Positions 1-64,000 of a stretch of DNA of 64,000 bases are shown piece after piece. How positions within the stretch are numbered: the stretch's first letter is position 1; the number at the start of each line of letters is the position of its first letter. Position numbers and translations under genes: made by a program. The notes beneath the pieces were generated by a model that saw only the letters and a program-made list of their open reading frames with translations, had not been told where the DNA came from and did no database searches. This stretch comes from Bifidobacterium sp. ESL0769 (GTDB lineage: Bacteria > Actinomycetota > Actinomycetes > Actinomycetales > Bifidobacteriaceae), in assembly GCF_029395495.1 (NCBI RefSeq), contig NZ_CP113918.1, forward strand, positions 1,922,001 to 1,986,000, written 5' to 3'.

Positions 1-439
1 ATAATGTGGTTTTGCCGGCCCCAGTGCCACCAGTGATGAGAATCGTCGCACGCTTGCTCACCAAACCGCAAAGTAAAGGGAACCAGGAGGGCGGAAACAT
101 GCCTCCCGCGCCAAGCCCGCTCAGCCTTGGAACCGTACGGCTTGGGAAACGTATGGAGATGCTTGCACCGGTGGGAACAATCGGGGCGATGACCGCATGA
201 ATGCGGATGCCTTCGACGCTTGAGGCGTCGGCAATCGGGCAGGCGTCGTCGAGTCGTTTGCCGAGCTGAGCACAGAGTTGGGTGGCGTATTCACGCACAA
301 CCTGCGGCGAACGGAACGGCACCGAGGGGTGGTATTCGCGCATTCTGCCACCCCGATCGACCCATACCCGGCCCTCACAGGTCACAGCGATATCGGTCAA
401 TGCCGGTTCATGTGCCAGTTCCTCAAGGGGGCCGAACAT
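1..439 (-). CDS. tadA: TadA/CpaF-family pilus assembly ATPase (N-terminal part, cut by window edge)
   Basis: This is the N-terminal 146 residues of a type II/IV secretion ATPase that would power Tad/Flp pilus assembly at the inner face of the membrane. It begins MFGPLEELAHEPALTDIAV and shows the family's N-terminal region (VCEGRVWVDRGG-like strand, then a GIRIHAVIAPIVPTGASISI segment). It reaches the Walker A motif GGTGAGKTTL exactly at the left edge of the window. The start ATG (437-439) overlaps the TGA stop of the upstream CpaE-like gene as TGATG, so the two are translationally coupled. The catalytic half, with the Walker B and His boxes, lies outside the window. The family assignment is firm from the P-loop and context; whether the pilus locus is complete cannot be seen. 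Confidence 0.85.
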   Translation of the reverse strand, partial: MFGPLEELAHEPALTDIAVTCEGRVWVDRGGRMREYHPSVPFRSPQVVREYATQLCAQLGKRLDDACPIADASSVEGIRIHAVIAPIVPTGASISIRFPSRTVPRLSGLGAGGMFPPSWFPLLCGLVSKRATILITGGTGAGKTTL

Positions 440-1959
440 CAATGTCGTTCACCTCCTTCTACCGCGTCACTGATGGCATGGGCCAGCTCATCCATTACCG
501 CTCGGTCGGCTTTCGCGAGCTTGAGCCCCAGGCCTTCCAACGCATCGCTGGCTCTCGCACTGTTGGGGCACATCGGCCCCAGAACACGGTGGCCCAGATA
601 CTCGCTGGCCTCATTGACACTTACGACTCCGCGCCGCCGCGATGTTCCTCTCGGTTCGATGCCGACAATCGCCGCAAGTTGCGAGGTTTCATGATTTTCC
701 GAATCAGAATATTCAGTCTCGCTGCCTTGTTCAAAACCATCGCTGCCGGATAGCGAGGACAGCTGGATCGACGATTCAGGGGAATCTCCGATATTGTGCG
801 AAAGACCGGCGTTTCGCCGGCCCGCTGAGCCGATACGGCCTGACGCGAGAGCATTGAGCAGGGCTTTGGCGCGGGCCAGACCGAGCACCGAAAGCTCGGA
901 GACGATGACGACCGGCGCTGCACGAAGATCGGGGACCATGTCGATGACCTGACCACGAGCGCCATCAACCAACACCATGTCCACACTCGCACTACGTTCC
1001 AAGGCCGCCATCACGGCCTTGACCTCCCACCATTCCGGGACTTCGCTGTTCCATGAGTCAAAGGCGAGGACGGGCATGCCTTCCCAATGCGGGAGCCGCT
1101 TGCACAAGACGTCACCGTCGATCTTGCCCAAGGGTGCGTTCAATGTGCCAAATCGCAGACCTTTATCGTTCTCGAGACCAAGCAGGATGTCAAGTCCACC
1201 GCCGCCGAAATCGGCATCCACCAATGCCGTTCGCCTACCTTGATCCGCGAACTGCAATGCGGTAAGTGAACAGAGCGCGCTCAGCCCCACTCCCCCGCTG
1301 GCCGAAAGGAAAATTGCCGTATGCTTGGCGAATGTTTGCGCGGTCATGCCCTTAATGCTTGGCGACTCCTCAAACTGCGCTAGACCGGTATTTCTCTTGT
1401 GTTTCTCCGAGATTTCGTAAGCCTCTCGCGCCACGTGCACTTGGGGCATCGGCGGATCGGTAAACATCAATGCGGCCATCGCGGTGGTCTGAGGTCGACG
1501 AACCATGAGTTCCTGCGTCATGGCAGGACGCGGCATCGGGGCGTTGAAAGCCGAAGGCGACATTGGGTCGTCCGACTGCATACTGTCGGAAGCCCGCAAC
1601 GAATCACGGCCTTGCAATTGCACCGCCGGCGCGTTCAGAGGCAGGTCAGGCGCATTTAAAGCTTGGGGCGAACGCGGCAATTCGAGGACAGGCGACGGGC
1701 TTGGCGGCCGGTGCGGCTGTGGTTTCACGCACGTCGGCAACCGCATCGGCAGCCTCGCCGGCGGCGGAATCGTAGAAACTACTGAAATTCCGGAAGGCGG
1801 CTTCTGCGACCGCGACTTCCTGATTGGCCTGCCTTTCGCCTCGGCAGGAAGCAGTATTCTTTTGTGTCTGGCGAACGAAGTATTCGCGTGGCCTGGTCTT
1901 GAAATCGTAAGCACATTTTCCATATACCCATTCAATCCACTTGTAGGGCAGGAACGCAA
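439..1959 (-). CDS. CpaE/TadZ-like (MinD-type) pilus localisation protein
   Basis: This protein of up to 506 aa has a proline-rich, low-complexity N-terminal half (about residues 1-215) and a MinD/ParA-like C-terminal half. The latter starts near FLSASGGVGLSALCSLTALQ and contains TALVDADFGGGGLDILLGLE and VDMVLVDGARGQVIDMVPD. In the Tad family such proteins localise the secretion ATPase. The P-loop is degenerate: SGGVGLSA replaces KGGxGK(S/T), so classical ATP hydrolysis is doubtful. A Ser/Glu-rich insert (SSIQLSSLSGSDGFEQGSE) lies near residue 405. The start is uncertain: the longest frame opens with TTG and has no Shine-Dalgarno; the ATG for MENVLTIS or the ATG of MRLPT (preceded by GCGAGG) are alternatives. 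The gene overlaps and probably co-translates with the downstream TadA-like ATPase. Confidence 0.7.
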   Translation of the reverse strand: MRSCPTSGLNGYMENVLTISRPGHANTSFARHKRILLPAEAKGRPIRKSRSQKPPSGISVVSTIPPPARLPMRLPTCVKPQPHRPPSPSPVLELPRSPQALNAPDLPLNAPAVQLQGRDSLRASDSMQSDDPMSPSAFNAPMPRPAMTQELMVRRPQTTAMAALMFTDPPMPQVHVAREAYEISEKHKRNTGLAQFEESPSIKGMTAQTFAKHTAIFLSASGGVGLSALCSLTALQFADQGRRTALVDADFGGGGLDILLGLENDKGLRFGTLNAPLGKIDGDVLCKRLPHWEGMPVLAFDSWNSEVPEWWEVKAVMAALERSASVDMVLVDGARGQVIDMVPDLRAAPVVIVSELSVLGLARAKALLNALASGRIGSAGRRNAGLSHNIGDSPESSIQLSSLSGSDGFEQGSETEYSDSENHETSQLAAIVGIEPRGTSRRRGVVSVNEASEYLGHRVLGPMCPNSARASDALEGLGLKLAKADRAVMDELAHAISDAVEGGERH

Positions 1960-1992
1960 GCTGAAACGGGTACTGTGGTCGAATGATAGGGG

Positions 1993-2051
1993 TTATCCAC
2001 ATTTGAGGCGTGTCGCAGGGTGACTCGTCGAGCCATGCACATTCATCCACA
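1993..2051. promoter_or_regulatory. Two DnaA-box-like 9-mers upstream of the pilus genes
   Basis: TTATCCACA at 1993-2001 is a perfect match to the DnaA-box consensus, and TCATCCACA at 2043-2051 differs at one position. Both lie just upstream of the pilus operon, next to an AT-rich stretch (2050-2160) where its promoter would be. The rest of 1960-2160 shows no gene. Two boxes are too few for a replication origin, and function is not shown. Confidence 0.25.
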
Positions 2052-2158
2052 AAAAGCGTCTCAAATCAACATAAATTATCAAGAATAACCGCAACGCAAT
2101 AATAAACCATCAAAAGGAATAAAAATTACCTAAAAAAATGAGTACTACTGAATAAAGA

Positions 2159-2198
2159 AACTGGTCTGCAACCCAAACTTGTAGGTTGCAGACCAGTT
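2159..2198 (-). terminator. Intrinsic terminator of pnp
   Basis: A perfect 15-bp inverted repeat (arms AACTGGTCTGCAACC and GGTTGCAGACCAGTT, 10-nt loop) lies 50 bp past the pnp stop. Read on the minus strand it runs into TTTCTTTATT. Confidence 0.85.
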
Positions 2199-2247
2199 AT
2201 CGATTATCTAGCGATTAGCCGATGGAAACGACCAATCACCTATTCAA

Positions 2248-4998
2248 TCAGTCATCGAACGGATCGAAGTCGCGGCGGACACGGCGACGCGGGCGCTCGC
2301 TGCGCTCTTCGCGGTCCTCGCGATATTCATCATAGTGATCGTCGGTCGCGTAGCGCGGGTTGCGGTCGTTGCGACGACCACCCCGATAGCCGCCACCACG
2401 GCGTCCCTCATGACGGTCGGAACGACGGTAATCGTCGCGGTCATCACGACGGCGACGCGGACGATCCTCAAAATCATCGTTGTCATCACGCTCGGCCCGA
2501 TCCTCACGATCATGGCCACGACGGTCGCCACGCTCGGAACGACGACGGTCGTCACGATCCTCACGGTCCTCACGACGGCGACGCGGCCGATCCTCAAACT
2601 CGACATCGTCGCGTTCTTCGCGATCTTCACGTCCACGGCTGGAACGGCGATCATCACGATCGTCACGGTCATCACGGCGACGACGGTCATCACGATCCTC
2701 GCGGTCACGTCCGTGGCCACGGTAGCCACGCCCACCACGATCGTCATGGTCGCGACGTCCGCCACGGCCACCGCCGCGCGGGCCGGATTCCTGATCTTCG
2801 AAGCCGGGGATGGCCAGCGAAATCTTGCCGCGGTCGTCGACGCCTTGGACGGTCACCTCGACGGTGTCGCCTTCCTTCAGCACGTCTTCGACGGCGTCGA
2901 TGCGCTCGCCATTGGTCAGGTTGCGGATCTGCGAGATGTGCAGCAAGCCGTCGGTGCCGGGGGTCAAATTGACGAACGCGCCGAAGCTCGTGGTCTTGAC
3001 GACCTTGCCGTTGAAGTTCTCGCCAACAGCAGGCACATGCGGATGCGCGATGGCGTCGATGGTGGCCTTGGCCTTTTCAGCGCCCTCGCCGCCTTCAGAA
3101 GCGATGTAGATGGTGCCATCGTCCTCAACGCTGACGTCAGCGCCGGTCTCTTCCTGGATCTGGTTGATCATCTTGCCCTTGGGTCCGATGATCTCGCCGA
3201 TCTTATCGACAGGAACAGAGGTGGTGATGATGCGCGGGGCATACGGGCTCATCTCGGCCGGGGCGTCGATGCACTCGTTGATCACCTCGAGAATCGTGGT
3301 GCGGGCTTCCTTCGCCTGCTGCAGCGCGGCAGCCAGAACGTCGGCGGGGATGCCGTCGAGCTTGGTGTCGAGCTGGAGCGCGGTGATGAATTCGGAAGTG
3401 CCAGCGACTTTGAAGTCCATGTCGCCGAACGCGTCTTCGGCGCCCAGGATATCGGTCAGGGTCTTGTAGATGTGCTTGCCGTCGACGTCACCGGAGATAA
3501 GGCCCATCGCGATACCCGCGACAGGAGCCTTAAGAGGCACGCCCGCGTCGAGCAGCGAAAGCGTGGAGGCGCAGACGGAACCCATAGAGGTGGAACCGTT
3601 GGAGCCGATGGCCTCGGAGACCTGACGGATGGCGTAAGGGAAGTCTTCTTTGCTCGGCAGGACCGGCACGAGCGCCTTTTCGGCGAGCGCACCGTGGCCG
3701 ACTTCGCGGCGCTTCGGGGAGCCCACGCGGCCGGTCTCACCGGTGGAATACGGCGGCATCTCATAGTTGTGCATGTAACGCTTGGTTTGCGGGCCAGAAA
3801 TGGAATCGAGCGTCTGCTCCATCTTCAACATGTTGAGGGTGGTGACGCCCAGGATCTGGGTCTCGCCGCGCTGGAAGAGTGCGGAACCGTGCACGCGCGG
3901 CACGATGCCGACCTCGGCGGAAAGCGTACGGATATCGCGCAGGCCGCGACCGTCGATACGGAAGTCCTCGGTCAAGACGCGACGACGCACGATCTGGCGC
4001 TGCAGTTCCTTGAAGGCGTTGCCGAGTTCCTTTTCCTTCTCGGCGTCATCCATATCGGTGAATTCGTCGGCGAGCTTGGCGCGGACGTCTTCCTTGATCT
4101 CGTGGATGCGCTCCTGGCGCGGCAACTTAGCAGCGATGGACAGGGCCTCATTAAGGTCGCTATGAGCAATCTCGTCGATGCGCTTGTAGAGCTCGTCCGT
4201 ATACTCCGGGAAGAGCTGGAATTCCTTGTCGTTGGCCTTGCCGGCCTTCTCCTTGAGCTCGTTCTGAGCCTCGCAGATGACCTTGATGAACGGCTTGGCA
4301 GCCTCGAGGCCGCCGGCGACGACTTCCTCGTCCGGCTTCTGCTGGCCCTCGTCGTAGATCAAGTTCCAGGCGTTCTTGCCGGCGCCGGCCTCGATCATGG
4401 CGATGGCGACGTCACCGTTTTCGATGACGCGGCCGGCCACGACGATCTCGAAGACCGCGCGGTCGCGCTCGCTCCAGCGCGGGAAGGCGACCCACTGGCC
4501 GTCGACCAACGCCAGACGCACACCGGAGACCGGACCTTCAAACGGCAGGCCGGAGATCATGGTGGACGCGGAGGCGGCGTTCAAAGCAATCATGTCGTAG
4601 GCATCGTCCGGGTTGCAGGCGAGCACGGTCTCGACGACCTGAACCTCGTTGCGCAGCGTATGCGGGAAGAGCGGACGCAGCGGACGATCGATGATGCGGC
4701 AGGCGAGGATGGCGTCGTTCGAGGGACGGCCTTCGCGGCGGAAGAACGAGCCCGGGATCTTGCCCGCGGCGTACATCTTCTCTTCCACATCGACGGTGAG
4801 CGGGAAGAAATCGTAATTTTCCTTCGGGCTTGAGCCGGCGGTGGTGGTCGAAAGGACCATCGAATCGTCATCGAGGTAGGCGGCTACAGCGCCGTCCGCC
4901 TGCTGCGCGAGACGACCCGTCTCGAATCGCAACGTACGTTTACCAAATGAACCATTGTCAATAACGGCCTCTACGGCCTTGATTTCGGGACCCTCCAA
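2248..4998 (-). CDS. pnp: Polynucleotide phosphorylase with a long Arg/Asp/Gly-rich C-terminal tail
   Basis: PNPase is the phosphate-dependent 3'-5' exoribonuclease; in actinobacteria it is also called guanosine pentaphosphate synthetase. The order is RNase PH domain 1 (about 10-240), an all-helical segment, RNase PH domain 2 (about 330-570), a KH domain near 590-645 ([20 protein letters not shown]) and an S1 domain near 655-725 ([18 protein letters not shown]). From about residue 733 to 916 there is a tail almost wholly of R, D, E, G and S in RDDRDDR-like runs with RGG patches; family members usually end soon after S1. The start is TTG at 4998, fixed by AAGGAGG five bases upstream and by [16 protein letters not shown] matching the family N-terminus. 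It follows rpsO on the same strand, the usual order, but with its own 300-bp leader. Confidence 0.97.
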
Positions 4999-5277
4999 GG
5001 GTTCCTCCTTTGTTTAATTCCTAATTTCCAACATACTGCAAAATGCTTTGTCAACGTCCGACCTCTGTTATTTTGCAAGGCTTACCTGGCCTCACCAACG
5101 CTGGTGGACGGCACGTTGACTTTCACTTCTCAGTCTGAAGCAGCATTGGCGGCGAACTCGCCGGAACACATATCCAGATATTTCAATTATCGACCCTCAC
5201 CTTAGGGCCGTCGGTTTTTCTTCACACGCGAACATTTACAGACGGATCTACCGTCTATGCCCAATCAAACCTCTGAA
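4999..5277. other. rpsO-pnp intergenic region / pnp leader
   Basis: No gene is visible. The region carries the pnp ribosome binding site (AAGGAGG, 5004-5010) and presumably the pnp promoter and an mRNA leader. PNPase autoregulates through its leader in enteric bacteria; whether this happens here cannot be told. I see no clear promoter hexamers. Confidence 0.4.
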
Positions 5278-5304
5278 AAAGCCCGAGCACAAAGCCCGGG
5301 CATA
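5278..5304 (-). terminator. Intrinsic terminator of rpsO
   Basis: On the minus strand a GC-rich hairpin (arms GCCCGG and TCGGGC) is followed directly by TTTTTC. It starts a few bases past the rpsO stop. Confidence 0.8.
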
Positions 5305-5310
5305 AAACAG

Positions 5311-5580
5311 CTATCGACGAAGACCAAGACGCTCGACCAAGGAGCGGTAACGGTTGATGTCGACCTTCTTCAAATAGTTGAGAAGACGACGACGATCGCC
5401 GACCATCAGCAGCAGGCCGCGACGAGAGTGGTTATCGTGCTGGTGGGTCTTCAGGTGCTCGGTCAGATCGGAGATACGCTTGCTCAGCAGCGCAACCTGA
5501 ACCTCGGGGGAACCCGTGTCGCCTTCGTGCGTCGCATACTTGGTTACGATCTCGTGCTTTTCTTCAGCCGTAAGTGCCAC
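5311..5580 (-). CDS. rpsO: 30S ribosomal protein S15
   Basis: This 89-aa protein, starting [20 protein letters not shown] (V read as fMet) and ending LVERLGLRR, is a full-length S15, which binds 16S rRNA early in assembly of the small subunit. The family landmarks [12 protein letters not shown] and [25 protein letters not shown] are present. The reading frame is open for 25 more codons upstream, but the start is GTG at 5580 because AAGGAGG lies six bases before it and the family length is 89 residues. It is followed by its own terminator and then by pnp. Confidence 0.97.
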
Positions 5581-5721
5581 GGCATCCTCCTTATAGTTGC
5601 TGCGCGGTGCCGCCGGCGTTATGCCGAAGCGCTCTCTATCCGCGGGCGAATACACGCCAAGTTTTAAGTATAGAAAGAGGTACGGATGAATGAAATCTCA
5701 TCCGTTGTAGGGTACAACTTT

Positions 5722-5832
5722 CAGTGAGAAAAGCACCAAAAACACCCTCAAAAAGTGCTTTTCTCACTGAAAATGCCACTTACTGAGGAGAAAAGCACCA
5801 TTTTGAGCACATTTTGGTGCTTTTCCCACTGG
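5722..5832. repeat. Paired palindromic GAGAAAAGCACC element, copy 1 (two hairpins)
   Basis: Two adjacent hairpins are built from the same unit. The first (5722-5769) has arms CAGTGAGAAAAGCAC and GTGCTTTTCTCACTG. The second (about 5782-5832) has arms around GAGAAAAGCACC and GGTGCTTTTCCC. Similar elements lie at 55496-55606 and 59266-59314. The A-run on one side and T-run on the other would make each hairpin a bidirectional terminator. This copy ends 45 bp past the stop of the membrane protein gene at 5878-6567. Confidence 0.75.
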
Positions 5833-5877
5833 AATCAGTACACGCACCAAACAGCGGCATGGGCAACGAACGCCACA

Positions 5878-6567
5878 TCACACCGCGGTGATCAGACCGC
5901 TGAAGAGAACGATTAAGATGGCGATGCCTTCAATGACGAAGTACATAAGGAACGAGGCCCAGCTGCGCGTCAAGACGTTCAACGGAGAGTCCTTCTTGAT
6001 GCCGATCAAGAGGCCTACGAAGAGGATCACATAAACGCCGGCCGCAATCAGCGCCGCAATGATGCCCAAGTTTGCCGCGTTCGGCAGCGCCGACGAGGAA
6101 CCATACATGACGTAGGTGGAAAACCAGAACTTGAATTTCAGGAGCGAAACACCGGCAATCAGCTGCTCGAAAGCCAGCAAAAGCAGGAAAAGGTTGCGCC
6201 AGAGCCACGCGTGTTCCTCCACGAAGGAAAGCGCGAACGTGGCCAGCGCGAACACGGTGACCGCCCACGAAACCAGCGCCACACCTTGCGGGGCAAACGG
6301 GCTCAAGAGCTTGATGATCTGCTTGGTGTGCTGCACGGCGAGCACGCGCCCGAGCCAATACGGCACAATGATGGCGGCCAGCAGGATGACCACATACACC
6401 ACCCAACGCACCGGCCGGAATTGCTTGCGCTGAATGTCGGCCAAGGAAAGATCGGTCTGCGGAATGGAGGCTTCGGGATGCTTGGAAACGCTGACTTTCT
6501 CGACTTTGCCTTCCACGATTTCAACGGCTTCATTGCGCTGTTCCGGCTTTTCCGTTTCGTCGTTCAT
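5878..6567 (-). CDS. Membrane protein with about five transmembrane helices, function unknown
   Basis: This is a 229-aa protein starting MNDETEKPEQRNEAVEI. About 55 polar, charged residues (presumably cytoplasmic) come before five hydrophobic segments: VVYVVILLAAIIVPYWLG, VALVSWAVTVFALATFAL, LFLLLLAFEQLIAGVSLL, LGIIAALIAAGVYVILFVGL, and a C-terminal FLMYFVIEGIAILIVLFSGL. I do not recognise the family and see no catalytic motif. The ATG at 6567 is preceded by GTGAGG; an ATG at 6597 and a GTG at 6609 are upstream alternatives. It stands alone between the BspA-type gene and rpsO, with the paired hairpin element as probable terminator. Confidence 0.75.
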   Translation of the reverse strand: MNDETEKPEQRNEAVEIVEGKVEKVSVSKHPEASIPQTDLSLADIQRKQFRPVRWVVYVVILLAAIIVPYWLGRVLAVQHTKQIIKLLSPFAPQGVALVSWAVTVFALATFALSFVEEHAWLWRNLFLLLLAFEQLIAGVSLLKFKFWFSTYVMYGSSSALPNAANLGIIAALIAAGVYVILFVGLLIGIKKDSPLNVLTRSWASFLMYFVIEGIAILIVLFSGLITAV

Positions 6568-6667
6568 CAACCACGCCTCACTGGTTTTAGAAGGCATGCA
6601 CAGACACACCTTCGTTTTGCCAAAGTAGATATGTGAATACTTTACCGCTGGGCTGAGAGATGAAGGA

Positions 6668-6706
6668 AGACGAGCTGGATCGAAAACAAAAACGAATCCG
6701 GCTCGT
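6668..6706 (-). terminator. Probable terminator of BspA-type gene 1
   Basis: An inverted repeat with a 12-bp stem (GACGAGC plus GGAT arms, one G-U pair) lies about 120 bp past the stop at 6825. The tail on the minus strand is only TTCCTTC, so its efficiency is uncertain. Confidence 0.45.
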
Positions 6707-6824
6707 CAGGCTTTGCGACATTAATGACGGCTTCGGCTGTCAGCAACCAAAGCACGAATGAGGCACAAACTCATTACACCTATCCCATAGGTATCTCATG
6801 GATGCTGCAAGGCAACGTCGAGAA

Positions 6825-9800
6825 TCAGTCGATTTCCTCGCCACGATGCTGGGCGACCTGGAAACGGTCATGATACCGTGCGTACGTCAGCATCAACGCG
6901 ACCACCACCAACAGGATAATCCACCACGGGAAATCAGCGTGAACCTGCGTACCGGACATACTTTGGGCCGTGCTCTCACACCTGCCCTGGCCACCGGCCA
7001 CCGGGAACACGTTGTAGCCGAGATTTCCGGCCAGATAAGCAACAGGCTCCATCTTGCCTGTACGGGTGTTGCACTTCCAGATACGCTTCTTGGGCGATGC
7101 CCCAGCGACAGGGGCCTGACCATCATGTCCCTGAGCAGCAGGCTGCGAGCCAACGACAGCGGGGGCTCCAGCACGGGCATGCGGCGTCGGAGCCATGGCC
7201 TGTGCCGTCGAGACCGCCGGAGCAGCAGTCACCGGTGAAGGCGTCGGTGTCAGGCGAGCAGGGCCGGCAGTCGCAAGCTTGGGCTGGTCAGGCGATGCCG
7301 GTGTTACCGGAATAAGAGCCCATTGAGCAGCCAACGAAATCTCTGCACGATGGGAGTCCATTTTCACTTTTTGACCGGGATTGTAGACCTGCTTATCCTT
7401 TGAATCCTGCCAACCAGTGAACTGGTATTTACCGCTGTCGTCTTTCATGCCCAGCTTATAATCATTCGGAACGGTAAGTTCGGTCTTTGCCTCATCAAGC
7501 GGCCCGCGACTGACCTTTGCCACTTTCTTGCTGGAGCCAATGCCCTTGTTCTTGCCTTGGAAAGTCAGACTATACGTATATTGCCATTTGGCGGTCATGA
7601 GTATATTTTCATGCCCGTGGAAGGTATAGACGGTTTCGCCAGGCTGATAGACATGACTATCGCCAGGCTGCGTCCAACCGACGAAGCGATAGACAGAGCC
7701 CGTCTCTTCAGCGGTGTACTTGTAATTTGACGGAATGACGAATGCTGCGCCACCAGTCGACGTCCTCTGCGTCATGGTCCCGAAGCCCTGGGTAATGTTG
7801 ACCGTCTTTCCGGGCGTGAACGACAGCGAGTAATCGACCTTGGGAACCCACTGCGCGTAGAGCAGCACGTTGGAATCCGCATCACTCGTGGAAGAGCCCA
7901 CCGATACCAAGTCGCCGGAATTGTACAGACGGGTCTTCCCGTCCTTATCCTGAGTCCAGCCGATAAACGTCCAATCGTTGCGCATAGGCGTGATTGGTGT
8001 GATCGCCACATTGGTGTAATCATTCAGGTCAGAATCCCCGGAATCCGAAGCAGTGGGCAGCGAGCAGACCTGGCCGGGAGCCAACGTCACGCCTTCGCAA
8101 TTTGCCGCAAGCGTGGAGTCGCCACCAGCTTGGTAATCGTATGTGAGTGTATGGTGACGGTACCGGGACCATTGCGCATACAACGTGACGCGGGTACGAG
8201 AGGCCCCGGCATCAAAGCCGACCCAGGAATTACTCCCCTCAGGTGCGTAATTGACCGAGCCAGTACCATCGGGCTTCTCATTCCAGCCCATGAATTTATA
8301 GCCATTCCGCTCGAACTTGGCGTCGTTGGGCACTTTGACAGAGGAATTGTCGCTGTCACTGGGCTGCTTGATATCACCTGTGGAAGTTGAACCGGTAATC
8401 TCACCAGCAGGTGCGTTGGCGTCGAACGACAACGTGTACTGGTGAACTTTCTTCCAGTGCGCATACAACGTGGCCGAAGGATGATCCTTACCGACGGTGA
8501 AGGCGAGCTGGCTACCAGAAACCACAGGCGTATCACCGCCCGTGTCACCCCTGACGGTGCTCCAGCCAGTGAACTCCCACTCGTAATCGGCGGGGTCGCT
8601 GCTCACGCGCGTGGGTTTGGTACCAACGAACGTAAATGTATGCGAATTATCGGCATCCTTCACTTCCTGCTGGCCAGGCATACCTGAAACCGTGGTATCT
8701 ATATCAGTTGCATTGGCTTCAAACGACAGCTTGTAGGCGGTCTTCCCCGTGCGCTTCCACTGCGCATACAGAGTTACCTGCGGCTTGCCTTGGGACAAAT
8801 ACACCACGTAGGGGCCGACGCCGGATCCTACCGCCACTCCGCTATCCATCGCAGGGAAGTTGGGGCCACTGCCATCAGGCCTGGTATTCCAACCGGTCAG
8901 AGTATAGACGTAATCATCACTGGTCACGGAATACACATTCTTGGGAACCGTCAACCACACAAACGGCACGGAATCAGAGGAACCACCGACGATGATATTG
9001 CTGGGAATATTCAACGTGGCATGGGCGCCGAGACCTAGGTTGCCGGGCTCAAGCGTCACCTGATACTTATCGATATCCCTCCACTGGCCGCGCAGGATGT
9101 TGCTGCTGCCGGGGGTAAGCGTCACTGAATCACCCTGCTGGTGAACGGTGTTGACCGGCTTGCCGTGGCTGTCCTTTTCGCCGTCAAGTTTCCAGCCGGC
9201 AAAGGTCTTATGATCCTTGTTCGGCCGCGAAGCCGGAACTTTGGCCTGCAAGCTGTTGATATGCTTGACCTCAGTTCCACCGTCGATCTTGCCATCGGCA
9301 CGCACACCATAGATGGTCCGCGGAGGCATCGTGGTATCGTCGGGTTGGGCATTGGCCGCATCGCTGGGATTGAGACCCGCGAAATGAACCGTGGCCTTCG
9401 ACTCCCAGACGTAGGTTCCGGGATGCGAGTCGTTACTACGCGCCACCAAAGCCGACGTCGATGAAGCGCCGTCGTGCCGCCCGCAGCTGTTCCACTCCTC
9501 ACCCTTGGCGCTGTGGGTTACGCCGGAAACGGTGCAAGTCAGCGAGGCATGCACGTCATCGGTAATCTCGCCCCATTCGCCGGAATAAACCTCAGACCAA
9601 TTGGTTCCATCAATAACGCCTTGATAGGGATCACCAGCGGTCTTTTGAACGGTTCCGTTCCAACCAAACATGGCCGTCGAAAGCTTCGTGTCCGGCCCGA
9701 TGGTCAGACGTTGCAAGGTGTACGGGAATTGCGGGGACATGTCCTGTAGGCTTTGCTCGGTCCACCCCGACAGGTCCAGAGAAAGCAGCCCGCTCCAACA

Positions 9801-11894
9801 GAACATGAACCGCATATCCGTGCTACTTGATGTCTTCCAATCGCTGAGGTTGAGCAGCAAGCCGGATGAAGCACCCGTGCTGTTGAACATCTGGTTCGCC
9901 GTCGTCGCCTTACGCAGGTCCCACCCGGAAAGGTCCAGCTTATAAAGATCGAAAGCAGCATAGAACATGCCGATCATGTTTTCGACATTCGAGGTGTCCC
10001 AACCAGCAAGGTTGATGTTCGTCGCCTTGTTGTACAGGAACATATAGCTCATATCGTAAACACCGGAAGTGTCCCAACCACGAATACGGTTGCCCTGCGC
10101 ATCAGTACGATAGCTCAAGTCAAGATTCTCAATGGCGGAACTTTCGAACATACGAGACATGCTGCCGTCGTTGGTCCAGTTGACATTCTTCTTGACGTTA
10201 CTGGTGTCCCACTTACCGATATCGCCCACTGTAGTTAGGCTCTTGGTGCCGGTGAACACGACATCCATACCGCGAACGTGGCTGGTGTCCCAACCGGAAA
10301 GATCGATCTTGCCGTCAGATGTGGCTCGATCGCCGACTAACTTGTCGTTGCCTGCGAACATAAAAGTCAGGTCGAAGCCCAGTTTCGGGGTCTTCCACGC
10401 CGAGATGCCGTCGATCGTCTTCAATTGCGAGGTTGGGGTGCTGTTGTTGACCTCGTTATCGAACATACCGAGCATATCGTCGACATTGGCAACGTCCCAG
10501 CCGCGCAAGTCGATATGTTTCACCAACGGGTCGAACGAGAACATCATCTGCAGGTTCGTGACATTGTGGGTCTTGTTCAGACCGGTTGTGGTGCTGCGCG
10601 TACCCCAGTAGGAAAGATCGATGTCGGTGACCAACGGCATGGTGCCGAACATATCAGTGAATTCGGTGACATTGCCGACATCCCATTTCGAAATATTAAC
10701 GTCAGAACCCTCGCCACCGACGCTGCCGATGGCCGAAAAGGCAAACAAATTCGTCATGTTCTTGACGTTGCTCACGTCCCAATTGGTGACGTCGAGCCGC
10801 GTGATGCCCTCGTTGATGCCATCGGGGGCATGCCGCCCGGAATTCATACTGGAGAACATGTCTTCCATGTTCGTGACTTTGGAGGTGTTCCAATGAGAGA
10901 CGTCCGGGTTGCGCAGTTTGACGCAATTAACGAACAGACGCCCCATATTCGTCACATTGGAAGTGTTCCAACCGCCGACGTCAAGGGTTTCCACCCGCTC
11001 GTCGTATTGGAACATATCGTACATATTCGTGACGTTGGATGTGTCCCAGCCCGAGACCCCGATTTTCGCAATACCGCCAGGCCCTGTAGTATCCGAGGAA
11101 TCGTGCCAGATATCTGAAGAAAACATATCCGACATATCGGTGACGTTATGGGTACTCGCGCCCCAATGGCTCAACGAGCTCAAATCGTCAAGCTTCGGAT
11201 CACTGTCGAACATGCCGCTCATATTGGTGACACCGCTGACGTCCACGTCGCCGATGCCGTCGATCTCCGTCAAGCCGCCCAAAGCCCAGAATATTTTCGA
11301 GCTGTCAGCAGGAAAATGCGTATTCGCAGGATCCGTGAAAATAATTTTCATCGGAACGGTAATGTACGAGTCAGGAGGATTGACACCTTGACGCCACGGA
11401 GCAGTGGCAACACCGCCAACGTTACCGCCATCAACCCTATAAACGATGGCGCCATCTTCCACAGCCTTAGTGAAGTGCGCGTTGCCCCACATGCCTTCGG
11501 AACTGCGCTCAAGACCTTCATCCTGCGGACCGACTTGGGGTTGGACTTGCGTTTCTCCGGACTGTGTACCACTTTGCCGCTCGCTGTTGGCGGCGCTATC
11601 CGCTTGCGTATCAGAAGCCGATGCTGTCGGATTCTTACCCGCTTGCGTCGGCATACCCGTTCCGGGCCCAGGATTCACAGGCTTGTCTTTGGCGCTTTCA
11701 GCACTCGATGATGTGTCACTACCCGCTTGTGCCGAACCCGTCTGCGTTCCAGTCGGCACCTGGGCATGCTGCGACACTTCCTGCGTTTCGGGGGCTGGAG
11801 TCTCATCCGCGCTCGCGAAAACGATGACCGGACCGAACAACATCGCCGTGGCAACCACGGCACCCAACAACTTAGCGCTCTTCTTCTTCAACAT
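6825..11894 (-). CDS. BspA-family surface protein 1 (1689 aa), membrane-anchored
   Basis: This is a very large, probably adhesive, cell-surface protein. MLKKKSAKLLGAVVATAML is a signal peptide ending at FASADE. A Ser/Gln/Thr-rich spacer runs to about residue 125, and then come many DUF285/BspA leucine-rich-like repeats marked by WDTSNVTNMxxMF (to about 740). From about 900 to 1490 there are Listeria-Bacteroides (Flg_new/InlB-B type) repeats, each ending in L-Y-A-Q-W or a variant. Next come a Pro/Ala-rich stalk, a segment with two cysteines 31 residues apart (WKCNTRTG ... GQGRCES), and a C-terminal anchor WWIILLVVVALMLTYARY with a short charged tail. There is no LPXTG motif. The start ATG 11894 has AAAGG nine bases upstream; a GTG at 11924 only adds residues before the signal peptide. 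BspA-type repeats mediate adhesion in other bacteria; the ligand here is unknown. Confidence 0.85.
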   Translation of the reverse strand: MLKKKSAKLLGAVVATAMLFGPVIVFASADETPAPETQEVSQHAQVPTGTQTGSAQAGSDTSSSAESAKDKPVNPGPGTGMPTQAGKNPTASASDTQADSAANSERQSGTQSGETQVQPQVGPQDEGLERSSEGMWGNAHFTKAVEDGAIVYRVDGGNVGGVATAPWRQGVNPPDSYITVPMKIIFTDPANTHFPADSSKIFWALGGLTEIDGIGDVDVSGVTNMSGMFDSDPKLDDLSSLSHWGASTHNVTDMSDMFSSDIWHDSSDTTGPGGIAKIGVSGWDTSNVTNMYDMFQYDERVETLDVGGWNTSNVTNMGRLFVNCVKLRNPDVSHWNTSKVTNMEDMFSSMNSGRHAPDGINEGITRLDVTNWDVSNVKNMTNLFAFSAIGSVGGEGSDVNISKWDVGNVTEFTDMFGTMPLVTDIDLSYWGTRSTTTGLNKTHNVTNLQMMFSFDPLVKHIDLRGWDVANVDDMLGMFDNEVNNSTPTSQLKTIDGISAWKTPKLGFDLTFMFAGNDKLVGDRATSDGKIDLSGWDTSHVRGMDVVFTGTKSLTTVGDIGKWDTSNVKKNVNWTNDGSMSRMFESSAIENLDLSYRTDAQGNRIRGWDTSGVYDMSYMFLYNKATNINLAGWDTSNVENMIGMFYAAFDLYKLDLSGWDLRKATTANQMFNSTGASSGLLLNLSDWKTSSSTDMRFMFCWSGLLSLDLSGWTEQSLQDMSPQFPYTLQRLTIGPDTKLSTAMFGWNGTVQKTAGDPYQGVIDGTNWSEVYSGEWGEITDDVHASLTCTVSGVTHSAKGEEWNSCGRHDGASSTSALVARSNDSHPGTYVWESKATVHFAGLNPSDAANAQPDDTTMPPRTIYGVRADGKIDGGTEVKHINSLQAKVPASRPNKDHKTFAGWKLDGEKDSHGKPVNTVHQQGDSVTLTPGSSNILRGQWRDIDKYQVTLEPGNLGLGAHATLNIPSNIIVGGSSDSVPFVWLTVPKNVYSVTSDDYVYTLTGWNTRPDGSGPNFPAMDSGVAVGSGVGPYVVYLSQGKPQVTLYAQWKRTGKTAYKLSFEANATDIDTTVSGMPGQQEVKDADNSHTFTFVGTKPTRVSSDPADYEWEFTGWSTVRGDTGGDTPVVSGSQLAFTVGKDHPSATLYAHWKKVHQYTLSFDANAPAGEITGSTSTGDIKQPSDSDNSSVKVPNDAKFERNGYKFMGWNEKPDGTGSVNYAPEGSNSWVGFDAGASRTRVTLYAQWSRYRHHTLTYDYQAGGDSTLAANCEGVTLAPGQVCSLPTASDSGDSDLNDYTNVAITPITPMRNDWTFIGWTQDKDGKTRLYNSGDLVSVGSSTSDADSNVLLYAQWVPKVDYSLSFTPGKTVNITQGFGTMTQRTSTGGAAFVIPSNYKYTAEETGSVYRFVGWTQPGDSHVYQPGETVYTFHGHENILMTAKWQYTYSLTFQGKNKGIGSSKKVAKVSRGPLDEAKTELTVPNDYKLGMKDDSGKYQFTGWQDSKDKQVYNPGQKVKMDSHRAEISLAAQWALIPVTPASPDQPKLATAGPARLTPTPSPVTAAPAVSTAQAMAPTPHARAGAPAVVGSQPAAQGHDGQAPVAGASPKKRIWKCNTRTGKMEPVAYLAGNLGYNVFPVAGGQGRCESTAQSMSGTQVHADFPWWIILLVVVALMLTYARYHDRFQVAQHRGEEID

Positions 11895-12126
11895 TCTCAC
11901 GACCTTTTGCACACGTAACCGCACACATCAGACTATTTTTTATATTATATCGATTGAAGAAAATTTGCAATACGTTAATGAATATAGTGACTTTATATAC
12001 AAAACAAAAGGAAAACCAGAACGCTAAGACCATATACCGCAGCTTGGGATAAAAACGTTTCATACGCAGACCCGACACCAAAGCAGTAACGCCCAAGCAG
12101 CCGCCACAACCCGCGACGTTGCGGAG

Positions 12127-12200
12127 TGGAGCGGATGACGGGAATCGAACCCGCGTAATCAGTTTGGAAGACTGAGGCTCTACCATTGAGCTACATCCGC
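12127..12200 (-). tRNA. tRNA-Gly (anticodon TCC), CCA encoded
   Basis: The minus strand reads GCGGATGTAGCTCAATGGTA at the 5' end, with anticodon stem-loop TCAGT-CTTCCAA-ACTGA, T-loop TTCGATT and acceptor CATCCGC, discriminator T and an encoded CCA. The seven-pair acceptor stem is perfect. The anticodon TCC reads GGA/GGG glycine codons. Confidence 0.95.
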
Positions 12201-12246
12201 GTGCCATTCATACGCGACTCGAAAGTCCCGTAAAACAACGAGTTTA

Positions 12247-12275
12247 AGTATACACGAGGCACGGAATTGGCGACA
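12247..12275 (-). promoter_or_regulatory. Probable promoter of tRNA-Gly
   Basis: On the minus strand an extended -10 (TG then TATACT at 12247-12252) has TGTCGC 17 bp upstream as a weak -35. The tRNA 5' end is 47 bp downstream. Confidence 0.5.
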
Positions 12276-12363
12276 CGTTCCTTCAAATTTCGTGTCAAGC
12301 GCAGCCTGACCACTTTCACAACGCGACATTGCGACACATGAAGGCTGTATCAATAACAAAAAT

Positions 12364-12399
12364 CGGGCATGGAATATATTTCTCAATACTCCATGCCCG
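12364..12399 (-). terminator. Terminator of the GH3 gene
   Basis: A perfect 10-bp stem (CGGGCATGGA / TCCATGCCCG, 16-nt loop) is followed on the minus strand by ATTTTTG. It lies 45 bp past the stop codon. Confidence 0.85.
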
Positions 12400-12443
12400 A
12401 TTTGTGTCAAATAATATTCAAATATATTGAAGACTATCGGGAA

Positions 12444-14693
12444 CTACTTACTAACCTTGGCATATTCCGCCAGAAGGTTCTTGGTAAGTTCTTCGGCAAC
12501 GTCTGCGCCGAGCATCATGGCCATGCCGCCTACGGTGCAGCTGTCGACGAACATCACAAGCAGACTGCTGTCCGGCATGATATTGCGGCCGAACTGCTTG
12601 TTGAGCTTGGCCACAACCTTCTCAACGATCGGGCCACCGACCGGATCGTCCTTCCATTCCTTGAAAGTGGACCACTTGGTGAGCTTGGCGACCTTGCCGT
12701 CGTCGTCAAGATCGACGAAGACAGTGTCGACGATGTCGCGGGACGAAGTGGCGACCTCGATGCCGTAAGTGCCTTCCTCGACCTTCCAGTCCTCGAAACG
12801 CTCGGACCAATAGGCGAATGCACGCGAATCCAAGTCGATGGAAACCTCAGCAGACTCGCCAGGCTCGAGATAGACCTTCTTGAATCCCTTGAGCTCGTGG
12901 ACAGGACGCGCGACAGACTCCTTGGGCGGGACGACGTAGAATTGCACGACCTCGGCGCCAGCCATGGAGCCGGTGTTCTTCACAGTCGCGGTGACGCGTG
13001 CGGACTGAGGGCCGGTCTTCTCGGCCTTGGCCCCGGAGACCTCGAACGTGGTGTACGAAAGTCCGTAGCCGAAGGGATATACGACCGGCTTGTGGAAGGT
13101 GTCATAGTAGCGATAGCCGACGAAAACGCCTTCGCCGTAGTCGACATGGCCTTCCTCCCCTGGCCAATTCATCATGGTCGGATCGTCGTCCAAATCGTTG
13201 ATGATGGTCTGGGCGAGCTTGCCGGACGGACTCACATCACCGAAGACGACATCGGCGGTTGCGGCGCCGCCGGCCTGGCCCAAAAGCCAGGCTTCGAGGA
13301 TGGACTTGGCATCGCCGGCCCACGGCATGGAGACCGAGGAACCGTTGGAGAGGATGACCGCGACGTTCTTGTTGGCTGCAGCGACGGCTTTCAACAGCTC
13401 GACCTGCTTGGCGGGGATACTGAGCGAGGTGCGGTCGAAACCTTCGGATTCATAGGCTGCAGGCAGGCCGAGGAAGAGCAACACGGTGTCGGCGTCCTTG
13501 GCGGCGGCAACAGCCTCGTCGGTCAGAGCCGGATCCTGCGGATTGTCTTCAAGCGTGAAGCCGGGTGCGAAGTCCGCCTTGATGCCACGATTTTCAAGCG
13601 CATCCATGAAGCTGGTGAGCTTGTTCGGGTTAATCAGCGAGGAGCCAGCGCCCTGATAGCGCGGGGTACGGGCGAATTCGCCGATCACGGCCAGCTTGGT
13701 GCCGGGCTTCACCGGCAGCAAGTCATCATCGTTCTTCAGCAGAACCATGGCCTCGCGTGCGGCGCGGCGGGCGACATCATCATGCGCTTCGACGTCGTAG
13801 CGATAGCCGGCCTGGCCCTTTTCCATGGCCGGACGGGTCTTGGCGACCAGATCGATCATGCCCTGCGCCATCTTCTCAAGCTGTTCGGGTTTGATCTCGC
13901 CGTCGCGAACGGCATGCACAATCTTGTTGTCGGTGTCGGTCGGCGGCATCTCAAGGTTCAGGCCGGCGTTCAAGGCAGCGGCACGGTCGTGCACAGCACC
14001 CCAGTCGGACATGACGATGCCCTTGAAGCCCCACTCCCCACGCAGCAAATCAGTGAGCAGCCACTTGTTCTGCGAAGAATAAACGCCATTGATCTTGTTG
14101 TAGGAGCACATGATCGTCCAGGGCTGGGCGGTCTTGACGATGTGCTCGAAGCCAGGCAAATAGATTTCACGCAAGGTACGCTGCGACATGTTGGCGCTCA
14201 CTCGCATGCGGTCGGTCTCCTGGTTGTTGGCCGCGAAGTGCTTAAGCGAAGTGCCGACGCCTTTGGACTGGATACCCTCAACCTCACCGCAGGCCTCGTG
14301 GCCGGCCAGATACGGGTCCTCACTCCAGAATTCGAAGCAGCGCCCTCCCAGCGGATTGCGCTTGATGTTGATACCGGGGCCCAGAATGACAGCGACCTGC
14401 TCCTGGATACACTCCTCACCCATTGCCTCGCCGGTTTCCTTCACCAGTTCTGGGTTCCAGCTTGACGACATGCCCGCAGCGGGCGGGAAACAGGTTGCAG
14501 GAACGGCCTTCTCGACGTCCATACCCTCGAGGTTCTGCGCCTTACGCAATCCGTGTGGGCCATCGGTGATGGTGTAGTTCGGAAGTCCCTTTTCAACCAC
14601 CGAACCGATGCTCCACGGGTTGGTGCCACTCGTCAGCGCCGCCTGCTCTTCGACGCTAAGGTCCTTGGCGCTCGTTGTTGTCTGATTGGTCAT
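12444..14693 (-). CDS. Glycoside hydrolase family 3 beta-glucosidase-type enzyme
   Basis: This is a 749-aa GH3 enzyme that would cleave terminal beta-linked sugars from oligosaccharides or plant glycosides. The N-terminal TIM-barrel region shows DGPHGLR, NIKRNPLGGRCFEFWSEDP and KHFAANNQE. The nucleophile motif IVMSDWGAVHD places the catalytic Asp at residue 230. The alpha/beta sandwich follows (AREAMVLLKNDDDLLPV, GFDRTSLSIPAKQVELLKAV), and then a C-terminal fibronectin III-like domain (HELKGFKKVYLEPGESAEV) and about 50 further residues. There is no signal peptide, so it acts in the cytoplasm on imported sugars. ATG 14693 has AAAGGTTGCAAA upstream. The gene is alone between its own promoter/operator and terminator; no transporter or regulator is adjacent. 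The substrate cannot be told from sequence alone. Confidence 0.92.
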   Translation of the reverse strand: MTNQTTTSAKDLSVEEQAALTSGTNPWSIGSVVEKGLPNYTITDGPHGLRKAQNLEGMDVEKAVPATCFPPAAGMSSSWNPELVKETGEAMGEECIQEQVAVILGPGINIKRNPLGGRCFEFWSEDPYLAGHEACGEVEGIQSKGVGTSLKHFAANNQETDRMRVSANMSQRTLREIYLPGFEHIVKTAQPWTIMCSYNKINGVYSSQNKWLLTDLLRGEWGFKGIVMSDWGAVHDRAAALNAGLNLEMPPTDTDNKIVHAVRDGEIKPEQLEKMAQGMIDLVAKTRPAMEKGQAGYRYDVEAHDDVARRAAREAMVLLKNDDDLLPVKPGTKLAVIGEFARTPRYQGAGSSLINPNKLTSFMDALENRGIKADFAPGFTLEDNPQDPALTDEAVAAAKDADTVLLFLGLPAAYESEGFDRTSLSIPAKQVELLKAVAAANKNVAVILSNGSSVSMPWAGDAKSILEAWLLGQAGGAATADVVFGDVSPSGKLAQTIINDLDDDPTMMNWPGEEGHVDYGEGVFVGYRYYDTFHKPVVYPFGYGLSYTTFEVSGAKAEKTGPQSARVTATVKNTGSMAGAEVVQFYVVPPKESVARPVHELKGFKKVYLEPGESAEVSIDLDSRAFAYWSERFEDWKVEEGTYGIEVATSSRDIVDTVFVDLDDDGKVAKLTKWSTFKEWKDDPVGGPIVEKVVAKLNKQFGRNIMPDSSLLVMFVDSCTVGGMAMMLGADVAEELTKNLLAEYAKVSK

Positions 14694-14809
14694 TTTGCAA
14701 CCTTTCTTTTATTTCCCGCAAACCTCATCCCTGAGTCCTGCGTTATAGCTATATCCCGTTCAGTTATTGCCAATCCGGCCATTCCTGAATTGGAGGATAA
14801 CCACTTAGT

Positions 14810-14821
14810 TACCGACCGGTA
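14810..14821. promoter_or_regulatory. Candidate repressor operator of the GH3 gene
   Basis: The palindrome TACCGACCGGTA (5-bp arms, 2-bp centre) lies directly downstream of the putative -10 box, near the expected transcription start. That position suits repression. The pattern recalls operators of TetR-type regulators; no such regulator gene is in the window. Confidence 0.5.
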
Positions 14822-14827
14822 GGTAGC

Positions 14828-14856
14828 TATATATTAGCATAAACTGTCGTCCGCAA
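14828..14856 (-). promoter_or_regulatory. Probable promoter of the GH3 gene
   Basis: The minus strand reads TTGCGG, 17 bp, then TATATA (14828-14833), 135 bp upstream of the ATG. The operator-like palindrome follows at once. The rest of 14694-15006 shows no gene. Confidence 0.5.
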
Positions 14857-15006
14857 TAACAGACAAATGGGCAGGTTTTGAATATCTATATGAGATGCAG
14901 TTCCCAGACAGATTTATCTGTTCTGCAAACGATGGCATGATACGGTTTCGCGGGGTTTGCCGAAAGCCGAATGCTGATATCTACTACAAGACACCGGACG
15001 AACTCA

Positions 15007-15480
15007 TCACCCGACAAGCAACACCACTGCCGAAGCGATGGGGCCATCATGAGTCAATGAGACATGCCAACGCAACGCCGGAAAATCCGCACCCAAGGAT
15101 TCCCTCAATCTGGCTTCGCAAACATCGGCCAACACGACACGGGGCCGAGAGCGCGAATCGTCGAGAATCTCGATCTGGCCCCAAGGAAAATCGTCAAGTG
15201 TATACGGGTTCGGCCGATCAGCGAGCGCCTCGCACCACGCCTTGAGCACTGCTTCCTTTCCAGCCCAACGAACGGCCAGATGTGCGGCCTCATCATCATG
15301 CTTGACTTTGGCACGCGCCGCAGCCTGCCTCAATTCGCGCGTGGAAAACAGCGCCCTGAAACGCGAACCGGGTTCACGCAGCTGTTCGGAAAACGCTGCA
15401 ACATCCACCACGTCGTGCCCTACCCCGAGCACCAGCGAACCATACGGCCTCGCATCCCTGCCAACTTTCGCGTCTATCAC
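15007..15480 (-). CDS. acpS: Holo-[acyl-carrier-protein] synthase
   Basis: This 157-aa AcpS-type phosphopantetheinyl transferase moves 4'-phosphopantetheine from CoA to the serine of an ACP. The two family signatures are present: GVGHDVVDVAAF (metal-binding Asp23) and VRWAGKEAVLKAWCEAL (Glu76 and Lys), with a C-terminal WHVSLTHDGPIASAVVLL. Its likely substrate is the ACP domain of the FAS I polypeptide encoded at 29655-39077, which lacks its own transferase domain. The start is GTG at 15480, without a strong Shine-Dalgarno; a later GTG before GVGHD would shorten the protein. It lies 173 bp downstream of BspA-type gene 2 on the same strand and is separated from the FAS gene by the surface-protein island. 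Confidence 0.9.
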   Translation of the reverse strand: MIDAKVGRDARPYGSLVLGVGHDVVDVAAFSEQLREPGSRFRALFSTRELRQAAARAKVKHDDEAAHLAVRWAGKEAVLKAWCEALADRPNPYTLDDFPWGQIEILDDSRSRPRVVLADVCEARLRESLGADFPALRWHVSLTHDGPIASAVVLLVG

Positions 15481-15653
15481 AGTTTCATGCTACCTGCCCG
15501 ACATGAACTCGATGATTGCAGATTGCCTGGAAACCAAAGAGGCCCTGCCAGACGGATGCTTCCGGCAGAACCTCTTGATATAGCTCGGACGAGCCCGAAA
15601 CCGCCATGCAATCAATCAGAATCGCAAGACGAAATCAAACCACAACCTACGGC

Positions 15654-18600
15654 TCAGATATTGGCTGAATCCAGGTTACGGTGACGCGCGAGAATGTAGT
15701 CGTTATTCCTATATGCAAACAGCAGCAGGAACAGGGGGACCAAGAACACCAGCAGCCACCAGAAATTGAAGCTCGTGTGCATCCCTGGCGCGGGCGCCGA
15801 AGCTCCAATCGAGCACTGAGGCAGACCGTTGTAGTCGGAAAGACTCCAAGCAGAGCTCTGCACATAGGCGCTGCCATCGGGTTCGATCCAGTAAACGGGC
15901 TCGTTGCCGCGCTTGCCGGACTTCATCTTTTGGTAGACATCCTCGGGAATGCACTTGGGACGCGGACGCTGCTGCTGCGGAACAGACGCCACACCGTCAG
16001 AACCGGCAGCAGGGGCCGGAGCCACGGCGTTACCGGCCACACGCTGCGCCGGAGCAAACGCCGGAGCGGCAACGGGCAACGCGACCACTGGAACAAGTGC
16101 AGACTGCCGAGGGACGGCATTCCTACCATTATTGGTGACATTCTGCGAGGCCTGATTTTGAGTTGGTGCCGTAGGGACCCTTGGAGTTGTAGGATTCGTA
16201 GGCGTCGTCGGAACCGTAGGACGTATCGGTGTCGTAGGATTCGTCGGCCTGGTAGGCATTTCGGGACTCGTCGGAGTCGTCGGCGTAGCAGGAGCCACCG
16301 GCTTAGCAGATGTCGTCGGAGTGGAAATCACAGTAGCATCTTTGGCCCACACCGCATACAACGTGGTCGTGCCAGGCGCGACCCTAATCGTACTGCCGGC
16401 GCCATAGAAGCCACCATGCATATCCTTCCGCGTCGCCCAGGTCAGAAGCTTATAACCCTCGACCTTGAACTCCTTTTTGGTGACCTGGTGCCCATAATGA
16501 AGCAGGTCGACCCCTGAAGCGGGATTCACGGTGAACACGTCATCAGGCACACTCCCGGTAGCCGTCAGACCTTCCGGTGCATTGGCTTCGTAATGAATTC
16601 TGTATTCCAAAGCCGAAGGAATAAGCGGCGTGGAAGGCACACCCTTGCTCTGCCACTGCGCCCAGAGACGAATATTCTCGCCGCGATTGAAGTTGGTGAC
16701 GGTGTCGCCCCTCTTGAATGACATCTGACCGCCGTGCTTGCCGGAATTCCAACCGAGGAACTTGTAGTTCTTGGCGTGGAACATCAGACGAGGAACCTTG
16801 ATTTTGATATCCTCGGCCTTGGCCCCGACCTTGCGAATCGTGACAGGTGACCCGCTGACCTTCGCGTGCTTCGGAGCGTTCTTCCTAAAGCTCACCTCGG
16901 CGAATTCCTGCCAGACATAGGTACCGCCTTCGAATCCGGAATCCTGAGTCAACGCCGCCAGGGCATGGTTGTCGTCGCTCGCGTCGCTCGTCCAGGTGTT
17001 GTCGCTCTTCGTCCAGCGGCCGGTATAGCCGTTGTCCTCGGTGGCACCGCCGGCATCAGGCGTGAAGCCGAAGAACGAATCCGCGATCTTGGTTCGCGGT
17101 CCCAGCTTCAGCGATTTCATACCATATGGGAAAGCGTACGTGCCTGAAGTCACGGCATGGGTATCCCAACCGGAAAGATCAATCGTGGTGAAAGCGAAAT
17201 CACCATTGAATATATCGTCTATATCGGTGACACTGGAAACGTTCCAGTCCGAGAGTCCCTTGATTTGGGCCAGCTGCCCCTGGCGGCTGAACATGGAATC
17301 CATATCTTTGACACTCGAGGTGTCCCAACCGGACATGTCCAATGAGGTCAACAAACCGGAATGATCGGAATCGATATAAAACATCGCGTCCATACTGGTC
17401 ACTTTGCCGGTCTTGAAGCCTGTAAGCCCTGAAACCTGCGTCAAAGAATAATCATCGAAGAACATATTCAGCATATCCGTGGCGGCATCGGTGCTCCAAC
17501 CGGTCAGGTCAAGCGACTTCAGCGCATAATCGTCCTGGAAGAAGCAGGTGAACCACGTGTTCTTGCTCACGTCCCAATTTTTGATACCCGGCACCTCCGT
17601 CAAGTTGGGCATGTTCGCGAATATGCCCTGCATATCAGTGACCTGGCCCATACCCCAATGAGAGACATTGCCGACAGAACTGATGCCTGTGTCAAGGAAC
17701 ATCCATTCCGCGCACTTGGCGTGGCTCAGATTCCAGCCGGAAAGATCACCGACGCTCAAAAGCTTGGGATTACTTTCAAACATATCTCGGACATTGGTGT
17801 TGTTGCTCATATCCCAGCGCGACAAATCGCCGATGGAATCAAGCACCGAACCGCCTTGGTAATCAGTGCGGAACATATAAGAAGTATCAGTAACGGCTGA
17901 AGTGTCCCAATCGTCGAGACCGCTGATCGTGGTCAGCGCGAGGTCTTGTTCGAACATAGCGCCCATATTGATGGATACGCCCGTCTTCCATTTGCTGGAA
18001 GCCTTGGTGCCAGGCAGCCCTGCGCCCGGTGCAGTGCGCTTGGTACCCCAACCTGTCAGGTCAACGCTCTTCAGCTTAGGATCACTTCCGAAGAACGCCC
18101 CCAACTTCAGGTTGCCGGTCTGGCCTTCGAGACGGCTGAAATCAAGATCATCTACATGGTCGATGCTTTCCAGATTCGGATATCCTTGGCAGTCGAAATC
18201 GGTTTTGGGCACAAAATGCGTGTTGGTGGCGTCATCAAACACGATACGGACAATATTATTGTGCAATTGCTTGCCGTTCTCACTATGATCCAACACAACG
18301 GAGGGCTCGTTCACATAAGAGCCGAGCACACCCGAACCAAAATGCAGCACTTCCTTATTCGGCGCGGTTTCCTGAACATACCAATGCACTTTTTCGGTGC
18401 CATTCTCGTTGCCGCCCCAATCGCCCTGGGCCTTAATCGAGGGATCAGGATCGCCCTGAGCCTCGGGCTGCTGCTGCGAACGAGTCAAAGGAGCCTGCGT
18501 CTTCTGCTCGGTTTTGGCTCCGGAAATCTGCTGCGCCTGCTCGGACTCCGTCTTCTTCGGCGCTGCCACTTTCCCGGCCTCCGGCTGTGACGACGCTGAA

Positions 18601-18815
18601 ACCACCGGGCTTTCAGACTGCTTGAGATCGGTATTGGCTTCGGCACTCTTGCTAGTGTCTGCCGACGCTACATCACTGCTTTGGGATGTTTGCGAAACAG
18701 TCGATGACGAACCTGTAGGAGTGTTGGCACTATCGGCAGAGGCCACAACACCGGTTCCGAGTGCCATTGCGGCAGCTACAAGTAGCCCAATTGCCGCCTT
18801 GTTCCAAGATTCCAC
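15654..18815 (-). CDS. BspA-family surface protein 2 (1053 aa), membrane-anchored
   Basis: The signal peptide ESWNKAAIGLLVAAAMALG ends at VVASADS and is nearly identical to that of BspA-type gene 3. A Ser/Gln/Lys-rich spacer reaches about 130. A GDWGGNENGTEKVHWYVQE domain follows, then DUF285/BspA repeats (WDTSAVTDTSYMF, WDTSSVKDMDSMF and others, about 230-580) and two Listeria-Bacteroides repeats (ending LWAQW and LYAVW). The stalk is Pro/Thr-rich (TPTTPTSPEMPTRPTNP). Cys955 and Cys1001 bracket a juxtamembrane module (PKCIPEDVY ... DYNGLPQCS). The protein ends with WWLLVFLVPLFLLLFAYR and a charged tail. There is no LPXTG motif. The start GTG 18815 is fixed by AAAGGGG upstream. The gene is preceded by a short upstream ORF at 18839-18901. 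It is probably an adhesin with unknown ligand. Confidence 0.85.
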   Translation of the reverse strand: MESWNKAAIGLLVAAAMALGTGVVASADSANTPTGSSSTVSQTSQSSDVASADTSKSAEANTDLKQSESPVVSASSQPEAGKVAAPKKTESEQAQQISGAKTEQKTQAPLTRSQQQPEAQGDPDPSIKAQGDWGGNENGTEKVHWYVQETAPNKEVLHFGSGVLGSYVNEPSVVLDHSENGKQLHNNIVRIVFDDATNTHFVPKTDFDCQGYPNLESIDHVDDLDFSRLEGQTGNLKLGAFFGSDPKLKSVDLTGWGTKRTAPGAGLPGTKASSKWKTGVSINMGAMFEQDLALTTISGLDDWDTSAVTDTSYMFRTDYQGGSVLDSIGDLSRWDMSNNTNVRDMFESNPKLLSVGDLSGWNLSHAKCAEWMFLDTGISSVGNVSHWGMGQVTDMQGIFANMPNLTEVPGIKNWDVSKNTWFTCFFQDDYALKSLDLTGWSTDAATDMLNMFFDDYSLTQVSGLTGFKTGKVTSMDAMFYIDSDHSGLLTSLDMSGWDTSSVKDMDSMFSRQGQLAQIKGLSDWNVSSVTDIDDIFNGDFAFTTIDLSGWDTHAVTSGTYAFPYGMKSLKLGPRTKIADSFFGFTPDAGGATEDNGYTGRWTKSDNTWTSDASDDNHALAALTQDSGFEGGTYVWQEFAEVSFRKNAPKHAKVSGSPVTIRKVGAKAEDIKIKVPRLMFHAKNYKFLGWNSGKHGGQMSFKRGDTVTNFNRGENIRLWAQWQSKGVPSTPLIPSALEYRIHYEANAPEGLTATGSVPDDVFTVNPASGVDLLHYGHQVTKKEFKVEGYKLLTWATRKDMHGGFYGAGSTIRVAPGTTTLYAVWAKDATVISTPTTSAKPVAPATPTTPTSPEMPTRPTNPTTPIRPTVPTTPTNPTTPRVPTAPTQNQASQNVTNNGRNAVPRQSALVPVVALPVAAPAFAPAQRVAGNAVAPAPAAGSDGVASVPQQQRPRPKCIPEDVYQKMKSGKRGNEPVYWIEPDGSAYVQSSAWSLSDYNGLPQCSIGASAPAPGMHTSFNFWWLLVFLVPLFLLLFAYRNNDYILARHRNLDSANI

Positions 18816-18838
18816 TATTTCCCCTTTCCTATATGGAT

Positions 18839-18901
18839 TTAGGGCAAACTAGATTTACAGGTACCAGCTTGAAACAGGTCGATATCCATATACCACCCCA
18901 T
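18839..18901 (-). CDS. Putative 20-codon upstream ORF (leader peptide) before BspA-type gene 2
   Basis: An ATG at 18901 with AAGGAG eight bases upstream (18910-18915) opens a 20-codon frame (MGWYMDIDLFQ, then AGTCKSSLP and TAA), ending 23 bp before the GTG of the surface-protein gene. It is out of frame with that gene. Its codons 4-6 fall in one arm of an inverted repeat (TATATGGAT at 18884-18892, ATCCATATA at 18830-18838) whose other arm abuts the downstream AAAGGGG ribosome binding site. I infer a translated leader that could affect access to that site. No homologue is recognised. Confidence 0.45.
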   Translation of the reverse strand: MGWYMDIDLFQAGTCKSSLP

Positions 18902-19077
18902 ATAGATTTCTCCTTTGCAGCAAATTGTAACACAATCGAAAGAAATGCATTAGACGGTGTTTCTTGATTTGTCTATAATAAATCGCTAATCACATGAAAC
19001 CTGTATAAAAACATCGATCTCGGCGATGAGAACAAAACGCATGGCCGTTCTACCGACCATGAGCAACACATAAATAT

Positions 19078-19120
19078 AGGAAGTGGCGGTTGGCAAATGT
19101 GATGCCAACCGCCACTTCCT
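19078..19120 (-). terminator. Terminator of BspA-type gene 3
   Basis: An 18-bp perfect inverted repeat (arm AGGAAGTGGCGGTTGGCA, 7-nt loop) starts 41 bp past the stop at 19162. The tail on the minus strand is ATATTTATG. Confidence 0.75.
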
Positions 19121-19161
19121 TCAATCATCAGGGCCTTTCCCGTTGCCGGGAAGAGGACGAA

Positions 19162-22100
19162 TCAGACAGAGACACCGTTGCCGGTCGCGCCGTTATAATA
19201 CTGGGCGTTCTTCTTGTCATTCCGCTTGTTCTTCTCGTAGATGTACGTCGAGACGACAATCACAATCAGAAGCAACAGGAGCAGGAGCCACCACCAGTTG
19301 AAGATGTTATGGTTCTGAGCCTTCACCTCCGGGGCGGGAGGATTCGCGAAAGCGCACCTCGGCAAGCCCTCGTAATCCGAATCGCTCCACTCAGCAGGCG
19401 TGCCGTAAGCCGTCTCGTCGGCCTCGAGCCACGCGACCTTGTTGGCGTTCTTCTTCTTGTTGTTCAGCCTACGAGCCACGTCGTCAGGCATGCACTTCGG
19501 GCGAGCCTTCTTCGGGGCATTCGTCTTCACCTTGCTGTCCTGCTGATCCTTAGGTGCAGGAGTCTGGGAGGGCTGGGTAGGAACCGGAGCGGTTGCATTC
19601 GGGGATACACCTACGGTCACACGGTAGGGAGCGTAACGGTAGACGACAGAAGCCTGCGGAGCCAACGCAGCGGGTTGCACAGTGACCGCTCCACCGTTAT
19701 TGCCGTTGTTGCCATTGTTTCCGTTATTCCCACCGTTGTTGTTGCCACCGGGTTGCGGACCTGGAGCCGGTGCGGGAGCTGGAGCAGGTGCCGGGCTAGG
19801 AGCTGGCGGTTCCGGTGCCGGGCTAGGCGCAGGTGCGGGCGCGGGCGCAGGAGCAGGAGCAGGAGTCTTCGTCCACTGGGCATAGAGCGTGGTCTTGCCA
19901 GGCTTGACGCTGATAATGTTGCCCACCCGATAGATACCTCGGCTACCGTCCCGAGCGGTGCTCCAGCCGATAAAGGTGTAGCCTTCGACCGTGTAGCCGC
20001 TGGCCAGAACCTGACGATCCTGATTAATCCAGTTGCCCACCTGATTGGCAGGTTGCACGTCAAAGGCATCATCAGCCATAGAGCCCGTTGCCGTCAGCCC
20101 CTGGGGTGCGTTGGCCACATAATGGATGCCATAATGTGCCGGCTGCTTTTGAATCGTGGTGGCAGGGACGGAAGACTTCTTCCACTGGGCATAGAGCTTG
20201 ATGTTCTGGCCACGGGTGAAGCCCTTGACGACATCGCCCTTCTTGTAGGCCTTCTGTCCGCCGTTGGCGTCGGTATTCCAGCCCTTGAAGGCATATCCGT
20301 CAACAGTGAATGCAGAATCAGGAGCCGTGATCTCGATCTTCGAGGCATCAGGCCCAGCCTTACGAATGGTATCGAGAGAGCCAGTGAGCGTCGAGCCTTG
20401 AGGCGCGTTTCCGTCAAAGCTCAGCTCAGCGAATTCCTGCCAGACATAGGTGCCGCCTTCGAATCCAGAAGCCTGGGTCAACGCAGCCAAGGAGGCGTTA
20501 TCGTCAGAAGAATCGCTCACCCAGCTGCCATCGCTCTTCGTCCAACGACTGGTATAGCCGTCGGCCTCAACAGCACCGGAAGCATCGGGCTGGAAGCCAA
20601 AGGAGGACGAACCCGGAATCCTGGTATGCGGACCAAGCTTCAGGGATTTCACACCATATGGGAAAACATTTGTGCCCGAAGTTACGGCACGGGTATCCCA
20701 ACCGGAAAGATCAATCGTGGTGAAAGCGAAATCACCGTTGAACATGGAGGTCATATCGGCGACCTTGGAAACATTCCAGTGTGAAAGCCCCTTGATTTCG
20801 GTCAGTTGCTGCTGACCGTCGAACATGTAACTCATGCCAGTGACGTTCGAGGTATCCCAACCAGTCAGGTCCAAAGATTTCAACGAGCCGGAATGATTGA
20901 AACCGGAGTAGAACATCATCGTCATATCAGTTACCTTGCTGGTATTGAAATCGTCAAGGCCCTTGATCTCCGTCAATGAATAAGCACCAGTGAACATATA
21001 GTGCATAGACGTAGCAGCATTGGTATGCCAACCGGTCAGGTCAAGGGAGGTGAGTGAAGAATCTTCGTCGAACATACTCGTAAACCACCTATTCTGGCTC
21101 ACGTCCCAGTTTTCAAGACCTGGTAATTCTGTCAAATTGGGCATATCATAGAATATTCCCTGCATATTCGTGACGTTGCCCATTCCCCAACCGGAAACAT
21201 CGCCAACAGAGCTGATGCCGGTGTCACTGAACATCCATTCCGCACATTCGTCTTTGCTGAGATTCCAATTCGACAAATCGCCGACACTGGTAAGTTTGAA
21301 ATTATATGCAAACATATCCTGGGTATTGGTATTGTTGCTCATATCCCAGCCAGACAAATCGCCAACAGAAGTCAGCTTCGAATTAGAATCAGTATCCGTC
21401 CGAAACATCATAGATGTGTCGGTGACAGCCGAGGTATCCCAATCGTCAAGTCCGGTTACCGCAGTCAATACAGTATCATCGTCGAACAAATCGCGTAAAT
21501 TGATGGACACATGAGTCTTCCATTTACTGGAAGCCTTGACACCAGGAAGACCTGCACCCGGTGCGGTACGACCAGCGCCCCAACCGGTCAGGTCAACAGT
21601 CTGGAGCTTGGGATCATTAGCGAAGAACGAGGTCAAATCCAAAGTACCGGTCTGCCCTTGAAGAAGGCTAAAATCAAGGTCGCCGACATTGTCGATGCTC
21701 TCCAGATTATCATATCCGCCACAGTCGAATCGGCTTCCGGGCACGAAATGCGTGTTGGGAGCATCATCAAACACAATGCGGACGATATTGTCCCTTATTA
21801 CCTTGTTCGATTGATAAGACCACAATATGTCAGTAGGCGAACCCCTATAGTGAGCACCAAGCACACCCGAACCGATATGCATCACATACTGGTTCGGCGT
21901 TGTTTCCTTTACATACCAGTGCACTTTTTGACTGCCATCGGCGTTACCGCCGAAATCCCCTTGAATCTTAATGGAAGGATCCGGGTCATCCTGCGTCGCT
22001 GGAGCCGGATCCTGTCTGGCTTGCACAGCTGGAGCCTGCTTGGCCTGCGTATCGGCCTTTGCCGAGGTTTGCGCCTTAGTAGGCTGGGTGCCAGCCTGCG

Positions 22101-22374
22101 GCGTCGTCGCGGAATCGCCCTGCTTTGCCTGCGACATCGCAGAAGTCGTTCCCGGCTGGGAACCGGCCGGTTGCTTCGCCTCGATATTCACTTCACCGGG
22201 CTTGTTCGTGGAAAGCCCGGCATTATCATTTTGAGACTTTTGAACCACTTGAGTGGTCGGTTGTGCGTCGGCAGTACTTGAGCTGGCCTCATCGGCAGAT
22301 GCCACCACGCCGGTACCAAGAGCCATTGCCGAGGCGACAAGCAGACCAATCACCGCCTTGTTCCACGATCTCAT
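19162..22374 (-). CDS. BspA-family surface protein 3 (1070 aa), membrane-anchored
   Basis: This is a close paralogue of BspA-type gene 2 with the same order: signal peptide RSWNKAVIGLLVASAMALG ... ASADEAS; Gln/Thr/Ala-rich spacer; GDFGGNADGSQKVHWYVKE domain; DUF285/BspA repeats (WDTSNVTGMSYMF, WNVSKVADMTSMF); two Listeria-Bacteroides repeats ending LYAQW; a Pro-Ala stalk (PAPAPAPAPAP) and an Asn-Gly run (GGNNGNNGNNGNN). Cys961 and Cys1007 form the juxtamembrane module, with the same 46-residue spacing as gene 2. Then come WWWLLLLLLLIVIVVSTYIY and a Lys/Asn-rich tail. The start is ATG 22374, because AAGG lies five bases upstream and the signal peptide aligns with its paralogues; upstream ATGs at 22377 and 22437 are in frame. 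The gene is divergent from the first LytTR/DUF3021 operon. Confidence 0.85.
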   Translation of the reverse strand: MRSWNKAVIGLLVASAMALGTGVVASADEASSSTADAQPTTQVVQKSQNDNAGLSTNKPGEVNIEAKQPAGSQPGTTSAMSQAKQGDSATTPQAGTQPTKAQTSAKADTQAKQAPAVQARQDPAPATQDDPDPSIKIQGDFGGNADGSQKVHWYVKETTPNQYVMHIGSGVLGAHYRGSPTDILWSYQSNKVIRDNIVRIVFDDAPNTHFVPGSRFDCGGYDNLESIDNVGDLDFSLLQGQTGTLDLTSFFANDPKLQTVDLTGWGAGRTAPGAGLPGVKASSKWKTHVSINLRDLFDDDTVLTAVTGLDDWDTSAVTDTSMMFRTDTDSNSKLTSVGDLSGWDMSNNTNTQDMFAYNFKLTSVGDLSNWNLSKDECAEWMFSDTGISSVGDVSGWGMGNVTNMQGIFYDMPNLTELPGLENWDVSQNRWFTSMFDEDSSLTSLDLTGWHTNAATSMHYMFTGAYSLTEIKGLDDFNTSKVTDMTMMFYSGFNHSGSLKSLDLTGWDTSNVTGMSYMFDGQQQLTEIKGLSHWNVSKVADMTSMFNGDFAFTTIDLSGWDTRAVTSGTNVFPYGVKSLKLGPHTRIPGSSSFGFQPDASGAVEADGYTSRWTKSDGSWVSDSSDDNASLAALTQASGFEGGTYVWQEFAELSFDGNAPQGSTLTGSLDTIRKAGPDASKIEITAPDSAFTVDGYAFKGWNTDANGGQKAYKKGDVVKGFTRGQNIKLYAQWKKSSVPATTIQKQPAHYGIHYVANAPQGLTATGSMADDAFDVQPANQVGNWINQDRQVLASGYTVEGYTFIGWSTARDGSRGIYRVGNIISVKPGKTTLYAQWTKTPAPAPAPAPAPAPSPAPEPPAPSPAPAPAPAPAPGPQPGGNNNGGNNGNNGNNGNNGGAVTVQPAALAPQASVVYRYAPYRVTVGVSPNATAPVPTQPSQTPAPKDQQDSKVKTNAPKKARPKCMPDDVARRLNNKKKNANKVAWLEADETAYGTPAEWSDSDYEGLPRCAFANPPAPEVKAQNHNIFNWWWLLLLLLLIVIVVSTYIYEKNKRNDKKNAQYYNGATGNGVSV

Positions 22375-22412
22375 CATTTCCTTCTTTCTCTTATACATCG
22401 TGATACGACTCT

Positions 22413-22448
22413 GATTTATTGGCAAAACTAAAACCATGCCAATAAATC
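22413..22448 (-). promoter_or_regulatory. 12-bp inverted repeat in the leader of BspA-type gene 3
   Basis: Perfect arms GATTTATTGGCA and TGCCAATAAATC are separated by 12 bases and end 38 bp before the start codon. It could be an operator or an RNA hairpin in the 5' leader. There is no T-run directly after it. Confidence 0.5.
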
Positions 22449-22512
22449 TGACTTTAAATTCATGTACATCGTTTAACGCTACATTAATCAGATTCGTATT
22501 TAAAAATCCTCA

Positions 22513-22546
22513 AGCCAAACGGTCAAAAATTGCAGGTAAAAGGTAC
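22513..22546 (-). promoter_or_regulatory. Candidate LytTR binding site (tandem half-sites)
   Basis: On the minus strand ACCTTTTAC and ACCGTTTGG are direct half-sites with ACC starts 21 bp apart (12-bp spacer). This is the arrangement known for LytTR-domain activators (AgrA, HdrR/BrsR type). The site lies about 140 bp upstream of BspA-type gene 3; TTGACC overlaps the second half-site and could be a -35, with TTAAAT 17 bp on as -10. The assignment is by pattern only. Confidence 0.45.
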
Positions 22547-22548
22547 AA

Positions 22549-23037
22549 AAATAAGGGCGAAAAGTATCGGAATGAATGAAGATCCATCATGCAACTTTAT
22601 CCTTCCCACTACAATGAGCAAAAAGAATTACACCATCGCCAAACCACGAAGATTACCGACAATAAAGCCATTTCTGTCATCATTTTTAATAAGCAAAGTA
22701 TGCGATTCCTTATTTATTAGACATGTCAATCCTTTTAATTACGATAGACGATTCAAGAACTATTGCTCGATTTACAACAAGGAAATATCCGACAGAGGCG
22801 AAAGCATATATAATGAAGCAACGAAGTGGTTGTTCAGCAATGGAGCATTTAGGCCCCAAATATTGCGCAAGTATGACAAGAATGTCTGGACTGCCTATCA
22901 GGCTACTTAAACAAACAAAGTATGAGTTAATTAACCGGTAAGTGTATATTTATAAACATGTCTTACGTATGAATCGGGGAAAGCAAGAGCGGGGACTTCT
23001 CATACACAGGCATATAACGGGGAAAGAACAGGCATTT
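22549..23037. other. AT-rich intergenic region before LytTR gene 1
   Basis: This stretch has a clearly lower GC content than its neighbours and presumably holds the promoter of the LytTR/DUF3021 operon. An open frame of 126 codons (22530-22910) and one of 72 codons (22723-22941) cross it, but neither has a Shine-Dalgarno, GC-rich third positions or a recognisable product. I see no other structure. Confidence 0.4.
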
Positions 23038-23526
23038 ATGAGTATCACGTTCCGAGCAAATCCTGACCTGTCGGACGACGAACTAAACGTCATCATCGAG
23101 GCGGCGAAGCCCAGTGACGAAGCAATGCAGCTTATGCAGGGTATCAGAAAAATAACCCGGCTGAACACCTCCACAATCGTGGTCAACACCGAAGAATCGT
23201 TGGAGCTCATACCCATCGCGTCAATCATCGCCGTCGAAGTACATGACGACATGCTGCTGCTGCGGCTGATACAGAACAAAGCTGCGACGCAAAATCCGCG
23301 AGCCCCGAGCAACACGATCGCCACGCGCGACACACTTGCCCACTTCTTACGGCGTCTGCCCAACGAATTCGTGAGAATTTCGCGCCAGAGCGTCATCAAC
23401 ATCAATCATCTGCGATCATTAAAATTGAGCTATTCCGGCAATATGATAGCCAGCCTTGACGCCGAGATAGATGAGACCGTAGGACGACGATACGTAGCCG
23501 ACCTGAGAAAAATAATAGGAGCATAG
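23038..23526 (+). CDS. LytTR-domain DNA-binding regulator 1
   Basis: This 162-aa protein has an N-terminal part (MSITFRANPDLSDDELNVII, EAMQLMQGIRKI) and a C-terminal LytTR DNA-binding domain from about residue 65. The latter has IPIASIIAVEVHDDMLLLRL, TIATRDTLAHFLRRLP, and the signature FVRISRQSVININHLRSLKL followed by VGRRYVADLRK. There is no receiver domain, so it is a stand-alone LytTR regulator. The start is ATG 23038 (AGG eight bases upstream), which gives the same 162-aa length as the paralogue at 25061. The stop TAG is two bases before the TTG of the DUF3021 gene, so the pair is an operon. Such pairs match LytTR regulatory systems, in which the membrane partner restrains the activator. 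Its likely targets are the adjacent surface-protein genes (inference). Confidence 0.85.
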   Translation: MSITFRANPDLSDDELNVIIEAAKPSDEAMQLMQGIRKITRLNTSTIVVNTEESLELIPIASIIAVEVHDDMLLLRLIQNKAATQNPRAPSNTIATRDTLAHFLRRLPNEFVRISRQSVININHLRSLKLSYSGNMIASLDAEIDETVGRRYVADLRKIIGA

Positions 23527-23528
23527 GC

Positions 23529-24125
23529 TTGCAATACCAAGAAAAATCGGCCGAGAACTTTTTGAATGGTGATACGAAAAATATCGGAGATACCGGAATC
23601 AGCGGTACGAAACAACCATCCGTCGACATCGATTTCGATTTCAACGAATGCAACGACCACGACGGACATTACAGCCACTCCAACCGATTGCCGACGCGGG
23701 GTGAATCATGGCCGCGCGCCATCCTGAGCTATGCCATCAAAGGCATACTGTTCGGCTCGGCGGGCGCGGTCTTGATTGAGATATTCATTCCCGGCTGGAT
23801 TCCGATCACCAGGCTGGGAATGCTGACGATGCTCCTGATCGACGCACTGATCGGCATCGTCACACTCGTCTTGCAGCGTTCCGACCTGCCGCTGTTCGTC
23901 ATCATCCCCACGCACCTGATCTGTACCTTGCTAATCTGCATCGGCTGGATCTATATCAACGGCTGGCAATGGCACGTCTTCCACGAGGAGCTCACCCTTT
24001 TCGTGGTCGGGTTCATCGTGGTGTACGTCGTGATCTGGGCTGGCATACTGTTCTATTTCAATTTCATCGCCAGCAACATCAACAGACGCTTGAGTGACAG
24101 AAAGCATATGCGCCGCAAGAACTGA
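23529..24125 (+). CDS. DUF3021-type four-helix membrane partner of LytTR regulator 1
   Basis: This 198-aa membrane protein has about 70 polar residues and then four helices: ILSYAIKGILFGSAGAVLIEI, LTMLLIDALIGIVTLVL, LFVIIPTHLICTLLICIGW, LFVVGFIVVYVVIWAGILF. A basic tail (RRLSDRKHMRRKN) follows. This is the DUF3021 pattern. The start is TTG 23529 with AGGAG nine bases upstream; no ATG lies before the first helix. In LytTR regulatory systems the membrane protein inhibits its cognate regulator; that role is inferred from gene order. It converges on the small surface-protein gene, with 14 bp between stops and no terminator visible. Confidence 0.75.
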   Translation: MQYQEKSAENFLNGDTKNIGDTGISGTKQPSVDIDFDFNECNDHDGHYSHSNRLPTRGESWPRAILSYAIKGILFGSAGAVLIEIFIPGWIPITRLGMLTMLLIDALIGIVTLVLQRSDLPLFVIIPTHLICTLLICIGWIYINGWQWHVFHEELTLFVVGFIVVYVVIWAGILFYFNFIASNINRRLSDRKHMRRKN

Positions 24126-24139
24126 AAAAATCTGGCCGC

Positions 24140-24730
24140 TTACCTGACCACGAACCGGCCGTTGCAATGATGCGCATACATATTGCGCTTGTCTTTGCTG
24201 GTTTCGTGATGGTAGGTCATGGCCAAAATCGCAAAAACGACGACGGCAAACACCGCCAGCACCGACCAGTTGAAACGCAAGGCTGTGTCTGCGGAAATCG
24301 CGCTGCGAGCCTGGCCCGTCGTGCATTGCTGGACCTCAATATGCTCATTCTGGTCGCAAATCGCGTTGTCACCCGCGGCATCGCCGTCATTAGGGCCTTC
24401 GATAGGCGTGACGGGAACCTTGTGGCCTTGTGGAACCGGGGTGGTGGGAGCACTCTGTGAAGGAGTATTCTGTGCAGAATTGTTCTGCGAGGGAGCATTC
24501 TGTTGCGAAAGCTGCGAAGTAGTGACCTTCGAAGTGGCATCCTGAGAAGGATTATTCTGCAAAACGGCATCATTTGAAGGAATGTTGTGCAAACTATCGC
24601 CCTGAACGGCAGCGACAATCGGGTAGGCATCGACGGCGTTGGAATTCACGGCTGCGTTCGCGGCGACGGGCGCAACACCCATAGTCGCCGCTACGCACAA
24701 ACCAATCAGAATCCTCTTCAACGCCTTCAT
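24140..24730 (-). CDS. Small secreted, membrane-anchored protein (196 aa) resembling a repeat-less BspA-type protein
   Basis: The signal peptide KRILIGLCVAATMGVAPVAA ends at ANAAV. It is followed by an Asn/Gln/Ser/Pro-rich linker with QNxPSQ-like repeats (QNNPSQ, QNAPSQ, QNTPSQ), then ICDQNEHIEVQQCTT with two cysteines 12 residues apart, a C-terminal membrane span FNWSVLAVFAVVVFAILAMTY and a basic tail. This is the same order as the large surface proteins (signal, disordered stalk, cysteine pair, anchor) without the BspA and Listeria-Bacteroides domains. No homologous family is recognised. ATG 24730 has GAGGGAAACG upstream. It is divergent from the second LytTR operon, and they share the 330-bp intergenic region. 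Confidence 0.75.
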   Translation of the reverse strand: MKALKRILIGLCVAATMGVAPVAANAAVNSNAVDAYPIVAAVQGDSLHNIPSNDAVLQNNPSQDATSKVTTSQLSQQNAPSQNNSAQNTPSQSAPTTPVPQGHKVPVTPIEGPNDGDAAGDNAICDQNEHIEVQQCTTGQARSAISADTALRFNWSVLAVFAVVVFAILAMTYHHETSKDKRNMYAHHCNGRFVVR

Positions 24731-25060
24731 CGTTTCCCTCGACTAGCTCACTTTCCTTTATTCAGACCCTCTTCGCTTACGTTTCGTGTCCAAGGATCTT
24801 GCTAACTATGCCATCAATAAAGATACCACGGTACACCGGAGGACCACGCAATCGTCTCAAGCCAATCACACGTTTCATTGGTTAAACGGTATTGAATAAG
24901 TGGTGAAAACAATGTTATTACGACAAATTGTGTAGCTATTCATACATATTATGTATTATTGTAGAGACGGTACTTGTGAGAGCTTTGATATGGCAATGTA
25001 TGCCCTTTCATAAGCGGATTGATTCTTCCTACTGACCAGAAGAAAGACTGGGTGGAGCAT
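24731..25060. promoter_or_regulatory. Divergent intergenic region between the small surface protein and LytTR gene 2
   Basis: No gene is seen. The minus strand contains TACCGTTTAACC (complement of 24890-24901), which resembles a LytTR half-site, but I find no second half-site at 21 bp. An AT-rich stretch (24900-24965, with TATTATGTATTATTG) is a plausible promoter region. The LytTR ribosome binding site is TGGAG just before 25061. Confidence 0.4.
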
Positions 25061-25549
25061 ATGAGCATCACGTTCCGCGCGAATCCTGATTTGCCTAAAG
25101 GCAGCGTGAATATCATTGTCGAAGCGAACGAAGCAACCGAGGAAACCGTCCAACTGATGCAGTCAATCAAAACGCTGCAACGGCGCAACATGACTACCAT
25201 CGCCATTGAAACCGACGGCAGCTACGAAATCATACCGACCGCCGCCATCGTCGCCGTGGAGGTCGACGGCGAGATGCTCGACATCCAGATTCTTGTCAGC
25301 CAAGGCGACACCGCACGAAAAGGTCAGCTGATCACCACTCTGACTACCCACGACACGCTCGTCCATTTCATGACGCGGCTGCCTACCGAATTCGTTCGCA
25401 TATCGCGCCAGGCGCTGATTAACATACGCCACCTGCGCTCCCTAAAACTCAGTTATTCCGGCAATATGAGCGCAAGCCTCGACGGCGGCAAGGAAGAGAT
25501 TGTCGGTCGACGCTATGTACCGGGTCTTCGTGAAGTGATTGGAGCATAA
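25061..25549 (+). CDS. LytTR-domain DNA-binding regulator 2
   Basis: This 162-aa paralogue of LytTR regulator 1 has the same start (MSITFRANPDLPKGSVNIIV) and the same C-terminal signature FVRISRQALINIRHLRSLKL, with VGRRYVPGLRE. It also contains IPTAAIVAVEVDGEMLDIQI and TLTTHDTLVHFMTRLP. It has no receiver domain. The start is ATG 25061, with TGGAG upstream and alignment to the paralogue; the open frame extends back to 25019. It ends 2 bp before the DUF3021 gene 2 start, so the pair is a coupled operon. The operon is divergent from the small surface protein gene and convergent on BspA-type gene 4. Its targets are inferred to be nearby surface genes and possibly its own operon. Confidence 0.85.
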   Translation: MSITFRANPDLPKGSVNIIVEANEATEETVQLMQSIKTLQRRNMTTIAIETDGSYEIIPTAAIVAVEVDGEMLDIQILVSQGDTARKGQLITTLTTHDTLVHFMTRLPTEFVRISRQALINIRHLRSLKLSYSGNMSASLDGGKEEIVGRRYVPGLREVIGA

Positions 25550-25551
25550 CG

Positions 25552-26130
25552 ATGAAGAAATTGCACAGCCCAGCCGGTAGTTTCAGCACTTTGTTGCGGC
25601 CTTCGCGCAATGAGTCGAAGTTTGCCATGATTTTGAACTACGCCATCAAGGGGCCGATGATCGGCTCACTGACGGTGGCTGTCATCGAACTGTTCCTGCC
25701 CGGATGGATGCCCATCGGTCGAATGAGCATGGGCACGATGCTCATCATCGACGTCATCTTGGGAGAGCTGACGTTGGCGCTGTTTTGGAGCGACCTGCCT
25801 TGGTCCATCATCATTCCGCTGCAAGGGTTCTCCACTCTGGCGCTTTCGGTGTTGTGGGTCTATATCACCGGCGGGAAATCGCATCTGTTCAGCGACGAGA
25901 TGCTCGTTTTCGTCGTCCTGTTTATCGTGCTTTATATCTGTGCCTGGCTGGTAATCTTGCTTTATTCGCGGGCGATCACCGAAGGAATGAACCAACATCT
26001 GAACGCACGTCTCTCTACTTTCAAAGCCAAAACCTACAACGATGGTGCGAGCGATGCTGACGAAGGCGTCGAAAGCAGCGAAAGTCTTGGGAACGCTAGC
26101 GCTGAAACCGAGCAAACTCAATATAAATAA
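25552..26130 (+). CDS. DUF3021-type four-helix membrane partner of LytTR regulator 2
   Basis: This 192-aa protein parallels the membrane protein at 23529. It has a short N-terminus (MKKLHSPAGSFSTLLRPSRN), then four helices: LNYAIKGPMIGSLTVAVIEL, MGTMLIIDVILGELTLALFW, IIIPLQGFSTLALSVLWVYI, LVFVVLFIVLYICAWLVILL. A soluble Ser/Glu/Ala-rich C-terminus of about 50 residues follows. The conserved AIKG, LPGWMPIGRM and YITGGK segments also occur in the first copy (AIKG, IPGWIPITRL, YINGWQ). ATG 25552 follows the LytTR stop by two bases, with GGAGCATAACG as overlapping ribosome binding site. The role as membrane-bound antagonist of the LytTR protein is inferred from known LytTR regulatory systems. Confidence 0.78.
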   Translation: MKKLHSPAGSFSTLLRPSRNESKFAMILNYAIKGPMIGSLTVAVIELFLPGWMPIGRMSMGTMLIIDVILGELTLALFWSDLPWSIIIPLQGFSTLALSVLWVYITGGKSHLFSDEMLVFVVLFIVLYICAWLVILLYSRAITEGMNQHLNARLSTFKAKTYNDGASDADEGVESSESLGNASAETEQTQYK

Positions 26131-26223
26131 TCCGCTCTTCGACCCCTCTGGTAAAAAGTGAAGAAAACGCGGGCATGACTTTAGCCATGCAATCAGTAAA
26201 TGCTCTCTTCAACTGTGATAACG

Positions 26224-26262
26224 AAAGTGCCTGTCACCGAACGAATCAGTGACAGGCACTTT
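26224..26262. terminator. Bidirectional terminator between DUF3021 gene 2 and BspA-type gene 4
   Basis: A 14-bp perfect inverted repeat (AAAGTGCCTGTCAC / GTGACAGGCACTTT, 11-nt loop) lies between the two convergent stops at 26130 and 26315. It has short T-rich tails on both strands. Confidence 0.7.
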
Positions 26263-26314
26263 GCTTTCGTAACTTTTCAGGCGGTTAATGCGCCATCCAC
26301 GTTACTTTTGGAAA

Positions 26315-28960
26315 CTACTTCTTGATCGTGGCGGAATCGAAATCACGATGGCGCGCGACGATGTATCCGCCGTTCCTGTAAGCGAGGAGCAACAGGAAGA
26401 GAGGAATCAGGAAGAGGAGCAACCACCAGAAGCTGAAGTGGCGTACCATGGCGCTCGGGGCCGAAGCCTCAACCTCACAACGCGACAGACCATTATAGTC
26501 GGAGAGCTTCCAAGCCGCAGCCTCGGCATCTGCCGTGTCATCACTCATATCGGTCAAATCGACGGGCTGGGTGCCATTGCTGTTGTTTTTGCGCTTGGCA
26601 GCCTGTATCTTACGATAGACGTCATCGGGAATGCACTTCGGACGGGCGCGCTGCGGCAAGGGCTGCTGCTCGACCGGAGCGGCAGGGGCAGTGGCTGTGG
26701 GCGCCGCACCGTTATTGCTCGGGGCGGGAGCAGCCGCACGCGCTGCGGGAGCCGGGGACGGCAACGGGGTCCTAGCGGCTGGCAACGGGGTCCTAGCAGC
26801 TGGCAACTTAGGCGCAGGAGTAACCGGCGGGTTCGGCTGAGCAGGCGGGATCACCGGAGCCGGAGCAGGTCCAGGAACGGGGTCAGAAGCCTTCCACTGA
26901 GCGTAGAGCACAGTCGTGCCCGGTGCCACCTTGATGATGTCTCCCGGCTTGTAATCGCCGCGATTGGAGCGCCAAGAAGTGAACGTATAAGTTCCTCCAG
27001 CGATCGTATATCCATTCTTCGCGACTTCACGCGGATAATTGTTCAGATCGACGCCGGCAGAGGGAGAGACATTGAAGCTGTCATCGGAAACGGTTCCGGT
27101 GACCGTCGAACCTTCAGGGGCGTTCGCCATATAACGAATGACGTAATGCTGAGACGTCTGCGGCTGAGACTTGAGCTCCCACTGGGCATAGAGCTTGAGG
27201 CTGTGATTGCTACGGGTGAAGCCACTGGCTATCTGGCCCCCTACGTATTGTGTACCACTACCCCTCGGATCCGTGTTCCAGCTCTTGAAGTTGTACTTGG
27301 TGGAAGAGAACCCTGAAGGCGAAATCGGAATACTGATGCGCGTCGCGTCAGCCTTTTCCACACGCTGAGTGGCAGTGGTGCCGGTGAGGTTCGCATCGCT
27401 CGGAGCGTTGCCTTCGAAGCTCACTTCGGCGAACTCCTGCCAAACGTAAGTACCGCCGGCAAACGTGGAAGCGTGGGTCATCGCAGAGAACGATTCATCG
27501 TCTCCACCCCTGCTGACGCTCACCCAGCTGTCGTCGTCCTTCGTCCAATGACCGCTGTAACCGTTCTCGTCAGTGGCACCGGCGTCGGACGGTTCGGTGT
27601 TATAGCTGAAATACTCCGGGTACATCAGGGCCTTCCTACCCAGAATAAGCTTGTTCAACGTCCTCGGGAATGCCGTCTCCCCAGTGACATAACCAGTGAC
27701 ATTATGCGTAGACCAATTCGACAGATCGAGAGTTGTCAGCAAATCATCTCCGATGAAGAGCCAAGACATATCCTGCAGCGCAGGTGTACTCCATCGATGA
27801 ACATCAATATTCCGCAACTTCGCATCATAGCCGAACATTACGCTCATTGCCTCTACTTTTGAAACATTCCAGTTGGAGACATCCAGACTCTCCAGATTTA
27901 GCATGCGGTTGAACGTCAATTCCATGTCTGTAACATTGCCCGTGTCCCAATTGGACAAATCCAAGGACTGCAGGCCCGAAGAAGCAAACGTGTTGTCTAA
28001 TGAGGTCACGCGAGAAGTGTTCCAATCATTAATGCCGATGACTTCTTGAAGCGACGAAGTTCCTTGGAACATGCTGGCCATGCTCGTGGTATTGGACGTG
28101 TTCCAACCAGTGGCATTGACGGTTTTCAGGTTGGGATCCGCGCCGAACATCTGCGTCATATTCTTAATCCCCGAGGTATCGAGACCAGCGGCATCGACAC
28201 TCACCAGGTTGGGATCCTTATAAAACATCATGGCCCCACCCGTAACGCCTGAAATGTAATGCAGGCCTTCGATTTTGGTGACAGTCGGCAAACCGCCGAA
28301 CATAGAAGAAAGATCGGGCTGGGCGGGAGTGACAGGCGCATCAAAGACGATGTGGGTCACCATGTCGTTGTCGCGGAACGGGGCGACGTTGTAGAAACCG
28401 AAAATCCCGCCATGGATATAGACCGTGCAAGCACCCTCGGAGTCTTTCTGGAACGTATATGTCGAGTCTCTGGAGTCACCGTAAACACCCCACGAGCCGT
28501 TGCCCTGGCAAGTCTCATCCTGAACCTGCGGAATCTGAGGGGTTTGCTGAATTTGCGGAGCGGGGGCTGGCTGCGCCTTGTGATCAGGGGACTGCGCGGT
28601 TTCGCTGGCCTTCGACTGTGTCGAGTTGTTGTTGCCTTGCTGCGCAGCGCCCGAGGTCTCCTTGCCAGCTGCGGCACCCTGCTGCGTTGCACCGGACGAC
28701 GGTGTGGCCGTACCGGATTGCGCACCAGACTGGCCTGCGGTTGCACCCTGACCAGCAGCCGGAGCTTGGACCGGATTGCTGCTCTGCTGGGCTGGAGAAG
28801 TTGCCGGCGCGGCGCCTTGAGTGGCCGACTCAGCGGATTGAGCAGACGGCGCAGCGGCAGACTGCGGCTCGCTTTCGCTGGCGGACGCTGTAGCGAATGG
28901 CGTGGCAATCATCGCGGCTGCGGCAAGCATACCGACAATCGCTTTGTTCCAAGACTTCAT
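26315..28960 (-). CDS. BspA-family surface protein 4 (881 aa), membrane-anchored
   Basis: The signal peptide MKSWNKAIVGMLAAAAMIA ends at ASASE; the SWNKA start is shared with BspA-type genes 2 and 3. An Ala/Gln/Ser-rich spacer (20-150) leads into GNGSWGVYGDSRDSTYTFQK, then DUF285/BspA repeats (WNTSNTTSMASMF, WDTGNVTDMELTF, WNVSKVEAMSVMF; about 210-440) and two Listeria-Bacteroides repeats ending LYAQW. A Pro/Ala stalk follows, in which a 21-bp unit is tandemly duplicated at DNA level (26761-26802). Cys776 and Cys828 form the juxtamembrane module (PKCIPDDVY ... DYNGLSRCE). Next come WWLLLFLIPLFLLLLAYR and a charged tail. There is no LPXTG motif. ATG 28960 is preceded by purine-rich GGGAGAGGAAGAGAAGC. 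Its role is presumably adhesion to host or plant surfaces; the ligand is unknown. Confidence 0.85.
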   Translation of the reverse strand: MKSWNKAIVGMLAAAAMIATPFATASASESEPQSAAAPSAQSAESATQGAAPATSPAQQSSNPVQAPAAGQGATAGQSGAQSGTATPSSGATQQGAAAGKETSGAAQQGNNNSTQSKASETAQSPDHKAQPAPAPQIQQTPQIPQVQDETCQGNGSWGVYGDSRDSTYTFQKDSEGACTVYIHGGIFGFYNVAPFRDNDMVTHIVFDAPVTPAQPDLSSMFGGLPTVTKIEGLHYISGVTGGAMMFYKDPNLVSVDAAGLDTSGIKNMTQMFGADPNLKTVNATGWNTSNTTSMASMFQGTSSLQEVIGINDWNTSRVTSLDNTFASSGLQSLDLSNWDTGNVTDMELTFNRMLNLESLDVSNWNVSKVEAMSVMFGYDAKLRNIDVHRWSTPALQDMSWLFIGDDLLTTLDLSNWSTHNVTGYVTGETAFPRTLNKLILGRKALMYPEYFSYNTEPSDAGATDENGYSGHWTKDDDSWVSVSRGGDDESFSAMTHASTFAGGTYVWQEFAEVSFEGNAPSDANLTGTTATQRVEKADATRISIPISPSGFSSTKYNFKSWNTDPRGSGTQYVGGQIASGFTRSNHSLKLYAQWELKSQPQTSQHYVIRYMANAPEGSTVTGTVSDDSFNVSPSAGVDLNNYPREVAKNGYTIAGGTYTFTSWRSNRGDYKPGDIIKVAPGTTVLYAQWKASDPVPGPAPAPVIPPAQPNPPVTPAPKLPAARTPLPAARTPLPSPAPAARAAAPAPSNNGAAPTATAPAAPVEQQPLPQRARPKCIPDDVYRKIQAAKRKNNSNGTQPVDLTDMSDDTADAEAAAWKLSDYNGLSRCEVEASAPSAMVRHFSFWWLLLFLIPLFLLLLAYRNGGYIVARHRDFDSATIKK

Positions 28961-29561
28961 TGCTTCTCTTCCTCTCCCTGCGGTTTATGCCATCCGCCGT
29001 TCCCATTCCAACCGGCGAACCTCATCCATCGCTATTACAACACAGCTCGAAAATATTCCCAAGTAATAATTATTAGTATAACAATGCATTACTACAAACG
29101 TTTCTATAAAAACGCGGTTTTCGACGATTTTCCCAGCACCAAAAGTAACAAAATCGACCATCTCAGGACAACAAAATAGGCCGAAATTTAATATCTCGTC
29201 TTACAACCCTTGTCGGAGTAAGAGTTCCGGAACCCCTGTCCTTTCTTAATAATGCGATTATAACTAACAAAAGGTAACATAATAAAATTGTAAAAACCTT
29301 CGACACAAAAATCAAATCAGCTAATTTTTCTCACAGCATAACCAAATCTGGCATACATCTCGACACTTTCGTCAGCAGCAGCTTGCGTATCGATAATTCT
29401 GCAAACTGCTCATAGCTGTCTTGCTCACTTTGAGGTTTTGCTTTTCTCAGAACAACCCTCGCAACTTCTATAACCAGCTCATGGTTCAACGCCACCAAAT
29501 TGTCACCGTTCTCATCATCATGCCCTTGTCTTCAATAACCAATACCGGTCATAACAGCAAG
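28961..29561. other. AT-rich gene-free region upstream of BspA-type gene 4
   Basis: About 600 bp without a supportable gene. It contains several AT-rich blocks (29080-29120 and 29240-29310). The minus-strand string TAATGCATT preceded by AGAAAC also occurs upstream of BspA-type gene 2 (around 18945-18965), which hints at a shared promoter element. A TTACCTTTTG string (29269-29278, minus) resembles one LytTR half-site, without a clear partner. Confidence 0.4.
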
Positions 29562-29597
29562 AAGCCCGCCACTGGATTGCATACCAGCGGCGGGCTT
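29562..29597 (-). terminator. Terminator of the FAS I gene
   Basis: The hairpin has arms AAGCCCGCC + CTGG and CCAG + GGCGGGCTT with one unpaired position. On the minus strand it ends in TTCTTG, about 58 bp past the stop at 29655. Confidence 0.75.
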
Positions 29598-29654
29598 TTC
29601 GTCACCATTCGTTTAACAAGGGCGACGGAATCTCTTGTTTGTTTGAGTTATCGG

Positions 29655-32600
29655 TTACGCGAAGTAGCCGTCGGAGCCGAGGCGTGCGTCCGGGTTGAGG
29701 AGCATCGCCTTTTCGACCTCGTGGGAATCGTAAATCTTCGTGTCTTCGTGGAAGCGACGGTTGTCGATCTCCTCGTAGAGCGGGGCCTCGCCCATCATGC
29801 CCATCAAGCGGCGACGCTCGCCACGGGCCAGACGCTCGTTGGCACGCTTACGCCACTTGTCGAGCGCATCCTGGCCGTACTCGTTGGCCACCGAAGCCTC
29901 GAAGGCACCTGGATTGACGAGAGCGACGAAGCCAGAGACATGGCCAAAACCGAGCGAGGTAACCAGGCCGGCCTTGACGGAGCCGATGTTGAGCGGCTGC
30001 CTGAGCCAGACCATGTGGTCGTCCTTGCGCATCTTCGGGTCGACGCAGTCGAGAGCCGCGTTGGCCGGGATGACGCCGGACTTGAAGAGCTGCGTGACGC
30101 CATCAATCTGGAAGATTGCGGCGCCGCCCATCGCGTGACCGGTCAGAGACTTCTGCGAGATGACGAACAGCGGGTTTCCATCGTTGCGGCCGATGGCGTG
30201 CTGGATGGAATTGTGTAGCTCGGATTCGTTGGAATCGTTGGCGTTGGTGGACGTGTCGTGCTTAGAGACCACGGCGATGTCGTCGGGGGCAACACCAAGA
30301 CGTGCCAACTGGCGAACCAGCTGAGAATCCTTGCCACCCTGAGCCGCAGCGAGCGCACCCAAGCCTGGAGCCGGAATCGAGGTATGTGCACCGTCAGCGA
30401 AGCTGTGGACGTAACCAACCACGGCCGCGACCGGCAGACCCATCTTCAACGCGATGTCGCCACGGGTGACGAGCATCGTGCCGCCGCCCTCGGATTCCAC
30501 GAAGCCGTCGCGGCGACGGTCGTTGGAACGGGAGAAGAAGCGGTCGGAGATACCCTTGCCATACATCACGTTCGCGTCGGCGGTGGCACCCATGTTGCCG
30601 AAGCCGATCACCGAATCCACGCCGATGTCATCGATCGCACCGGTGACCACGAAGTCCGCCTTGTGCAGGGCAATCTTGTCCACGCCCTCTTCCAGCGAAA
30701 CCGCAGCGGTGGCGCAGGCCGAAACCGGCTGAACCATGTTGCCGTAGCCGCCGATATAGGACTGCATGACGTGCGCAGCGACGACGTTCGGCAGGGCCTC
30801 CTGCAGAATGTCGGTCGGAATCTCGTGGCCGAGGAAGCGATCGAGATAGAGCTTGCGCATGCTGGCCATACCGCCGAAACCGGTGCCTTGCGTGGAAGCG
30901 ACCATCGAGGGATGAATCGTCTGCAAGACCTCTGAGGGGCTGAAGCCGGCAGAGAGGTAAGCGTCAACGGTGGTGACGATATTCCAGAGCGCAATCTCGT
31001 CGACCTCACCGACCATGGAAGCGGGGATGCCCCACTTGACCGGGTCGAAGCCCTTCGGGAACTGGCCACCGACGGTGCGGGTCATCGCGAAACGCTTGGG
31101 CACGCGAATCATCGAACCGGGCTGGCGGGTGACACTCCACTCGCCGGATTCTTCGTCCTGCACGATCTGGGTGTGCTCGGCGTCCATGATGACGTACTGC
31201 TGGGCGATCTCTTCGGTCGGCACGCCGAAGGTGACCTCATGGTCGAGGTAGATCTCCACCTCACCGCTGGCGGTTCCTTCCTGATAGTCGCCGCTGCCCA
31301 TGCCGTTGTCGAAGGGACGCAGGCCAGAACGGGCCACGACCTCGTCGTGATAACGCTCGGCGATGTCCGCTTCAGGCACGAGGTTGCCATCGGTGTCGTA
31401 CCAGCCGGCGTTCGGGCTATCCTGCCAAGTGACCAGACCCATGTTCCAAGCCAGCTCGAGCACCGCTCCTGCGGAGAGGTCGACGCTGCCGTCGGGGTGG
31501 ATCCCGAGCTCGGCCTCGCTGCGGGTGCGGCCAGAGCCCCACGGACCCAACTCACCGATGGAGACGATGACGATTTCATCCTCGGGCTTGACGGTGACGT
31601 TGCGCCAGTCGGCGAGGTTGACCTCGGCCTGACGCGGCGGATTCGGGGTCGGCAGCGCCTTGATGAGCGTCGCCTTTCCATCCTTGCTCTTGTCGCTATC
31701 AGCTTGTGCATCTTCGTCTGCGTTTGCCGCGGCCGAATTGGCCTTGTCGGCCTCGGCTTCGGCACGAAGCGCGGAGATATCGATGGGCTCGTTGCCCAAG
31801 CCACCAGTCAGATCGGCGCGAAGCGGGGCCTTTTCGGCCTGCTTGCGGGCATCGGCGTCGGCCAGATTAAGAAGCTGACGCGCGATCTCTTCGGTGGAAT
31901 AGGTGCGGATGCCGTGGCGTTCGACGACGTCGACCAGCGGGTCGTTGCCGCCCATCAGACCGGTGCCACGCACCCAACCGATCAGCGGGTGGGCGAAGGT
32001 GACCCTGCCGGACCAATCTTTCTCCGCGTGGGCACGGGTGACGATGGCATCGAACGAGGCCTTGACCTCGCCGTACGCGCCGTCGCCGCCGAAGACGCCG
32101 CGGTTCGGGGAACCGGGCAGGACGACGTGGAGCTTGTGCTGCACGTCGGTGTCGCCGCCGATGGCTGCGAAGCCGGTGATGGCACGCTCGACGCCCCAGA
32201 GCATCAGACGTGCCTGCGACTCGAAGAGCTGACCGGAGTCGGACATGGTACCGTGCACCGGAGGTGCCGCGAACGGGAAGAAGAGACTGGGCTCGTAGGC
32301 CGGCTTCAGGATCGTGGTGGTGGCGCCGGTGGTCTTCTTGCTTACGCCGCCGACCCACTTGACTAGCGCATCGACGTCGCGATAGCTGGAGAGGTTGGCC
32401 GGAACCAGCCAGAGCTTGGCGTCACCGACCGCGTGCTCGCGGTAGACCTGCTCGGCCCAAGCTTTCACGGACTGCTTGAAGCTGTGAGAGGTGGCGATAA
32501 CCGTGGCTCCCCCAGCCAACAGGCCTTCGACGACCTGGCCTGCGATGGAGTTCGGAGCCACGCCGGTGACCACGGCGACATCGCCGGCAAAGCGGGATGC

Positions 32601-35600
32601 CTTCGGGTCATTCTTGGCATTGCTACGAGCCTCGACCGCGATGCGGTTGAAGGTGGAGGCCAGAATGCTATTGCCGTCGGTGGCGGCCTTGGAAGCGAAC
32701 CAAGTGGCCTGATCGGCGACCTCATGGCCTGCACCGATGAAGCTCAGCGCGGAGACCTTCTGATCGTGGTTGTAATAGAGACGGGCGAGATCCTCACGCG
32801 CGGTGGCCCAACGGTCATCAAGCAGGAGGGCCTTGTGCCCGTCGAAGCGAGGGGCGACCTGATCGACCCAATCACTGCCGAGCTCGGCTTCAACGGCCTC
32901 GACTACGGCGGCATCCTCGTCCTCGTCTTGTGCGACTACGGGAGCCTTGATGTCGAGCTCATCGAGCACGAAACGTGCGGTCTTGGCAAGCACACCGTCA
33001 GCACCGGTGACCTTTTCCGCAAAAGCATCGAGCGCAGCGGAATCAACCACCGAACCTCCGGCACCACCGGCGCTCGGAAGCGCCACGGCAACGCCGTGAT
33101 CGGCGGCGACCTTCTGTACGGCCGCGTCGATAAGCGCATTGGCATCGTTGGCGTTGGAGACCTGGGCGGTGCTGAGGCTTGCGAGATCCTCACCGCGCGA
33201 GGAGCTGCCTTCACGGGTTTCGAGGACCAGCGTGCCGAGCACGTAATCAGCCCAACCCTGGCCCAGCTGCCAAGTGTCGGTGACGCGCTTGACGACCTGA
33301 GCCTGCTTGACGCCGGAAGCGCCAAAGAGGCCACGGATGCGGTCGCGCACGATGTCGGAAAGCACCGGGCCGAACGGCTTGTAGTTCGGGGCCACCTTGT
33401 TGACCAAGGCGTAGAGATCGGTGATCGACGCCTCGGCGGCACCGTCGACCGATGCCACACCAAGCTCGGAGCTGATGTCCATCAGCAGCTGGTTACGGCG
33501 CGAGGAGACACCGTTGGTCAGGGTGTCGGTGGTGTCGCTTTCGCCGATTTGGTCGGGACGCACCTTGGCCGCGTACGCCAGAAGCATCGCGATACCGTCG
33601 GAAGCCTTGAAAGGCAGGTCAGCCGGGCGTTCACCGGAAGCGGCAACCGGAGCAGCAGGAGCTGCGGGGGCTGCGGCAGGAGCCGAAGCTGCAGCGGGAA
33701 CGGCGGCTTGCGCTACCGGAGCCGAAGCTGCAGCTGCAGGCTGAGCCGACGCCGAAGCTTCTTCGGTGTCATCATCGTCGTCAAGAACCAACGAATCCGA
33801 ATCGGTCATATAGACGCGCTGCTCGTCGCGACCGAGGTTGTAGACCGCAACCTCGCTGCCTGAGAAATCAGGCAAACGCAAAGTCTTGGTGGCCAGGTTG
33901 GCGAGCGTCGGCTGGTTGCCGAGGCCGACTTCGACGTAGTTCTCAACGCCGAGGCCACCCTGAGCCGGGTCACCGAACATGATGGCCTGTGTCTCAATCC
34001 AACGAACCGGGGAGGCGAACTGCCAGGCCAGAAGCTCCGTGAAGAGCAAGCGACCAAGCTTCTGCTCGTCGGCGGCGTACGAATCCCAAATCTCGGGGTT
34101 ATCGAGCGCTTCCTGGACGCGAGTGGACGGCACGACAGCGACAATCTTACGCGCGAATTCCTTGGTCATCTCGAACGGGGACGCAACCAAATTCGGGATG
34201 TAACGGCCAACCAAGCGCTGGTAGTCGATATGTGGAGGAAGCAGCGTGTCGAGCTTGTTACGGAAGTCGGGCACACCCTTGCGCAGCAGCATGGAGTGGA
34301 ACGGCACGTCAATGCCGGGCACATACATGAGTGCGGGCTTGCCGCCGTATTCCTTGACACGGCGTGCGGAATCAGCCTTCAGAGCCTCGAGGCCCTTGAT
34401 CGTTCCGGCGATGACATACTGCTGGCCGGAGAGGTTGTAGTTGACGATCTGCAGGAACTCGCCACTCGCCTCGCTCACCGACTTGACATAGTCGTCCACG
34501 CCGTCGTCGCCCACGCCGAACTGGTTCGGGCGCAGGGCGGCCATGCGGTAGTTGGAACGGCCCTGTTCATCACGCTCGATGAGGCTGTTCATCGCGGAAC
34601 CGCGCTGGAAGACCAGCTCAAGCACCGTCTCGAAGGGGATGATGCCGGCGAAGGAACTCAACGCGTTGTACTCACCCAGCGAGTGGCCGGCGAAGTAGGC
34701 GGGCCAGATGTCGCTTCCAGCCTCGCGCAAGCGGGAGGTCTGGGCATAAGCGACGGTGGCGAGCGCCACCTGGGTGAACTGGGTCAGGTTCAGCAGACCG
34801 TCGGGGTGATGGTAGGTCACGCCGTTGGCGGTCAAGGTCTTAGGATTATCGCGAACAATGGCGAGAATCGAGAAGCCGAGCTTTTCGCGGGTGAGCTTAT
34901 CGGCCCGCTCCCAGGTCTCGCGGGCGGCTGCCGACTTGGCGCGCTCGTCGAGGACCATGCCCTGCTGCTGGATGCCCTGGCCCGGGTAGACGTAGGCGGA
35001 ACGCGGGGCGCGGACGGCCGCGGTGCCACGGGAGACGATGTTGCCATCGATACGGCAGGTGACCTCGAGAGTCATGCCGCCGTGACGCAGCTTGCCGATG
35101 CGCTCGACACTGATCTCGACCTTGTCGCCCAGCTGCACCATGCCATACATGTTGTAGGTCCAGCCGACAATCTCATAATGCGCACCCTTGTCGTCACGCG
35201 CCTGCACTACGTGCTGGGCGGCGGCGGAGAGCCACATGCCGTGCACCAGCGGGGCCTTCAGGCCCGAGACCGCGGCCCCACGATGCGAGGTGTGGATCGG
35301 GTTGAAATCGCCGGAAGTACGGGCGAACGCGGTCATTTCACTGGGGGCGGTCAACGTGACGCGACGCAGCATGCGACGCGGGGTGGCCACTACCGGGTCA
35401 AGGCCCTTGTCTTCGTCCTTGTCGAACGGCGTACCCGCGCCGGTACGAGCTTCACGATAGCTCAGGTAATCGCCGTAATCGGGCACATCGACCGGCAGCT
35501 CGTCGGAATAGGAACGGCCGCGAACGGCGAAACGCTCGACCTCGTGGGCCAGAACGGTGCCGTCGATGGCAGTGTGGGTGACGTGAATCGTGACGATGCG

Positions 35601-38600
35601 GCCAGAAGCGGACTCGGCGTAAGCATCGGCCCAGCTGGCCAGGTCAATCTTCTCGCCGGTGTGGGCCAGAAGCTCATCCTCGGTGACCTCGAGTTCCATC
35701 TGATGATCGAGGTGCACCGCGTTCAACAGGCCTTCGATAACCGGATAGCCATGGACGTAAACCGAGCCAAGCGCCGTATAAATCGCAGGCCAAGCCGGGC
35801 CGACCAAGGCGTCAGGAGCGATGCGCGAGGCGTTCAGGGAGCCTGGCATATTGCCGGCGGTGGCTGCTTCATGGTCATAACCGAGGTTGGCGGAAAGGGT
35901 GTAGCTGGTGTGTGCCTGGCCGTAGGGGAAGGCGACCTTATCGCTCATCTCTTCGATTTCGGGCATCGCCGTGAGCTTGTCACCGGTGATGGCGGTGTTG
36001 CCGATGCCGGCGGTGTCGGCGAGCATCGCGTAGACGTGCTTGGGAAGACGCTCACGGTCAACCACCGGGAAAAGCCCGGTTTCAGAGGGACGGACGTTCA
36101 GCGGGATGACGATGTCGCGCACCGCGTGCTTGGAAAGCCCGCCGTCCGGATCGTTGTCCCAGAAAGTGTCGAGGTGGATATCGAGATCGAACATCTGGGT
36201 GCCGTTCTCTTGGCCCACCTCACGGATTTCGTAATACTTATCGCCGTTCGGCGTGCCGAAAGCGGGGTTGGTCATCAGGTGGCCGACCCAAGAGATGTTC
36301 GGGGACTTGCGGATGAAGTCCTCAGCGGTGCTGGCGGCATCGAGCTCGGCATAGGCTGGCTGCGGTTCCACTCCCCCATTGATCTCACGGGTGCGCTCAA
36401 GCGCGGCGGCTTCGAAGCGGCCAAGGATGGAACCGACGGGCTCGTCGATGGTGGTGATGCCGGCCACGGAAATCGGGCCAGGGATGGCACGCACGGAATC
36501 GGCGGAATAACGCGGATCCTCGGACTGCCAAAGCTGGTCCTGACCCCACCAGCGCAGCAGGTCGTTGTCGATCTGCGGCACGAAGGGCATCGGCTTGTGA
36601 TACTCATGGATCAGCGTCGGGAACCAGGCCACGTCGGTCGGGGTCACGGTGACCTCGGCGGCACGCGGATAGGCGCGCTGCAGCTTGTCGATGGCGGCCT
36701 GCGGGTCGTTTTCGACATCGGCGCGCGAAGTGAACAGGGAGGCGAACTCGCCGGATTCCTGATCGCAGACGCGGGCTTCGGCGCGCTGCAAGAGGTGCAG
36801 GAAGCGGTCGGCATAGGTCGGGTCGGCCCACGGATAGGTGAGCTCGGCGAAGCGCTGCACCCACTGGACGTAGGTCATCTTGTCGAGGTCGCCGAAGTAC
36901 GGGCGCGAGGTCTTGTTCAAAGCCTCGATGATTTCATTACGACGGCTTTCCAGCTCCTCCGGGTGCTTCATGACTCGCACAAGCAGGCGGCCACAACGGG
37001 CGGAGGCGTTTTCGAGCTCGTAGATGTCGGCATGCAGATGGCTCAGGCCACTGGCGACGCCGCCCTTGGCGACCTGTCCGGCCGGAACCCAGTTCTCCCC
37101 CAGAGGCGCGAACGGGTCGGAATCGTCGGGCTTCGGCGAAATGCCGGGGGTCGCGACCAGCATGCGCTTGACGTCGGGGTTGGTGTGGGCCTCCTTGGCC
37201 GTCATTGCGGCGGTCCCAATCAGGACGCCGTCAACGGGCATATCAGGCTTGCCATAGACGCGGGACCACTGGCCGGAAATGTAGTCGGCAGCGCGGTCGG
37301 GAGTGCCGATGCCGCCGCCGGCGACCAGCACGAGGTTGCTGCAGGCACGCACGTCGGCATAGGTGTCCATCAGAAGGACATCAAGGGATTCCCAGGAATG
37401 GTGGCCACCAGCAGCTCCGCCTTCGACCTCCATGATGATGGAGACCGGGGCGACGGCCTTGGCGATGCGCACGACCTGACGAATCTGGTCGACGGTGCCG
37501 GGCTTGAAGGCAACGTAGGGGAAACCTTGTTCATTGAGGTTGGCGACAAGCTGCTTGGCCTCGTCAAGTTCGGGGATGCCCGCGGAAATCACCACGCCGT
37601 CGATCGGGGTGCCGGAAGCGCGCTTCTTGGCGACGATGCCGGCGGGGCCGAACTGCATGTTCCACAGATAACGATCCATGAACATCGCGTTGAACTCGAT
37701 GGTGCGGCCCTCTTCGAGCTGCTTGTCAAGAGCTGCAACGTTGCGATCGAAGACGGCCGGGGTCACCTGGCCACCACCGGCCATTTCGGTCCAGTAACCG
37801 GCGTTCGCAGCAGCGGAAACAATGTCCGCGTTAACGGTGGTCGGAGTCATACCAGCCAGAAGCACCGGCGGCTTGCCGGTCAGATCGCTGAACTTGGTGC
37901 GGATCTTGTCGCCTGCGGGGGTGGAAATCACCTTCGGAGCGAACTTGCGCCAATCCTGCGTACGGGTGGGGTCTTCTTCCATAGTGGAAAGCGCGGCGCG
38001 AGCTTCTTCGCTGTCGGCCTCGACCACGCCGACGCCGGTGCCCTGCACCAGAGCGCTGACGAGCTTGCCGACGGTGTTGCCCGGGCCCATGTCCACGATC
38101 CACAGCTTGGTGGGATCGTTGCTCTTGAGCAACGCGTCGGTACGCGCGGCCCAATCAACGTGATTGACCAGCACTTCGCTGGCCAGCGTGCGGGCGCGCT
38201 CGGCGTCCAAGCCGCAAGCCTGCGCCCATTTGACGGTGGATTCGACGGCCTCGGCCATCAGCGGGGAATGGAAGGGAACGGTGACCTCGAGATATTCGAG
38301 GATCGGGTCGAAGACCTCGCCGCCGCGAACCTTGTCGGCGCGCAGCTTGGCCTGACGACGGTGCTCCTTGCCGACCTCGACGGCAAAGGCCGCAAGATCC
38401 TCGGGATGACCGGAAAGAACGTAATTATCGGTGGCGTTGGTAACGGCAAACGCAATCGGGCCGCGCGGCTTGACCACGCGATCGACCAAAACCTCGATCT
38501 GACGCTTGGTAGCACCACGCACGGAAAGCATCGGGGTGGCCTCGCCGAATTTCGTGGAAACAGGAAGCAGACGGGACTGGCGGGTGCCGGCGGCACCAAT

Positions 38601-39077
38601 CAGACGCGCGATAGCGAGAATCTCGTCGATGGCGTCGCTGGCCGCATCAATCGAGCCAGCGGCTTCGATGGCGTCGACCATATGCTCGGCAATGATGCCC
38701 TGGGAATGACCGAGGACAGCGACCGGCTTGGCCGCGGCAACGCTATAGCCAAGGCCTTCCGCGTCGATAAGCGCGCCCAACTGCGCCAAAGCGATGCCCG
38801 GAACACTCGCCGCCGCATCGGCTGCGGGGCCGAGCTTGGCCGGATTGGCCGTAAAGCCGAAGAGATCGACCGTGCCTCCCATCGTGGCCAGGAGATCCGG
38901 AGTGACCGCCGAAAGCAAGCGTGACGAAGCGTCGGCGTGAGCCTTGAGCTTTTCCGCGAGCGTCGGGTCGGTGCATTCGTCCGCAAGCGAGCTGACCCAC
39001 GGCGTGGACTGGCCGCCGAAAACGAGCGCGTGAGGCTCGGTGCTGAGGCGGTTCAAGAAGAAGGTGTTTTCAGTCAT
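29655..39077 (-). CDS. fas: Type I fatty acid synthase (single polypeptide, 3140 aa)
   Basis: This multifunctional cytosolic enzyme makes long-chain acyl-CoA from acetyl-CoA and malonyl-CoA. Domains are visible in the usual actinobacterial order. They are an acetyltransferase with GHSQG near residue 124, a flavin enoyl reductase (PPVLLAGMTPTTVNADIV, from about 400), a hot-dog dehydratase (GDFNPIHTS ... APLVHGMWLS, about 1250), and a malonyl/palmitoyl transferase with GHSLG near 1465. After an Ala/Pro linker (about 1765-1810) comes an ACP around 1855 (TNGVSSRRNQLLMDIS), a ketoreductase (DVAVVTGVAPNSIAGQVVEG, about 2170) and a ketosynthase with the catalytic Cys in SACATAAVSLEE near 2786, followed by KHDTSTNANDSNE and KSLTGHAMGGAA. 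There is no phosphopantetheinyl transferase domain, so acpS is needed in trans. ATG 39077 has AAGGAAGATA upstream. Confidence 0.97.
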   Translation of the reverse strand: MTENTFFLNRLSTEPHALVFGGQSTPWVSSLADECTDPTLAEKLKAHADASSRLLSAVTPDLLATMGGTVDLFGFTANPAKLGPAADAAASVPGIALAQLGALIDAEGLGYSVAAAKPVAVLGHSQGIIAEHMVDAIEAAGSIDAASDAIDEILAIARLIGAAGTRQSRLLPVSTKFGEATPMLSVRGATKRQIEVLVDRVVKPRGPIAFAVTNATDNYVLSGHPEDLAAFAVEVGKEHRRQAKLRADKVRGGEVFDPILEYLEVTVPFHSPLMAEAVESTVKWAQACGLDAERARTLASEVLVNHVDWAARTDALLKSNDPTKLWIVDMGPGNTVGKLVSALVQGTGVGVVEADSEEARAALSTMEEDPTRTQDWRKFAPKVISTPAGDKIRTKFSDLTGKPPVLLAGMTPTTVNADIVSAAANAGYWTEMAGGGQVTPAVFDRNVAALDKQLEEGRTIEFNAMFMDRYLWNMQFGPAGIVAKKRASGTPIDGVVISAGIPELDEAKQLVANLNEQGFPYVAFKPGTVDQIRQVVRIAKAVAPVSIIMEVEGGAAGGHHSWESLDVLLMDTYADVRACSNLVLVAGGGIGTPDRAADYISGQWSRVYGKPDMPVDGVLIGTAAMTAKEAHTNPDVKRMLVATPGISPKPDDSDPFAPLGENWVPAGQVAKGGVASGLSHLHADIYELENASARCGRLLVRVMKHPEELESRRNEIIEALNKTSRPYFGDLDKMTYVQWVQRFAELTYPWADPTYADRFLHLLQRAEARVCDQESGEFASLFTSRADVENDPQAAIDKLQRAYPRAAEVTVTPTDVAWFPTLIHEYHKPMPFVPQIDNDLLRWWGQDQLWQSEDPRYSADSVRAIPGPISVAGITTIDEPVGSILGRFEAAALERTREINGGVEPQPAYAELDAASTAEDFIRKSPNISWVGHLMTNPAFGTPNGDKYYEIREVGQENGTQMFDLDIHLDTFWDNDPDGGLSKHAVRDIVIPLNVRPSETGLFPVVDRERLPKHVYAMLADTAGIGNTAITGDKLTAMPEIEEMSDKVAFPYGQAHTSYTLSANLGYDHEAATAGNMPGSLNASRIAPDALVGPAWPAIYTALGSVYVHGYPVIEGLLNAVHLDHQMELEVTEDELLAHTGEKIDLASWADAYAESASGRIVTIHVTHTAIDGTVLAHEVERFAVRGRSYSDELPVDVPDYGDYLSYREARTGAGTPFDKDEDKGLDPVVATPRRMLRRVTLTAPSEMTAFARTSGDFNPIHTSHRGAAVSGLKAPLVHGMWLSAAAQHVVQARDDKGAHYEIVGWTYNMYGMVQLGDKVEISVERIGKLRHGGMTLEVTCRIDGNIVSRGTAAVRAPRSAYVYPGQGIQQQGMVLDERAKSAAARETWERADKLTREKLGFSILAIVRDNPKTLTANGVTYHHPDGLLNLTQFTQVALATVAYAQTSRLREAGSDIWPAYFAGHSLGEYNALSSFAGIIPFETVLELVFQRGSAMNSLIERDEQGRSNYRMAALRPNQFGVGDDGVDDYVKSVSEASGEFLQIVNYNLSGQQYVIAGTIKGLEALKADSARRVKEYGGKPALMYVPGIDVPFHSMLLRKGVPDFRNKLDTLLPPHIDYQRLVGRYIPNLVASPFEMTKEFARKIVAVVPSTRVQEALDNPEIWDSYAADEQKLGRLLFTELLAWQFASPVRWIETQAIMFGDPAQGGLGVENYVEVGLGNQPTLANLATKTLRLPDFSGSEVAVYNLGRDEQRVYMTDSDSLVLDDDDDTEEASASAQPAAAASAPVAQAAVPAAASAPAAAPAAPAAPVAASGERPADLPFKASDGIAMLLAYAAKVRPDQIGESDTTDTLTNGVSSRRNQLLMDISSELGVASVDGAAEASITDLYALVNKVAPNYKPFGPVLSDIVRDRIRGLFGASGVKQAQVVKRVTDTWQLGQGWADYVLGTLVLETREGSSSRGEDLASLSTAQVSNANDANALIDAAVQKVAADHGVAVALPSAGGAGGSVVDSAALDAFAEKVTGADGVLAKTARFVLDELDIKAPVVAQDEDEDAAVVEAVEAELGSDWVDQVAPRFDGHKALLLDDRWATAREDLARLYYNHDQKVSALSFIGAGHEVADQATWFASKAATDGNSILASTFNRIAVEARSNAKNDPKASRFAGDVAVVTGVAPNSIAGQVVEGLLAGGATVIATSHSFKQSVKAWAEQVYREHAVGDAKLWLVPANLSSYRDVDALVKWVGGVSKKTTGATTTILKPAYEPSLFFPFAAPPVHGTMSDSGQLFESQARLMLWGVERAITGFAAIGGDTDVQHKLHVVLPGSPNRGVFGGDGAYGEVKASFDAIVTRAHAEKDWSGRVTFAHPLIGWVRGTGLMGGNDPLVDVVERHGIRTYSTEEIARQLLNLADADARKQAEKAPLRADLTGGLGNEPIDISALRAEAEADKANSAAANADEDAQADSDKSKDGKATLIKALPTPNPPRQAEVNLADWRNVTVKPEDEIVIVSIGELGPWGSGRTRSEAELGIHPDGSVDLSAGAVLELAWNMGLVTWQDSPNAGWYDTDGNLVPEADIAERYHDEVVARSGLRPFDNGMGSGDYQEGTASGEVEIYLDHEVTFGVPTEEIAQQYVIMDAEHTQIVQDEESGEWSVTRQPGSMIRVPKRFAMTRTVGGQFPKGFDPVKWGIPASMVGEVDEIALWNIVTTVDAYLSAGFSPSEVLQTIHPSMVASTQGTGFGGMASMRKLYLDRFLGHEIPTDILQEALPNVVAAHVMQSYIGGYGNMVQPVSACATAAVSLEEGVDKIALHKADFVVTGAIDDIGVDSVIGFGNMGATADANVMYGKGISDRFFSRSNDRRRDGFVESEGGGTMLVTRGDIALKMGLPVAAVVGYVHSFADGAHTSIPAPGLGALAAAQGGKDSQLVRQLARLGVAPDDIAVVSKHDTSTNANDSNESELHNSIQHAIGRNDGNPLFVISQKSLTGHAMGGAAIFQIDGVTQLFKSGVIPANAALDCVDPKMRKDDHMVWLRQPLNIGSVKAGLVTSLGFGHVSGFVALVNPGAFEASVANEYGQDALDKWRKRANERLARGERRRLMGMMGEAPLYEEIDNRRFHEDTKIYDSHEVEKAMLLNPDARLGSDGYFA

Positions 39078-39118
39078 TATCTTCCTTATATTTGGTTGAA
39101 ATTCTCATGGATACGGTT

Positions 39119-39149
39119 ATTACAAAAAATCTAAAATTACTATTGTCAA
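39119..39149 (-). promoter_or_regulatory. Possible promoter of fas
   Basis: In the 144-bp gap between accD and fas the minus strand has a perfect TTGACA (39144-39149) and TGTAAT 19 bp downstream, 41 bp before the ATG. The spacing is longer than ideal. Confidence 0.4.
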
Positions 39150-39221
39150 GCAAATCTCGTGCGAGGCAACTGGAGACAATCTTACCTGCCCCGCTGCGGA
39201 ATCGCTCTTTTGGTTCAAACG

Positions 39222-40829
39222 TTACATGGGTTGGTTTCCATGGTGTTTGTTGGTTCGACGGACGCGTTTCTTGCCACGTAGCAGGCGCAGGGATTCGGCG
39301 ATGGCCTCGCGCGTTTGCTCGGGGTCGATCATCGCGTCGATCTGGCCGGTTTCCAACGAAAGGTTCGCGTTCAGGGTCTCGCTTTCATACTGGTCGATAT
39401 ATTGCTGGCGCAACGCTTCGACGTCCTGCCCGCGTTCCTTGGCCTTGTGCAGGTCCTTGCGATGGATGATATTGACGGCACCGGCCGCACCCAAAACCGC
39501 AATCTGGCTGGAAGGCCAGGCGTAATTGACATCCGCGCCGATCGCCTTGGAACCCATGACGATGTAGGCGCCTCCGAAGGCCTTGCGCAGCACGACCGAG
39601 ACCATCGGCACCTGCGCGTTGGCATAGGCGTAAATGACCTTGGCGCCGCGACGGATGATGCCCGCGTGTTCCTGGTCGCTGCCGGGCTTGTAGCCGGGGG
39701 TGTCAACCAAGGTGACCACAGGCAAGTTGAACGCGTCGCAAAGACGGACGAACCGGGCGATCTTCTCGCTGGAATCGACGTCAAGAATGCCGGCCTGCTC
39801 ATTGGGCTGGTTGGCGACAATACCGACCGGATGGCCTTCGATGCAGGCGAAACCGACCACGGCGCACTTGGCGTAAAGCTCCTGCACCTGCACGAATTCG
39901 CCGTAGTCGACGATGCAGCGGATGACCTCGTTGATGTCATAGGGCTGACGGTCGTTGTCGGGAACGATGGTGCCCAGACGCTCGGCCGTGGAACGGTCGG
40001 AGCGGGTGGCCGCGTAAGCGTAGACCGGCGGTTTGTCATCTGAGCTGGAAGGCAGGTAAGCGAGTACCGTACGCGCGTAATCAATGGCGTCGGCTTCGTC
40101 TTCACCGAGGTAGTGGGCTACGCCGGAGACGGTGTTGTGCACCTTGCCGCCGCCAAGATCCTCCATGGAAATCGTCTCGCCGGTGACCGACTTGACTACG
40201 TCGGGGCCGGTGACGAACATGTTGGAATTCTGACGGGTCATGATGATCAGATCGGTGAGCGCCGGGCAATAGACTGCGCCGCCCGCGCAAGGGCCGAGAA
40301 TCAGCGAAAGCTGCGGTATAAAGCCGCTGGCCTCGCAGGTCTTGCGGAAGATATGGCCGTATTGGGTCAACGCTTCCACACCTTCCTGAATGCGTGCGCC
40401 GCCGGAATCGATCAGCGCGACGACCGGAATCTTCAGGTCAAGAGCCATATCCATCAGGTGGCAAATCTTCTCGCCTTCGGCGTGGCCGAGCGTGCCGCCG
40501 CGCACGGAGAAGTCCTGCGCGTAGACAGCGACCTTGCGGCCGTAGACATCGCCGAAACCGGTGATGACCGCGGAGCCGGCGACCCCCTTGTTGATGTTGC
40601 CGCCGGAGAAGCGGCCGATCTCCTGGAAGGTGCCGGTGTCGAAGAGCAGGTCGAGGCGCTCGCGGGCGGTGAATTTGCCCTTGGCGCTTTGGCGGGCGTG
40701 AGCGTGGTTTTCGGCGTCACGAGCCAGTTCGGCAGCACGGGCGACGGAAGCGCGGATGGGCTGCTGGTCGAGGGGCTTATCGCTGGACATGGCCTTTTCG
40801 ACGGCCGTGGTGGTCATGATGTCGGTCAT
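39222..40829 (-). CDS. Acyl-CoA (acetyl/propionyl-CoA) carboxylase, carboxyltransferase beta subunit
   Basis: This 535-aa biotin-dependent carboxyltransferase transfers CO2 from carboxybiotin to acetyl-CoA or propionyl-CoA. It has the two crotonase-like halves. The first holds KGKFTARERLDLLFDTGTF, GGTLGHAEGEKI, DSGGARIQEG and LGPCAGGAVYCPALTD; the second holds VDTPGYKPGSDQEHAGIIRRG and LRKAFGGAYIVMGSKAIGAD. The length fits the actinobacterial AccD/PccB family. Its ATG overlaps the TGA of the biotin carboxylase gene (TGATG), so the two subunits are translationally coupled. It lies directly before the FAS gene, which suggests supply of malonyl-CoA as the main role. Substrate preference (acetyl or propionyl) cannot be read from the sequence with confidence. 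Confidence 0.93.
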   Translation of the reverse strand: MTDIMTTTAVEKAMSSDKPLDQQPIRASVARAAELARDAENHAHARQSAKGKFTARERLDLLFDTGTFQEIGRFSGGNINKGVAGSAVITGFGDVYGRKVAVYAQDFSVRGGTLGHAEGEKICHLMDMALDLKIPVVALIDSGGARIQEGVEALTQYGHIFRKTCEASGFIPQLSLILGPCAGGAVYCPALTDLIIMTRQNSNMFVTGPDVVKSVTGETISMEDLGGGKVHNTVSGVAHYLGEDEADAIDYARTVLAYLPSSSDDKPPVYAYAATRSDRSTAERLGTIVPDNDRQPYDINEVIRCIVDYGEFVQVQELYAKCAVVGFACIEGHPVGIVANQPNEQAGILDVDSSEKIARFVRLCDAFNLPVVTLVDTPGYKPGSDQEHAGIIRRGAKVIYAYANAQVPMVSVVLRKAFGGAYIVMGSKAIGADVNYAWPSSQIAVLGAAGAVNIIHRKDLHKAKERGQDVEALRQQYIDQYESETLNANLSLETGQIDAMIDPEQTREAIAESLRLLRGKKRVRRTNKHHGNQPM

Positions 40830-42808
40830 CAGCGCTCGCCTTCCTTCTCGGTGTCAGCGACTGGTGTTGCAGGCGCGGCACTTGCGGCGGAATCCGCGGC
40901 AGAAGCGGTATCGGTTACCTTATTACTATCGTTACCAGCGTTATCCGTAGTATCCGAAACATCGTTCGCACCGGACTTCTCACGGCTCGCAGCTCCGTCC
41001 ACGTCAATCTTCATCAATGTGGTGCCGGCGTCGACGGAATCGGATGGGCCAACGAAAATCTTCTGCACGGTGCCGTTGACAGGCGCGTAGACGTAGTTCT
41101 CCATTTTCATGCTCTCGAGCACGGCCAGCAGGTCGCCCTTGTTGACGCTCTGGCCTTCGGCCACGTTGACGCGGGTGACGATGGCCTGCATTGGGGAATC
41201 GATGACGCCGGACTTGCCGTCGTTGACCTTCGCACGCTCTTCGACGGCACCCGAGGAGGAACCACGCAGCGGCTGGGTTGGACGCCGGGTTCCACGGGCG
41301 CGGGCCGAACCGGTGAGGTTGTCGACGATATCACGCGGAACGGTAAGCTTGACACGCTTGTTGTCAACCTCGATGACGAAGGAATCGGTCTCCTGCTTCT
41401 TCGGCTTCTCCTCGCCTCCCGAAAGCGAAGCGGGCTGGCCGCTGTCGGCGGTGTTCGGCTTGCGGTTCAGGTACTTGCGCTCAAGCCACTTGGTGTAAAC
41501 GGAGAAGGGATGATCCTCGGCGGTGAATTCCGGGTCGTTGAAAATCGTTTCAAAGAGCGACTTCGGCGTAGGTACGCCTTCCAGCCTGAATTCCTTCAAC
41601 GCACGGCGCACGCGGGCGACGGCGGTGGGCCGGTCCTGCGCGGTGACGACGAGCTTGCCCATCATCGAATCGAACTTCGGGGAGACCACGTCGCCGACCT
41701 TCACACCGGAATCGATGCGGATGCCGGGGCCACTGGGCCAATCCAACCGGGTCAAGGTGCCACCGGACGGGGTGAGGTTCTTGTCCGGGTCCTCGCTGGT
41801 GATGCGCAGTTCAAAGGCGTGGCCGTGGCTTTCGGGAGCCTGGGTCAGCTCCTCGCCGTTGGCGATATTGATCTGCTCGCGCACCAAGTCGAGACCAGAG
41901 ACCTGCTCGGAGACGGTGTGCTCGACCTGCAAGCGCGGGTTGACCTCGAGGAAGTAGACCTTGTGCTGCTGGGTGACCATGAATTCGCAGGTGCCAAGGC
42001 CGACGTAATCGACGGCGCTGAACAGGCTGCGGGAGTAACGCTCGAGCTGTTCCTTCTCATCGTCAGTCAGGAACGGAGCCGGGGCCTCCTCGATAAGCTT
42101 CTGGTTGCGACGCTGCACGGTGCAGTCACGCGTGGAATAGACAGTGAAATTACCGTGGCTGTCGCGGCCTGACTGCGTCTCGACGTGACGGGCCTTATCG
42201 ATGAACAGCTCGACGAAGTACTCGTTGAGGTCGCCGCCTTCCAGAGCGTCATGGTTCATATAGAAGCTGCGCAGCTCGTCGTCGTTGTGCACGAGCGTAA
42301 TGCCTTTACCGCCCCCGCCGTCGGTGCGCTTCATCATCACCGGATAGCCGTTAATCTGGGCAAACGTCAGCAGCTCGCGCATGTTGCTGACCGGCTCGGA
42401 AAGTCCGGGCACCGGTGGCACGTGAGCACGCTTGGCCACACGGCGGGCGGTGATCTTGTCACCGAGATCGGTCAACGCCGTCGGGCTCGGGCCAATCCAC
42501 GTCGCGCCGGCTTTAATCACCTTGTCGGCGAACGAAGCGATTTCGGAAAGGTAACCGTACCCCGGATGAACCGCATCCGCGCCGCTACGGTGCAGCACGT
42601 CGATAATCAAGTCCTCGTCCATATAGGAACGGTAGGAATCTCCATGCAGCAGATAGGCTTCGTCGGCCATCTCTACATATTGTGCATCTCTATCCTGCTC
42701 GGCGTAGATCGCTACGGTTTCAATCCCCATTTCGTGGGCCGTGCGAATGACCCTCAACGCGATTTCGCCGCGGTTCGCCACCAGCAGTTTATTGACATTT
42801 TTGACCAT
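40829..42808 (-). CDS. Acyl-CoA carboxylase alpha subunit (biotin carboxylase + biotin carrier)
   Basis: This 659-aa protein starts VKNVNKLLVANRGEIALRVI, the classic biotin carboxylase N-terminus, and continues with an ATP-grasp domain (MKRTDGGGGKGITLVHNDDE) and a C-terminal carrier domain (VNKGDLLAVLESMKMENYV, biotinylated Lys at about residue 568). Between them is a Ser/Lys/Arg-rich linker with a predicted TVPRDIVDNLTGSARARG segment. After the carrier domain there is a low-complexity tail of about 50 residues (NDVSDTTDNAGNDSNKVTD, then Ala-rich), unusual because carrier domains normally end the protein. The start ATG 42808 was chosen from the family N-terminus; the frame is open to 42892. 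It is coupled to the carboxyltransferase gene and lies downstream of birA, whose product would biotinylate it. Confidence 0.93.
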   Translation of the reverse strand: MVKNVNKLLVANRGEIALRVIRTAHEMGIETVAIYAEQDRDAQYVEMADEAYLLHGDSYRSYMDEDLIIDVLHRSGADAVHPGYGYLSEIASFADKVIKAGATWIGPSPTALTDLGDKITARRVAKRAHVPPVPGLSEPVSNMRELLTFAQINGYPVMMKRTDGGGGKGITLVHNDDELRSFYMNHDALEGGDLNEYFVELFIDKARHVETQSGRDSHGNFTVYSTRDCTVQRRNQKLIEEAPAPFLTDDEKEQLERYSRSLFSAVDYVGLGTCEFMVTQQHKVYFLEVNPRLQVEHTVSEQVSGLDLVREQINIANGEELTQAPESHGHAFELRITSEDPDKNLTPSGGTLTRLDWPSGPGIRIDSGVKVGDVVSPKFDSMMGKLVVTAQDRPTAVARVRRALKEFRLEGVPTPKSLFETIFNDPEFTAEDHPFSVYTKWLERKYLNRKPNTADSGQPASLSGGEEKPKKQETDSFVIEVDNKRVKLTVPRDIVDNLTGSARARGTRRPTQPLRGSSSGAVEERAKVNDGKSGVIDSPMQAIVTRVNVAEGQSVNKGDLLAVLESMKMENYVYAPVNGTVQKIFVGPSDSVDAGTTLMKIDVDGAASREKSGANDVSDTTDNAGNDSNKVTDTASAADSAASAAPATPVADTEKEGER

Positions 42809-42904
42809 AAGTTCCAACCTATCGCCTATCCCCCACCTATGAAACCACGCAAATCGACAAAATCGCCCGACCGCTTTTGTAGGTTTGCACAAAGCGCCTT
42901 TGCT

Positions 42905-43972
42905 TTAGGCCAGCACGCCAACGTCCCCGGTTTTGACGACATGAGGAGCACCGTGCGCGTCCTGAATCGTCAGCGAGGCATCGGAATTGAGCGATATGGC
43001 CTTGCCGGTAAGCGTCGAGCCATCGGTGAATTTCGCTTCGACCTCGCGGCCCAGCGTCCAGCATTTGGCTCGAGTCTCTTCCAGCAATCTCGGCAGCCCG
43101 TTTTGCGGGTCAGTGACGAGAGCGGCAAGGCGGCGTTTCAACGACGTGGCCAGACGTGCGGCGACCATGTCGCGCATCGTCGGCGGATCAGGCAACGGAG
43201 CATAAAGCAGCTGCAGAGAAGTGGAAATCGGGGTGGGCAGACTTTCCGCGGCGATGTCGAGGTTGATGCCGATGCCGAACATCACACCGACGGCGAGCTC
43301 GCTGGTGTCATCGGAATTTGACACCGAAGACACCGGCGTAATCTTTCCGTCGCCACGTTGTTCCTGAAGTATCGAAGAAAGTTGGGATTGCAGCACTGCC
43401 AGGCGGTTCAACCCCTCCGGCAATTGCACAAGCTCGGCGAGGATGCCACCGAGTTTGTGACCGTTGTAGAAAATGTCGTTCGGCCACTTGAGCTCAAGGC
43501 CGTGCGCGGGATCAAGCGGCTTGGCACCGCACTTTGCCAGCGCATCGTTCAAAGCGTCAAGCGTGGCAAGTCCGGCGATAATCGTGAACCATCCGTTGTA
43601 ATGAGAATCGGTCACCAGACGTTTCGGCAACGCGGTGATATAAGTAACAAGGAACGAAGCACCGCCGGCTTTGTCGCTCCACTGCCGGCCGAGGCGCCCG
43701 TGGCCTGCAGTCTGCGCATCGGCGCACATCGCAGCCATTCGCGGCTGGCCATGTGCGTCAACAACGCGAAGCTCCCCGCTTGCCAACATCTTCCGCCCGA
43801 GAATATTGGTGGAATCGAGCGCGGCAAACGCCATCAACTCGTCCACAGCTTCGGTCGTTTCCGGCATTTGCGGCTTGCTTGCCCGAGCCTTCCGTGCGAA
43901 ATCGGAATATCGCTTTTCGACTTGCTCGACGCGCCGCGCTATCGAGGAATCAGTCTCATTATCCATATCCAT
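42905..43972 (-). CDS. birA: Biotin--[acetyl-CoA-carboxylase] ligase (no DNA-binding domain)
   Basis: This 355-aa ligase attaches biotin, via biotinyl-AMP, to the carrier Lys of the carboxylase encoded just downstream. The family motifs are LDSTNILGRKML, TAGHGRLGRQWSDKAGGASF (biotinyl-AMP loop) and LELKWPNDIFYNGHKLGGIL, plus a C-terminal SH3-like domain (WTLGREVEAKFTDGSTLTGK). The N-terminus (MDMDNETDSSIARRVEQVEK) has no winged helix, so this is a monofunctional class I enzyme and not a repressor. The start ATG 43972 has GTGGGG just upstream. The frame is open to 44071, but that extension would run into the large inverted repeat at 44017-44093. Confidence 0.92.
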   Translation of the reverse strand: MDMDNETDSSIARRVEQVEKRYSDFARKARASKPQMPETTEAVDELMAFAALDSTNILGRKMLASGELRVVDAHGQPRMAAMCADAQTAGHGRLGRQWSDKAGGASFLVTYITALPKRLVTDSHYNGWFTIIAGLATLDALNDALAKCGAKPLDPAHGLELKWPNDIFYNGHKLGGILAELVQLPEGLNRLAVLQSQLSSILQEQRGDGKITPVSSVSNSDDTSELAVGVMFGIGINLDIAAESLPTPISTSLQLLYAPLPDPPTMRDMVAARLATSLKRRLAALVTDPQNGLPRLLEETRAKCWTLGREVEAKFTDGSTLTGKAISLNSDASLTIQDAHGAPHVVKTGDVGVLA

Positions 43973-44016
43973 GCACCCCACTGTATGCGTAACTTCGACG
44001 TTTCGCCTTGTCCATT

Positions 44017-44093
44017 CGCACAACTCGGCAGATAGGTTTTTTAAGAATGGTGGAATATCTAAATTTCCCAAAACCTATCTGCCGAGTTGTGCG
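44017..44093. repeat. Perfect 24-bp inverted repeat between birA and a divergent membrane-protein gene
   Basis: The arms 44017-44040 and 44070-44093 are exact reverse complements over 24 bp (core AACTCGGCAGATAGGTTTT) with a 29-nt, AT-rich centre. The repeat fills most of the 162-bp gap between divergent starts at 43972 and 44135, so it must overlap the promoters or leaders of one or both genes. It could act as a cruciform, operator or very stable RNA hairpin. No second copy is seen in the window. Confidence 0.8.
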
Positions 44094-44134
44094 GAATCGT
44101 CCTCTCACAGGCGAGGTTGAGTGAAGACGATAGA

Positions 44135-46603
44135 ATGCCGGTTATGAGCAATCCCAACCCTGCGAACGCAGCCAGCCGCCAAGATGACGGCAAAACGTAT
44201 TTGCAGGGAGTTGAGAATGCTCGATTTTCTGGCGACACACTTTCGACAACGGATACAGCCACTACGGACACGGGCTCCAACAACGGCAGCATTGATTGTG
44301 CAACCAATAATAAGGTCGCTCCAACACAAGCTGTCGTTTCAGCAAAGACAGCAGCGCCAACGCATTTCGGTAAATTGTTCGTGTTTTTGCGCTGGGCGCT
44401 CGCGGTGGCGGCGTGCCTGTGGATCGCGCTGTGCACTTCACTGGGGCCACTCTACCGGCAATACGAGTTCAACCCCGCGGTTGCCACAATCCGAGCGTTC
44501 TCATGGAACAATGCGGCCATCTTTGCCTTTACCTTCGCCGTCTGCCTGCTTGTCATCATCGAACTCGTCCGTTTCGGGCGCGGGCAGTTGCTGATTCCCT
44601 ATGATTTCGGCATTCGAGCAAAATACAAGGCTTGGCGCGAACGTCGGCAGACCCGTAAGCCAGTAATCGCAAATAAGAAAACCGGCAACACCGATAAACC
44701 AGATACTTCTTCCGCTAACGCGTCGCCTAGCGAGACTTTCACCGAAAACGATGCAAAATTAGACAACAGGATCTGGCTACGCACCAGAATCTGGCGACGC
44801 ATACGGCGCATGGCTTCAAGCATCCGTTCCGGGGCGCATCGCGGCATCATGTTCATCACCGATAAATGGTGGAAAATCGCGCTTATCCTCATCATCGGCT
44901 GGCTCTGGATCCCCATCACACTGGTGGCGGCGTTCGGCGCGGATATTCGCAGCCAGTTCCGTGAATTCAGCTGGGCCTGGAACCAATGGACCGGCCTGAA
45001 ACAGCCATATATCGGCTTCTTCTCCTTCGTTCCGATGGACATCTACCCCACCGCGCACTATCTGTGGCCGAGCAAACCCACCTATCTGACCGACCAACAC
45101 AACATCGTGCTCACGCTCATCTACGGCGGTGCGGGAACGATTTCGCGCTATTTCACCGGTGCGAACGACTGGGGCATCGCTGTGCTTGCTTCAGGCCAGC
45201 TACTGTTCGCCGCGTTCTGCCTGGCCGCCACCGCAAACCGCTTCTTCAATCACCCCTGGCTCAAGCCGCGCAGAAAACTGATTGAATTCCTCTCAGCCCC
45301 GACGCCAAAAAAGGACCGCCCCGCTTTAGCGCTGCAGAAAGCCGACGCCGCGAGATTCGTCGGCCCTCTCCCCCGTTTCTTCATCCTCCTGCTTTTCCTG
45401 GTCTGCCCGTTGGTGCTGTTTTCGACGATAAGCCTGACGAAATCCCCACTGTTCGCCTTCGCGTTCGTCTGGTGGTTCGGAGTGGGCTACGAAATACTTT
45501 GCACCGCTAAATTCCCCGCGCCGTCCTACGACAGAATCGTTCTGCACCTGCGCAAACGCACATTCATCGCGCTGGTTCTTTCGACCATAGTCATGATGAT
45601 TTCGGCAAAATATGCGCTCTATATCATCCTTTTCGAGCTGATCATTGCTCTAATCGCCGACCACAAACGTTGGAAAACCTACCTTATCGGCATACTGCTG
45701 CCGGTCATTCTCTTCCAAGGCGCGGTCGGTCTGGCCGCACGAGACGGTGCCATCATCAACGGCGACCCCATCGAAAGTCACGGCGTCCAGCTGCAGCAAA
45801 TCGCACGCGTCGCCGTGCTCAACCCAAGCGGGATTCCGCAGGACGCCAGAAACAAACTCTCCTCGATCTTCAACCTCGACCAGATGGCGGAAGCCTATTT
45901 CCAGCAGGACGCCGACCCGGTGAAATCGTCAGGAATCCAGACGAAACGGGTCAGCTACCGCTGGCGCACCGTTACCAAAGCGGATATGAAGAATTTCAAC
46001 GCCGCATGGCTAGAAATAGTCAAGGCCAATCCGCGCATATCTCTGGACGCTTTGCTGGCCAAAAGCTACGGTTATTTCGACATCATGGATCCGCCGTATA
46101 TCGACATGACCTATTACGTCGTTTACGCAGGCAACGGGAACTTCACCGATTGGATCGGAAACTGGTGCGCCGACTGGCGAAAATCCGTCACCACTTTCGT
46201 GAAAAACTGGAGTTCGAAACCCGTGCTTGGCTGGCTCATCCACGGCAATACCTACGTCATCATCACACTGCTTTTGGGCGCGGCAGAAGTCATTCTGCGA
46301 CGTTGGAAAACGCTGGCCACGCACCTCCCGCTGCTACTTCTGATGGGTGTTATGGTTACTTCGCCGGCCAATAATTTCGAACGCCACATGCTTCCGCTGG
46401 TCTTCGTGCTGGGATTTGTGCTCCTCACGTTTTGGCAGGATTCGCGGACGCAGCGCACGCAGGCCCGTCTGCAAAGAGCCGAGGATTCCTCACGTACGTT
46501 AAACAAGGCAGATAAACCAGACAAGCACATGGCTTCCAGCTTCTCCGATGAACCGAATATCAGTGTCACTGGTAGCCACGAAGTCGCTGGACTAGAATCA
46601 TAA
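44135..46603 (+). CDS. Large multi-helix membrane protein (possibly DUF6020-type, glycosyltransferase-like)
   Basis: This protein of about 822 aa has a polar, Thr/Asn-rich N-terminus and ten or more hydrophobic segments. They include LRWALAVAACLWIALCTSLG, AAIFAFTFAVCLLVIIELV, IALILIIGWLWIPITLVAAF, FFILLLFLVCPLVLFSTISL, FIALVLSTIVMMISAKYALY, and near the C-terminus VIITLLLGAAEVILRRW and LVFVLGFVLLTFW. A large extracytoplasmic stretch (about 560-700) contains NGDPIESHGVQLQQIARVAV. The layout resembles polytopic GT-C-like or DUF6020 proteins found in bifidobacteria. This is from memory of the architecture, not a search. The start is ATG 44135 or 44144, with no strong Shine-Dalgarno at either. 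Its stop lies two bases before the PucR-like regulator, so both are likely co-transcribed. Confidence 0.65.
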   Translation: MPVMSNPNPANAASRQDDGKTYLQGVENARFSGDTLSTTDTATTDTGSNNGSIDCATNNKVAPTQAVVSAKTAAPTHFGKLFVFLRWALAVAACLWIALCTSLGPLYRQYEFNPAVATIRAFSWNNAAIFAFTFAVCLLVIIELVRFGRGQLLIPYDFGIRAKYKAWRERRQTRKPVIANKKTGNTDKPDTSSANASPSETFTENDAKLDNRIWLRTRIWRRIRRMASSIRSGAHRGIMFITDKWWKIALILIIGWLWIPITLVAAFGADIRSQFREFSWAWNQWTGLKQPYIGFFSFVPMDIYPTAHYLWPSKPTYLTDQHNIVLTLIYGGAGTISRYFTGANDWGIAVLASGQLLFAAFCLAATANRFFNHPWLKPRRKLIEFLSAPTPKKDRPALALQKADAARFVGPLPRFFILLLFLVCPLVLFSTISLTKSPLFAFAFVWWFGVGYEILCTAKFPAPSYDRIVLHLRKRTFIALVLSTIVMMISAKYALYIILFELIIALIADHKRWKTYLIGILLPVILFQGAVGLAARDGAIINGDPIESHGVQLQQIARVAVLNPSGIPQDARNKLSSIFNLDQMAEAYFQQDADPVKSSGIQTKRVSYRWRTVTKADMKNFNAAWLEIVKANPRISLDALLAKSYGYFDIMDPPYIDMTYYVVYAGNGNFTDWIGNWCADWRKSVTTFVKNWSSKPVLGWLIHGNTYVIITLLLGAAEVILRRWKTLATHLPLLLLMGVMVTSPANNFERHMLPLVFVLGFVLLTFWQDSRTQRTQARLQRAEDSSRTLNKADKPDKHMASSFSDEPNISVTGSHEVAGLES

Positions 46604-46605
46604 GT

Positions 46606-47574
46606 ATGAGCATGCACGACAACGACAACAAAGGTACAGAATCGGCACAGCCAGCCGATTTTCTGAGCCTTGCCGAAGGAGCGGCCGATATCGCGCACCA
46701 AGAAAAAACAAGTGGTCAAAGACTTGCCGATGGTGAAAACCAGACACGGCGTATCACCGTCATTGCCGATACGCACGACAACAAAAAAGATGCCGAGCAG
46801 ACGAAAATCTTCGAAAAACTAGGCAGCCAGGAAAACCTTGAGTCCATCGCCTTCGAGTGCCTGGCCAATGGGATTCACGACAAACGCGTCGTTTCGCTGT
46901 TGCACGTGCTGGGTTGGCCGGAAACGTTCAGCTGCTTCGCGGTCGGGGGCGCTGCCGCACTCACTTTTGAAACAGCAAAATCCATCATTGTCAAAGGCGC
47001 CCACGACCTCGGCAGCCAATTTTGTCTGGTCGGGCGCAGCAACGGATTGACCATCGGCCTTGTCGTGGTCCAAAGCGCGGCAACGCCGGAAGTAACCTGC
47101 ACAGCGGTGATGAAGGCATTCGACGTGCAACAACCCGTGTGCCTTGGACCGACTCGGCGTAACGCAACTGGAGCCACGCGAACATTGGGCGCTGTGCTTT
47201 CCGCGTTCCACGTGATGCCGGCGATTCACCCACTGCCCAGGCCTGCCCGAGCGGCCGACATGCTGCCCGAACGTGCGCTGGTCGGCGACATCGATGCCAT
47301 CGATGAGCTTTATCAGACCGTCTATCAGAGTCTCAAAAGCGAGAACGAAAACGACCCGACACTTCAGACCGTTTCCGCGTTCCTCACCTACGGCGGATCG
47401 CTTGATGCCACGGGCAAGGCCTTGAACGTGCATCCGAACACCGTACGCTACCGCATCAAGCGCGCCGCCGACGCCACCGGCTGGGACGCTAACGACCCGC
47501 GCGATGCCTACGTGCTGCGCACCGCCATCACCATCGGCGCCATCCGAGATTCCGAAAGCCACCTTAACTCCTGA
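46606..47574 (+). CDS. PucR-family transcriptional regulator, FasR-like
   Basis: This 322-aa protein has a C-terminal PucR/CdaR helix-turn-helix: VSAFLTYGGSLDATGKALNV followed by HPNTVRYRIKRAADATGWD. The middle (LHVLGWPETFSCFAVGGAAA, GRSNGLTIGLVVVQSAA, LGAVLSAFHVMPAI) matches the layout of PucR-like regulators, in which a ligand or effector region precedes the helix-turn-helix. In Streptomyces the PucR-type protein FasR activates fatty acid synthase genes. The proximity here to birA, acc and fas makes a FasR-like role likely but not proven. It follows the membrane protein gene by two bases and converges on the lacI-type gene, with 11 bp between stops. Confidence 0.8.
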   Translation: MSMHDNDNKGTESAQPADFLSLAEGAADIAHQEKTSGQRLADGENQTRRITVIADTHDNKKDAEQTKIFEKLGSQENLESIAFECLANGIHDKRVVSLLHVLGWPETFSCFAVGGAAALTFETAKSIIVKGAHDLGSQFCLVGRSNGLTIGLVVVQSAATPEVTCTAVMKAFDVQQPVCLGPTRRNATGATRTLGAVLSAFHVMPAIHPLPRPARAADMLPERALVGDIDAIDELYQTVYQSLKSENENDPTLQTVSAFLTYGGSLDATGKALNVHPNTVRYRIKRAADATGWDANDPRDAYVLRTAITIGAIRDSESHLNS

Positions 47575-47585
47575 AATCTGTATAT

Positions 47586-48701
47586 TTAAAGCCGCGGAAC
47601 CGGACCCAGCGAATGGCGTTGGATGACTTCGGCGGGAATAAGGCCGGCACCGTGAGCGTTGGCAGCGAATGTGGTCTCGAGCCCTTCTCCGAGCAAACGC
47701 AAGGTCTCGCGCATCGAAGCCGTGCCAAGCCCCTCGAAATCGGGGCGCACCGTCGTCAGCGGCGGCCACATATCGTTGACACCGGTCATGTCGTCGAAAC
47801 CGACCACGCTCACATCCTGAGGAATACGCAAGCCATGCTCGTGCAGGGCACGGGTGACGCCGATCGCCTGCGCATCGTTGGCGGTGACGATGACGGTGGG
47901 CTTCTCAGCGCCGACCGAACCGAGACTTTCCAGCTCGTGGTTCATGCGCGCATAGGCCTCGGAGGAATCCCAGGAATTGCACTGAATCTCACGGGATTCG
48001 ATGTGATATTGGGTGGCCGCCTTGCGCCAACCGAGCAAACGCGTCACAGCATCGCGCCATTGCACCGGACCGACGAAATAAAGTGCGGAACGGTGCCCGA
48101 ACCGGGCAATCAGGCGCGCCACCTCATGCATTGCACCCCACTGGTCGATACCAACCAAAGCCGTGCGACCGCGGCCTTCGGCATCCATCAGCCCGCCCGC
48201 CCGGCTCATCGAAAGATTGCCGTGTGTGGAGGTAATCAGGACGCGCGGCTCGGGAAGCTTGGTGCGACAGGCCGCCGAAAACATGATATCCGTCGGGGTC
48301 AGAAAGATGAAAGCGTCAACGTTCTGTTCCTCGAACGTGCGGCACAGGTTCTCGAACTCACTTTGCGTGCAGCGCGCCTCGTGTACCATGGAGACCATAA
48401 GGAAAAGTCCGTGACGGCGCACAATGGTTTCAATGGCACCTATCGCCGAAATCGGGCCGAGGAAATTGAGACCGCCGGCGATGAGGCCGATGGTGCGGGA
48501 ACGGTGAGAAGCCAGTGTTCTCGCGGAATTGCTGGGGCGATAGCCAAGCACGTCGATGGCATGCTGGACGCGGGTGCGGGTGGCGTCGGAGACTTCGGAG
48601 GAATGGTTGATGACGCGCGAAACCGTCTGGTGGCTGACCCCCGCCATTTTGGCTACTTCGAACATTGACGGCCGCTTGCCCGAATTGCGTTGAGCGCTCA
48701 T
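47586..48701 (-). CDS. LacI-family transcriptional regulator
   Basis: This 371-aa repressor starts SAQRNSGKRPSMFEVAKMAG. The N-terminal LacI helix-turn-helix is FEVAKMAGVSHQTVSRVINH with the hinge SNSARTLASHRSRTIGLI. It is followed by a periplasmic-binding-protein-like effector domain ending VSVVGFDDMTGVNDMWPPLT. It would bind an operator in the absence or presence of a sugar-like ligand, which is not identifiable. ATG 48701 is fixed by AGGAGG five bases upstream; the frame is open to 48743. No sugar operon is adjacent. Two palindromes upstream (48721-48739 and 48752-48763) suggest self-regulation. It lies downstream of rplS-lepB-rnhB on the same strand, with a 156-bp gap that probably contains its own promoter. 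Confidence 0.92.
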   Translation of the reverse strand: MSAQRNSGKRPSMFEVAKMAGVSHQTVSRVINHSSEVSDATRTRVQHAIDVLGYRPSNSARTLASHRSRTIGLIAGGLNFLGPISAIGAIETIVRRHGLFLMVSMVHEARCTQSEFENLCRTFEEQNVDAFIFLTPTDIMFSAACRTKLPEPRVLITSTHGNLSMSRAGGLMDAEGRGRTALVGIDQWGAMHEVARLIARFGHRSALYFVGPVQWRDAVTRLLGWRKAATQYHIESREIQCNSWDSSEAYARMNHELESLGSVGAEKPTVIVTANDAQAIGVTRALHEHGLRIPQDVSVVGFDDMTGVNDMWPPLTTVRPDFEGLGTASMRETLRLLGEGLETTFAANAHGAGLIPAEVIQRHSLGPVPRL

Positions 48702-48720
48702 TCCTGCCTCCTCTTGCCAG

Positions 48721-48739
48721 TTCGCGTGCGTTACGCGAA
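48721..48739. promoter_or_regulatory. Palindrome in the lacI-type gene leader
   Basis: Perfect 7-bp arms TTCGCGT and ACGCGAA are separated by five bases, 20-38 bp upstream of the start codon. This is a candidate second operator or a leader hairpin. Confidence 0.4.
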
Positions 48740-48751
48740 ACACACTCCATA

Positions 48752-48763
48752 GTGAACGTTCAC
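48752..48763. promoter_or_regulatory. LacI-type operator upstream of the LacI-family gene
   Basis: The perfect palindrome GTGAACGTTCAC, with the AACGTT core typical of LacI-family operators, lies 51 bp before the start codon. Autoregulation is the likely reading. Confidence 0.6.
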
Positions 48764-48857
48764 AAGTCTACTCGACCTTGCCTATCGAGGAGGTTTCGGC
48801 TCACTTCGCATGTCCTGCTCCAAGCCTTTAGCTATTGGGCCAACGGGACAGAAGCAC

Positions 48858-49610
48858 TTAGACCAAGTGCCAACTGACGCGATGGAGCGAAGTCGGACCA
48901 TACTTGGCGATAGCGGCACGATGGGCAGCGGAACCGTAGCCCTTGTTGTGCTGCCACTGGTAAGGCGCGTAGTTCGGGTTGCCTTGCGCCAGTGCGACCA
49001 TCAGCCGGTCTCGCGTCACTTTGGCAATGACCGAAGCGGTAGAAACCAGCGCACAGCTCTGGTCAGCCTTCACCTTGGTGGTCACGTTCGGCAGAATGGG
49101 AACTGCAGGCGCGTCAAACGTCCCAGCAGCCTTTGAAATATAGTCATTCGGCCCATCCAAAATCGCACCGACGCGAAGCTGACCTGAGTCGATTTTGAGT
49201 TCACGCTCGACCTCGTTGACCGCACGCAGGGACGCGATGCCCAAAGCGTAGGAAATGCCCCACTCGTCGATTTCCTTGTTGCTGGCCTGGCCGACCGCAC
49301 TAGCCGCGCACCATGAACGCAGGCCCTCGAACATCGCTTCGCGCTTGTGTTCCGTCAACAGTTTGGAATCGGCCACGCCGTCAGGCACATCGAGCCCATC
49401 CAGATCGCGAGCCCACACTGCGGCGGCGCCCACCATCACCGGGCCGGCGAGCGCACCGCGCCCCACTTCGTCAAACCCGACAATCAAATCGAAACCTCGC
49501 CCAGCCAGCTCGCGTTCCAAATCCAGAGTCGGCGCGACGAAATGGTGAACAGCACGACTTTGCTTCTTAGTAACCGCGCTTTGAGATTCCGGAGTCGCTT
49601 TGACGCCCAT
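48858..49610 (-). CDS. rnhB: Ribonuclease HII
   Basis: This 250-aa RNase HII cleaves the RNA strand of RNA-DNA hybrids and removes ribonucleotides from DNA. The active-site region is IVGFDEVGRGALAGPVMVGA, with DGVADSKLLTEHKRE, VGAILDGPNDY, and VKADQSCALVSTASVIAKVT followed by RDRLM. It has a 38-residue N-terminal extension and ends YGPTSLHRVSWHLV. ATG 49610 has AAAGG eight bases upstream. It sits between lepB and the lacI-type gene in the common rplS-lepB-rnhB order. Confidence 0.96.
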   Translation of the reverse strand: MGVKATPESQSAVTKKQSRAVHHFVAPTLDLERELAGRGFDLIVGFDEVGRGALAGPVMVGAAAVWARDLDGLDVPDGVADSKLLTEHKREAMFEGLRSWCAASAVGQASNKEIDEWGISYALGIASLRAVNEVERELKIDSGQLRVGAILDGPNDYISKAAGTFDAPAVPILPNVTTKVKADQSCALVSTASVIAKVTRDRLMVALAQGNPNYAPYQWQHNKGYGSAAHRAAIAKYGPTSLHRVSWHLV

Positions 49611-49750
49611 ATACGTTGCCTTTCAGCGATTTTCCATTACTACAACGAGGATACTCCATCATGCCTGAGCCATCTCAAAATCCCATAACGTAATACATAA
49701 CTATACAGTGACATCATCAGCAGCGAAACCGATATCAAACGCTTATAATC

Positions 49751-50506
49751 CTATGATTTCGGCACGCCCGGGACAGCGGAGAAAACCTCATGATACGACT
49801 TGACAGCCTTGAAATGGCTGAACGGCCAGAAAGTGAACATCGCGACCCCGCTGATGTTGGCCATCGGTACCAACCCGCCGTTGCCGTCGTCGGCATGGTA
49901 ACGCGAATCGGCAGAATTGGCGCGGTTGTCGCCCATCACGAAAACATTGCCGGCGGTCACCTTGATCTTAAACGCAAAATTGCTGGGCTCGGTGCCGGGC
50001 TTGATGTACGAAGTCTCGTCAATCGCCACGCCGTTGACGGTAACCGGCGATCCGCTGCCCTTACACGCCACTACGTCGCCGGGCATGCCGATCAACCTCT
50101 TGATAAGGTCGTCGGAGCCGTGGTTGTCAGTTCCGGCGAGCCAGTGCGCTGGGTCTTTGAAAACGATGACATCGCCACGTTTGAGCTTGTTCATCGGCCG
50201 CGCGAGACGGTTGGTGACCAGGCGATCGCCGATTTGGATGGTGTCTTCCATGGAGCCGGAAGGAATCTCATAAACGCCGATGATAAATACCCGCAGCAGC
50301 ACCAAGACCAGCACGAACACCGCAAACGGCACCACAAAGCTCAAGAGATCGTGGAATGTATAGCTCTCAGATTCCGGGTCAGCATGTTCCGGATTGGCGT
50401 AAAGATTGCGCGGCTTGGGCTCTTGGCTTACCCCGTAATCCGCGACCGCGATGATATGCGAATCCGTCTCGCGCCGCTTATCATCACGCGTATCGTCTCC
50501 CGCCAT
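49751..50506 (-). CDS. lepB: Signal peptidase I
   Basis: This 251-aa membrane protease removes signal peptides from exported proteins, presumably including the surface proteins in this window. An N-terminal cytosolic part is followed by one span (FVVPFAVFVLVLVLLRVFII). The catalytic Ser85 is in YEIPSGSMEDTIQIGD and the general-base Lys136 in DLIKRLIGMPGDVV. FVMGDNRANSADSRYH is the last conserved box. ATG 50506 has GGGAGG five bases upstream. It is followed by rnhB on the same strand. Confidence 0.96.
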   Translation of the reverse strand: MAGDDTRDDKRRETDSHIIAVADYGVSQEPKPRNLYANPEHADPESESYTFHDLLSFVVPFAVFVLVLVLLRVFIIGVYEIPSGSMEDTIQIGDRLVTNRLARPMNKLKRGDVIVFKDPAHWLAGTDNHGSDDLIKRLIGMPGDVVACKGSGSPVTVNGVAIDETSYIKPGTEPSNFAFKIKVTAGNVFVMGDNRANSADSRYHADDGNGGLVPMANISGVAMFTFWPFSHFKAVKSYHEVFSAVPGVPKS

Positions 50507-50640
50507 CCGGGCCTCCCGCCATATTCATATCCCTGCCGCCCCAAACGGCAATCCAACGATAACTGAAAACCATCATAGTATGCAGCACCGTACAGAGATG
50601 TCATGCATTACGACATATGCGACCGAATCACTGAATAAAG

Positions 50641-50675
50641 CAAAACGGCGGCCGGAATTGAATCCCGACTGCCGT
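50641..50675 (-). terminator. Terminator of rplS
   Basis: On the minus strand a hairpin (ACGGC-GTCGG arms pairing CCGGC-GCCGT with one mismatch) runs into TTTTGCTTT, 27 bp past the rplS stop. Confidence 0.8.
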
Positions 50676-50701
50676 ATAGCACATAGCGTTTAGGCTTGCA
50701 T

Positions 50702-51070
50702 TCACGCCTTGGCGCTGTTGTCCTGACGCTCGGTGATACGAGCGGCCTTGCCACGCAGGGCACGCAGGTAGTAGAGCTTGGCGCGACGAACGCGGCCGTG
50801 ACGCAGTACCTTGATGGAATCGATCGACGGGGAGTGCAGCGGGAAGCGGCGCTCAACGCCGCAACCGAAGCTGACCTTGCGGACGATGAACGTCTCGCGC
50901 AGGCCCGCGCCCGAACGCGCGATCACCACGCCGGTGAACGCCTGAAGACGGGAGTTGTTACCTTCCTGAATCTTGACGTTGACCTCGACGGTGTCGCCGG
51001 GACGGAACTCCGGGATAGAATCCGAGGACTTCATGTGCTTGGCATCAAATGCCTCAATAGCGTTAACCAT
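50702..51070 (-). CDS. rplS: 50S ribosomal protein L19
   Basis: This 122-aa L19 lies at the 30S-50S interface. It carries [40 protein letters not shown] and the signature [25 protein letters not shown] 51070 has AGGTGAAACA upstream. A terminator follows directly, so rplS is at least partly uncoupled from lepB. Confidence 0.97.
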
Positions 51071-51479
51071 TGTTTCACCTGTCGCTGCCGCATATCAGCG
51101 TACATGTCAGGGGCGGCGCCGCACTTTCGTGCCCAGCGGCTGATGGAGCCGAACGCGCCCACTATCGTATTCCGCCGAAACCCGGCGGAATGTTGCCGAT
51201 TCGCCATAGCAGTTGCATCCGAACCAACAGAAGCAACCACAAGGCTGAACCCAGATGAAGAAGCGAACCCATGCGGCAGCCCGCCTCTTGGCATAACAAA
51301 CTTTTATTTTAGCGAAATACGGCGACACTTGCGCAAACACCTGCACCACAAACCGAAACGATAAATATAATGGATATTTTCTCGAAACAAACCAATTTGA
51401 CAAGCCGCGTCGAGGCCCTTATTTTAGGGGCGGTAATAATTTTCGTGCACGGCACACCGAGTCGAAGGAGGTGGGGATC
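51071..51479. other. Gene-free region between rplS and the ABC transporter leader
   Basis: This presumably contains the divergent promoters of rplS and of the small ORF and transporter. Short open frames cross it without ribosome binding sites. I see no other structure. The last bases carry AAGGAGG (51465-51471), which serves the small ORF. Confidence 0.35.
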
Positions 51480-51575
51480 ATGGCTGACGATCTTCCTAGT
51501 AGTATCAACGATCTGCATCATTTGTGCAGCTGTGCGCAACCTCATCTCGACACGATGACTCGGCGCTGGATGTAA
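51480..51575 (+). CDS. Putative 31-codon small ORF upstream of the ABC transporter
   Basis: An ATG at 51480 with a perfect AAGGAGG eight bases before it opens a 31-codon frame (MADDLPSSINDL, then HHLCSCAQPH, ending RRWM and TAA). The peptide is His/Cys-containing and hydrophilic, without a signal peptide or membrane span. It lies 380 bp before the transporter permease gene, so it could be a small protein or a regulatory leader. I recognise no homologue. The support is the ribosome binding site and position only. Confidence 0.45.
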   Translation: MADDLPSSINDLHHLCSCAQPHLDTMTRRWM

Positions 51576-51739
51576 ATCTCACCTTCTGTTTTTAGCCCGT
51601 CACGCTACGAGCGTAAGACAGCGTGAAACGATTCTTCCAACACGCAGATGATTCCGCTTTCGAGATTCCATTTCAATTCAATCAACGTATCTATAGCGCC
51701 GCAAACCCACGGATATCGCAGGATATAACGGCATCAAGG

Positions 51740-51811
51740 ATTTACGATTCACAACTGAAAGTCTGCACCTGACCGCTTCAAACCGGAGTGGCAATTGCAG
51801 GAATCGTAAAT
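51740..51811 (+). ncRNA. Candidate structured leader RNA before the ABC transporter
   Basis: The 72-base segment can fold into nested stems. P1 is 11 bp and perfect (ATTTACGATTC with GAATCGTAAAT). P2 is CTGCA (51763-51767) with TGCAG (51796-51800), its 3' strand directly abutting P1. There may be a small CCG/CGG hairpin inside. A 12-nt one-sided bulge separates P1 from P2. It lies between the small ORF and the transporter start. It does not match a riboswitch class that I know. Confidence 0.4.
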
Positions 51812-51957
51812 TTCTGATGCTTGCTATGCTGCTGTCTGTCATTTGATTTTTAAAGCCACTCAGCTTCGACCCGAAATCCCGATAAACGCTGCAACCGCAA
51901 CAAAACTTCCACTGGAAATTCGCGAGCGCCACGATACACCGTTCATGAGGAATCATC

Positions 51958-53724
51958 ATGACCAACTTCTCCTTCAATTTCAACCGCGCCGCGCCTGCAA
52001 CATCTGACGCGGGCCGCAACACCAGCTTCACCAAGCGCGTGGTCTCGGACTGTGTAGTGGCCGTCGGCATCCTCGCCATCTTCGGCCTGATCGCCTGGGT
52101 CCTACCCGCCATCAACGCGCCGGTAGGGCCGAAAGGCATCCCCTCCACCGTCTCTACCGACCCTCGCAACCTGCCCTACTACGCGCTGCGCTCCGTCTTC
52201 CGCATGGCCATCGCCCTGTTCTTCTCGCTGGTGTTCACCTTCGTCTACGGACTGGCGGCGGCCCGCTCGCGTCGGCTCGGCAAGGTGCTCATCCCGCTGC
52301 TCGACATCCTGCAGTCCGTGCCGATTCTGGGCTTCCTCTCAGCGACCGTGACCATCTGGCTCGCACTCTTCCCCGGCTCGATGATGGGCGTGGAGGCCGC
52401 GTCGATTTTCGCCATCTTCACCTCGCAGGCCTGGAACATGACCTTCTCCTTCTACCGTTCGCTTGAAAGCGAACCCAAGGAACTCGACGAGGCAGCACGC
52501 AATCTCCGGCTTTCGCACTGGCAGCGCTTCTGGGTGCTTGACGTACCCAATTCCATGATTCCGCTCTTGTGGAACATGATGATGAGTGTCGGCGGCGGCT
52601 GGTTCTTCCTGACCGCCTCCGAGATGATTTCGGTCAACAACCGCACCTACGCGCTGCCCGGCATCGGCAGCTACGTCGAGGCCGCGGCCAAAGAGGAAAA
52701 TCCCGGCAAGATCGGCTGGGCCATTTTGACCATGGTCATCGTCGTGCTCGCCATCGATCTTCTCGTCTGGAAGCCGCTCACCGCGTGGGCCGAAAAGTTC
52801 CGCATCACGCAAAGCGAGTCGAGCGAACCCAAGCGTAGCGCCGTTCTGACGCTCATCCGTCAATCGCATATCGACGATTTCATCGCCCGCCTCTTCCGCC
52901 CAATTGGCGAATTTTTGAATTGGATCACCCGACCGCTCGGCCGCACCGGCTCGAAGTGGGGCACCAAGCCTAACCGTCGTCGCGCAGGTGACGTCGTATT
53001 CGGCGTCATCGTTGGCATCGCTGTCATCGCCGGGGCCGCGGAGCTGATCGTCACCATCATGAAAACGACAGGCTTGGGCGAGCTCGGACGAGCCTTCGGA
53101 CTCGGTGGCATCACCTTCCTGCGCGTGGCACTGCTGACGGTGGTCTGCTCGGTAATCTGGGTGCCGCTCGGAGCCATCATCGGCATGAACCCGAAGATCT
53201 CACGCCTCGTCCAGCCGCTGGTACAGGTGTTGGCAAGCTTCCCCGCCAATTTCATCTTCCCGTTTGTGGTCATGGTCTTCGTCGCCTGCGGCATCGACAT
53301 CAACTGGGGCTCGATCCTCCTGATGGCACTGGGCACGCAATGGTACATCCTCTTCAACGTCATCGCCGGCGCGTCCGCCATTCCCGACGACCTCGTAGAA
53401 ATGACCAAGAACTTCCACATCACCGGATGGATGAAATGGAAAACGCTCATCCTCCCGGCGGTCTTCGGCTCGTGGGTCACCGGCGGCATCACCGCTGCGG
53501 GCGGCGCTTGGAACGCCTCCATCGTCTCGGAAATCGTCAGCTATGGCCGCCACACGCTCGTCGCCAAAGGTCTCGGTTCCTATATCGCCGAAGCCACCGC
53601 ACATGCCGAGGGTATGAAGACCATCATCGGCGTGGCCGTCATGGCCATCTTCGTGGTCGCCGTCAACCGCCTCTTCTGGAACCCACTGCAGCGCCTCGCC
53701 GACCGCCGTTTCGTCGTCGGATGA
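51958..53724 (+). CDS. NitT/TauT-type ABC transporter permease, two fused permease domains
   Basis: This 588-aa membrane protein fuses two binding-protein-dependent permease domains. The first (about 70-275) has the EAA-loop EPKELDEAARNLRLSHWQRF and helices such as GFLSATVTIWLALFPGS. The second (about 340-580) has DLVEMTKNFHITGWMKWKTL and ITAAGGAWNASIVSEIVSYG. Such permeases belong with nitrate, sulfonate, taurine or similar importers. There is no substrate-binding protein gene in the neighbourhood, so the substrate is unknown. ATG 51958 has GAGGAATCATC upstream. The ATPase gene follows after 58 bp. Confidence 0.88.
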   Translation: MTNFSFNFNRAAPATSDAGRNTSFTKRVVSDCVVAVGILAIFGLIAWVLPAINAPVGPKGIPSTVSTDPRNLPYYALRSVFRMAIALFFSLVFTFVYGLAAARSRRLGKVLIPLLDILQSVPILGFLSATVTIWLALFPGSMMGVEAASIFAIFTSQAWNMTFSFYRSLESEPKELDEAARNLRLSHWQRFWVLDVPNSMIPLLWNMMMSVGGGWFFLTASEMISVNNRTYALPGIGSYVEAAAKEENPGKIGWAILTMVIVVLAIDLLVWKPLTAWAEKFRITQSESSEPKRSAVLTLIRQSHIDDFIARLFRPIGEFLNWITRPLGRTGSKWGTKPNRRRAGDVVFGVIVGIAVIAGAAELIVTIMKTTGLGELGRAFGLGGITFLRVALLTVVCSVIWVPLGAIIGMNPKISRLVQPLVQVLASFPANFIFPFVVMVFVACGIDINWGSILLMALGTQWYILFNVIAGASAIPDDLVEMTKNFHITGWMKWKTLILPAVFGSWVTGGITAAGGAWNASIVSEIVSYGRHTLVAKGLGSYIAEATAHAEGMKTIIGVAVMAIFVVAVNRLFWNPLQRLADRRFVVG

Positions 53725-53782
53725 AACCCATCATCATCTATCAATATCGAAATATCTCAATACCGAATTAAAGGAAGTCACG

Positions 53783-55432
53783 ATGAACTTCAACAAGCTT
53801 TACAAGACCGTCGCCAGCGGTACGGAAACCGGAACCGCCGCTACAACCCGCACCCGTGGCCGTCACAATCCGAAATATGCCGACCTTGACGCCAACGGCA
53901 CCCACACCGTCATCGAGGCCAGCCACATCAGCCAGAGCTTCACCTCTGAAAAAGGCAATGAGACCACCGTCCTCGACGATATCTCCTTCAACCTTCATGA
54001 AGGCGAAATCGTTGCCATCCTGGGCCGCAGCGGCGCCGGCAAGTCCACCTTCCTGCGCATTCTGGCCGGGCTCATCCAGCCGACCAGCGGCAAGGTCTCC
54101 TACCGCGGCAAGGAACTCGACGGGCCGAACCCCGGGGTCGCACTCGTCTTCCAGACTTTTGCGCTTATGCCCTGGCTTACCGTCGAAGACAACGTCGAGC
54201 TCGGACTCGAGGCACGCGGGGTGCCGCGCGAGGAACGCCACAAGCGCGCGCTCGAGGCCATCGACGCCATTGGTCTTGACGGCTTCGAATCCGCCTACCC
54301 GAAGGAACTTTCCGGCGGCATGAAGCAGCGCATCGGCATCGCTCGCGCACTCGTGCTACGCCCGGATGCCCTGTTTATGGATGAGCCGTTCAGCGCGCTT
54401 GATGTGCTCACTGCAGAAAACCTGCGTCAGGAAGTGCTGAAACTTTGGAACAACAACCAAAGTGGTATCAAGTCCATTCTGATTGTCACGCACAACATCG
54501 AAGAGGCCGTGCAGATGGCTGACCGCGTGGTCGTGCTTGGATCGCACCCCGGCCATCTCATCGCGCAGGTTCCAGTCAACCTGCCGCGTCCGCGCGACAA
54601 GCACTCCCCCGAGTTCGAGGCGATGGTCGACAAGCTCTACGCTATCCTGACCGGCCAGGAATCGCAGCGCAGCCGCCAAATTGCCCAGAAGAAAGCCGAA
54701 AACGCTTCGGCTGCCACTTCGACTGAGGCACAGAACTCGGCAAAAGACAGCGCCCAGACGTCTTCATCCAAATCTGATAACGACAACAAATCAGCCAATT
54801 CAAGTAAATCGACCGATAGCCGAGGCAATGGCAAAGGTTCAGGCCAGACATCCGGCGCGGTCAATGACCATGCCGCCGCACAGGCCAAAGCCAACGAAAA
54901 GCTGACAGCGCACGAGAACGACACCAAGGTCAAAGACAACAACGCACGCACCGAGCTGCTACCAAACGCCACTCCCGGCGGGCTTGCCGGCCTGCTCGAC
55001 GTGGTCTCGAATTATCAAGGCGGAGTAGACCTCGCAGACCTTGCGGCTGACCTCTCCTTCGAAGTCGACGACCTCTTCCCGCTCATTGACGCCGGCACGA
55101 TGCTGGGGCTCTTGACCGTCAACAACGGCCATTGCACCATCACCCGCGAAGGCGACCGTTGGTGCCACGCCGACGTGCTCGAGGCCAAGAAGCTCTTCGC
55201 CCAGCTCATCATGGACCACGCCCCGCTGGTACGCACCATCGACCGGGCGCTGCGCAACCACCCGGACCGCGGCCTGCGCGGCGAGCTGATCCTCGATCTG
55301 TTGCGTAGCCAGCACACCGATGAGGAGGCGCAGCAACAGTTCGACATTGCCGTGACCTGGGGCCGCTACGGTGAGCTCTTCGACTACGACGCCGACGACG
55401 ACCAGCTCACCCTGGACGAGGCCAACAAGTAG
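53783..55432 (+). CDS. NitT/TauT-type ABC transporter ATPase with C-terminal AAA-associated domain
   Basis: This 549-aa ATPase energises the preceding permease. An N-terminal ABC domain (about 40-290) has Walker A GRSGAGKST, signature LSGGMKQR, Walker B LFMDEPFSALD and the H-loop Asn/His in VTHNIEEAV. A Ser/Asn/Lys-rich, disordered linker (about 295-385; SKSDNDNKSANSSKSTDSRG) follows. The C-terminal domain ([39 protein letters not shown]) resembles the AAA-associated domain found behind this ATPase type. ATG 53783 has AAGGAAGTCACG upstream. Both genes are likely one transcript, ended by the paired hairpin element at 55496-55606. Confidence 0.88.
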   Translation: MNFNKLYKTVASGTETGTAATTRTRGRHNPKYADLDANGTHTVIEASHISQSFTSEKGNETTVLDDISFNLHEGEIVAILGRSGAGKSTFLRILAGLIQPTSGKVSYRGKELDGPNPGVALVFQTFALMPWLTVEDNVELGLEARGVPREERHKRALEAIDAIGLDGFESAYPKELSGGMKQRIGIARALVLRPDALFMDEPFSALDVLTAENLRQEVLKLWNNNQSGIKSILIVTHNIEEAVQMADRVVVLGSHPGHLIAQVPVNLPRPRDKHSPEFEAMVDKLYAILTGQESQRSRQIAQKKAENASAATSTEAQNSAKDSAQTSSSKSDNDNKSANSSKSTDSRGNGKGSGQTSGAVNDHAAAQAKANEKLTAHENDTKVKDNNARTELLPNATPGGLAGLLDVVSNYQGGVDLADLAADLSFEVDDLFPLIDAGTMLGLLTVNNGHCTITREGDRWCHADVLEAKKLFAQLIMDHAPLVRTIDRALRNHPDRGLRGELILDLLRSQHTDEEAQQQFDIAVTWGRYGELFDYDADDDQLTLDEANK

Positions 55433-55495
55433 ACCATCTAGTTGTCGGCCAGTCACTCGCCAACTGAGAACTATCAACCACTGGCCGCACGAAAC

Positions 55496-55606
55496 CAGTG
55501 AGAAAAGCACCAAAATCGGTCCAAAAAAGCGCTTTTCTCACTGAAATGAACCACTACTGAGAAGAAAAGCACCTTTTGGGGCTAATTTTGGTGCTTTTCG
55601 CACTGG
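55496..55606. repeat. Paired palindromic GAGAAAAGCACC element, copy 2 (two hairpins)
   Basis: The arrangement is the same as at 5722-5832: hairpin 1 at 55496-55543 (CAGTGAGAAAAGC / GCTTTTCTCACTG) and hairpin 2 at about 55553-55606 (AGAAAAGCACC / GGTGCTTTTC). The loops differ from those of copy 1. It lies between convergent genes ending at 55432 and 55641 and could end both transcripts. Confidence 0.75.
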
Positions 55607-55640
55607 TTAGGCGGGTAGAAGAGCTATGAACACAGGCGTA

Positions 55641-58214
55641 CTAGCGCCCGCCGAAGCTGCCACCGCCGGAACCGCCGTCCGAGCCGCCGAAGCTGCCACC
55701 GCCGCCGCCAAAACCACCGGCGGAGCTGAAGCTGCTGTCCATACTTGAGAAGCCGGAGCTCAACTGTCCGCCGAGGTCGGCAAGACTGCCGAGATTGAGG
55801 TCCACGTTCGAATAGCCCTGCACATCGTGGCTCGCCGGGTAGAGCGGCCAGTAAAGGAGACTCTCGGAAGCGTTGGAATCGAGCCAATTCCCATCGCCTA
55901 ACTGCGGCCAAAGCTTAGTCATGTCGTCTGTCAGCTTGTCGCTGATGCCGAACGCGGTGGCGTAGATAAGGTACTGATCCCAAAGCTTCAGATCCTGCGG
56001 CTCGCTTCCCTTGAAATCGCCGAAATCAAGGAGATATTTGCGCAGACCGAGAAGCTGGGCGGCAAGCGTGTTGCCTTTGCCGGTCAGCATGACCTTCTGC
56101 AACAGCAATATCTCGACAATCAACACGAACGCCACGGGCAGGAAAATCCTCAGCATCCTGACGATATCGCCGTGCAAATACACCGCTTCAGGGCCGAAAA
56201 GCCTGATGGCGGTAAGTGGATTGCCCATAAAAATCATATAGAGATAGATGAAGCCAAGCACACCGGCCGCGAGCAGGATGCCCTCGAAGGCCGTATACAC
56301 CGTCGACGTGCCGGTAAGCTTCATCGCGTGGTATTCGGCTTCCACCTTGTGATCGAAATTCGACTCGCGGCTGGCACCTTCCGACCAATTCGAGAGCTTA
56401 TCGTGGACATCCTCGAAATCGAACACGTCGGAGCCGAGCCTCTGTCCCATCGCCTGCAAAAGCTTCATCAACGCAATCTCCGGGCTGGTGAGTGTACCGA
56501 CCACCGAATCGTTTGAATTCGAGGCACAATCCGGCGCGTTTGTTACGCTCGGAGCGTTTGCCACGTTGGCCGCATTGTACGCGGCATTCGTCCCTTTTGT
56601 CCCTTTCGGCACCTCAACCAACAACACGATGGTGCTCGTCTTCTTGCGTCCGCCGATGCCGGTGGTCTTCCTGACGGTGTCGACCAAGCCTCCTTTCTGC
56701 TTGCCGAGCCTCTTGTCGAGCGGTTCCTTTCGACTCGGGTCGCTGCTGTGCCGAGCGTAGGGTTTGCCGATCACTCCGACAGGCTGCCCGTCGAATTCAC
56801 CGGCCGCGCCACGCCGCATCCGATCGCCGATCTCTTCATCGGTGACATGGGCCCAGTCAATGCCCGCGTACCATTGGGATTCGCCCGGATAGATGGCGAT
56901 GGCCTTCTTGCTTTGTAAAGAGAGCATGGTCGCGGCAAGCTGGCGCGAATCAAGCTTCCAATCGCCTTGGGCCCCTTGCATTTCGTCAAGGAATTGGGCC
57001 GCCGCACTTGCACTGATCTTCGGAATGTCGCGATAATAGTCGACCGGCCCGTGATAGCTGCCCTTGCGATTGGTATAGACCACGAACGCCACGCCGACGA
57101 TCATAACGACGACTTCGAGGATAATGAACGGCAGATAAATGTCACAATGCTCCCGAGGCTCCTGCGGGGAGTTGATGTCGGAGGATTTCTCTTCGTCGCG
57201 TTCTTGGTCAATCACCTTCTGTTTTTGCGTGCCATGAAGGCGATGCCGCACCTGGCCCATGACCGACGAAGGGTATATCGTCACCAAATCGATATGTCTG
57301 CCCGGCACGACCTGGTAGGCATCGGCCGAAAGCGTGCCGTCAGGATTGGGATAGACCGAACCGTTGCCATCGTAATGCAACCATTCCTTGGTGTCATTTT
57401 CCTCGACCCCATTGGGGAACGTGACGGTGGCATCGAAATTCCGAATCGGCGCGCCGTTGGTCTTGCCCACCGGCTCCCATTTGAGGTAGGCCACGTCATC
57501 GTAGACCTGCACCACGTCCTTGAAGGTCATGTCGATATCGAATTTTATCGAACTTGCGTAATCTGTAGAAGGTATATTCCATCCGATTTCGATAGTGTCT
57601 TTATCACCGGCTTGCGTACCCGCCGTCGCACCGGTCTTGTTACCTGCAGTTGCGCCCGACGTAGCGGCCGAACCAAGCGATTGTACATATTGGTCGTCGT
57701 TCATCGCGACCGGAAGATAGGGCGTGTGGTCAGTACCCTTCTCACCACCGACATCCTCCGCGTACCACTGGTTGGCATGGCTTTTATCCCAATTGGGATC
57801 GGTGATGTCGCCGCTGGTGCCGTGCGCATACTCCTGCCCGTTGCTTGCATTTTTCACGGATACGTCGATGATGTCGCTTAAAGGACCTTTCGCTCTGTCG
57901 GTACGGTTGAGCGTATAGCGCTGATAGAGCTGACGCCACGGCTTGGTCTTGTTGCCCTTGCCCTGCCGCGCGTTAAGCTCCATATCGATGTGCTCAACCA
58001 CACGCAAATCGCCGTTAGGCAACACTTTCACGTCATCGTCAAGCGAATTATAGATCAGGTCGCCCTTCATCGCGTTGAAATCCGACCGATACGGAACATA
58101 TGGCTGCACGCGCGATCCACAGGCCACCGCAAACAGCGCAACCATGGCCGTAAGTACCAAAGCCGCGAACAATACCTTGGCAATCCGCTTTGGATTGAGG
58201 CTCTTCCCGTTCAT
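55641..58214 (-). CDS. DUF2207 membrane protein 1 (857 aa, Gly-rich C-terminus)
   Basis: An N-terminal export signal or membrane span (VLFAALVLTAMVALFAVACG) precedes a DUF2207 extracytoplasmic domain (about 45-330). This has LPNGDLRVVEHIDMELNARQ, EIGWNIPSTDYASSIKFDID, MTFKDVVQVYDDVAYLKWEP and the motif WLHYDGNGSVYPNPDG. Spans follow (FIILEVVVMIVGVAFVVYTN, GILLAAGVLGFIYLYMIFMG, IFLPVAFVLIVEILLLQ) around a cytoplasmic part. A Gly/Ser-rich end finishes GGSGGGSFGGR. Function is unknown; DUF2207 proteins commonly occur beside LemA proteins, as here. ATG 58214 has GGAAGAG upstream. It is one of three paralogues in tandem with lemA between the first two. Confidence 0.85.
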   Translation of the reverse strand: MNGKSLNPKRIAKVLFAALVLTAMVALFAVACGSRVQPYVPYRSDFNAMKGDLIYNSLDDDVKVLPNGDLRVVEHIDMELNARQGKGNKTKPWRQLYQRYTLNRTDRAKGPLSDIIDVSVKNASNGQEYAHGTSGDITDPNWDKSHANQWYAEDVGGEKGTDHTPYLPVAMNDDQYVQSLGSAATSGATAGNKTGATAGTQAGDKDTIEIGWNIPSTDYASSIKFDIDMTFKDVVQVYDDVAYLKWEPVGKTNGAPIRNFDATVTFPNGVEENDTKEWLHYDGNGSVYPNPDGTLSADAYQVVPGRHIDLVTIYPSSVMGQVRHRLHGTQKQKVIDQERDEEKSSDINSPQEPREHCDIYLPFIILEVVVMIVGVAFVVYTNRKGSYHGPVDYYRDIPKISASAAAQFLDEMQGAQGDWKLDSRQLAATMLSLQSKKAIAIYPGESQWYAGIDWAHVTDEEIGDRMRRGAAGEFDGQPVGVIGKPYARHSSDPSRKEPLDKRLGKQKGGLVDTVRKTTGIGGRKKTSTIVLLVEVPKGTKGTNAAYNAANVANAPSVTNAPDCASNSNDSVVGTLTSPEIALMKLLQAMGQRLGSDVFDFEDVHDKLSNWSEGASRESNFDHKVEAEYHAMKLTGTSTVYTAFEGILLAAGVLGFIYLYMIFMGNPLTAIRLFGPEAVYLHGDIVRMLRIFLPVAFVLIVEILLLQKVMLTGKGNTLAAQLLGLRKYLLDFGDFKGSEPQDLKLWDQYLIYATAFGISDKLTDDMTKLWPQLGDGNWLDSNASESLLYWPLYPASHDVQGYSNVDLNLGSLADLGGQLSSGFSSMDSSFSSAGGFGGGGGSFGGSDGGSGGGSFGGR

Positions 58215-58508
58215 CGTTATCTCTTCCGCGCTTTTCTCATGATTTCGACAATACCTAATATATCGTGATATAAAAATATGCGCGACATCAACAGCAACAT
58301 TGTCTTATTGCATAAACACAATCGCCGATTACGCCGGAAATATTACATACCTCAAAATCACCAGAATCAAACTAACGACCAACGCGCATACTTATGCTTT
58401 GGCCATTAAAGGTACCATGGTTTACCAACGGACGGCGGACACCATAAAATCTCTAATCAGTTGCAGATCTCTAGATTTTCACCTTTCGAAACCACGTCGC
58501 GCCTAGTT
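58215..58508. other. Gap between DUF2207 gene 1 and LemA gene
   Basis: Nearly 300 bp, AT-rich, with no gene and no clear terminator. It presumably carries the promoter of DUF2207 gene 1. Confidence 0.35.
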
Positions 58509-59087
58509 TCAGAACTTGACCTGCGGGACCTGCTTTTCGGCCTCGGGAACCTGGAAATACTGGGCCTGATTGAAGTGGAACATACCGGCGATGATATTCG
58601 ACGGGAAAGTTTCGATGCTGGTGTTGAGCTTCTGGACGACGTCGTTGTAGAACTGACGGGCGTAGGCAATTTTCTGCTCGAGATCAGAGAGCTGCTCCTG
58701 CAACTGCAGGAAATTCTGGTTGGCTTTGAGGTCGGGATAGGCTTCGGCGGTGGCCTGCAGGGCCATCAAGGCGTTGCTCAGAGTCGATTCGGCCTGGGCT
58801 CTGTCAGCAGCTGTGGCGGAAGTGCTGCCGGCCGCCTTGACAGCATTGGCGCGCGCCTCGGTCACGTTCTGGAAGACCTGCGATTCGTGGGTCGCATATC
58901 CTTTGACGGTCTCGACCAGATTCGGCACCAGATCGGTGCGCCGCTTGAGCTGCACGTCAATCTGCGAGAAACCATTCTGCACACGGTTGCGCAGCGTGAC
59001 CAGATGGTTATACGCCACCACGCCCCACACCACAATGATGACGACGATGGCCAATATGACCAGCAATACGGTTGTAGTCACACTCAT
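58509..59087 (-). CDS. lemA: LemA-family protein
   Basis: This 192-aa protein has an N-terminal membrane span (TTVLLVILAIVVIIVVWGVV) and a coiled-coil-like helical body. The conserved landmarks are YNHLVTLRNRVQNGFSQIDV, QLKRRTDLVPNLVETVKGYA, NQNFLQLQEQLSDLEQKIAY and ARQFYNDVVQKLN, ending IAGMFHFNQAQYFQVPEAEK. The N-out/C-in orientation and the biochemical role of LemA proteins are unsettled. It lies between two DUF2207 genes on the same strand, a common association. Confidence 0.93.
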   Translation of the reverse strand: MSVTTTVLLVILAIVVIIVVWGVVAYNHLVTLRNRVQNGFSQIDVQLKRRTDLVPNLVETVKGYATHESQVFQNVTEARANAVKAAGSTSATAADRAQAESTLSNALMALQATAEAYPDLKANQNFLQLQEQLSDLEQKIAYARQFYNDVVQKLNTSIETFPSNIIAGMFHFNQAQYFQVPEAEKQVPQVKF

Positions 59088-59265
59088 ATATTCTCTCTTC
59101 TCATCTTGGAATCATCCGAAATCAGAGTCTCTCGGACCCACTTTGTACGATTCGCCCGATTCCGGTCGGTTAAACGATATTATTCCACACTCACACGATA
59201 CTGATATTTGACATCTCATGACAGCAAGCGTCGCTGACCACGCAGCTAACGACAGTTCATGTAAA

Positions 59266-59314
59266 CAGTGAGAAAAGCACCTTTTCAAAGCATTTTTAGC
59301 GCTTTTCTCACTGG
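59266..59314. repeat. Palindromic GAGAAAAGCACC element, copy 3 (one hairpin)
   Basis: A single hairpin with arms CAGTGAGAAAAGC and GCTTTTCTCACTG, 32 bp past the stop of DUF2207 gene 2 at 59347. It is probably its terminator and is related to the elements at 5722 and 55496. Confidence 0.7.
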
Positions 59315-59346
59315 TTATGGCAGCAGAGGGCAAATATATGCGACAC

Positions 59347-61560
59347 TCACCGACCGCCGAACGAACCACCACCGGAACCACCGCCAGAGCCTCCGAAGCT
59401 ACCGCCACCGCCTCCGCCAGCGCTGATGCCAAAGCCGCCTCCGGAACCGTCGTCGGAACCGTCACCATTGTTCGAGAAGGCCGAGATTCTGGAACACGTA
59501 GCCTGAATATCCGAAAAACCGGAAGCGAATTGCGAACCCAGATCACCGAGCCCACTGCCATATGCTGTGTTCGCCGCATCAGCGAAGCCGATAGAGTACC
59601 GATACGTCAGCGAATCATTAGAATCGTCGCTGAACTGGACGTTTTGAGGCACCTCAGTGAAAGCCTTCGAAAGCTCTTTGACCAACCGTTTGCTGATACC
59701 GAACGCGGTCGCGTATACCAGATATCTGTCCCACAAGACCAGGTCCGGAATGTCACGATTCACGAAATTGCTGAAATCCTCCAGATATTTCCTGAACCCG
59801 AGAATCCATGCCGCAGCCTGTTGGCCAGAACCGATGAGTTCCTGATTCTGCATCAGCGAAATCGCCAAAACGAAGAAGAACATCAGCGGGATGCCGAACA
59901 TCACCATCCAAGCGATACCTCCATAGACCACCAAAGCGAGGTTGCCGATGAAAGCGACGACAACCAGCGCCACCGTGATGGCAGTGAAGAGAAGATATTG
60001 CCATTGGAATCCAGTCACTTGCATCTGATCGAACTCGGCGTCGGCGGCATCGTCAAAGCGCTGCTTTGCGGCAATGCCACCACTCCATTCCTTTATACAA
60101 TCGTTGAGCTGCGACAGATCGAAGACCTTCGCACCAAGTTGCACAGCAGCACTGGTCAGGAAGTCAAGCAACGCGCGTTCGGAACCAGCCAATTCGGGCT
60201 GAGCCGAGCTGTCCGCGTACGCCAATGGAAGAATCTTGACGACGCCCGTGGCTTTCCCGGAACGAGGATGATTTTGGTCTTTGACCGCCGCATCGATCTG
60301 CTGGGCGCTGGCCGCGGTCATATCGATGCCCTCATACCATTGCATCCTACCGGGGTAAAGGGCGATGAGTTTCTTGCTGGCCAGTGAAAGCAAGGTCGCC
60401 GACATACGACGCGAACGCATGGCGTGATTGCCCATCGGCTCAAGCACACCCATCAATTTCGCGGCCGCGGCAGGGCTGATCGGAGGTATATCGCGGAAAT
60501 AATCCACAGTTCCACGGTAACGAATCTTCCGGTTGTTGTATATCACCATGGCAACGGCCACCGCCATGGCAACCAACGCGAGCGCCACCGCGCCTTTCAG
60601 CTCATCGTCACGTTTCTGCAACTGACGCTGATAGTTCTCGGCCTCAATCCGCTCATCGTTCAAAACCATGTCTTTCATGTCGATGTTGTCAGGCAGCTTC
60701 ACCAAAGGCTGCTTCATTCCCTGCACGCCGAACATCGACACCAAATCCACATGCTGATGAGCCTTTACGTATTTTGCGGAAAAATCGACGCCGTGGTTGG
60801 CGCTTTTATGCACGCTGCCGTTACCATCGTAATGCAGCCACTGCCAGGTCTGGCCACTTGCGGCACTCTTGGGAAGCGAAACATGGCCTTGAAGAGAATC
60901 AATGGGAATCTCGTTGTCATCGCCCACAGGTTCCCATTGCATATAAGAGACGTCGTCATAGACCGATACCACACCCTTGAAGGTCATGGAAATATCGAAT
61001 CGCAGACTGTCCGCACTTTCGGTGGCAGGAATATTCCAGCCTATTTCGACAGTATGCCCGCTGGCGTCATCTTGGGCTTTGTTGTCATTGGCTGCCGGGT
61101 CATCGGCGGCGGTTTCGCCCTTGGCCGCCGGGGCATAGTCACGGTCATTATCGGAAGTATCCATGGCGTACCACGTGCCCGCGTAATCGTCGTCCCAACT
61201 GTCGTCATCCAACGCCTTGGTCGATTTGGCGGTACCGAGCCGGTAGGTCTTGCCATGGCTGATGTCTTTGACGGACACATCGATGATTGCCGTGAGTTTG
61301 GTATCATTGATCTTGTATTGCTGGAACAGTTGCCTCCAAGGCTTGCCATTTGGCCGCTGGTTGAGCTTCATGTCGATGTGCTCGGTGAATCGCAAGTCCC
61401 CATCCGTAGATACCGACGCATCATATTTCAAAGAACGATACGACATATCCTGCCGGAACGTACCGCCTTGCGCCGCACCCCATATGACGCCCAAGGCCAG
61501 CACCAGCGTAACCACCAAGGATATGGCAACAGCTCTCGCCACTCTTCTCAAACTCAGCAT
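59347..61560 (-). CDS. DUF2207 membrane protein 2 (737 aa, Gly-rich C-terminus)
   Basis: A signal or anchor (AVAISLVVTLVLALGVIWGA) precedes the DUF2207 domain (VSTDGDLRFTEHIDMKLNQR, EIGWNIPATESADSLRFDIS, MTFKGVVSVYDDVSYMQWEP, WLHYDGNGSVHK). A central span (GAVALALVAMAVAVAMVIYN) and two further spans (LLFTAITVALVVVAFIGNLA, VMFGIPLMFFFVLAISLM) follow. The protein ends SGGGSGGGSFGGR, the same tail as its neighbours. ATG 61560 lacks a strong ribosome binding site. The spacing to the LemA gene (259 bp, holding repeat copy 3) suggests that the two are separate transcripts. Confidence 0.85.
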   Translation of the reverse strand: MLSLRRVARAVAISLVVTLVLALGVIWGAAQGGTFRQDMSYRSLKYDASVSTDGDLRFTEHIDMKLNQRPNGKPWRQLFQQYKINDTKLTAIIDVSVKDISHGKTYRLGTAKSTKALDDDSWDDDYAGTWYAMDTSDNDRDYAPAAKGETAADDPAANDNKAQDDASGHTVEIGWNIPATESADSLRFDISMTFKGVVSVYDDVSYMQWEPVGDDNEIPIDSLQGHVSLPKSAASGQTWQWLHYDGNGSVHKSANHGVDFSAKYVKAHQHVDLVSMFGVQGMKQPLVKLPDNIDMKDMVLNDERIEAENYQRQLQKRDDELKGAVALALVAMAVAVAMVIYNNRKIRYRGTVDYFRDIPPISPAAAAKLMGVLEPMGNHAMRSRRMSATLLSLASKKLIALYPGRMQWYEGIDMTAASAQQIDAAVKDQNHPRSGKATGVVKILPLAYADSSAQPELAGSERALLDFLTSAAVQLGAKVFDLSQLNDCIKEWSGGIAAKQRFDDAADAEFDQMQVTGFQWQYLLFTAITVALVVVAFIGNLALVVYGGIAWMVMFGIPLMFFFVLAISLMQNQELIGSGQQAAAWILGFRKYLEDFSNFVNRDIPDLVLWDRYLVYATAFGISKRLVKELSKAFTEVPQNVQFSDDSNDSLTYRYSIGFADAANTAYGSGLGDLGSQFASGFSDIQATCSRISAFSNNGDGSDDGSGGGFGISAGGGGGGSFGGSGGGSGGGSFGGR

Positions 61561-61805
61561 TGCCCAACCCGTCCATCTCGAAGGCGTTTTACCGCTTTCA
61601 GAAAACTATCAATCTTAGATAATCATTGCTATCAAATAATACCTGTCAGCCGTCTATACACCAAAAGGCCAATCGTATATCAGACGGGCCGGCGTTTTCA
61701 TTACGAATTGCACGTTACCGAAAAACACCCCATCTGCAGCTTCATCCATCTCGTGAAAACCAGCAAAGAATTCCCCAAAGCGCTTCGGACCAATGCAGCA
61801 GACGC

Positions 61806-64000
61806 TCAGCGCCCGCCGAAGCTGCCGCCGCCGGAACCGCCACCCGAACCGCCGAAGCTGCCGCCGGCGCCACCACCCGAACCGATCGAAATGGCGAACG
61901 AGGATTCCAAAGTATCCATGCCGTTGCTGATGCCGGCAGCCAGATCGCTGAATTGAGCGGTCAACGACGAATCGGAGCCCAACCCCGTTGAAGCGCCAAG
62001 ATCGTATGGATACCAATACCAATAACGCAAGGAATCATCGCTCTCATCACCGAGCCATGAGAACAACCCACCGAAGCGTTGCATCTGATGATCGGATAAC
62101 CCCAATGCGTTGGCATAAATGTAATACTCGTCGAACTTGTCCGACGACAACGCAGTGAGAGGGGCTGACGCAGCGGTTGAGGCTGTGCCTGAAGACGCAG
62201 CATTCGAGGCCGTTTCTGAAACGTTCGAGGCCGTGCCTGAAGGCACAGTGAAAGTGGAACTCGAGGCCGGGACAGAAACGGCAGGAGAAGACGCCGCCGA
62301 GGATACTACCGATGCCGAAACCGAAGCTGAATCCCGATCTGAAACCTTCCGTTCACTGCCGTCAACGTTGTCACCGCCGCTCGAAAGATACGCCTTAAAG
62401 CCCAGCATCGGCGTGACCAGCCGCATCCCCCTGCGAGTGAGCCCGCGATATCGCAGTAATTTAAACAGAAGGATGAGCAGGAAAATCACCGGTGCACCGA
62501 GCAGCAGCGAAACTCCCCACTGCCCATGCAGCTGATCGCAGACATGCCCGTAATCGTCGGTACCGGTGCCGATCTTGCTGAACGCAAGCCCTTGAGCCCA
62601 CAGCGCCCCCACTACTCCGGCGGTCACAATCGCCGCGGCAGCCGCAAAGCCGAGCAACAGCGGGGTGACCACCCAAAGTTTCAGATATTCGTAATCGGCG
62701 GTCCAGTTGAAGACGGTTTGCAGCCATTCGACCTTCCACCAGCCGTCCAACTCATGGGCAACAGTACGAAAATCGAAAATCGGAGTGTCCAGTTTCAGTG
62801 ACATAGCCTTCAGCAAATTAAGCAATGCCCGTTCGGTAGCGGTGAGACTGTGAATCTGGTCAACATTTTCGGCAAACGCGGCCGGCAACAACACCACCGT
62901 AGAAGTCGGTTTGCCGTGCTTCTTATATTCCGCGGCTTCGGCGAGAATTTCCTGCTCCGCCTCCTTGCCCTCGGCGACTCCTCGAGCCTTGGCACGCTTA
63001 ACATATGCTTCATCTCGCGATTCCTCGATTTCCCTTTCCGCCTTTTCGCTCTCACTTTCTTCAGACGGCTGGAACGCGACATCACCTCTTTCCTGCGCCT
63101 CGCTCACTTCACGAAGCCGCTGCGAAATCTCTTCGTCGCTGGCTCGCGAAAGATCGATTCCGCGGAACCACTTTGCTTGGCCTGGATAGACCGAAATGAC
63201 GCCTTTGGCGACCAACGAAAGCAACGTGGAACTCATCTGGCGAGATCGATAATCGTGGGAATATTCGCCCCAATCGAGAAAGTCACTGAACTTCGCGGCG
63301 CATGCAGGTGTCATGTCGGGGATGGCCTGCGACTGTGGCACCTGTTCCAGGGATTTCACGGTTTTTCTCTGTCCGGCTTTCTTCTGAGCGGCTTTCTTCC
63401 AACGTCTCGAACCCGCCTTGGCATGGCTGGGACGTTGTTCCTCCGGATAGTAAGCCCGCCAATTGGTAACGATCACGGCAAGCAACGCGAACAGCAGCAC
63501 CGCGCCTTCGTCGATTACATATTGCAGAATCACCTTGCGACGCATGGCAACATCCACTCCGGCATTCTGCCGCTCCGCACGTTCGCGCCTGATCACCGCG
63601 TCCTTGCCGTCTTTTTTGATGCGATACGCCACGCTTTTATTCATTGACGAGGCCGAAAACATCGAGACAAGATCTATATGCTCGCTCGAAGGCACGTTTT
63701 GCGCCTGCATCGTCAGTTCCCGGCTTCCAGACTTGACGACAGAACCTTTGCCCGCATAATGCATCCATTGCCGGGTATCCGCGCTGTTCACGCCTTTGGG
63801 CAGGGTGACCTTCGCATGGAAATCGTCAACCGGCACGCCGTTGGTGTCACCAAGCGGCTCCCACTTGAAGTAGGCGACGTCGTTGTAGACCTTCACCACA
63901 TCCTTGAATGTCATGGAGATATCGAATTTGAGGCTTTCCGCCGAACGCGTTGCGGGGATATTCCAACCGATTTCCACCGTGTCGCCGGACTTGCCCATAC
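61806..64000 (-). CDS. DUF2207 membrane protein 3 (N-terminus beyond window edge)
   Basis: The visible part is about 731 residues, entering at the DUF2207 core (EIGWNIPATRSAESLKFDIS, VVKVYNDVAYFKWEPLGD, WMHYAGKGSVVKSG). The signal peptide and start lie beyond 64000. A span (VILQYVIDEGAVLLFALLAV) and a cytoplasmic, highly charged region (EKAEREIEESRDEAYVKRAK) follow, then spans (LLGFAAAAAIVTAGVVGALW, GVSLLLGAPVIFLLILLFKL). A Ser/Ala-rich insert (VSSAASSPAVSVPASSSTF) is absent from the other two copies. It ends with the shared tail SGGGSGGGSFGGR. It is the third paralogue in tandem; function is unknown. Confidence 0.85.
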   Translation of the reverse strand, partial: MGKSGDTVEIGWNIPATRSAESLKFDISMTFKDVVKVYNDVAYFKWEPLGDTNGVPVDDFHAKVTLPKGVNSADTRQWMHYAGKGSVVKSGSRELTMQAQNVPSSEHIDLVSMFSASSMNKSVAYRIKKDGKDAVIRRERAERQNAGVDVAMRRKVILQYVIDEGAVLLFALLAVIVTNWRAYYPEEQRPSHAKAGSRRWKKAAQKKAGQRKTVKSLEQVPQSQAIPDMTPACAAKFSDFLDWGEYSHDYRSRQMSSTLLSLVAKGVISVYPGQAKWFRGIDLSRASDEEISQRLREVSEAQERGDVAFQPSEESESEKAEREIEESRDEAYVKRAKARGVAEGKEAEQEILAEAAEYKKHGKPTSTVVLLPAAFAENVDQIHSLTATERALLNLLKAMSLKLDTPIFDFRTVAHELDGWWKVEWLQTVFNWTADYEYLKLWVVTPLLLGFAAAAAIVTAGVVGALWAQGLAFSKIGTGTDDYGHVCDQLHGQWGVSLLLGAPVIFLLILLFKLLRYRGLTRRGMRLVTPMLGFKAYLSSGGDNVDGSERKVSDRDSASVSASVVSSAASSPAVSVPASSSTFTVPSGTASNVSETASNAASSGTASTAASAPLTALSSDKFDEYYIYANALGLSDHQMQRFGGLFSWLGDESDDSLRYWYWYPYDLGASTGLGSDSSLTAQFSDLAAGISNGMDTLESSFAISIGSGGGAGGSFGGSGGGSGGGSFGGR

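Follow-up and report, generated by a model that had tools for sequence, protein, structure and literature searches.

The closest described relatives of the genes analysed here are the LytTR regulatory systems (LRS), such as HdrRM and BrsRM of Streptococcus mutans, in which a soluble LytTR regulator without receiver domain is followed directly by a DUF3021 or DUF2154 protein, and direct repeats lie upstream of the -35 element of the system's own operon. LRS are widespread: the parts of the 2018 account on which we draw (PMC6193735) give more than 4600 putative operons, name those of S. mutans as the only characterised ones as of 2018, with signals unknown in that year, and list bacteriocins, competence and cell death as their targets. 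The LytTR domain is also found in two-component response regulators, where it is joined to a receiver domain, and in the small regulator BlpS.

In the window, by which we mean the whole stretch of 64,000 nucleotides analysed, both LytTR/membrane-protein pairs sit amid DUF285/PARCEL genes, in an island with acpS on one side and fas, which encodes type I fatty acid synthase, on the other. Because one of the neighbouring surface genes carries a LytTR-type landing site, such small two-gene switches of regulator and membrane partner probably help to turn Bifidobacterium surface proteins on and off. To judge from its homologues the host is a Bifidobacterium, and going by the ESL strain names, the host group is presumably bee-dwelling. 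The genes are as follows; the one that we take to be acpS was named by eye.

6825..11924, minus strand: PARCEL gene 1, 1699 aa, outside the acpS-fas interval
15007..15480, minus strand: acpS (holo-ACP synthase), by sequence; island border
15654..18815, minus strand: PARCEL gene 2, 1053 aa, DUF285
19078..19120, minus strand: terminator-like hairpin of 18 pairs, 3' of PARCEL gene 3
19162..22374, minus strand: PARCEL gene 3, 1070 aa, DUF285 and List_Bact repeats
23038..23526, plus strand: LytTR1, LytTR-only regulator, 162 aa, Pfam LytTR 49.4 bits
23529..24125, plus strand: partner 1, DUF3021 membrane protein, 198 aa, TTG start, Pfam DUF3021 41.3 bits
24140..24730, minus strand: gene of a 196-aa 'mini' protein with signal peptide, linker and C-terminal membrane segment
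25061..25549, plus strand: LytTR2, LytTR-only regulator, 162 aa, Pfam LytTR 50.4 bits
25552..26130, plus strand: partner 2, DUF3021-like membrane protein, 192 aa, by homology to partner 1
26315..28960, minus strand: PARCEL gene 4, 881 aa, DUF285
29655..39077, minus strand: type I fatty acid synthase gene, second island border

The two soluble regulators are 55% identical to each other. LytTR is the sole domain matched by Pfam in either of them, and neither shows the receiver domain that a two-component response regulator would carry. The membrane gene lies directly downstream, 2 bp away in both cases, and the same operon is predicted for the members of each pair; LytTR1 and PARCEL gene 3 are divergently oriented, as are LytTR2 and the mini gene. 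Pfam, homology and coordinates thus bear out the original prediction of two LytTR plus DUF3021-type pairs that diverge from surface genes. In the case of pair 1 the DUF3021 assignment comes from Pfam. In pair 2 it comes from homology, partner 2 having no Pfam match of its own and 46% identity to partner 1 across 137 aa. The description of both partners as four-helix proteins is clear for partner 1 only, because hydropathy gave four transmembrane segments there and three above the cut-off in partner 2.

All four PARCEL proteins of the window match DUF285 (PF03382) in Pfam, and PARCEL repeats (TIGR02167, NCBIfam) were matched in all three that were tested. The PARCEL/DUF285 class is recognised by such repeats in an exported protein, and the product of PARCEL gene 3 has, by hydropathy, a hydrophobic segment at its N-terminus and a membrane segment at its C-terminus. 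The four had been predicted as a BspA/Listeria-Bacteroides-repeat set. Listeria-Bacteroides repeats exceed the Pfam cut-off in two of them; the BspA-type domain LRR_5 (PF13306) was matched in none of the four at E 0.001, and the name 'BspA-type' was dropped for them. In the PARCEL protein of one relative, LRR_5 stayed below threshold (26.3 bits against 27.7 needed). An open reading frame at 22530-22910 (plus strand) was rejected as a gene; it is probably a decayed remnant, because its frame is interrupted in genome G085.

The landing site lies upstream of PARCEL gene 3, together with these elements:

22476..22504, minus strand: proposed PARCEL gene 3 promoter, by position only, with -35 TTTAAA at 22504-22499 and -10 TAGCGT at 22481-22476
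22515..22544, minus strand: LytTR-type operator, ACCTTTTAC-12 bp-ACCGTTTGG, with an A-tract in the spacer, directed at PARCEL gene 3
22545..22568, minus strand: weaker third repeat (TTTTCG), one 21-bp period upstream of the operator

The operator consists of two 9-bp repeats with 12 bp between them. It scored 15.6 bits with a matrix of published LRS repeats, a value reached by 0 of 400 shuffles, and 36.5 bits (33.2 on leave-one-out) with a 30-bp matrix whose training sites were selected in part by visual judgement, orthologous pairs among them. Leave-one-out scores with this matrix ranged from 19.6 to 33.2 bits; the highest-scoring unrelated sequence within 688 kb reached about 16. Across 18 aligned sites, likewise picked partly by eye with orthologous pairs included, the third repeat is recognisable in many, and a -10-like element follows the operator after 33 +/-1 bp in 14, which matches the published LRS geometry. 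At PARCEL gene 3 the proposed hexamers are weak, and the spacing (operator, 10 bp, -35, 17 bp, -10) fits the 33-bp offset. This arrangement bears on a possible repressor role of the LytTR-only proteins at PARCEL gene 3, where the membrane partner would lift the repression. BlpS, itself LytTR-only, is a repressor according to the part of its description used here (PMC8545106), and sequence alone would be compatible with such a role; the repeats, however, lie upstream of the proposed -35, off the promoter and in LRS-activation geometry, so that we hold repression to be very improbable.

With the 30-bp matrix, PARCEL gene 3 alone among the window's four was preceded by a strong operator; none was found before genes 1, 2 and 4. 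As a hairpin moreover follows gene 3, the longest of 26 terminator-like hairpins (16.1 expected from shuffles), control of all four genes was rejected.

The case for the putative operator rests on position, geometry and conservation rather than on raw genome-wide motif counts. Exact-pattern counts in 12 genomes were 5, against 5 for a reversed-pattern control, and one-mismatch counts were 56 against 121, i.e. fewer than in the control. Between the two closest genomes, 27 of 30 operator positions are conserved, no better than the 87% of the surroundings. Scans with a 13-bp spacer, one base longer, served as spacing controls. The loci inspected comprised 30 of the 56 one-mismatch spacer-12 matches, 30 of the 33 spacer-13 matches and nine hand-chosen regions, a 'surface gene' call being a judgement from the N-terminus. 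A hydrophobic-start frame 89 bp downstream of spacer-13 locus L097 was not counted (1 of 30 if counted), and a lipoprotein-like one 268 bp downstream of spacer-12 locus L117 was also left uncounted.

Co-occurrence in relatives, the absence of which had been set beforehand as counter-evidence, was found. Within the roughly 20 kb examined, the close LytTR clade had a PARCEL gene at 6 of its 7 loci and the distant clade at 2 of its 10; the genomes compared are mostly kin to one another, the Fisher tests count related genomes as independent, and two loci were contributed by a scan of genome contigs. Four genomes (G000, G085, G088 and G093) have a LytTR1-type gene opposite a PARCEL gene, and in all four the operator precedes that PARCEL gene. 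The published-repeat matrix gave 16.1 bits in G085 and 15.8 in G088 for the pair toward the PARCEL gene (0 of 400 shuffles each), and the G093 site scored 20.5 bits. Five relatives have similar operators, usually followed 33 bp on by a -10-like element, in front of genes for PARCEL, pilin-like or further signal-peptide proteins. Thirteen matches to a refined pattern at one mismatch or fewer were obtained in 10 genomes, ten of them before PARCEL or other signal-peptide genes and one before a distant LRS operon. In both genomes that retain LytTR1 without a facing PARCEL gene, partner 1 is broken.

An acpS homologue adjoins fas in 17 of 17 genomes examined, and the junction is variable. The pairs might control other genes and adjoin the PARCEL genes through a common hot spot of insertion in the acpS-fas junction: the junction is empty in 7 of the 17 genomes, G083, G086 and G087 have PARCEL genes there without a local LRS, and three window PARCEL genes lack the operator. 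This we judge quite improbable, given the operator in every case of a LytTR1-type gene opposite a PARCEL gene, and its presence at other loci of relatives, ahead of PARCEL or pilin-like genes. The PARCEL gene of G087 bears the operator although a local LRS is absent.

The operator could also mainly serve a two-component system with a LytTR regulator, encoded at about 130 kb in the same genome, the LytTR-only proteins being competing antagonists like BlpS. There, a 239-aa response regulator (receiver plus LytTR) adjoins a GHKL kinase gene, and beside them is a gene for a 506-aa protein with signal peptide, preceded by an operator of 30.8 bits; BlpS of Streptococcus gallolyticus is a precedent for antagonism at common sites, as far as the portion of PMC8545106 used here goes. 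Against this, the single LytTR protein detected in G088 is the one facing the operator, and G093 has just two, both LRS-type, whereas G083 and G089, whose LytTR proteins are all of response-regulator length, have no match to the refined pattern at one mismatch or fewer. We therefore regard this explanation as unlikely. With one LytTR protein detected, G088 would suit work free of cross-talk between LytTR proteins.

In the case of LytTR2, the region before the mini gene contains:

24828-24820, minus strand: extended -10 TGGTATCTT of the mini gene, 32 bp downstream of the degenerate block
24861..24890, minus strand: degenerate operator-like block, ACCGTTTAA-12-GTGATTGGC

A canonical 9-12-9 operator was rejected here, only the degenerate block being present, at a place conserved in the alignment with G085, G090 and G092 (3.2 bits in the own genome; 4.6, 16.2 and 5.0 bits, respectively, in these three). 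The mini protein has no repeat domain and one close relative in the protein search. The frames facing LytTR2 measure 196 aa in G085, 122 aa in G090, 138 aa in G092 and 72 aa (a remnant) in G091. In G092, where the LytTR2 pair is intact, no surface-gene match of the refined pattern at one mismatch or fewer was found.

Direct repeats upstream of the -35 of the regulators' own operons were not found, with no pair toward LytTR1 in the window. Of 11 regions, 4 have weak pairs directed at the LytTR operon, with scores of 7.0-9.5 bits and shuffle p values of 0.015-0.08, and these pairs are not the shared motif; the one toward LytTR2 (9.5 bits, p 0.015) overlaps the -10 region. Repeats toward the LytTR operons could be strongly divergent forms. 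In the distant-clade LRS of G087, the motif faces its own operon with 29 bits (30-bp matrix). Since the pairs combine LRS architecture and a surface-gene operator, but have no convincing operator facing the LytTR operons, we class them as LRS-like, a variant form directed at surface genes.

The genes are established, as are the operator, its geometry and the fact that it recurs upstream of surface genes in related genomes; DNA binding, activation, a signal and an inhibitory action of the membrane protein are what we infer. It seems likely to us that each pair is an LRS-like switch, LytTR1 activating PARCEL gene 3 and LytTR2 probably the mini gene. The membrane protein would keep its LytTR protein inactive until an envelope or population signal releases it. 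Freed LytTR1, perhaps also LytTR2, would then bind the direct repeats one 21-bp period apart, and the bound repeats, 10 bp upstream of the -35, would activate the divergent PARCEL gene 3; LytTR2 probably acts likewise, more weakly, at the mini gene. The predicted regulatory link to surface genes is consequently narrowed to PARCEL gene 3 and does not extend to the whole four-gene set. The idea of two separately tuned switches for one adhesin set would fit as one gene per switch, LytTR1 for PARCEL gene 3 and LytTR2 for the 196-aa gene, the latter arm depending on the degenerate operator. More speculatively, and in our view doubtful, the two diverged switches, each driving its facing gene, may form a surface-identity circuit in which the mini protein, which is exported and membrane-anchored but has no binding repeats, serves as a component of the signal or of the sensing complex that the DUF3021 protein reads, so that a single cell would express the large PARCEL protein in an all-or-none manner.

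Compared with known systems, the LRS-like module gains a defined candidate target promoter before a surface protein gene. As far as the consulted portion of PMC6193735 describes them, LRS share the LytTR-only regulator upstream of a small DUF3021 membrane protein and the ACC-type 9-12-9 repeats 10 bp before the -35. Unlike in LRS, the repeats here lie ahead of a divergently oriented surface gene, not ahead of the operon that encodes the regulator, the predicted targets are PARCEL surface proteins instead of bacteriocin or competence genes, and the second membrane gene falls below Pfam DUF3021 detection. LytTR/GHKL two-component systems of the AgrA and BlpR type have the LytTR DNA-binding domain and a similar operator in common with the pairs, which carry a membrane partner in place of receiver domain and kinase. 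BlpS, in the part of PMC8545106 used, is likewise a small LytTR-only regulator with sites common to a LytTR response regulator; it differs in its 108 aa, in having no membrane partner and in its operon with the two-component genes that it antagonises. Finally, the PARCEL/DUF285 surface proteins of PMC2996958, within the sections relied upon, resemble those of the window in DUF285 and TIGR02167 repeats, whereas here they come with a Bifidobacterium signal peptide, a membrane-anchored C-terminus and an LRS-like neighbour.

The two LytTR genes of the window each belong to a two-gene operon:

operon 1, 23038-24125, + strand: 162-aa LytTR-only regulator (LytTR1), 2-bp gap, small membrane protein (partner 1)
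operon 2, 25061-26130, + strand: 162-aa LytTR-only regulator (LytTR2), 2-bp gap, small membrane protein (partner 2)

The regulators share 55% identity, and the membrane partners 46% across 137 aa. Only partner 1, not partner 2, passes the DUF3021 cut-off of Pfam, and hydropathy gives four transmembrane segments for partner 1 and three over the chosen cut-off for partner 2. In the LytTR tree, LytTR1 clusters with proteins of G088 and G093 (G0xx denote the Bifidobacterium genomes compared, Lxxx extracted loci), with a support of only 0.645, and LytTR2 forms a separate branch. Both pairs are classed as an LRS-like variant (LRS, LytTR Regulatory System).

The large neighbours of both operons encode DUF285/PARCEL repeats, an N-terminal hydrophobic segment and a C-terminal membrane segment; no LPxTG motif was found in the final 80 residues of the large PARCEL proteins. 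PARCEL 3, divergent from LytTR1, has an 18-pair hairpin downstream. Between the operons and facing LytTR2, the 196-aa mini protein shows a signal peptide and a membrane C-terminus, no repeat domain being found in it; its signal peptide weakly resembles that of PARCEL 3 (E 0.002, 45 aa). Separately, an open frame of 126 codons (window 22530-22910), located between PARCEL 3 and LytTR1, is broken in G085 and is probably a decayed gene.

Twenty of the 25 LRS repeat pairs in the table of PMC6193735 were used to build a 9-bp matrix (Roseburia, one Chlamydia row duplicating another, the archaeal row and two Bacteroides rows were omitted). The best pair of repeats 12 bp apart (9-12-9) directed at the divergent PARCEL gene scored 15.6 bits in the own genome, 16.1 in G085 and 15.8 in G088, and in each of the three 0 of 400 dinucleotide shuffles matched this score. 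With this matrix, no above-threshold 9-12-9 pair in PARCEL-gene direction was found in the remaining eight of 11 regions; weak pairs toward the LytTR operon (7.0-9.5 bits, p 0.015-0.08) occur in four of the 11, including LytTR2 here. The operator spacer carries an A-tract, and a weaker third repeat is often present one period upstream.

A 30-bp matrix derived from 12 sites gave 19.6-33.2 bits in leave-one-out scoring. Across the 688 kb scanned, six non-training sites reached 20.0-32.4 bits and the best unrelated sequence 15.8. Within the window, the only strong operator is that of PARCEL 3 (36.5 bits, next best 13.0); the own genome holds about 20 DUF285 frames, and in the stretches scanned PARCEL 3 is again the only one with a strong operator. 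Four orthologues of the mini gene have an operator-like block with a suitably spaced extended -10; the block scores 16.2 bits in G090 and 3.2-5.0 in the other three. Between the two closest genomes, the operator is no better conserved than its flanks.

Raw motif counts are not enriched, because the control equals or exceeds the pattern: 56 matches versus 121 for the reversed IUPAC pattern (at most one mismatch, nine genomes), 5 versus 5 (no mismatch, 12 genomes), and 80 versus 118 for the refined pattern and its control (two mismatches, 10 genomes). The distinctive feature is the placement and arrangement of the sites, not their raw number. Three of the five exact IUPAC matches lie upstream of PARCEL genes (own PARCEL 3, the sole exact match in that genome; its G085 orthologue; a 1117-aa DUF285 protein of G085), one inside an ORF adjoining the LRS of G086; the fifth is in G083. 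Lengthening the spacer by one base left zero exact matches in nine genomes. Among 30 matches inspected per pattern, with the signal-peptide gene call being our own judgement, 6 with spacer 12 versus 0 with spacer 13 lay 62-144 bp upstream of such a gene (Fisher p 0.012). The refined pattern with at most one mismatch gave 13 matches in 10 genomes. Most of these matches had contributed to defining the pattern; site C1:196398 of G093 had not. Ten precede PARCEL or other signal-peptide genes, one lies upstream of a distant-clade LRS operon (G087), and two are upstream of neither class.

Spaced pairs were also seen elsewhere: a 9-13-9 LRS-like pair at window 5775-5805 (+; 16.1 bits), with no obvious target gene, and, ahead of a topoisomerase-like gene, an orthologous ACC-type pair that has an A-tract and a 13-bp spacer (L080:1501 in G085, L084:1501 in the own genome). 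The latter pair could be a variant in spacing or have arisen by chance.

In the 10 genomes scanned with the refined pattern, a match with at most one mismatch before a surface gene was found in six of seven genomes with an intact LRS versus none of three without (Fisher p 0.033; the genomes are related, so this value is indicative). The exception is G092, with an intact LRS and no such surface-gene match. In G088, the single LytTR protein detected faces the operator-bearing PARCEL gene, and both LytTR proteins detected in G093 are LRS-type. Those of G083 and G089 are all of response-regulator length; neither genome gave an LRS-alignment match or a refined-pattern match with at most one mismatch.

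Other LytTR loci were noted. In the own genome (L061:8209-12556, ~129-133 kb), a LytTR response regulator adjoins a GHKL-domain gene, and the 506-aa signal-peptide protein beside it (no Pfam match) has a 30.8-bit operator upstream, with an orthologous site in G085. In G087 (L056:1035-5683, ~178-183 kb), operators precede two pilin-type-domain genes and a divergent signal-peptide gene, ~5-8 kb from the LytTR gene of a second distant-clade LRS in that genome. In L051, L053, L057, L058 and L059, LRS-like repeat pairs are followed 2-2.5 kb downstream by distant-clade LytTR/DUF3021 genes, with transporter-like genes (named by eye) in between in the loci inspected.

In protein searches, all named regulator homologues came from Bifidobacterium sp. 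ESL strains, presumably bee isolates. Strong LytTR-alignment matches (E below 1e-40) comprise 21 genes in 13 of 112 genomes of the genus. With ~20 kb examined per locus, a PARCEL gene is present at six of seven loci of the close LytTR clade, the seventh holding just a 51-aa PARCEL fragment, and at two of ten of the distant clade. PARCEL genes also exist without any such LRS, DUF285 being found in 34 of the 112 genomes. Close to the contig end, the own genome has a cluster of seven DUF285 frames of 1590-2197 aa, all very long (2.44-2.496 Mb, L066-L068), with GCAACTTRG-12-GCAACTTRT-like pairs at L067:18220 and L068:939.

The interval from PARCEL 2 to PARCEL 4 is bordered on one side by acpS (15007-15480), with PARCEL 1 beyond it, and on the other by the type I fatty acid synthase gene (29655-39077). 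Among 17 genomes (own plus 16), this junction is empty in seven (G001, G006, G011, G012, G013, G084, G089), contains PARCEL genes but no local LRS in three (G083, G086, G087), and contains PARCEL genes with an LRS facing one of them in the own genome, G085, G088 and G093. In the case of G090 and G092, there are two LytTR genes, LytTR1 is faced by acpS instead of a PARCEL gene, and partner 1 is truncated or frameshifted. G091 retains LytTR2 only, its partner missing and the mini gene reduced to a remnant. The fatty acid synthase gene itself lies in at least two frames in L167 (G086) and L174 (G012), by sequencing error or a real break.

In the accessible portions of the literature outside subscription journals and preprints, no report was found that ties a Bifidobacterium LRS to surface genes. 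A Staphylococcus aureus mutant in a gene of an LRS-homologous operon was recovered in a surface-protein trafficking screen (PMC13104630), a LytTR/DUF3021 pair is among the strongly down-regulated genes of Fannyhessea vaginae in mixed biofilms (PMC11410844), and other surface proteins are described for bee bifidobacteria (PMC4449606). Regarding promoter geometry, 14 of the 18 aligned sites have a -10-like element at a distance of 33 ± 1 bp, measured from the operator, the count beyond offsets 31-34 being 0-7. This offset equals that of the published LRS, where the -35 follows after 10 bp and the -10 after another 17 bp (PMC6193735).
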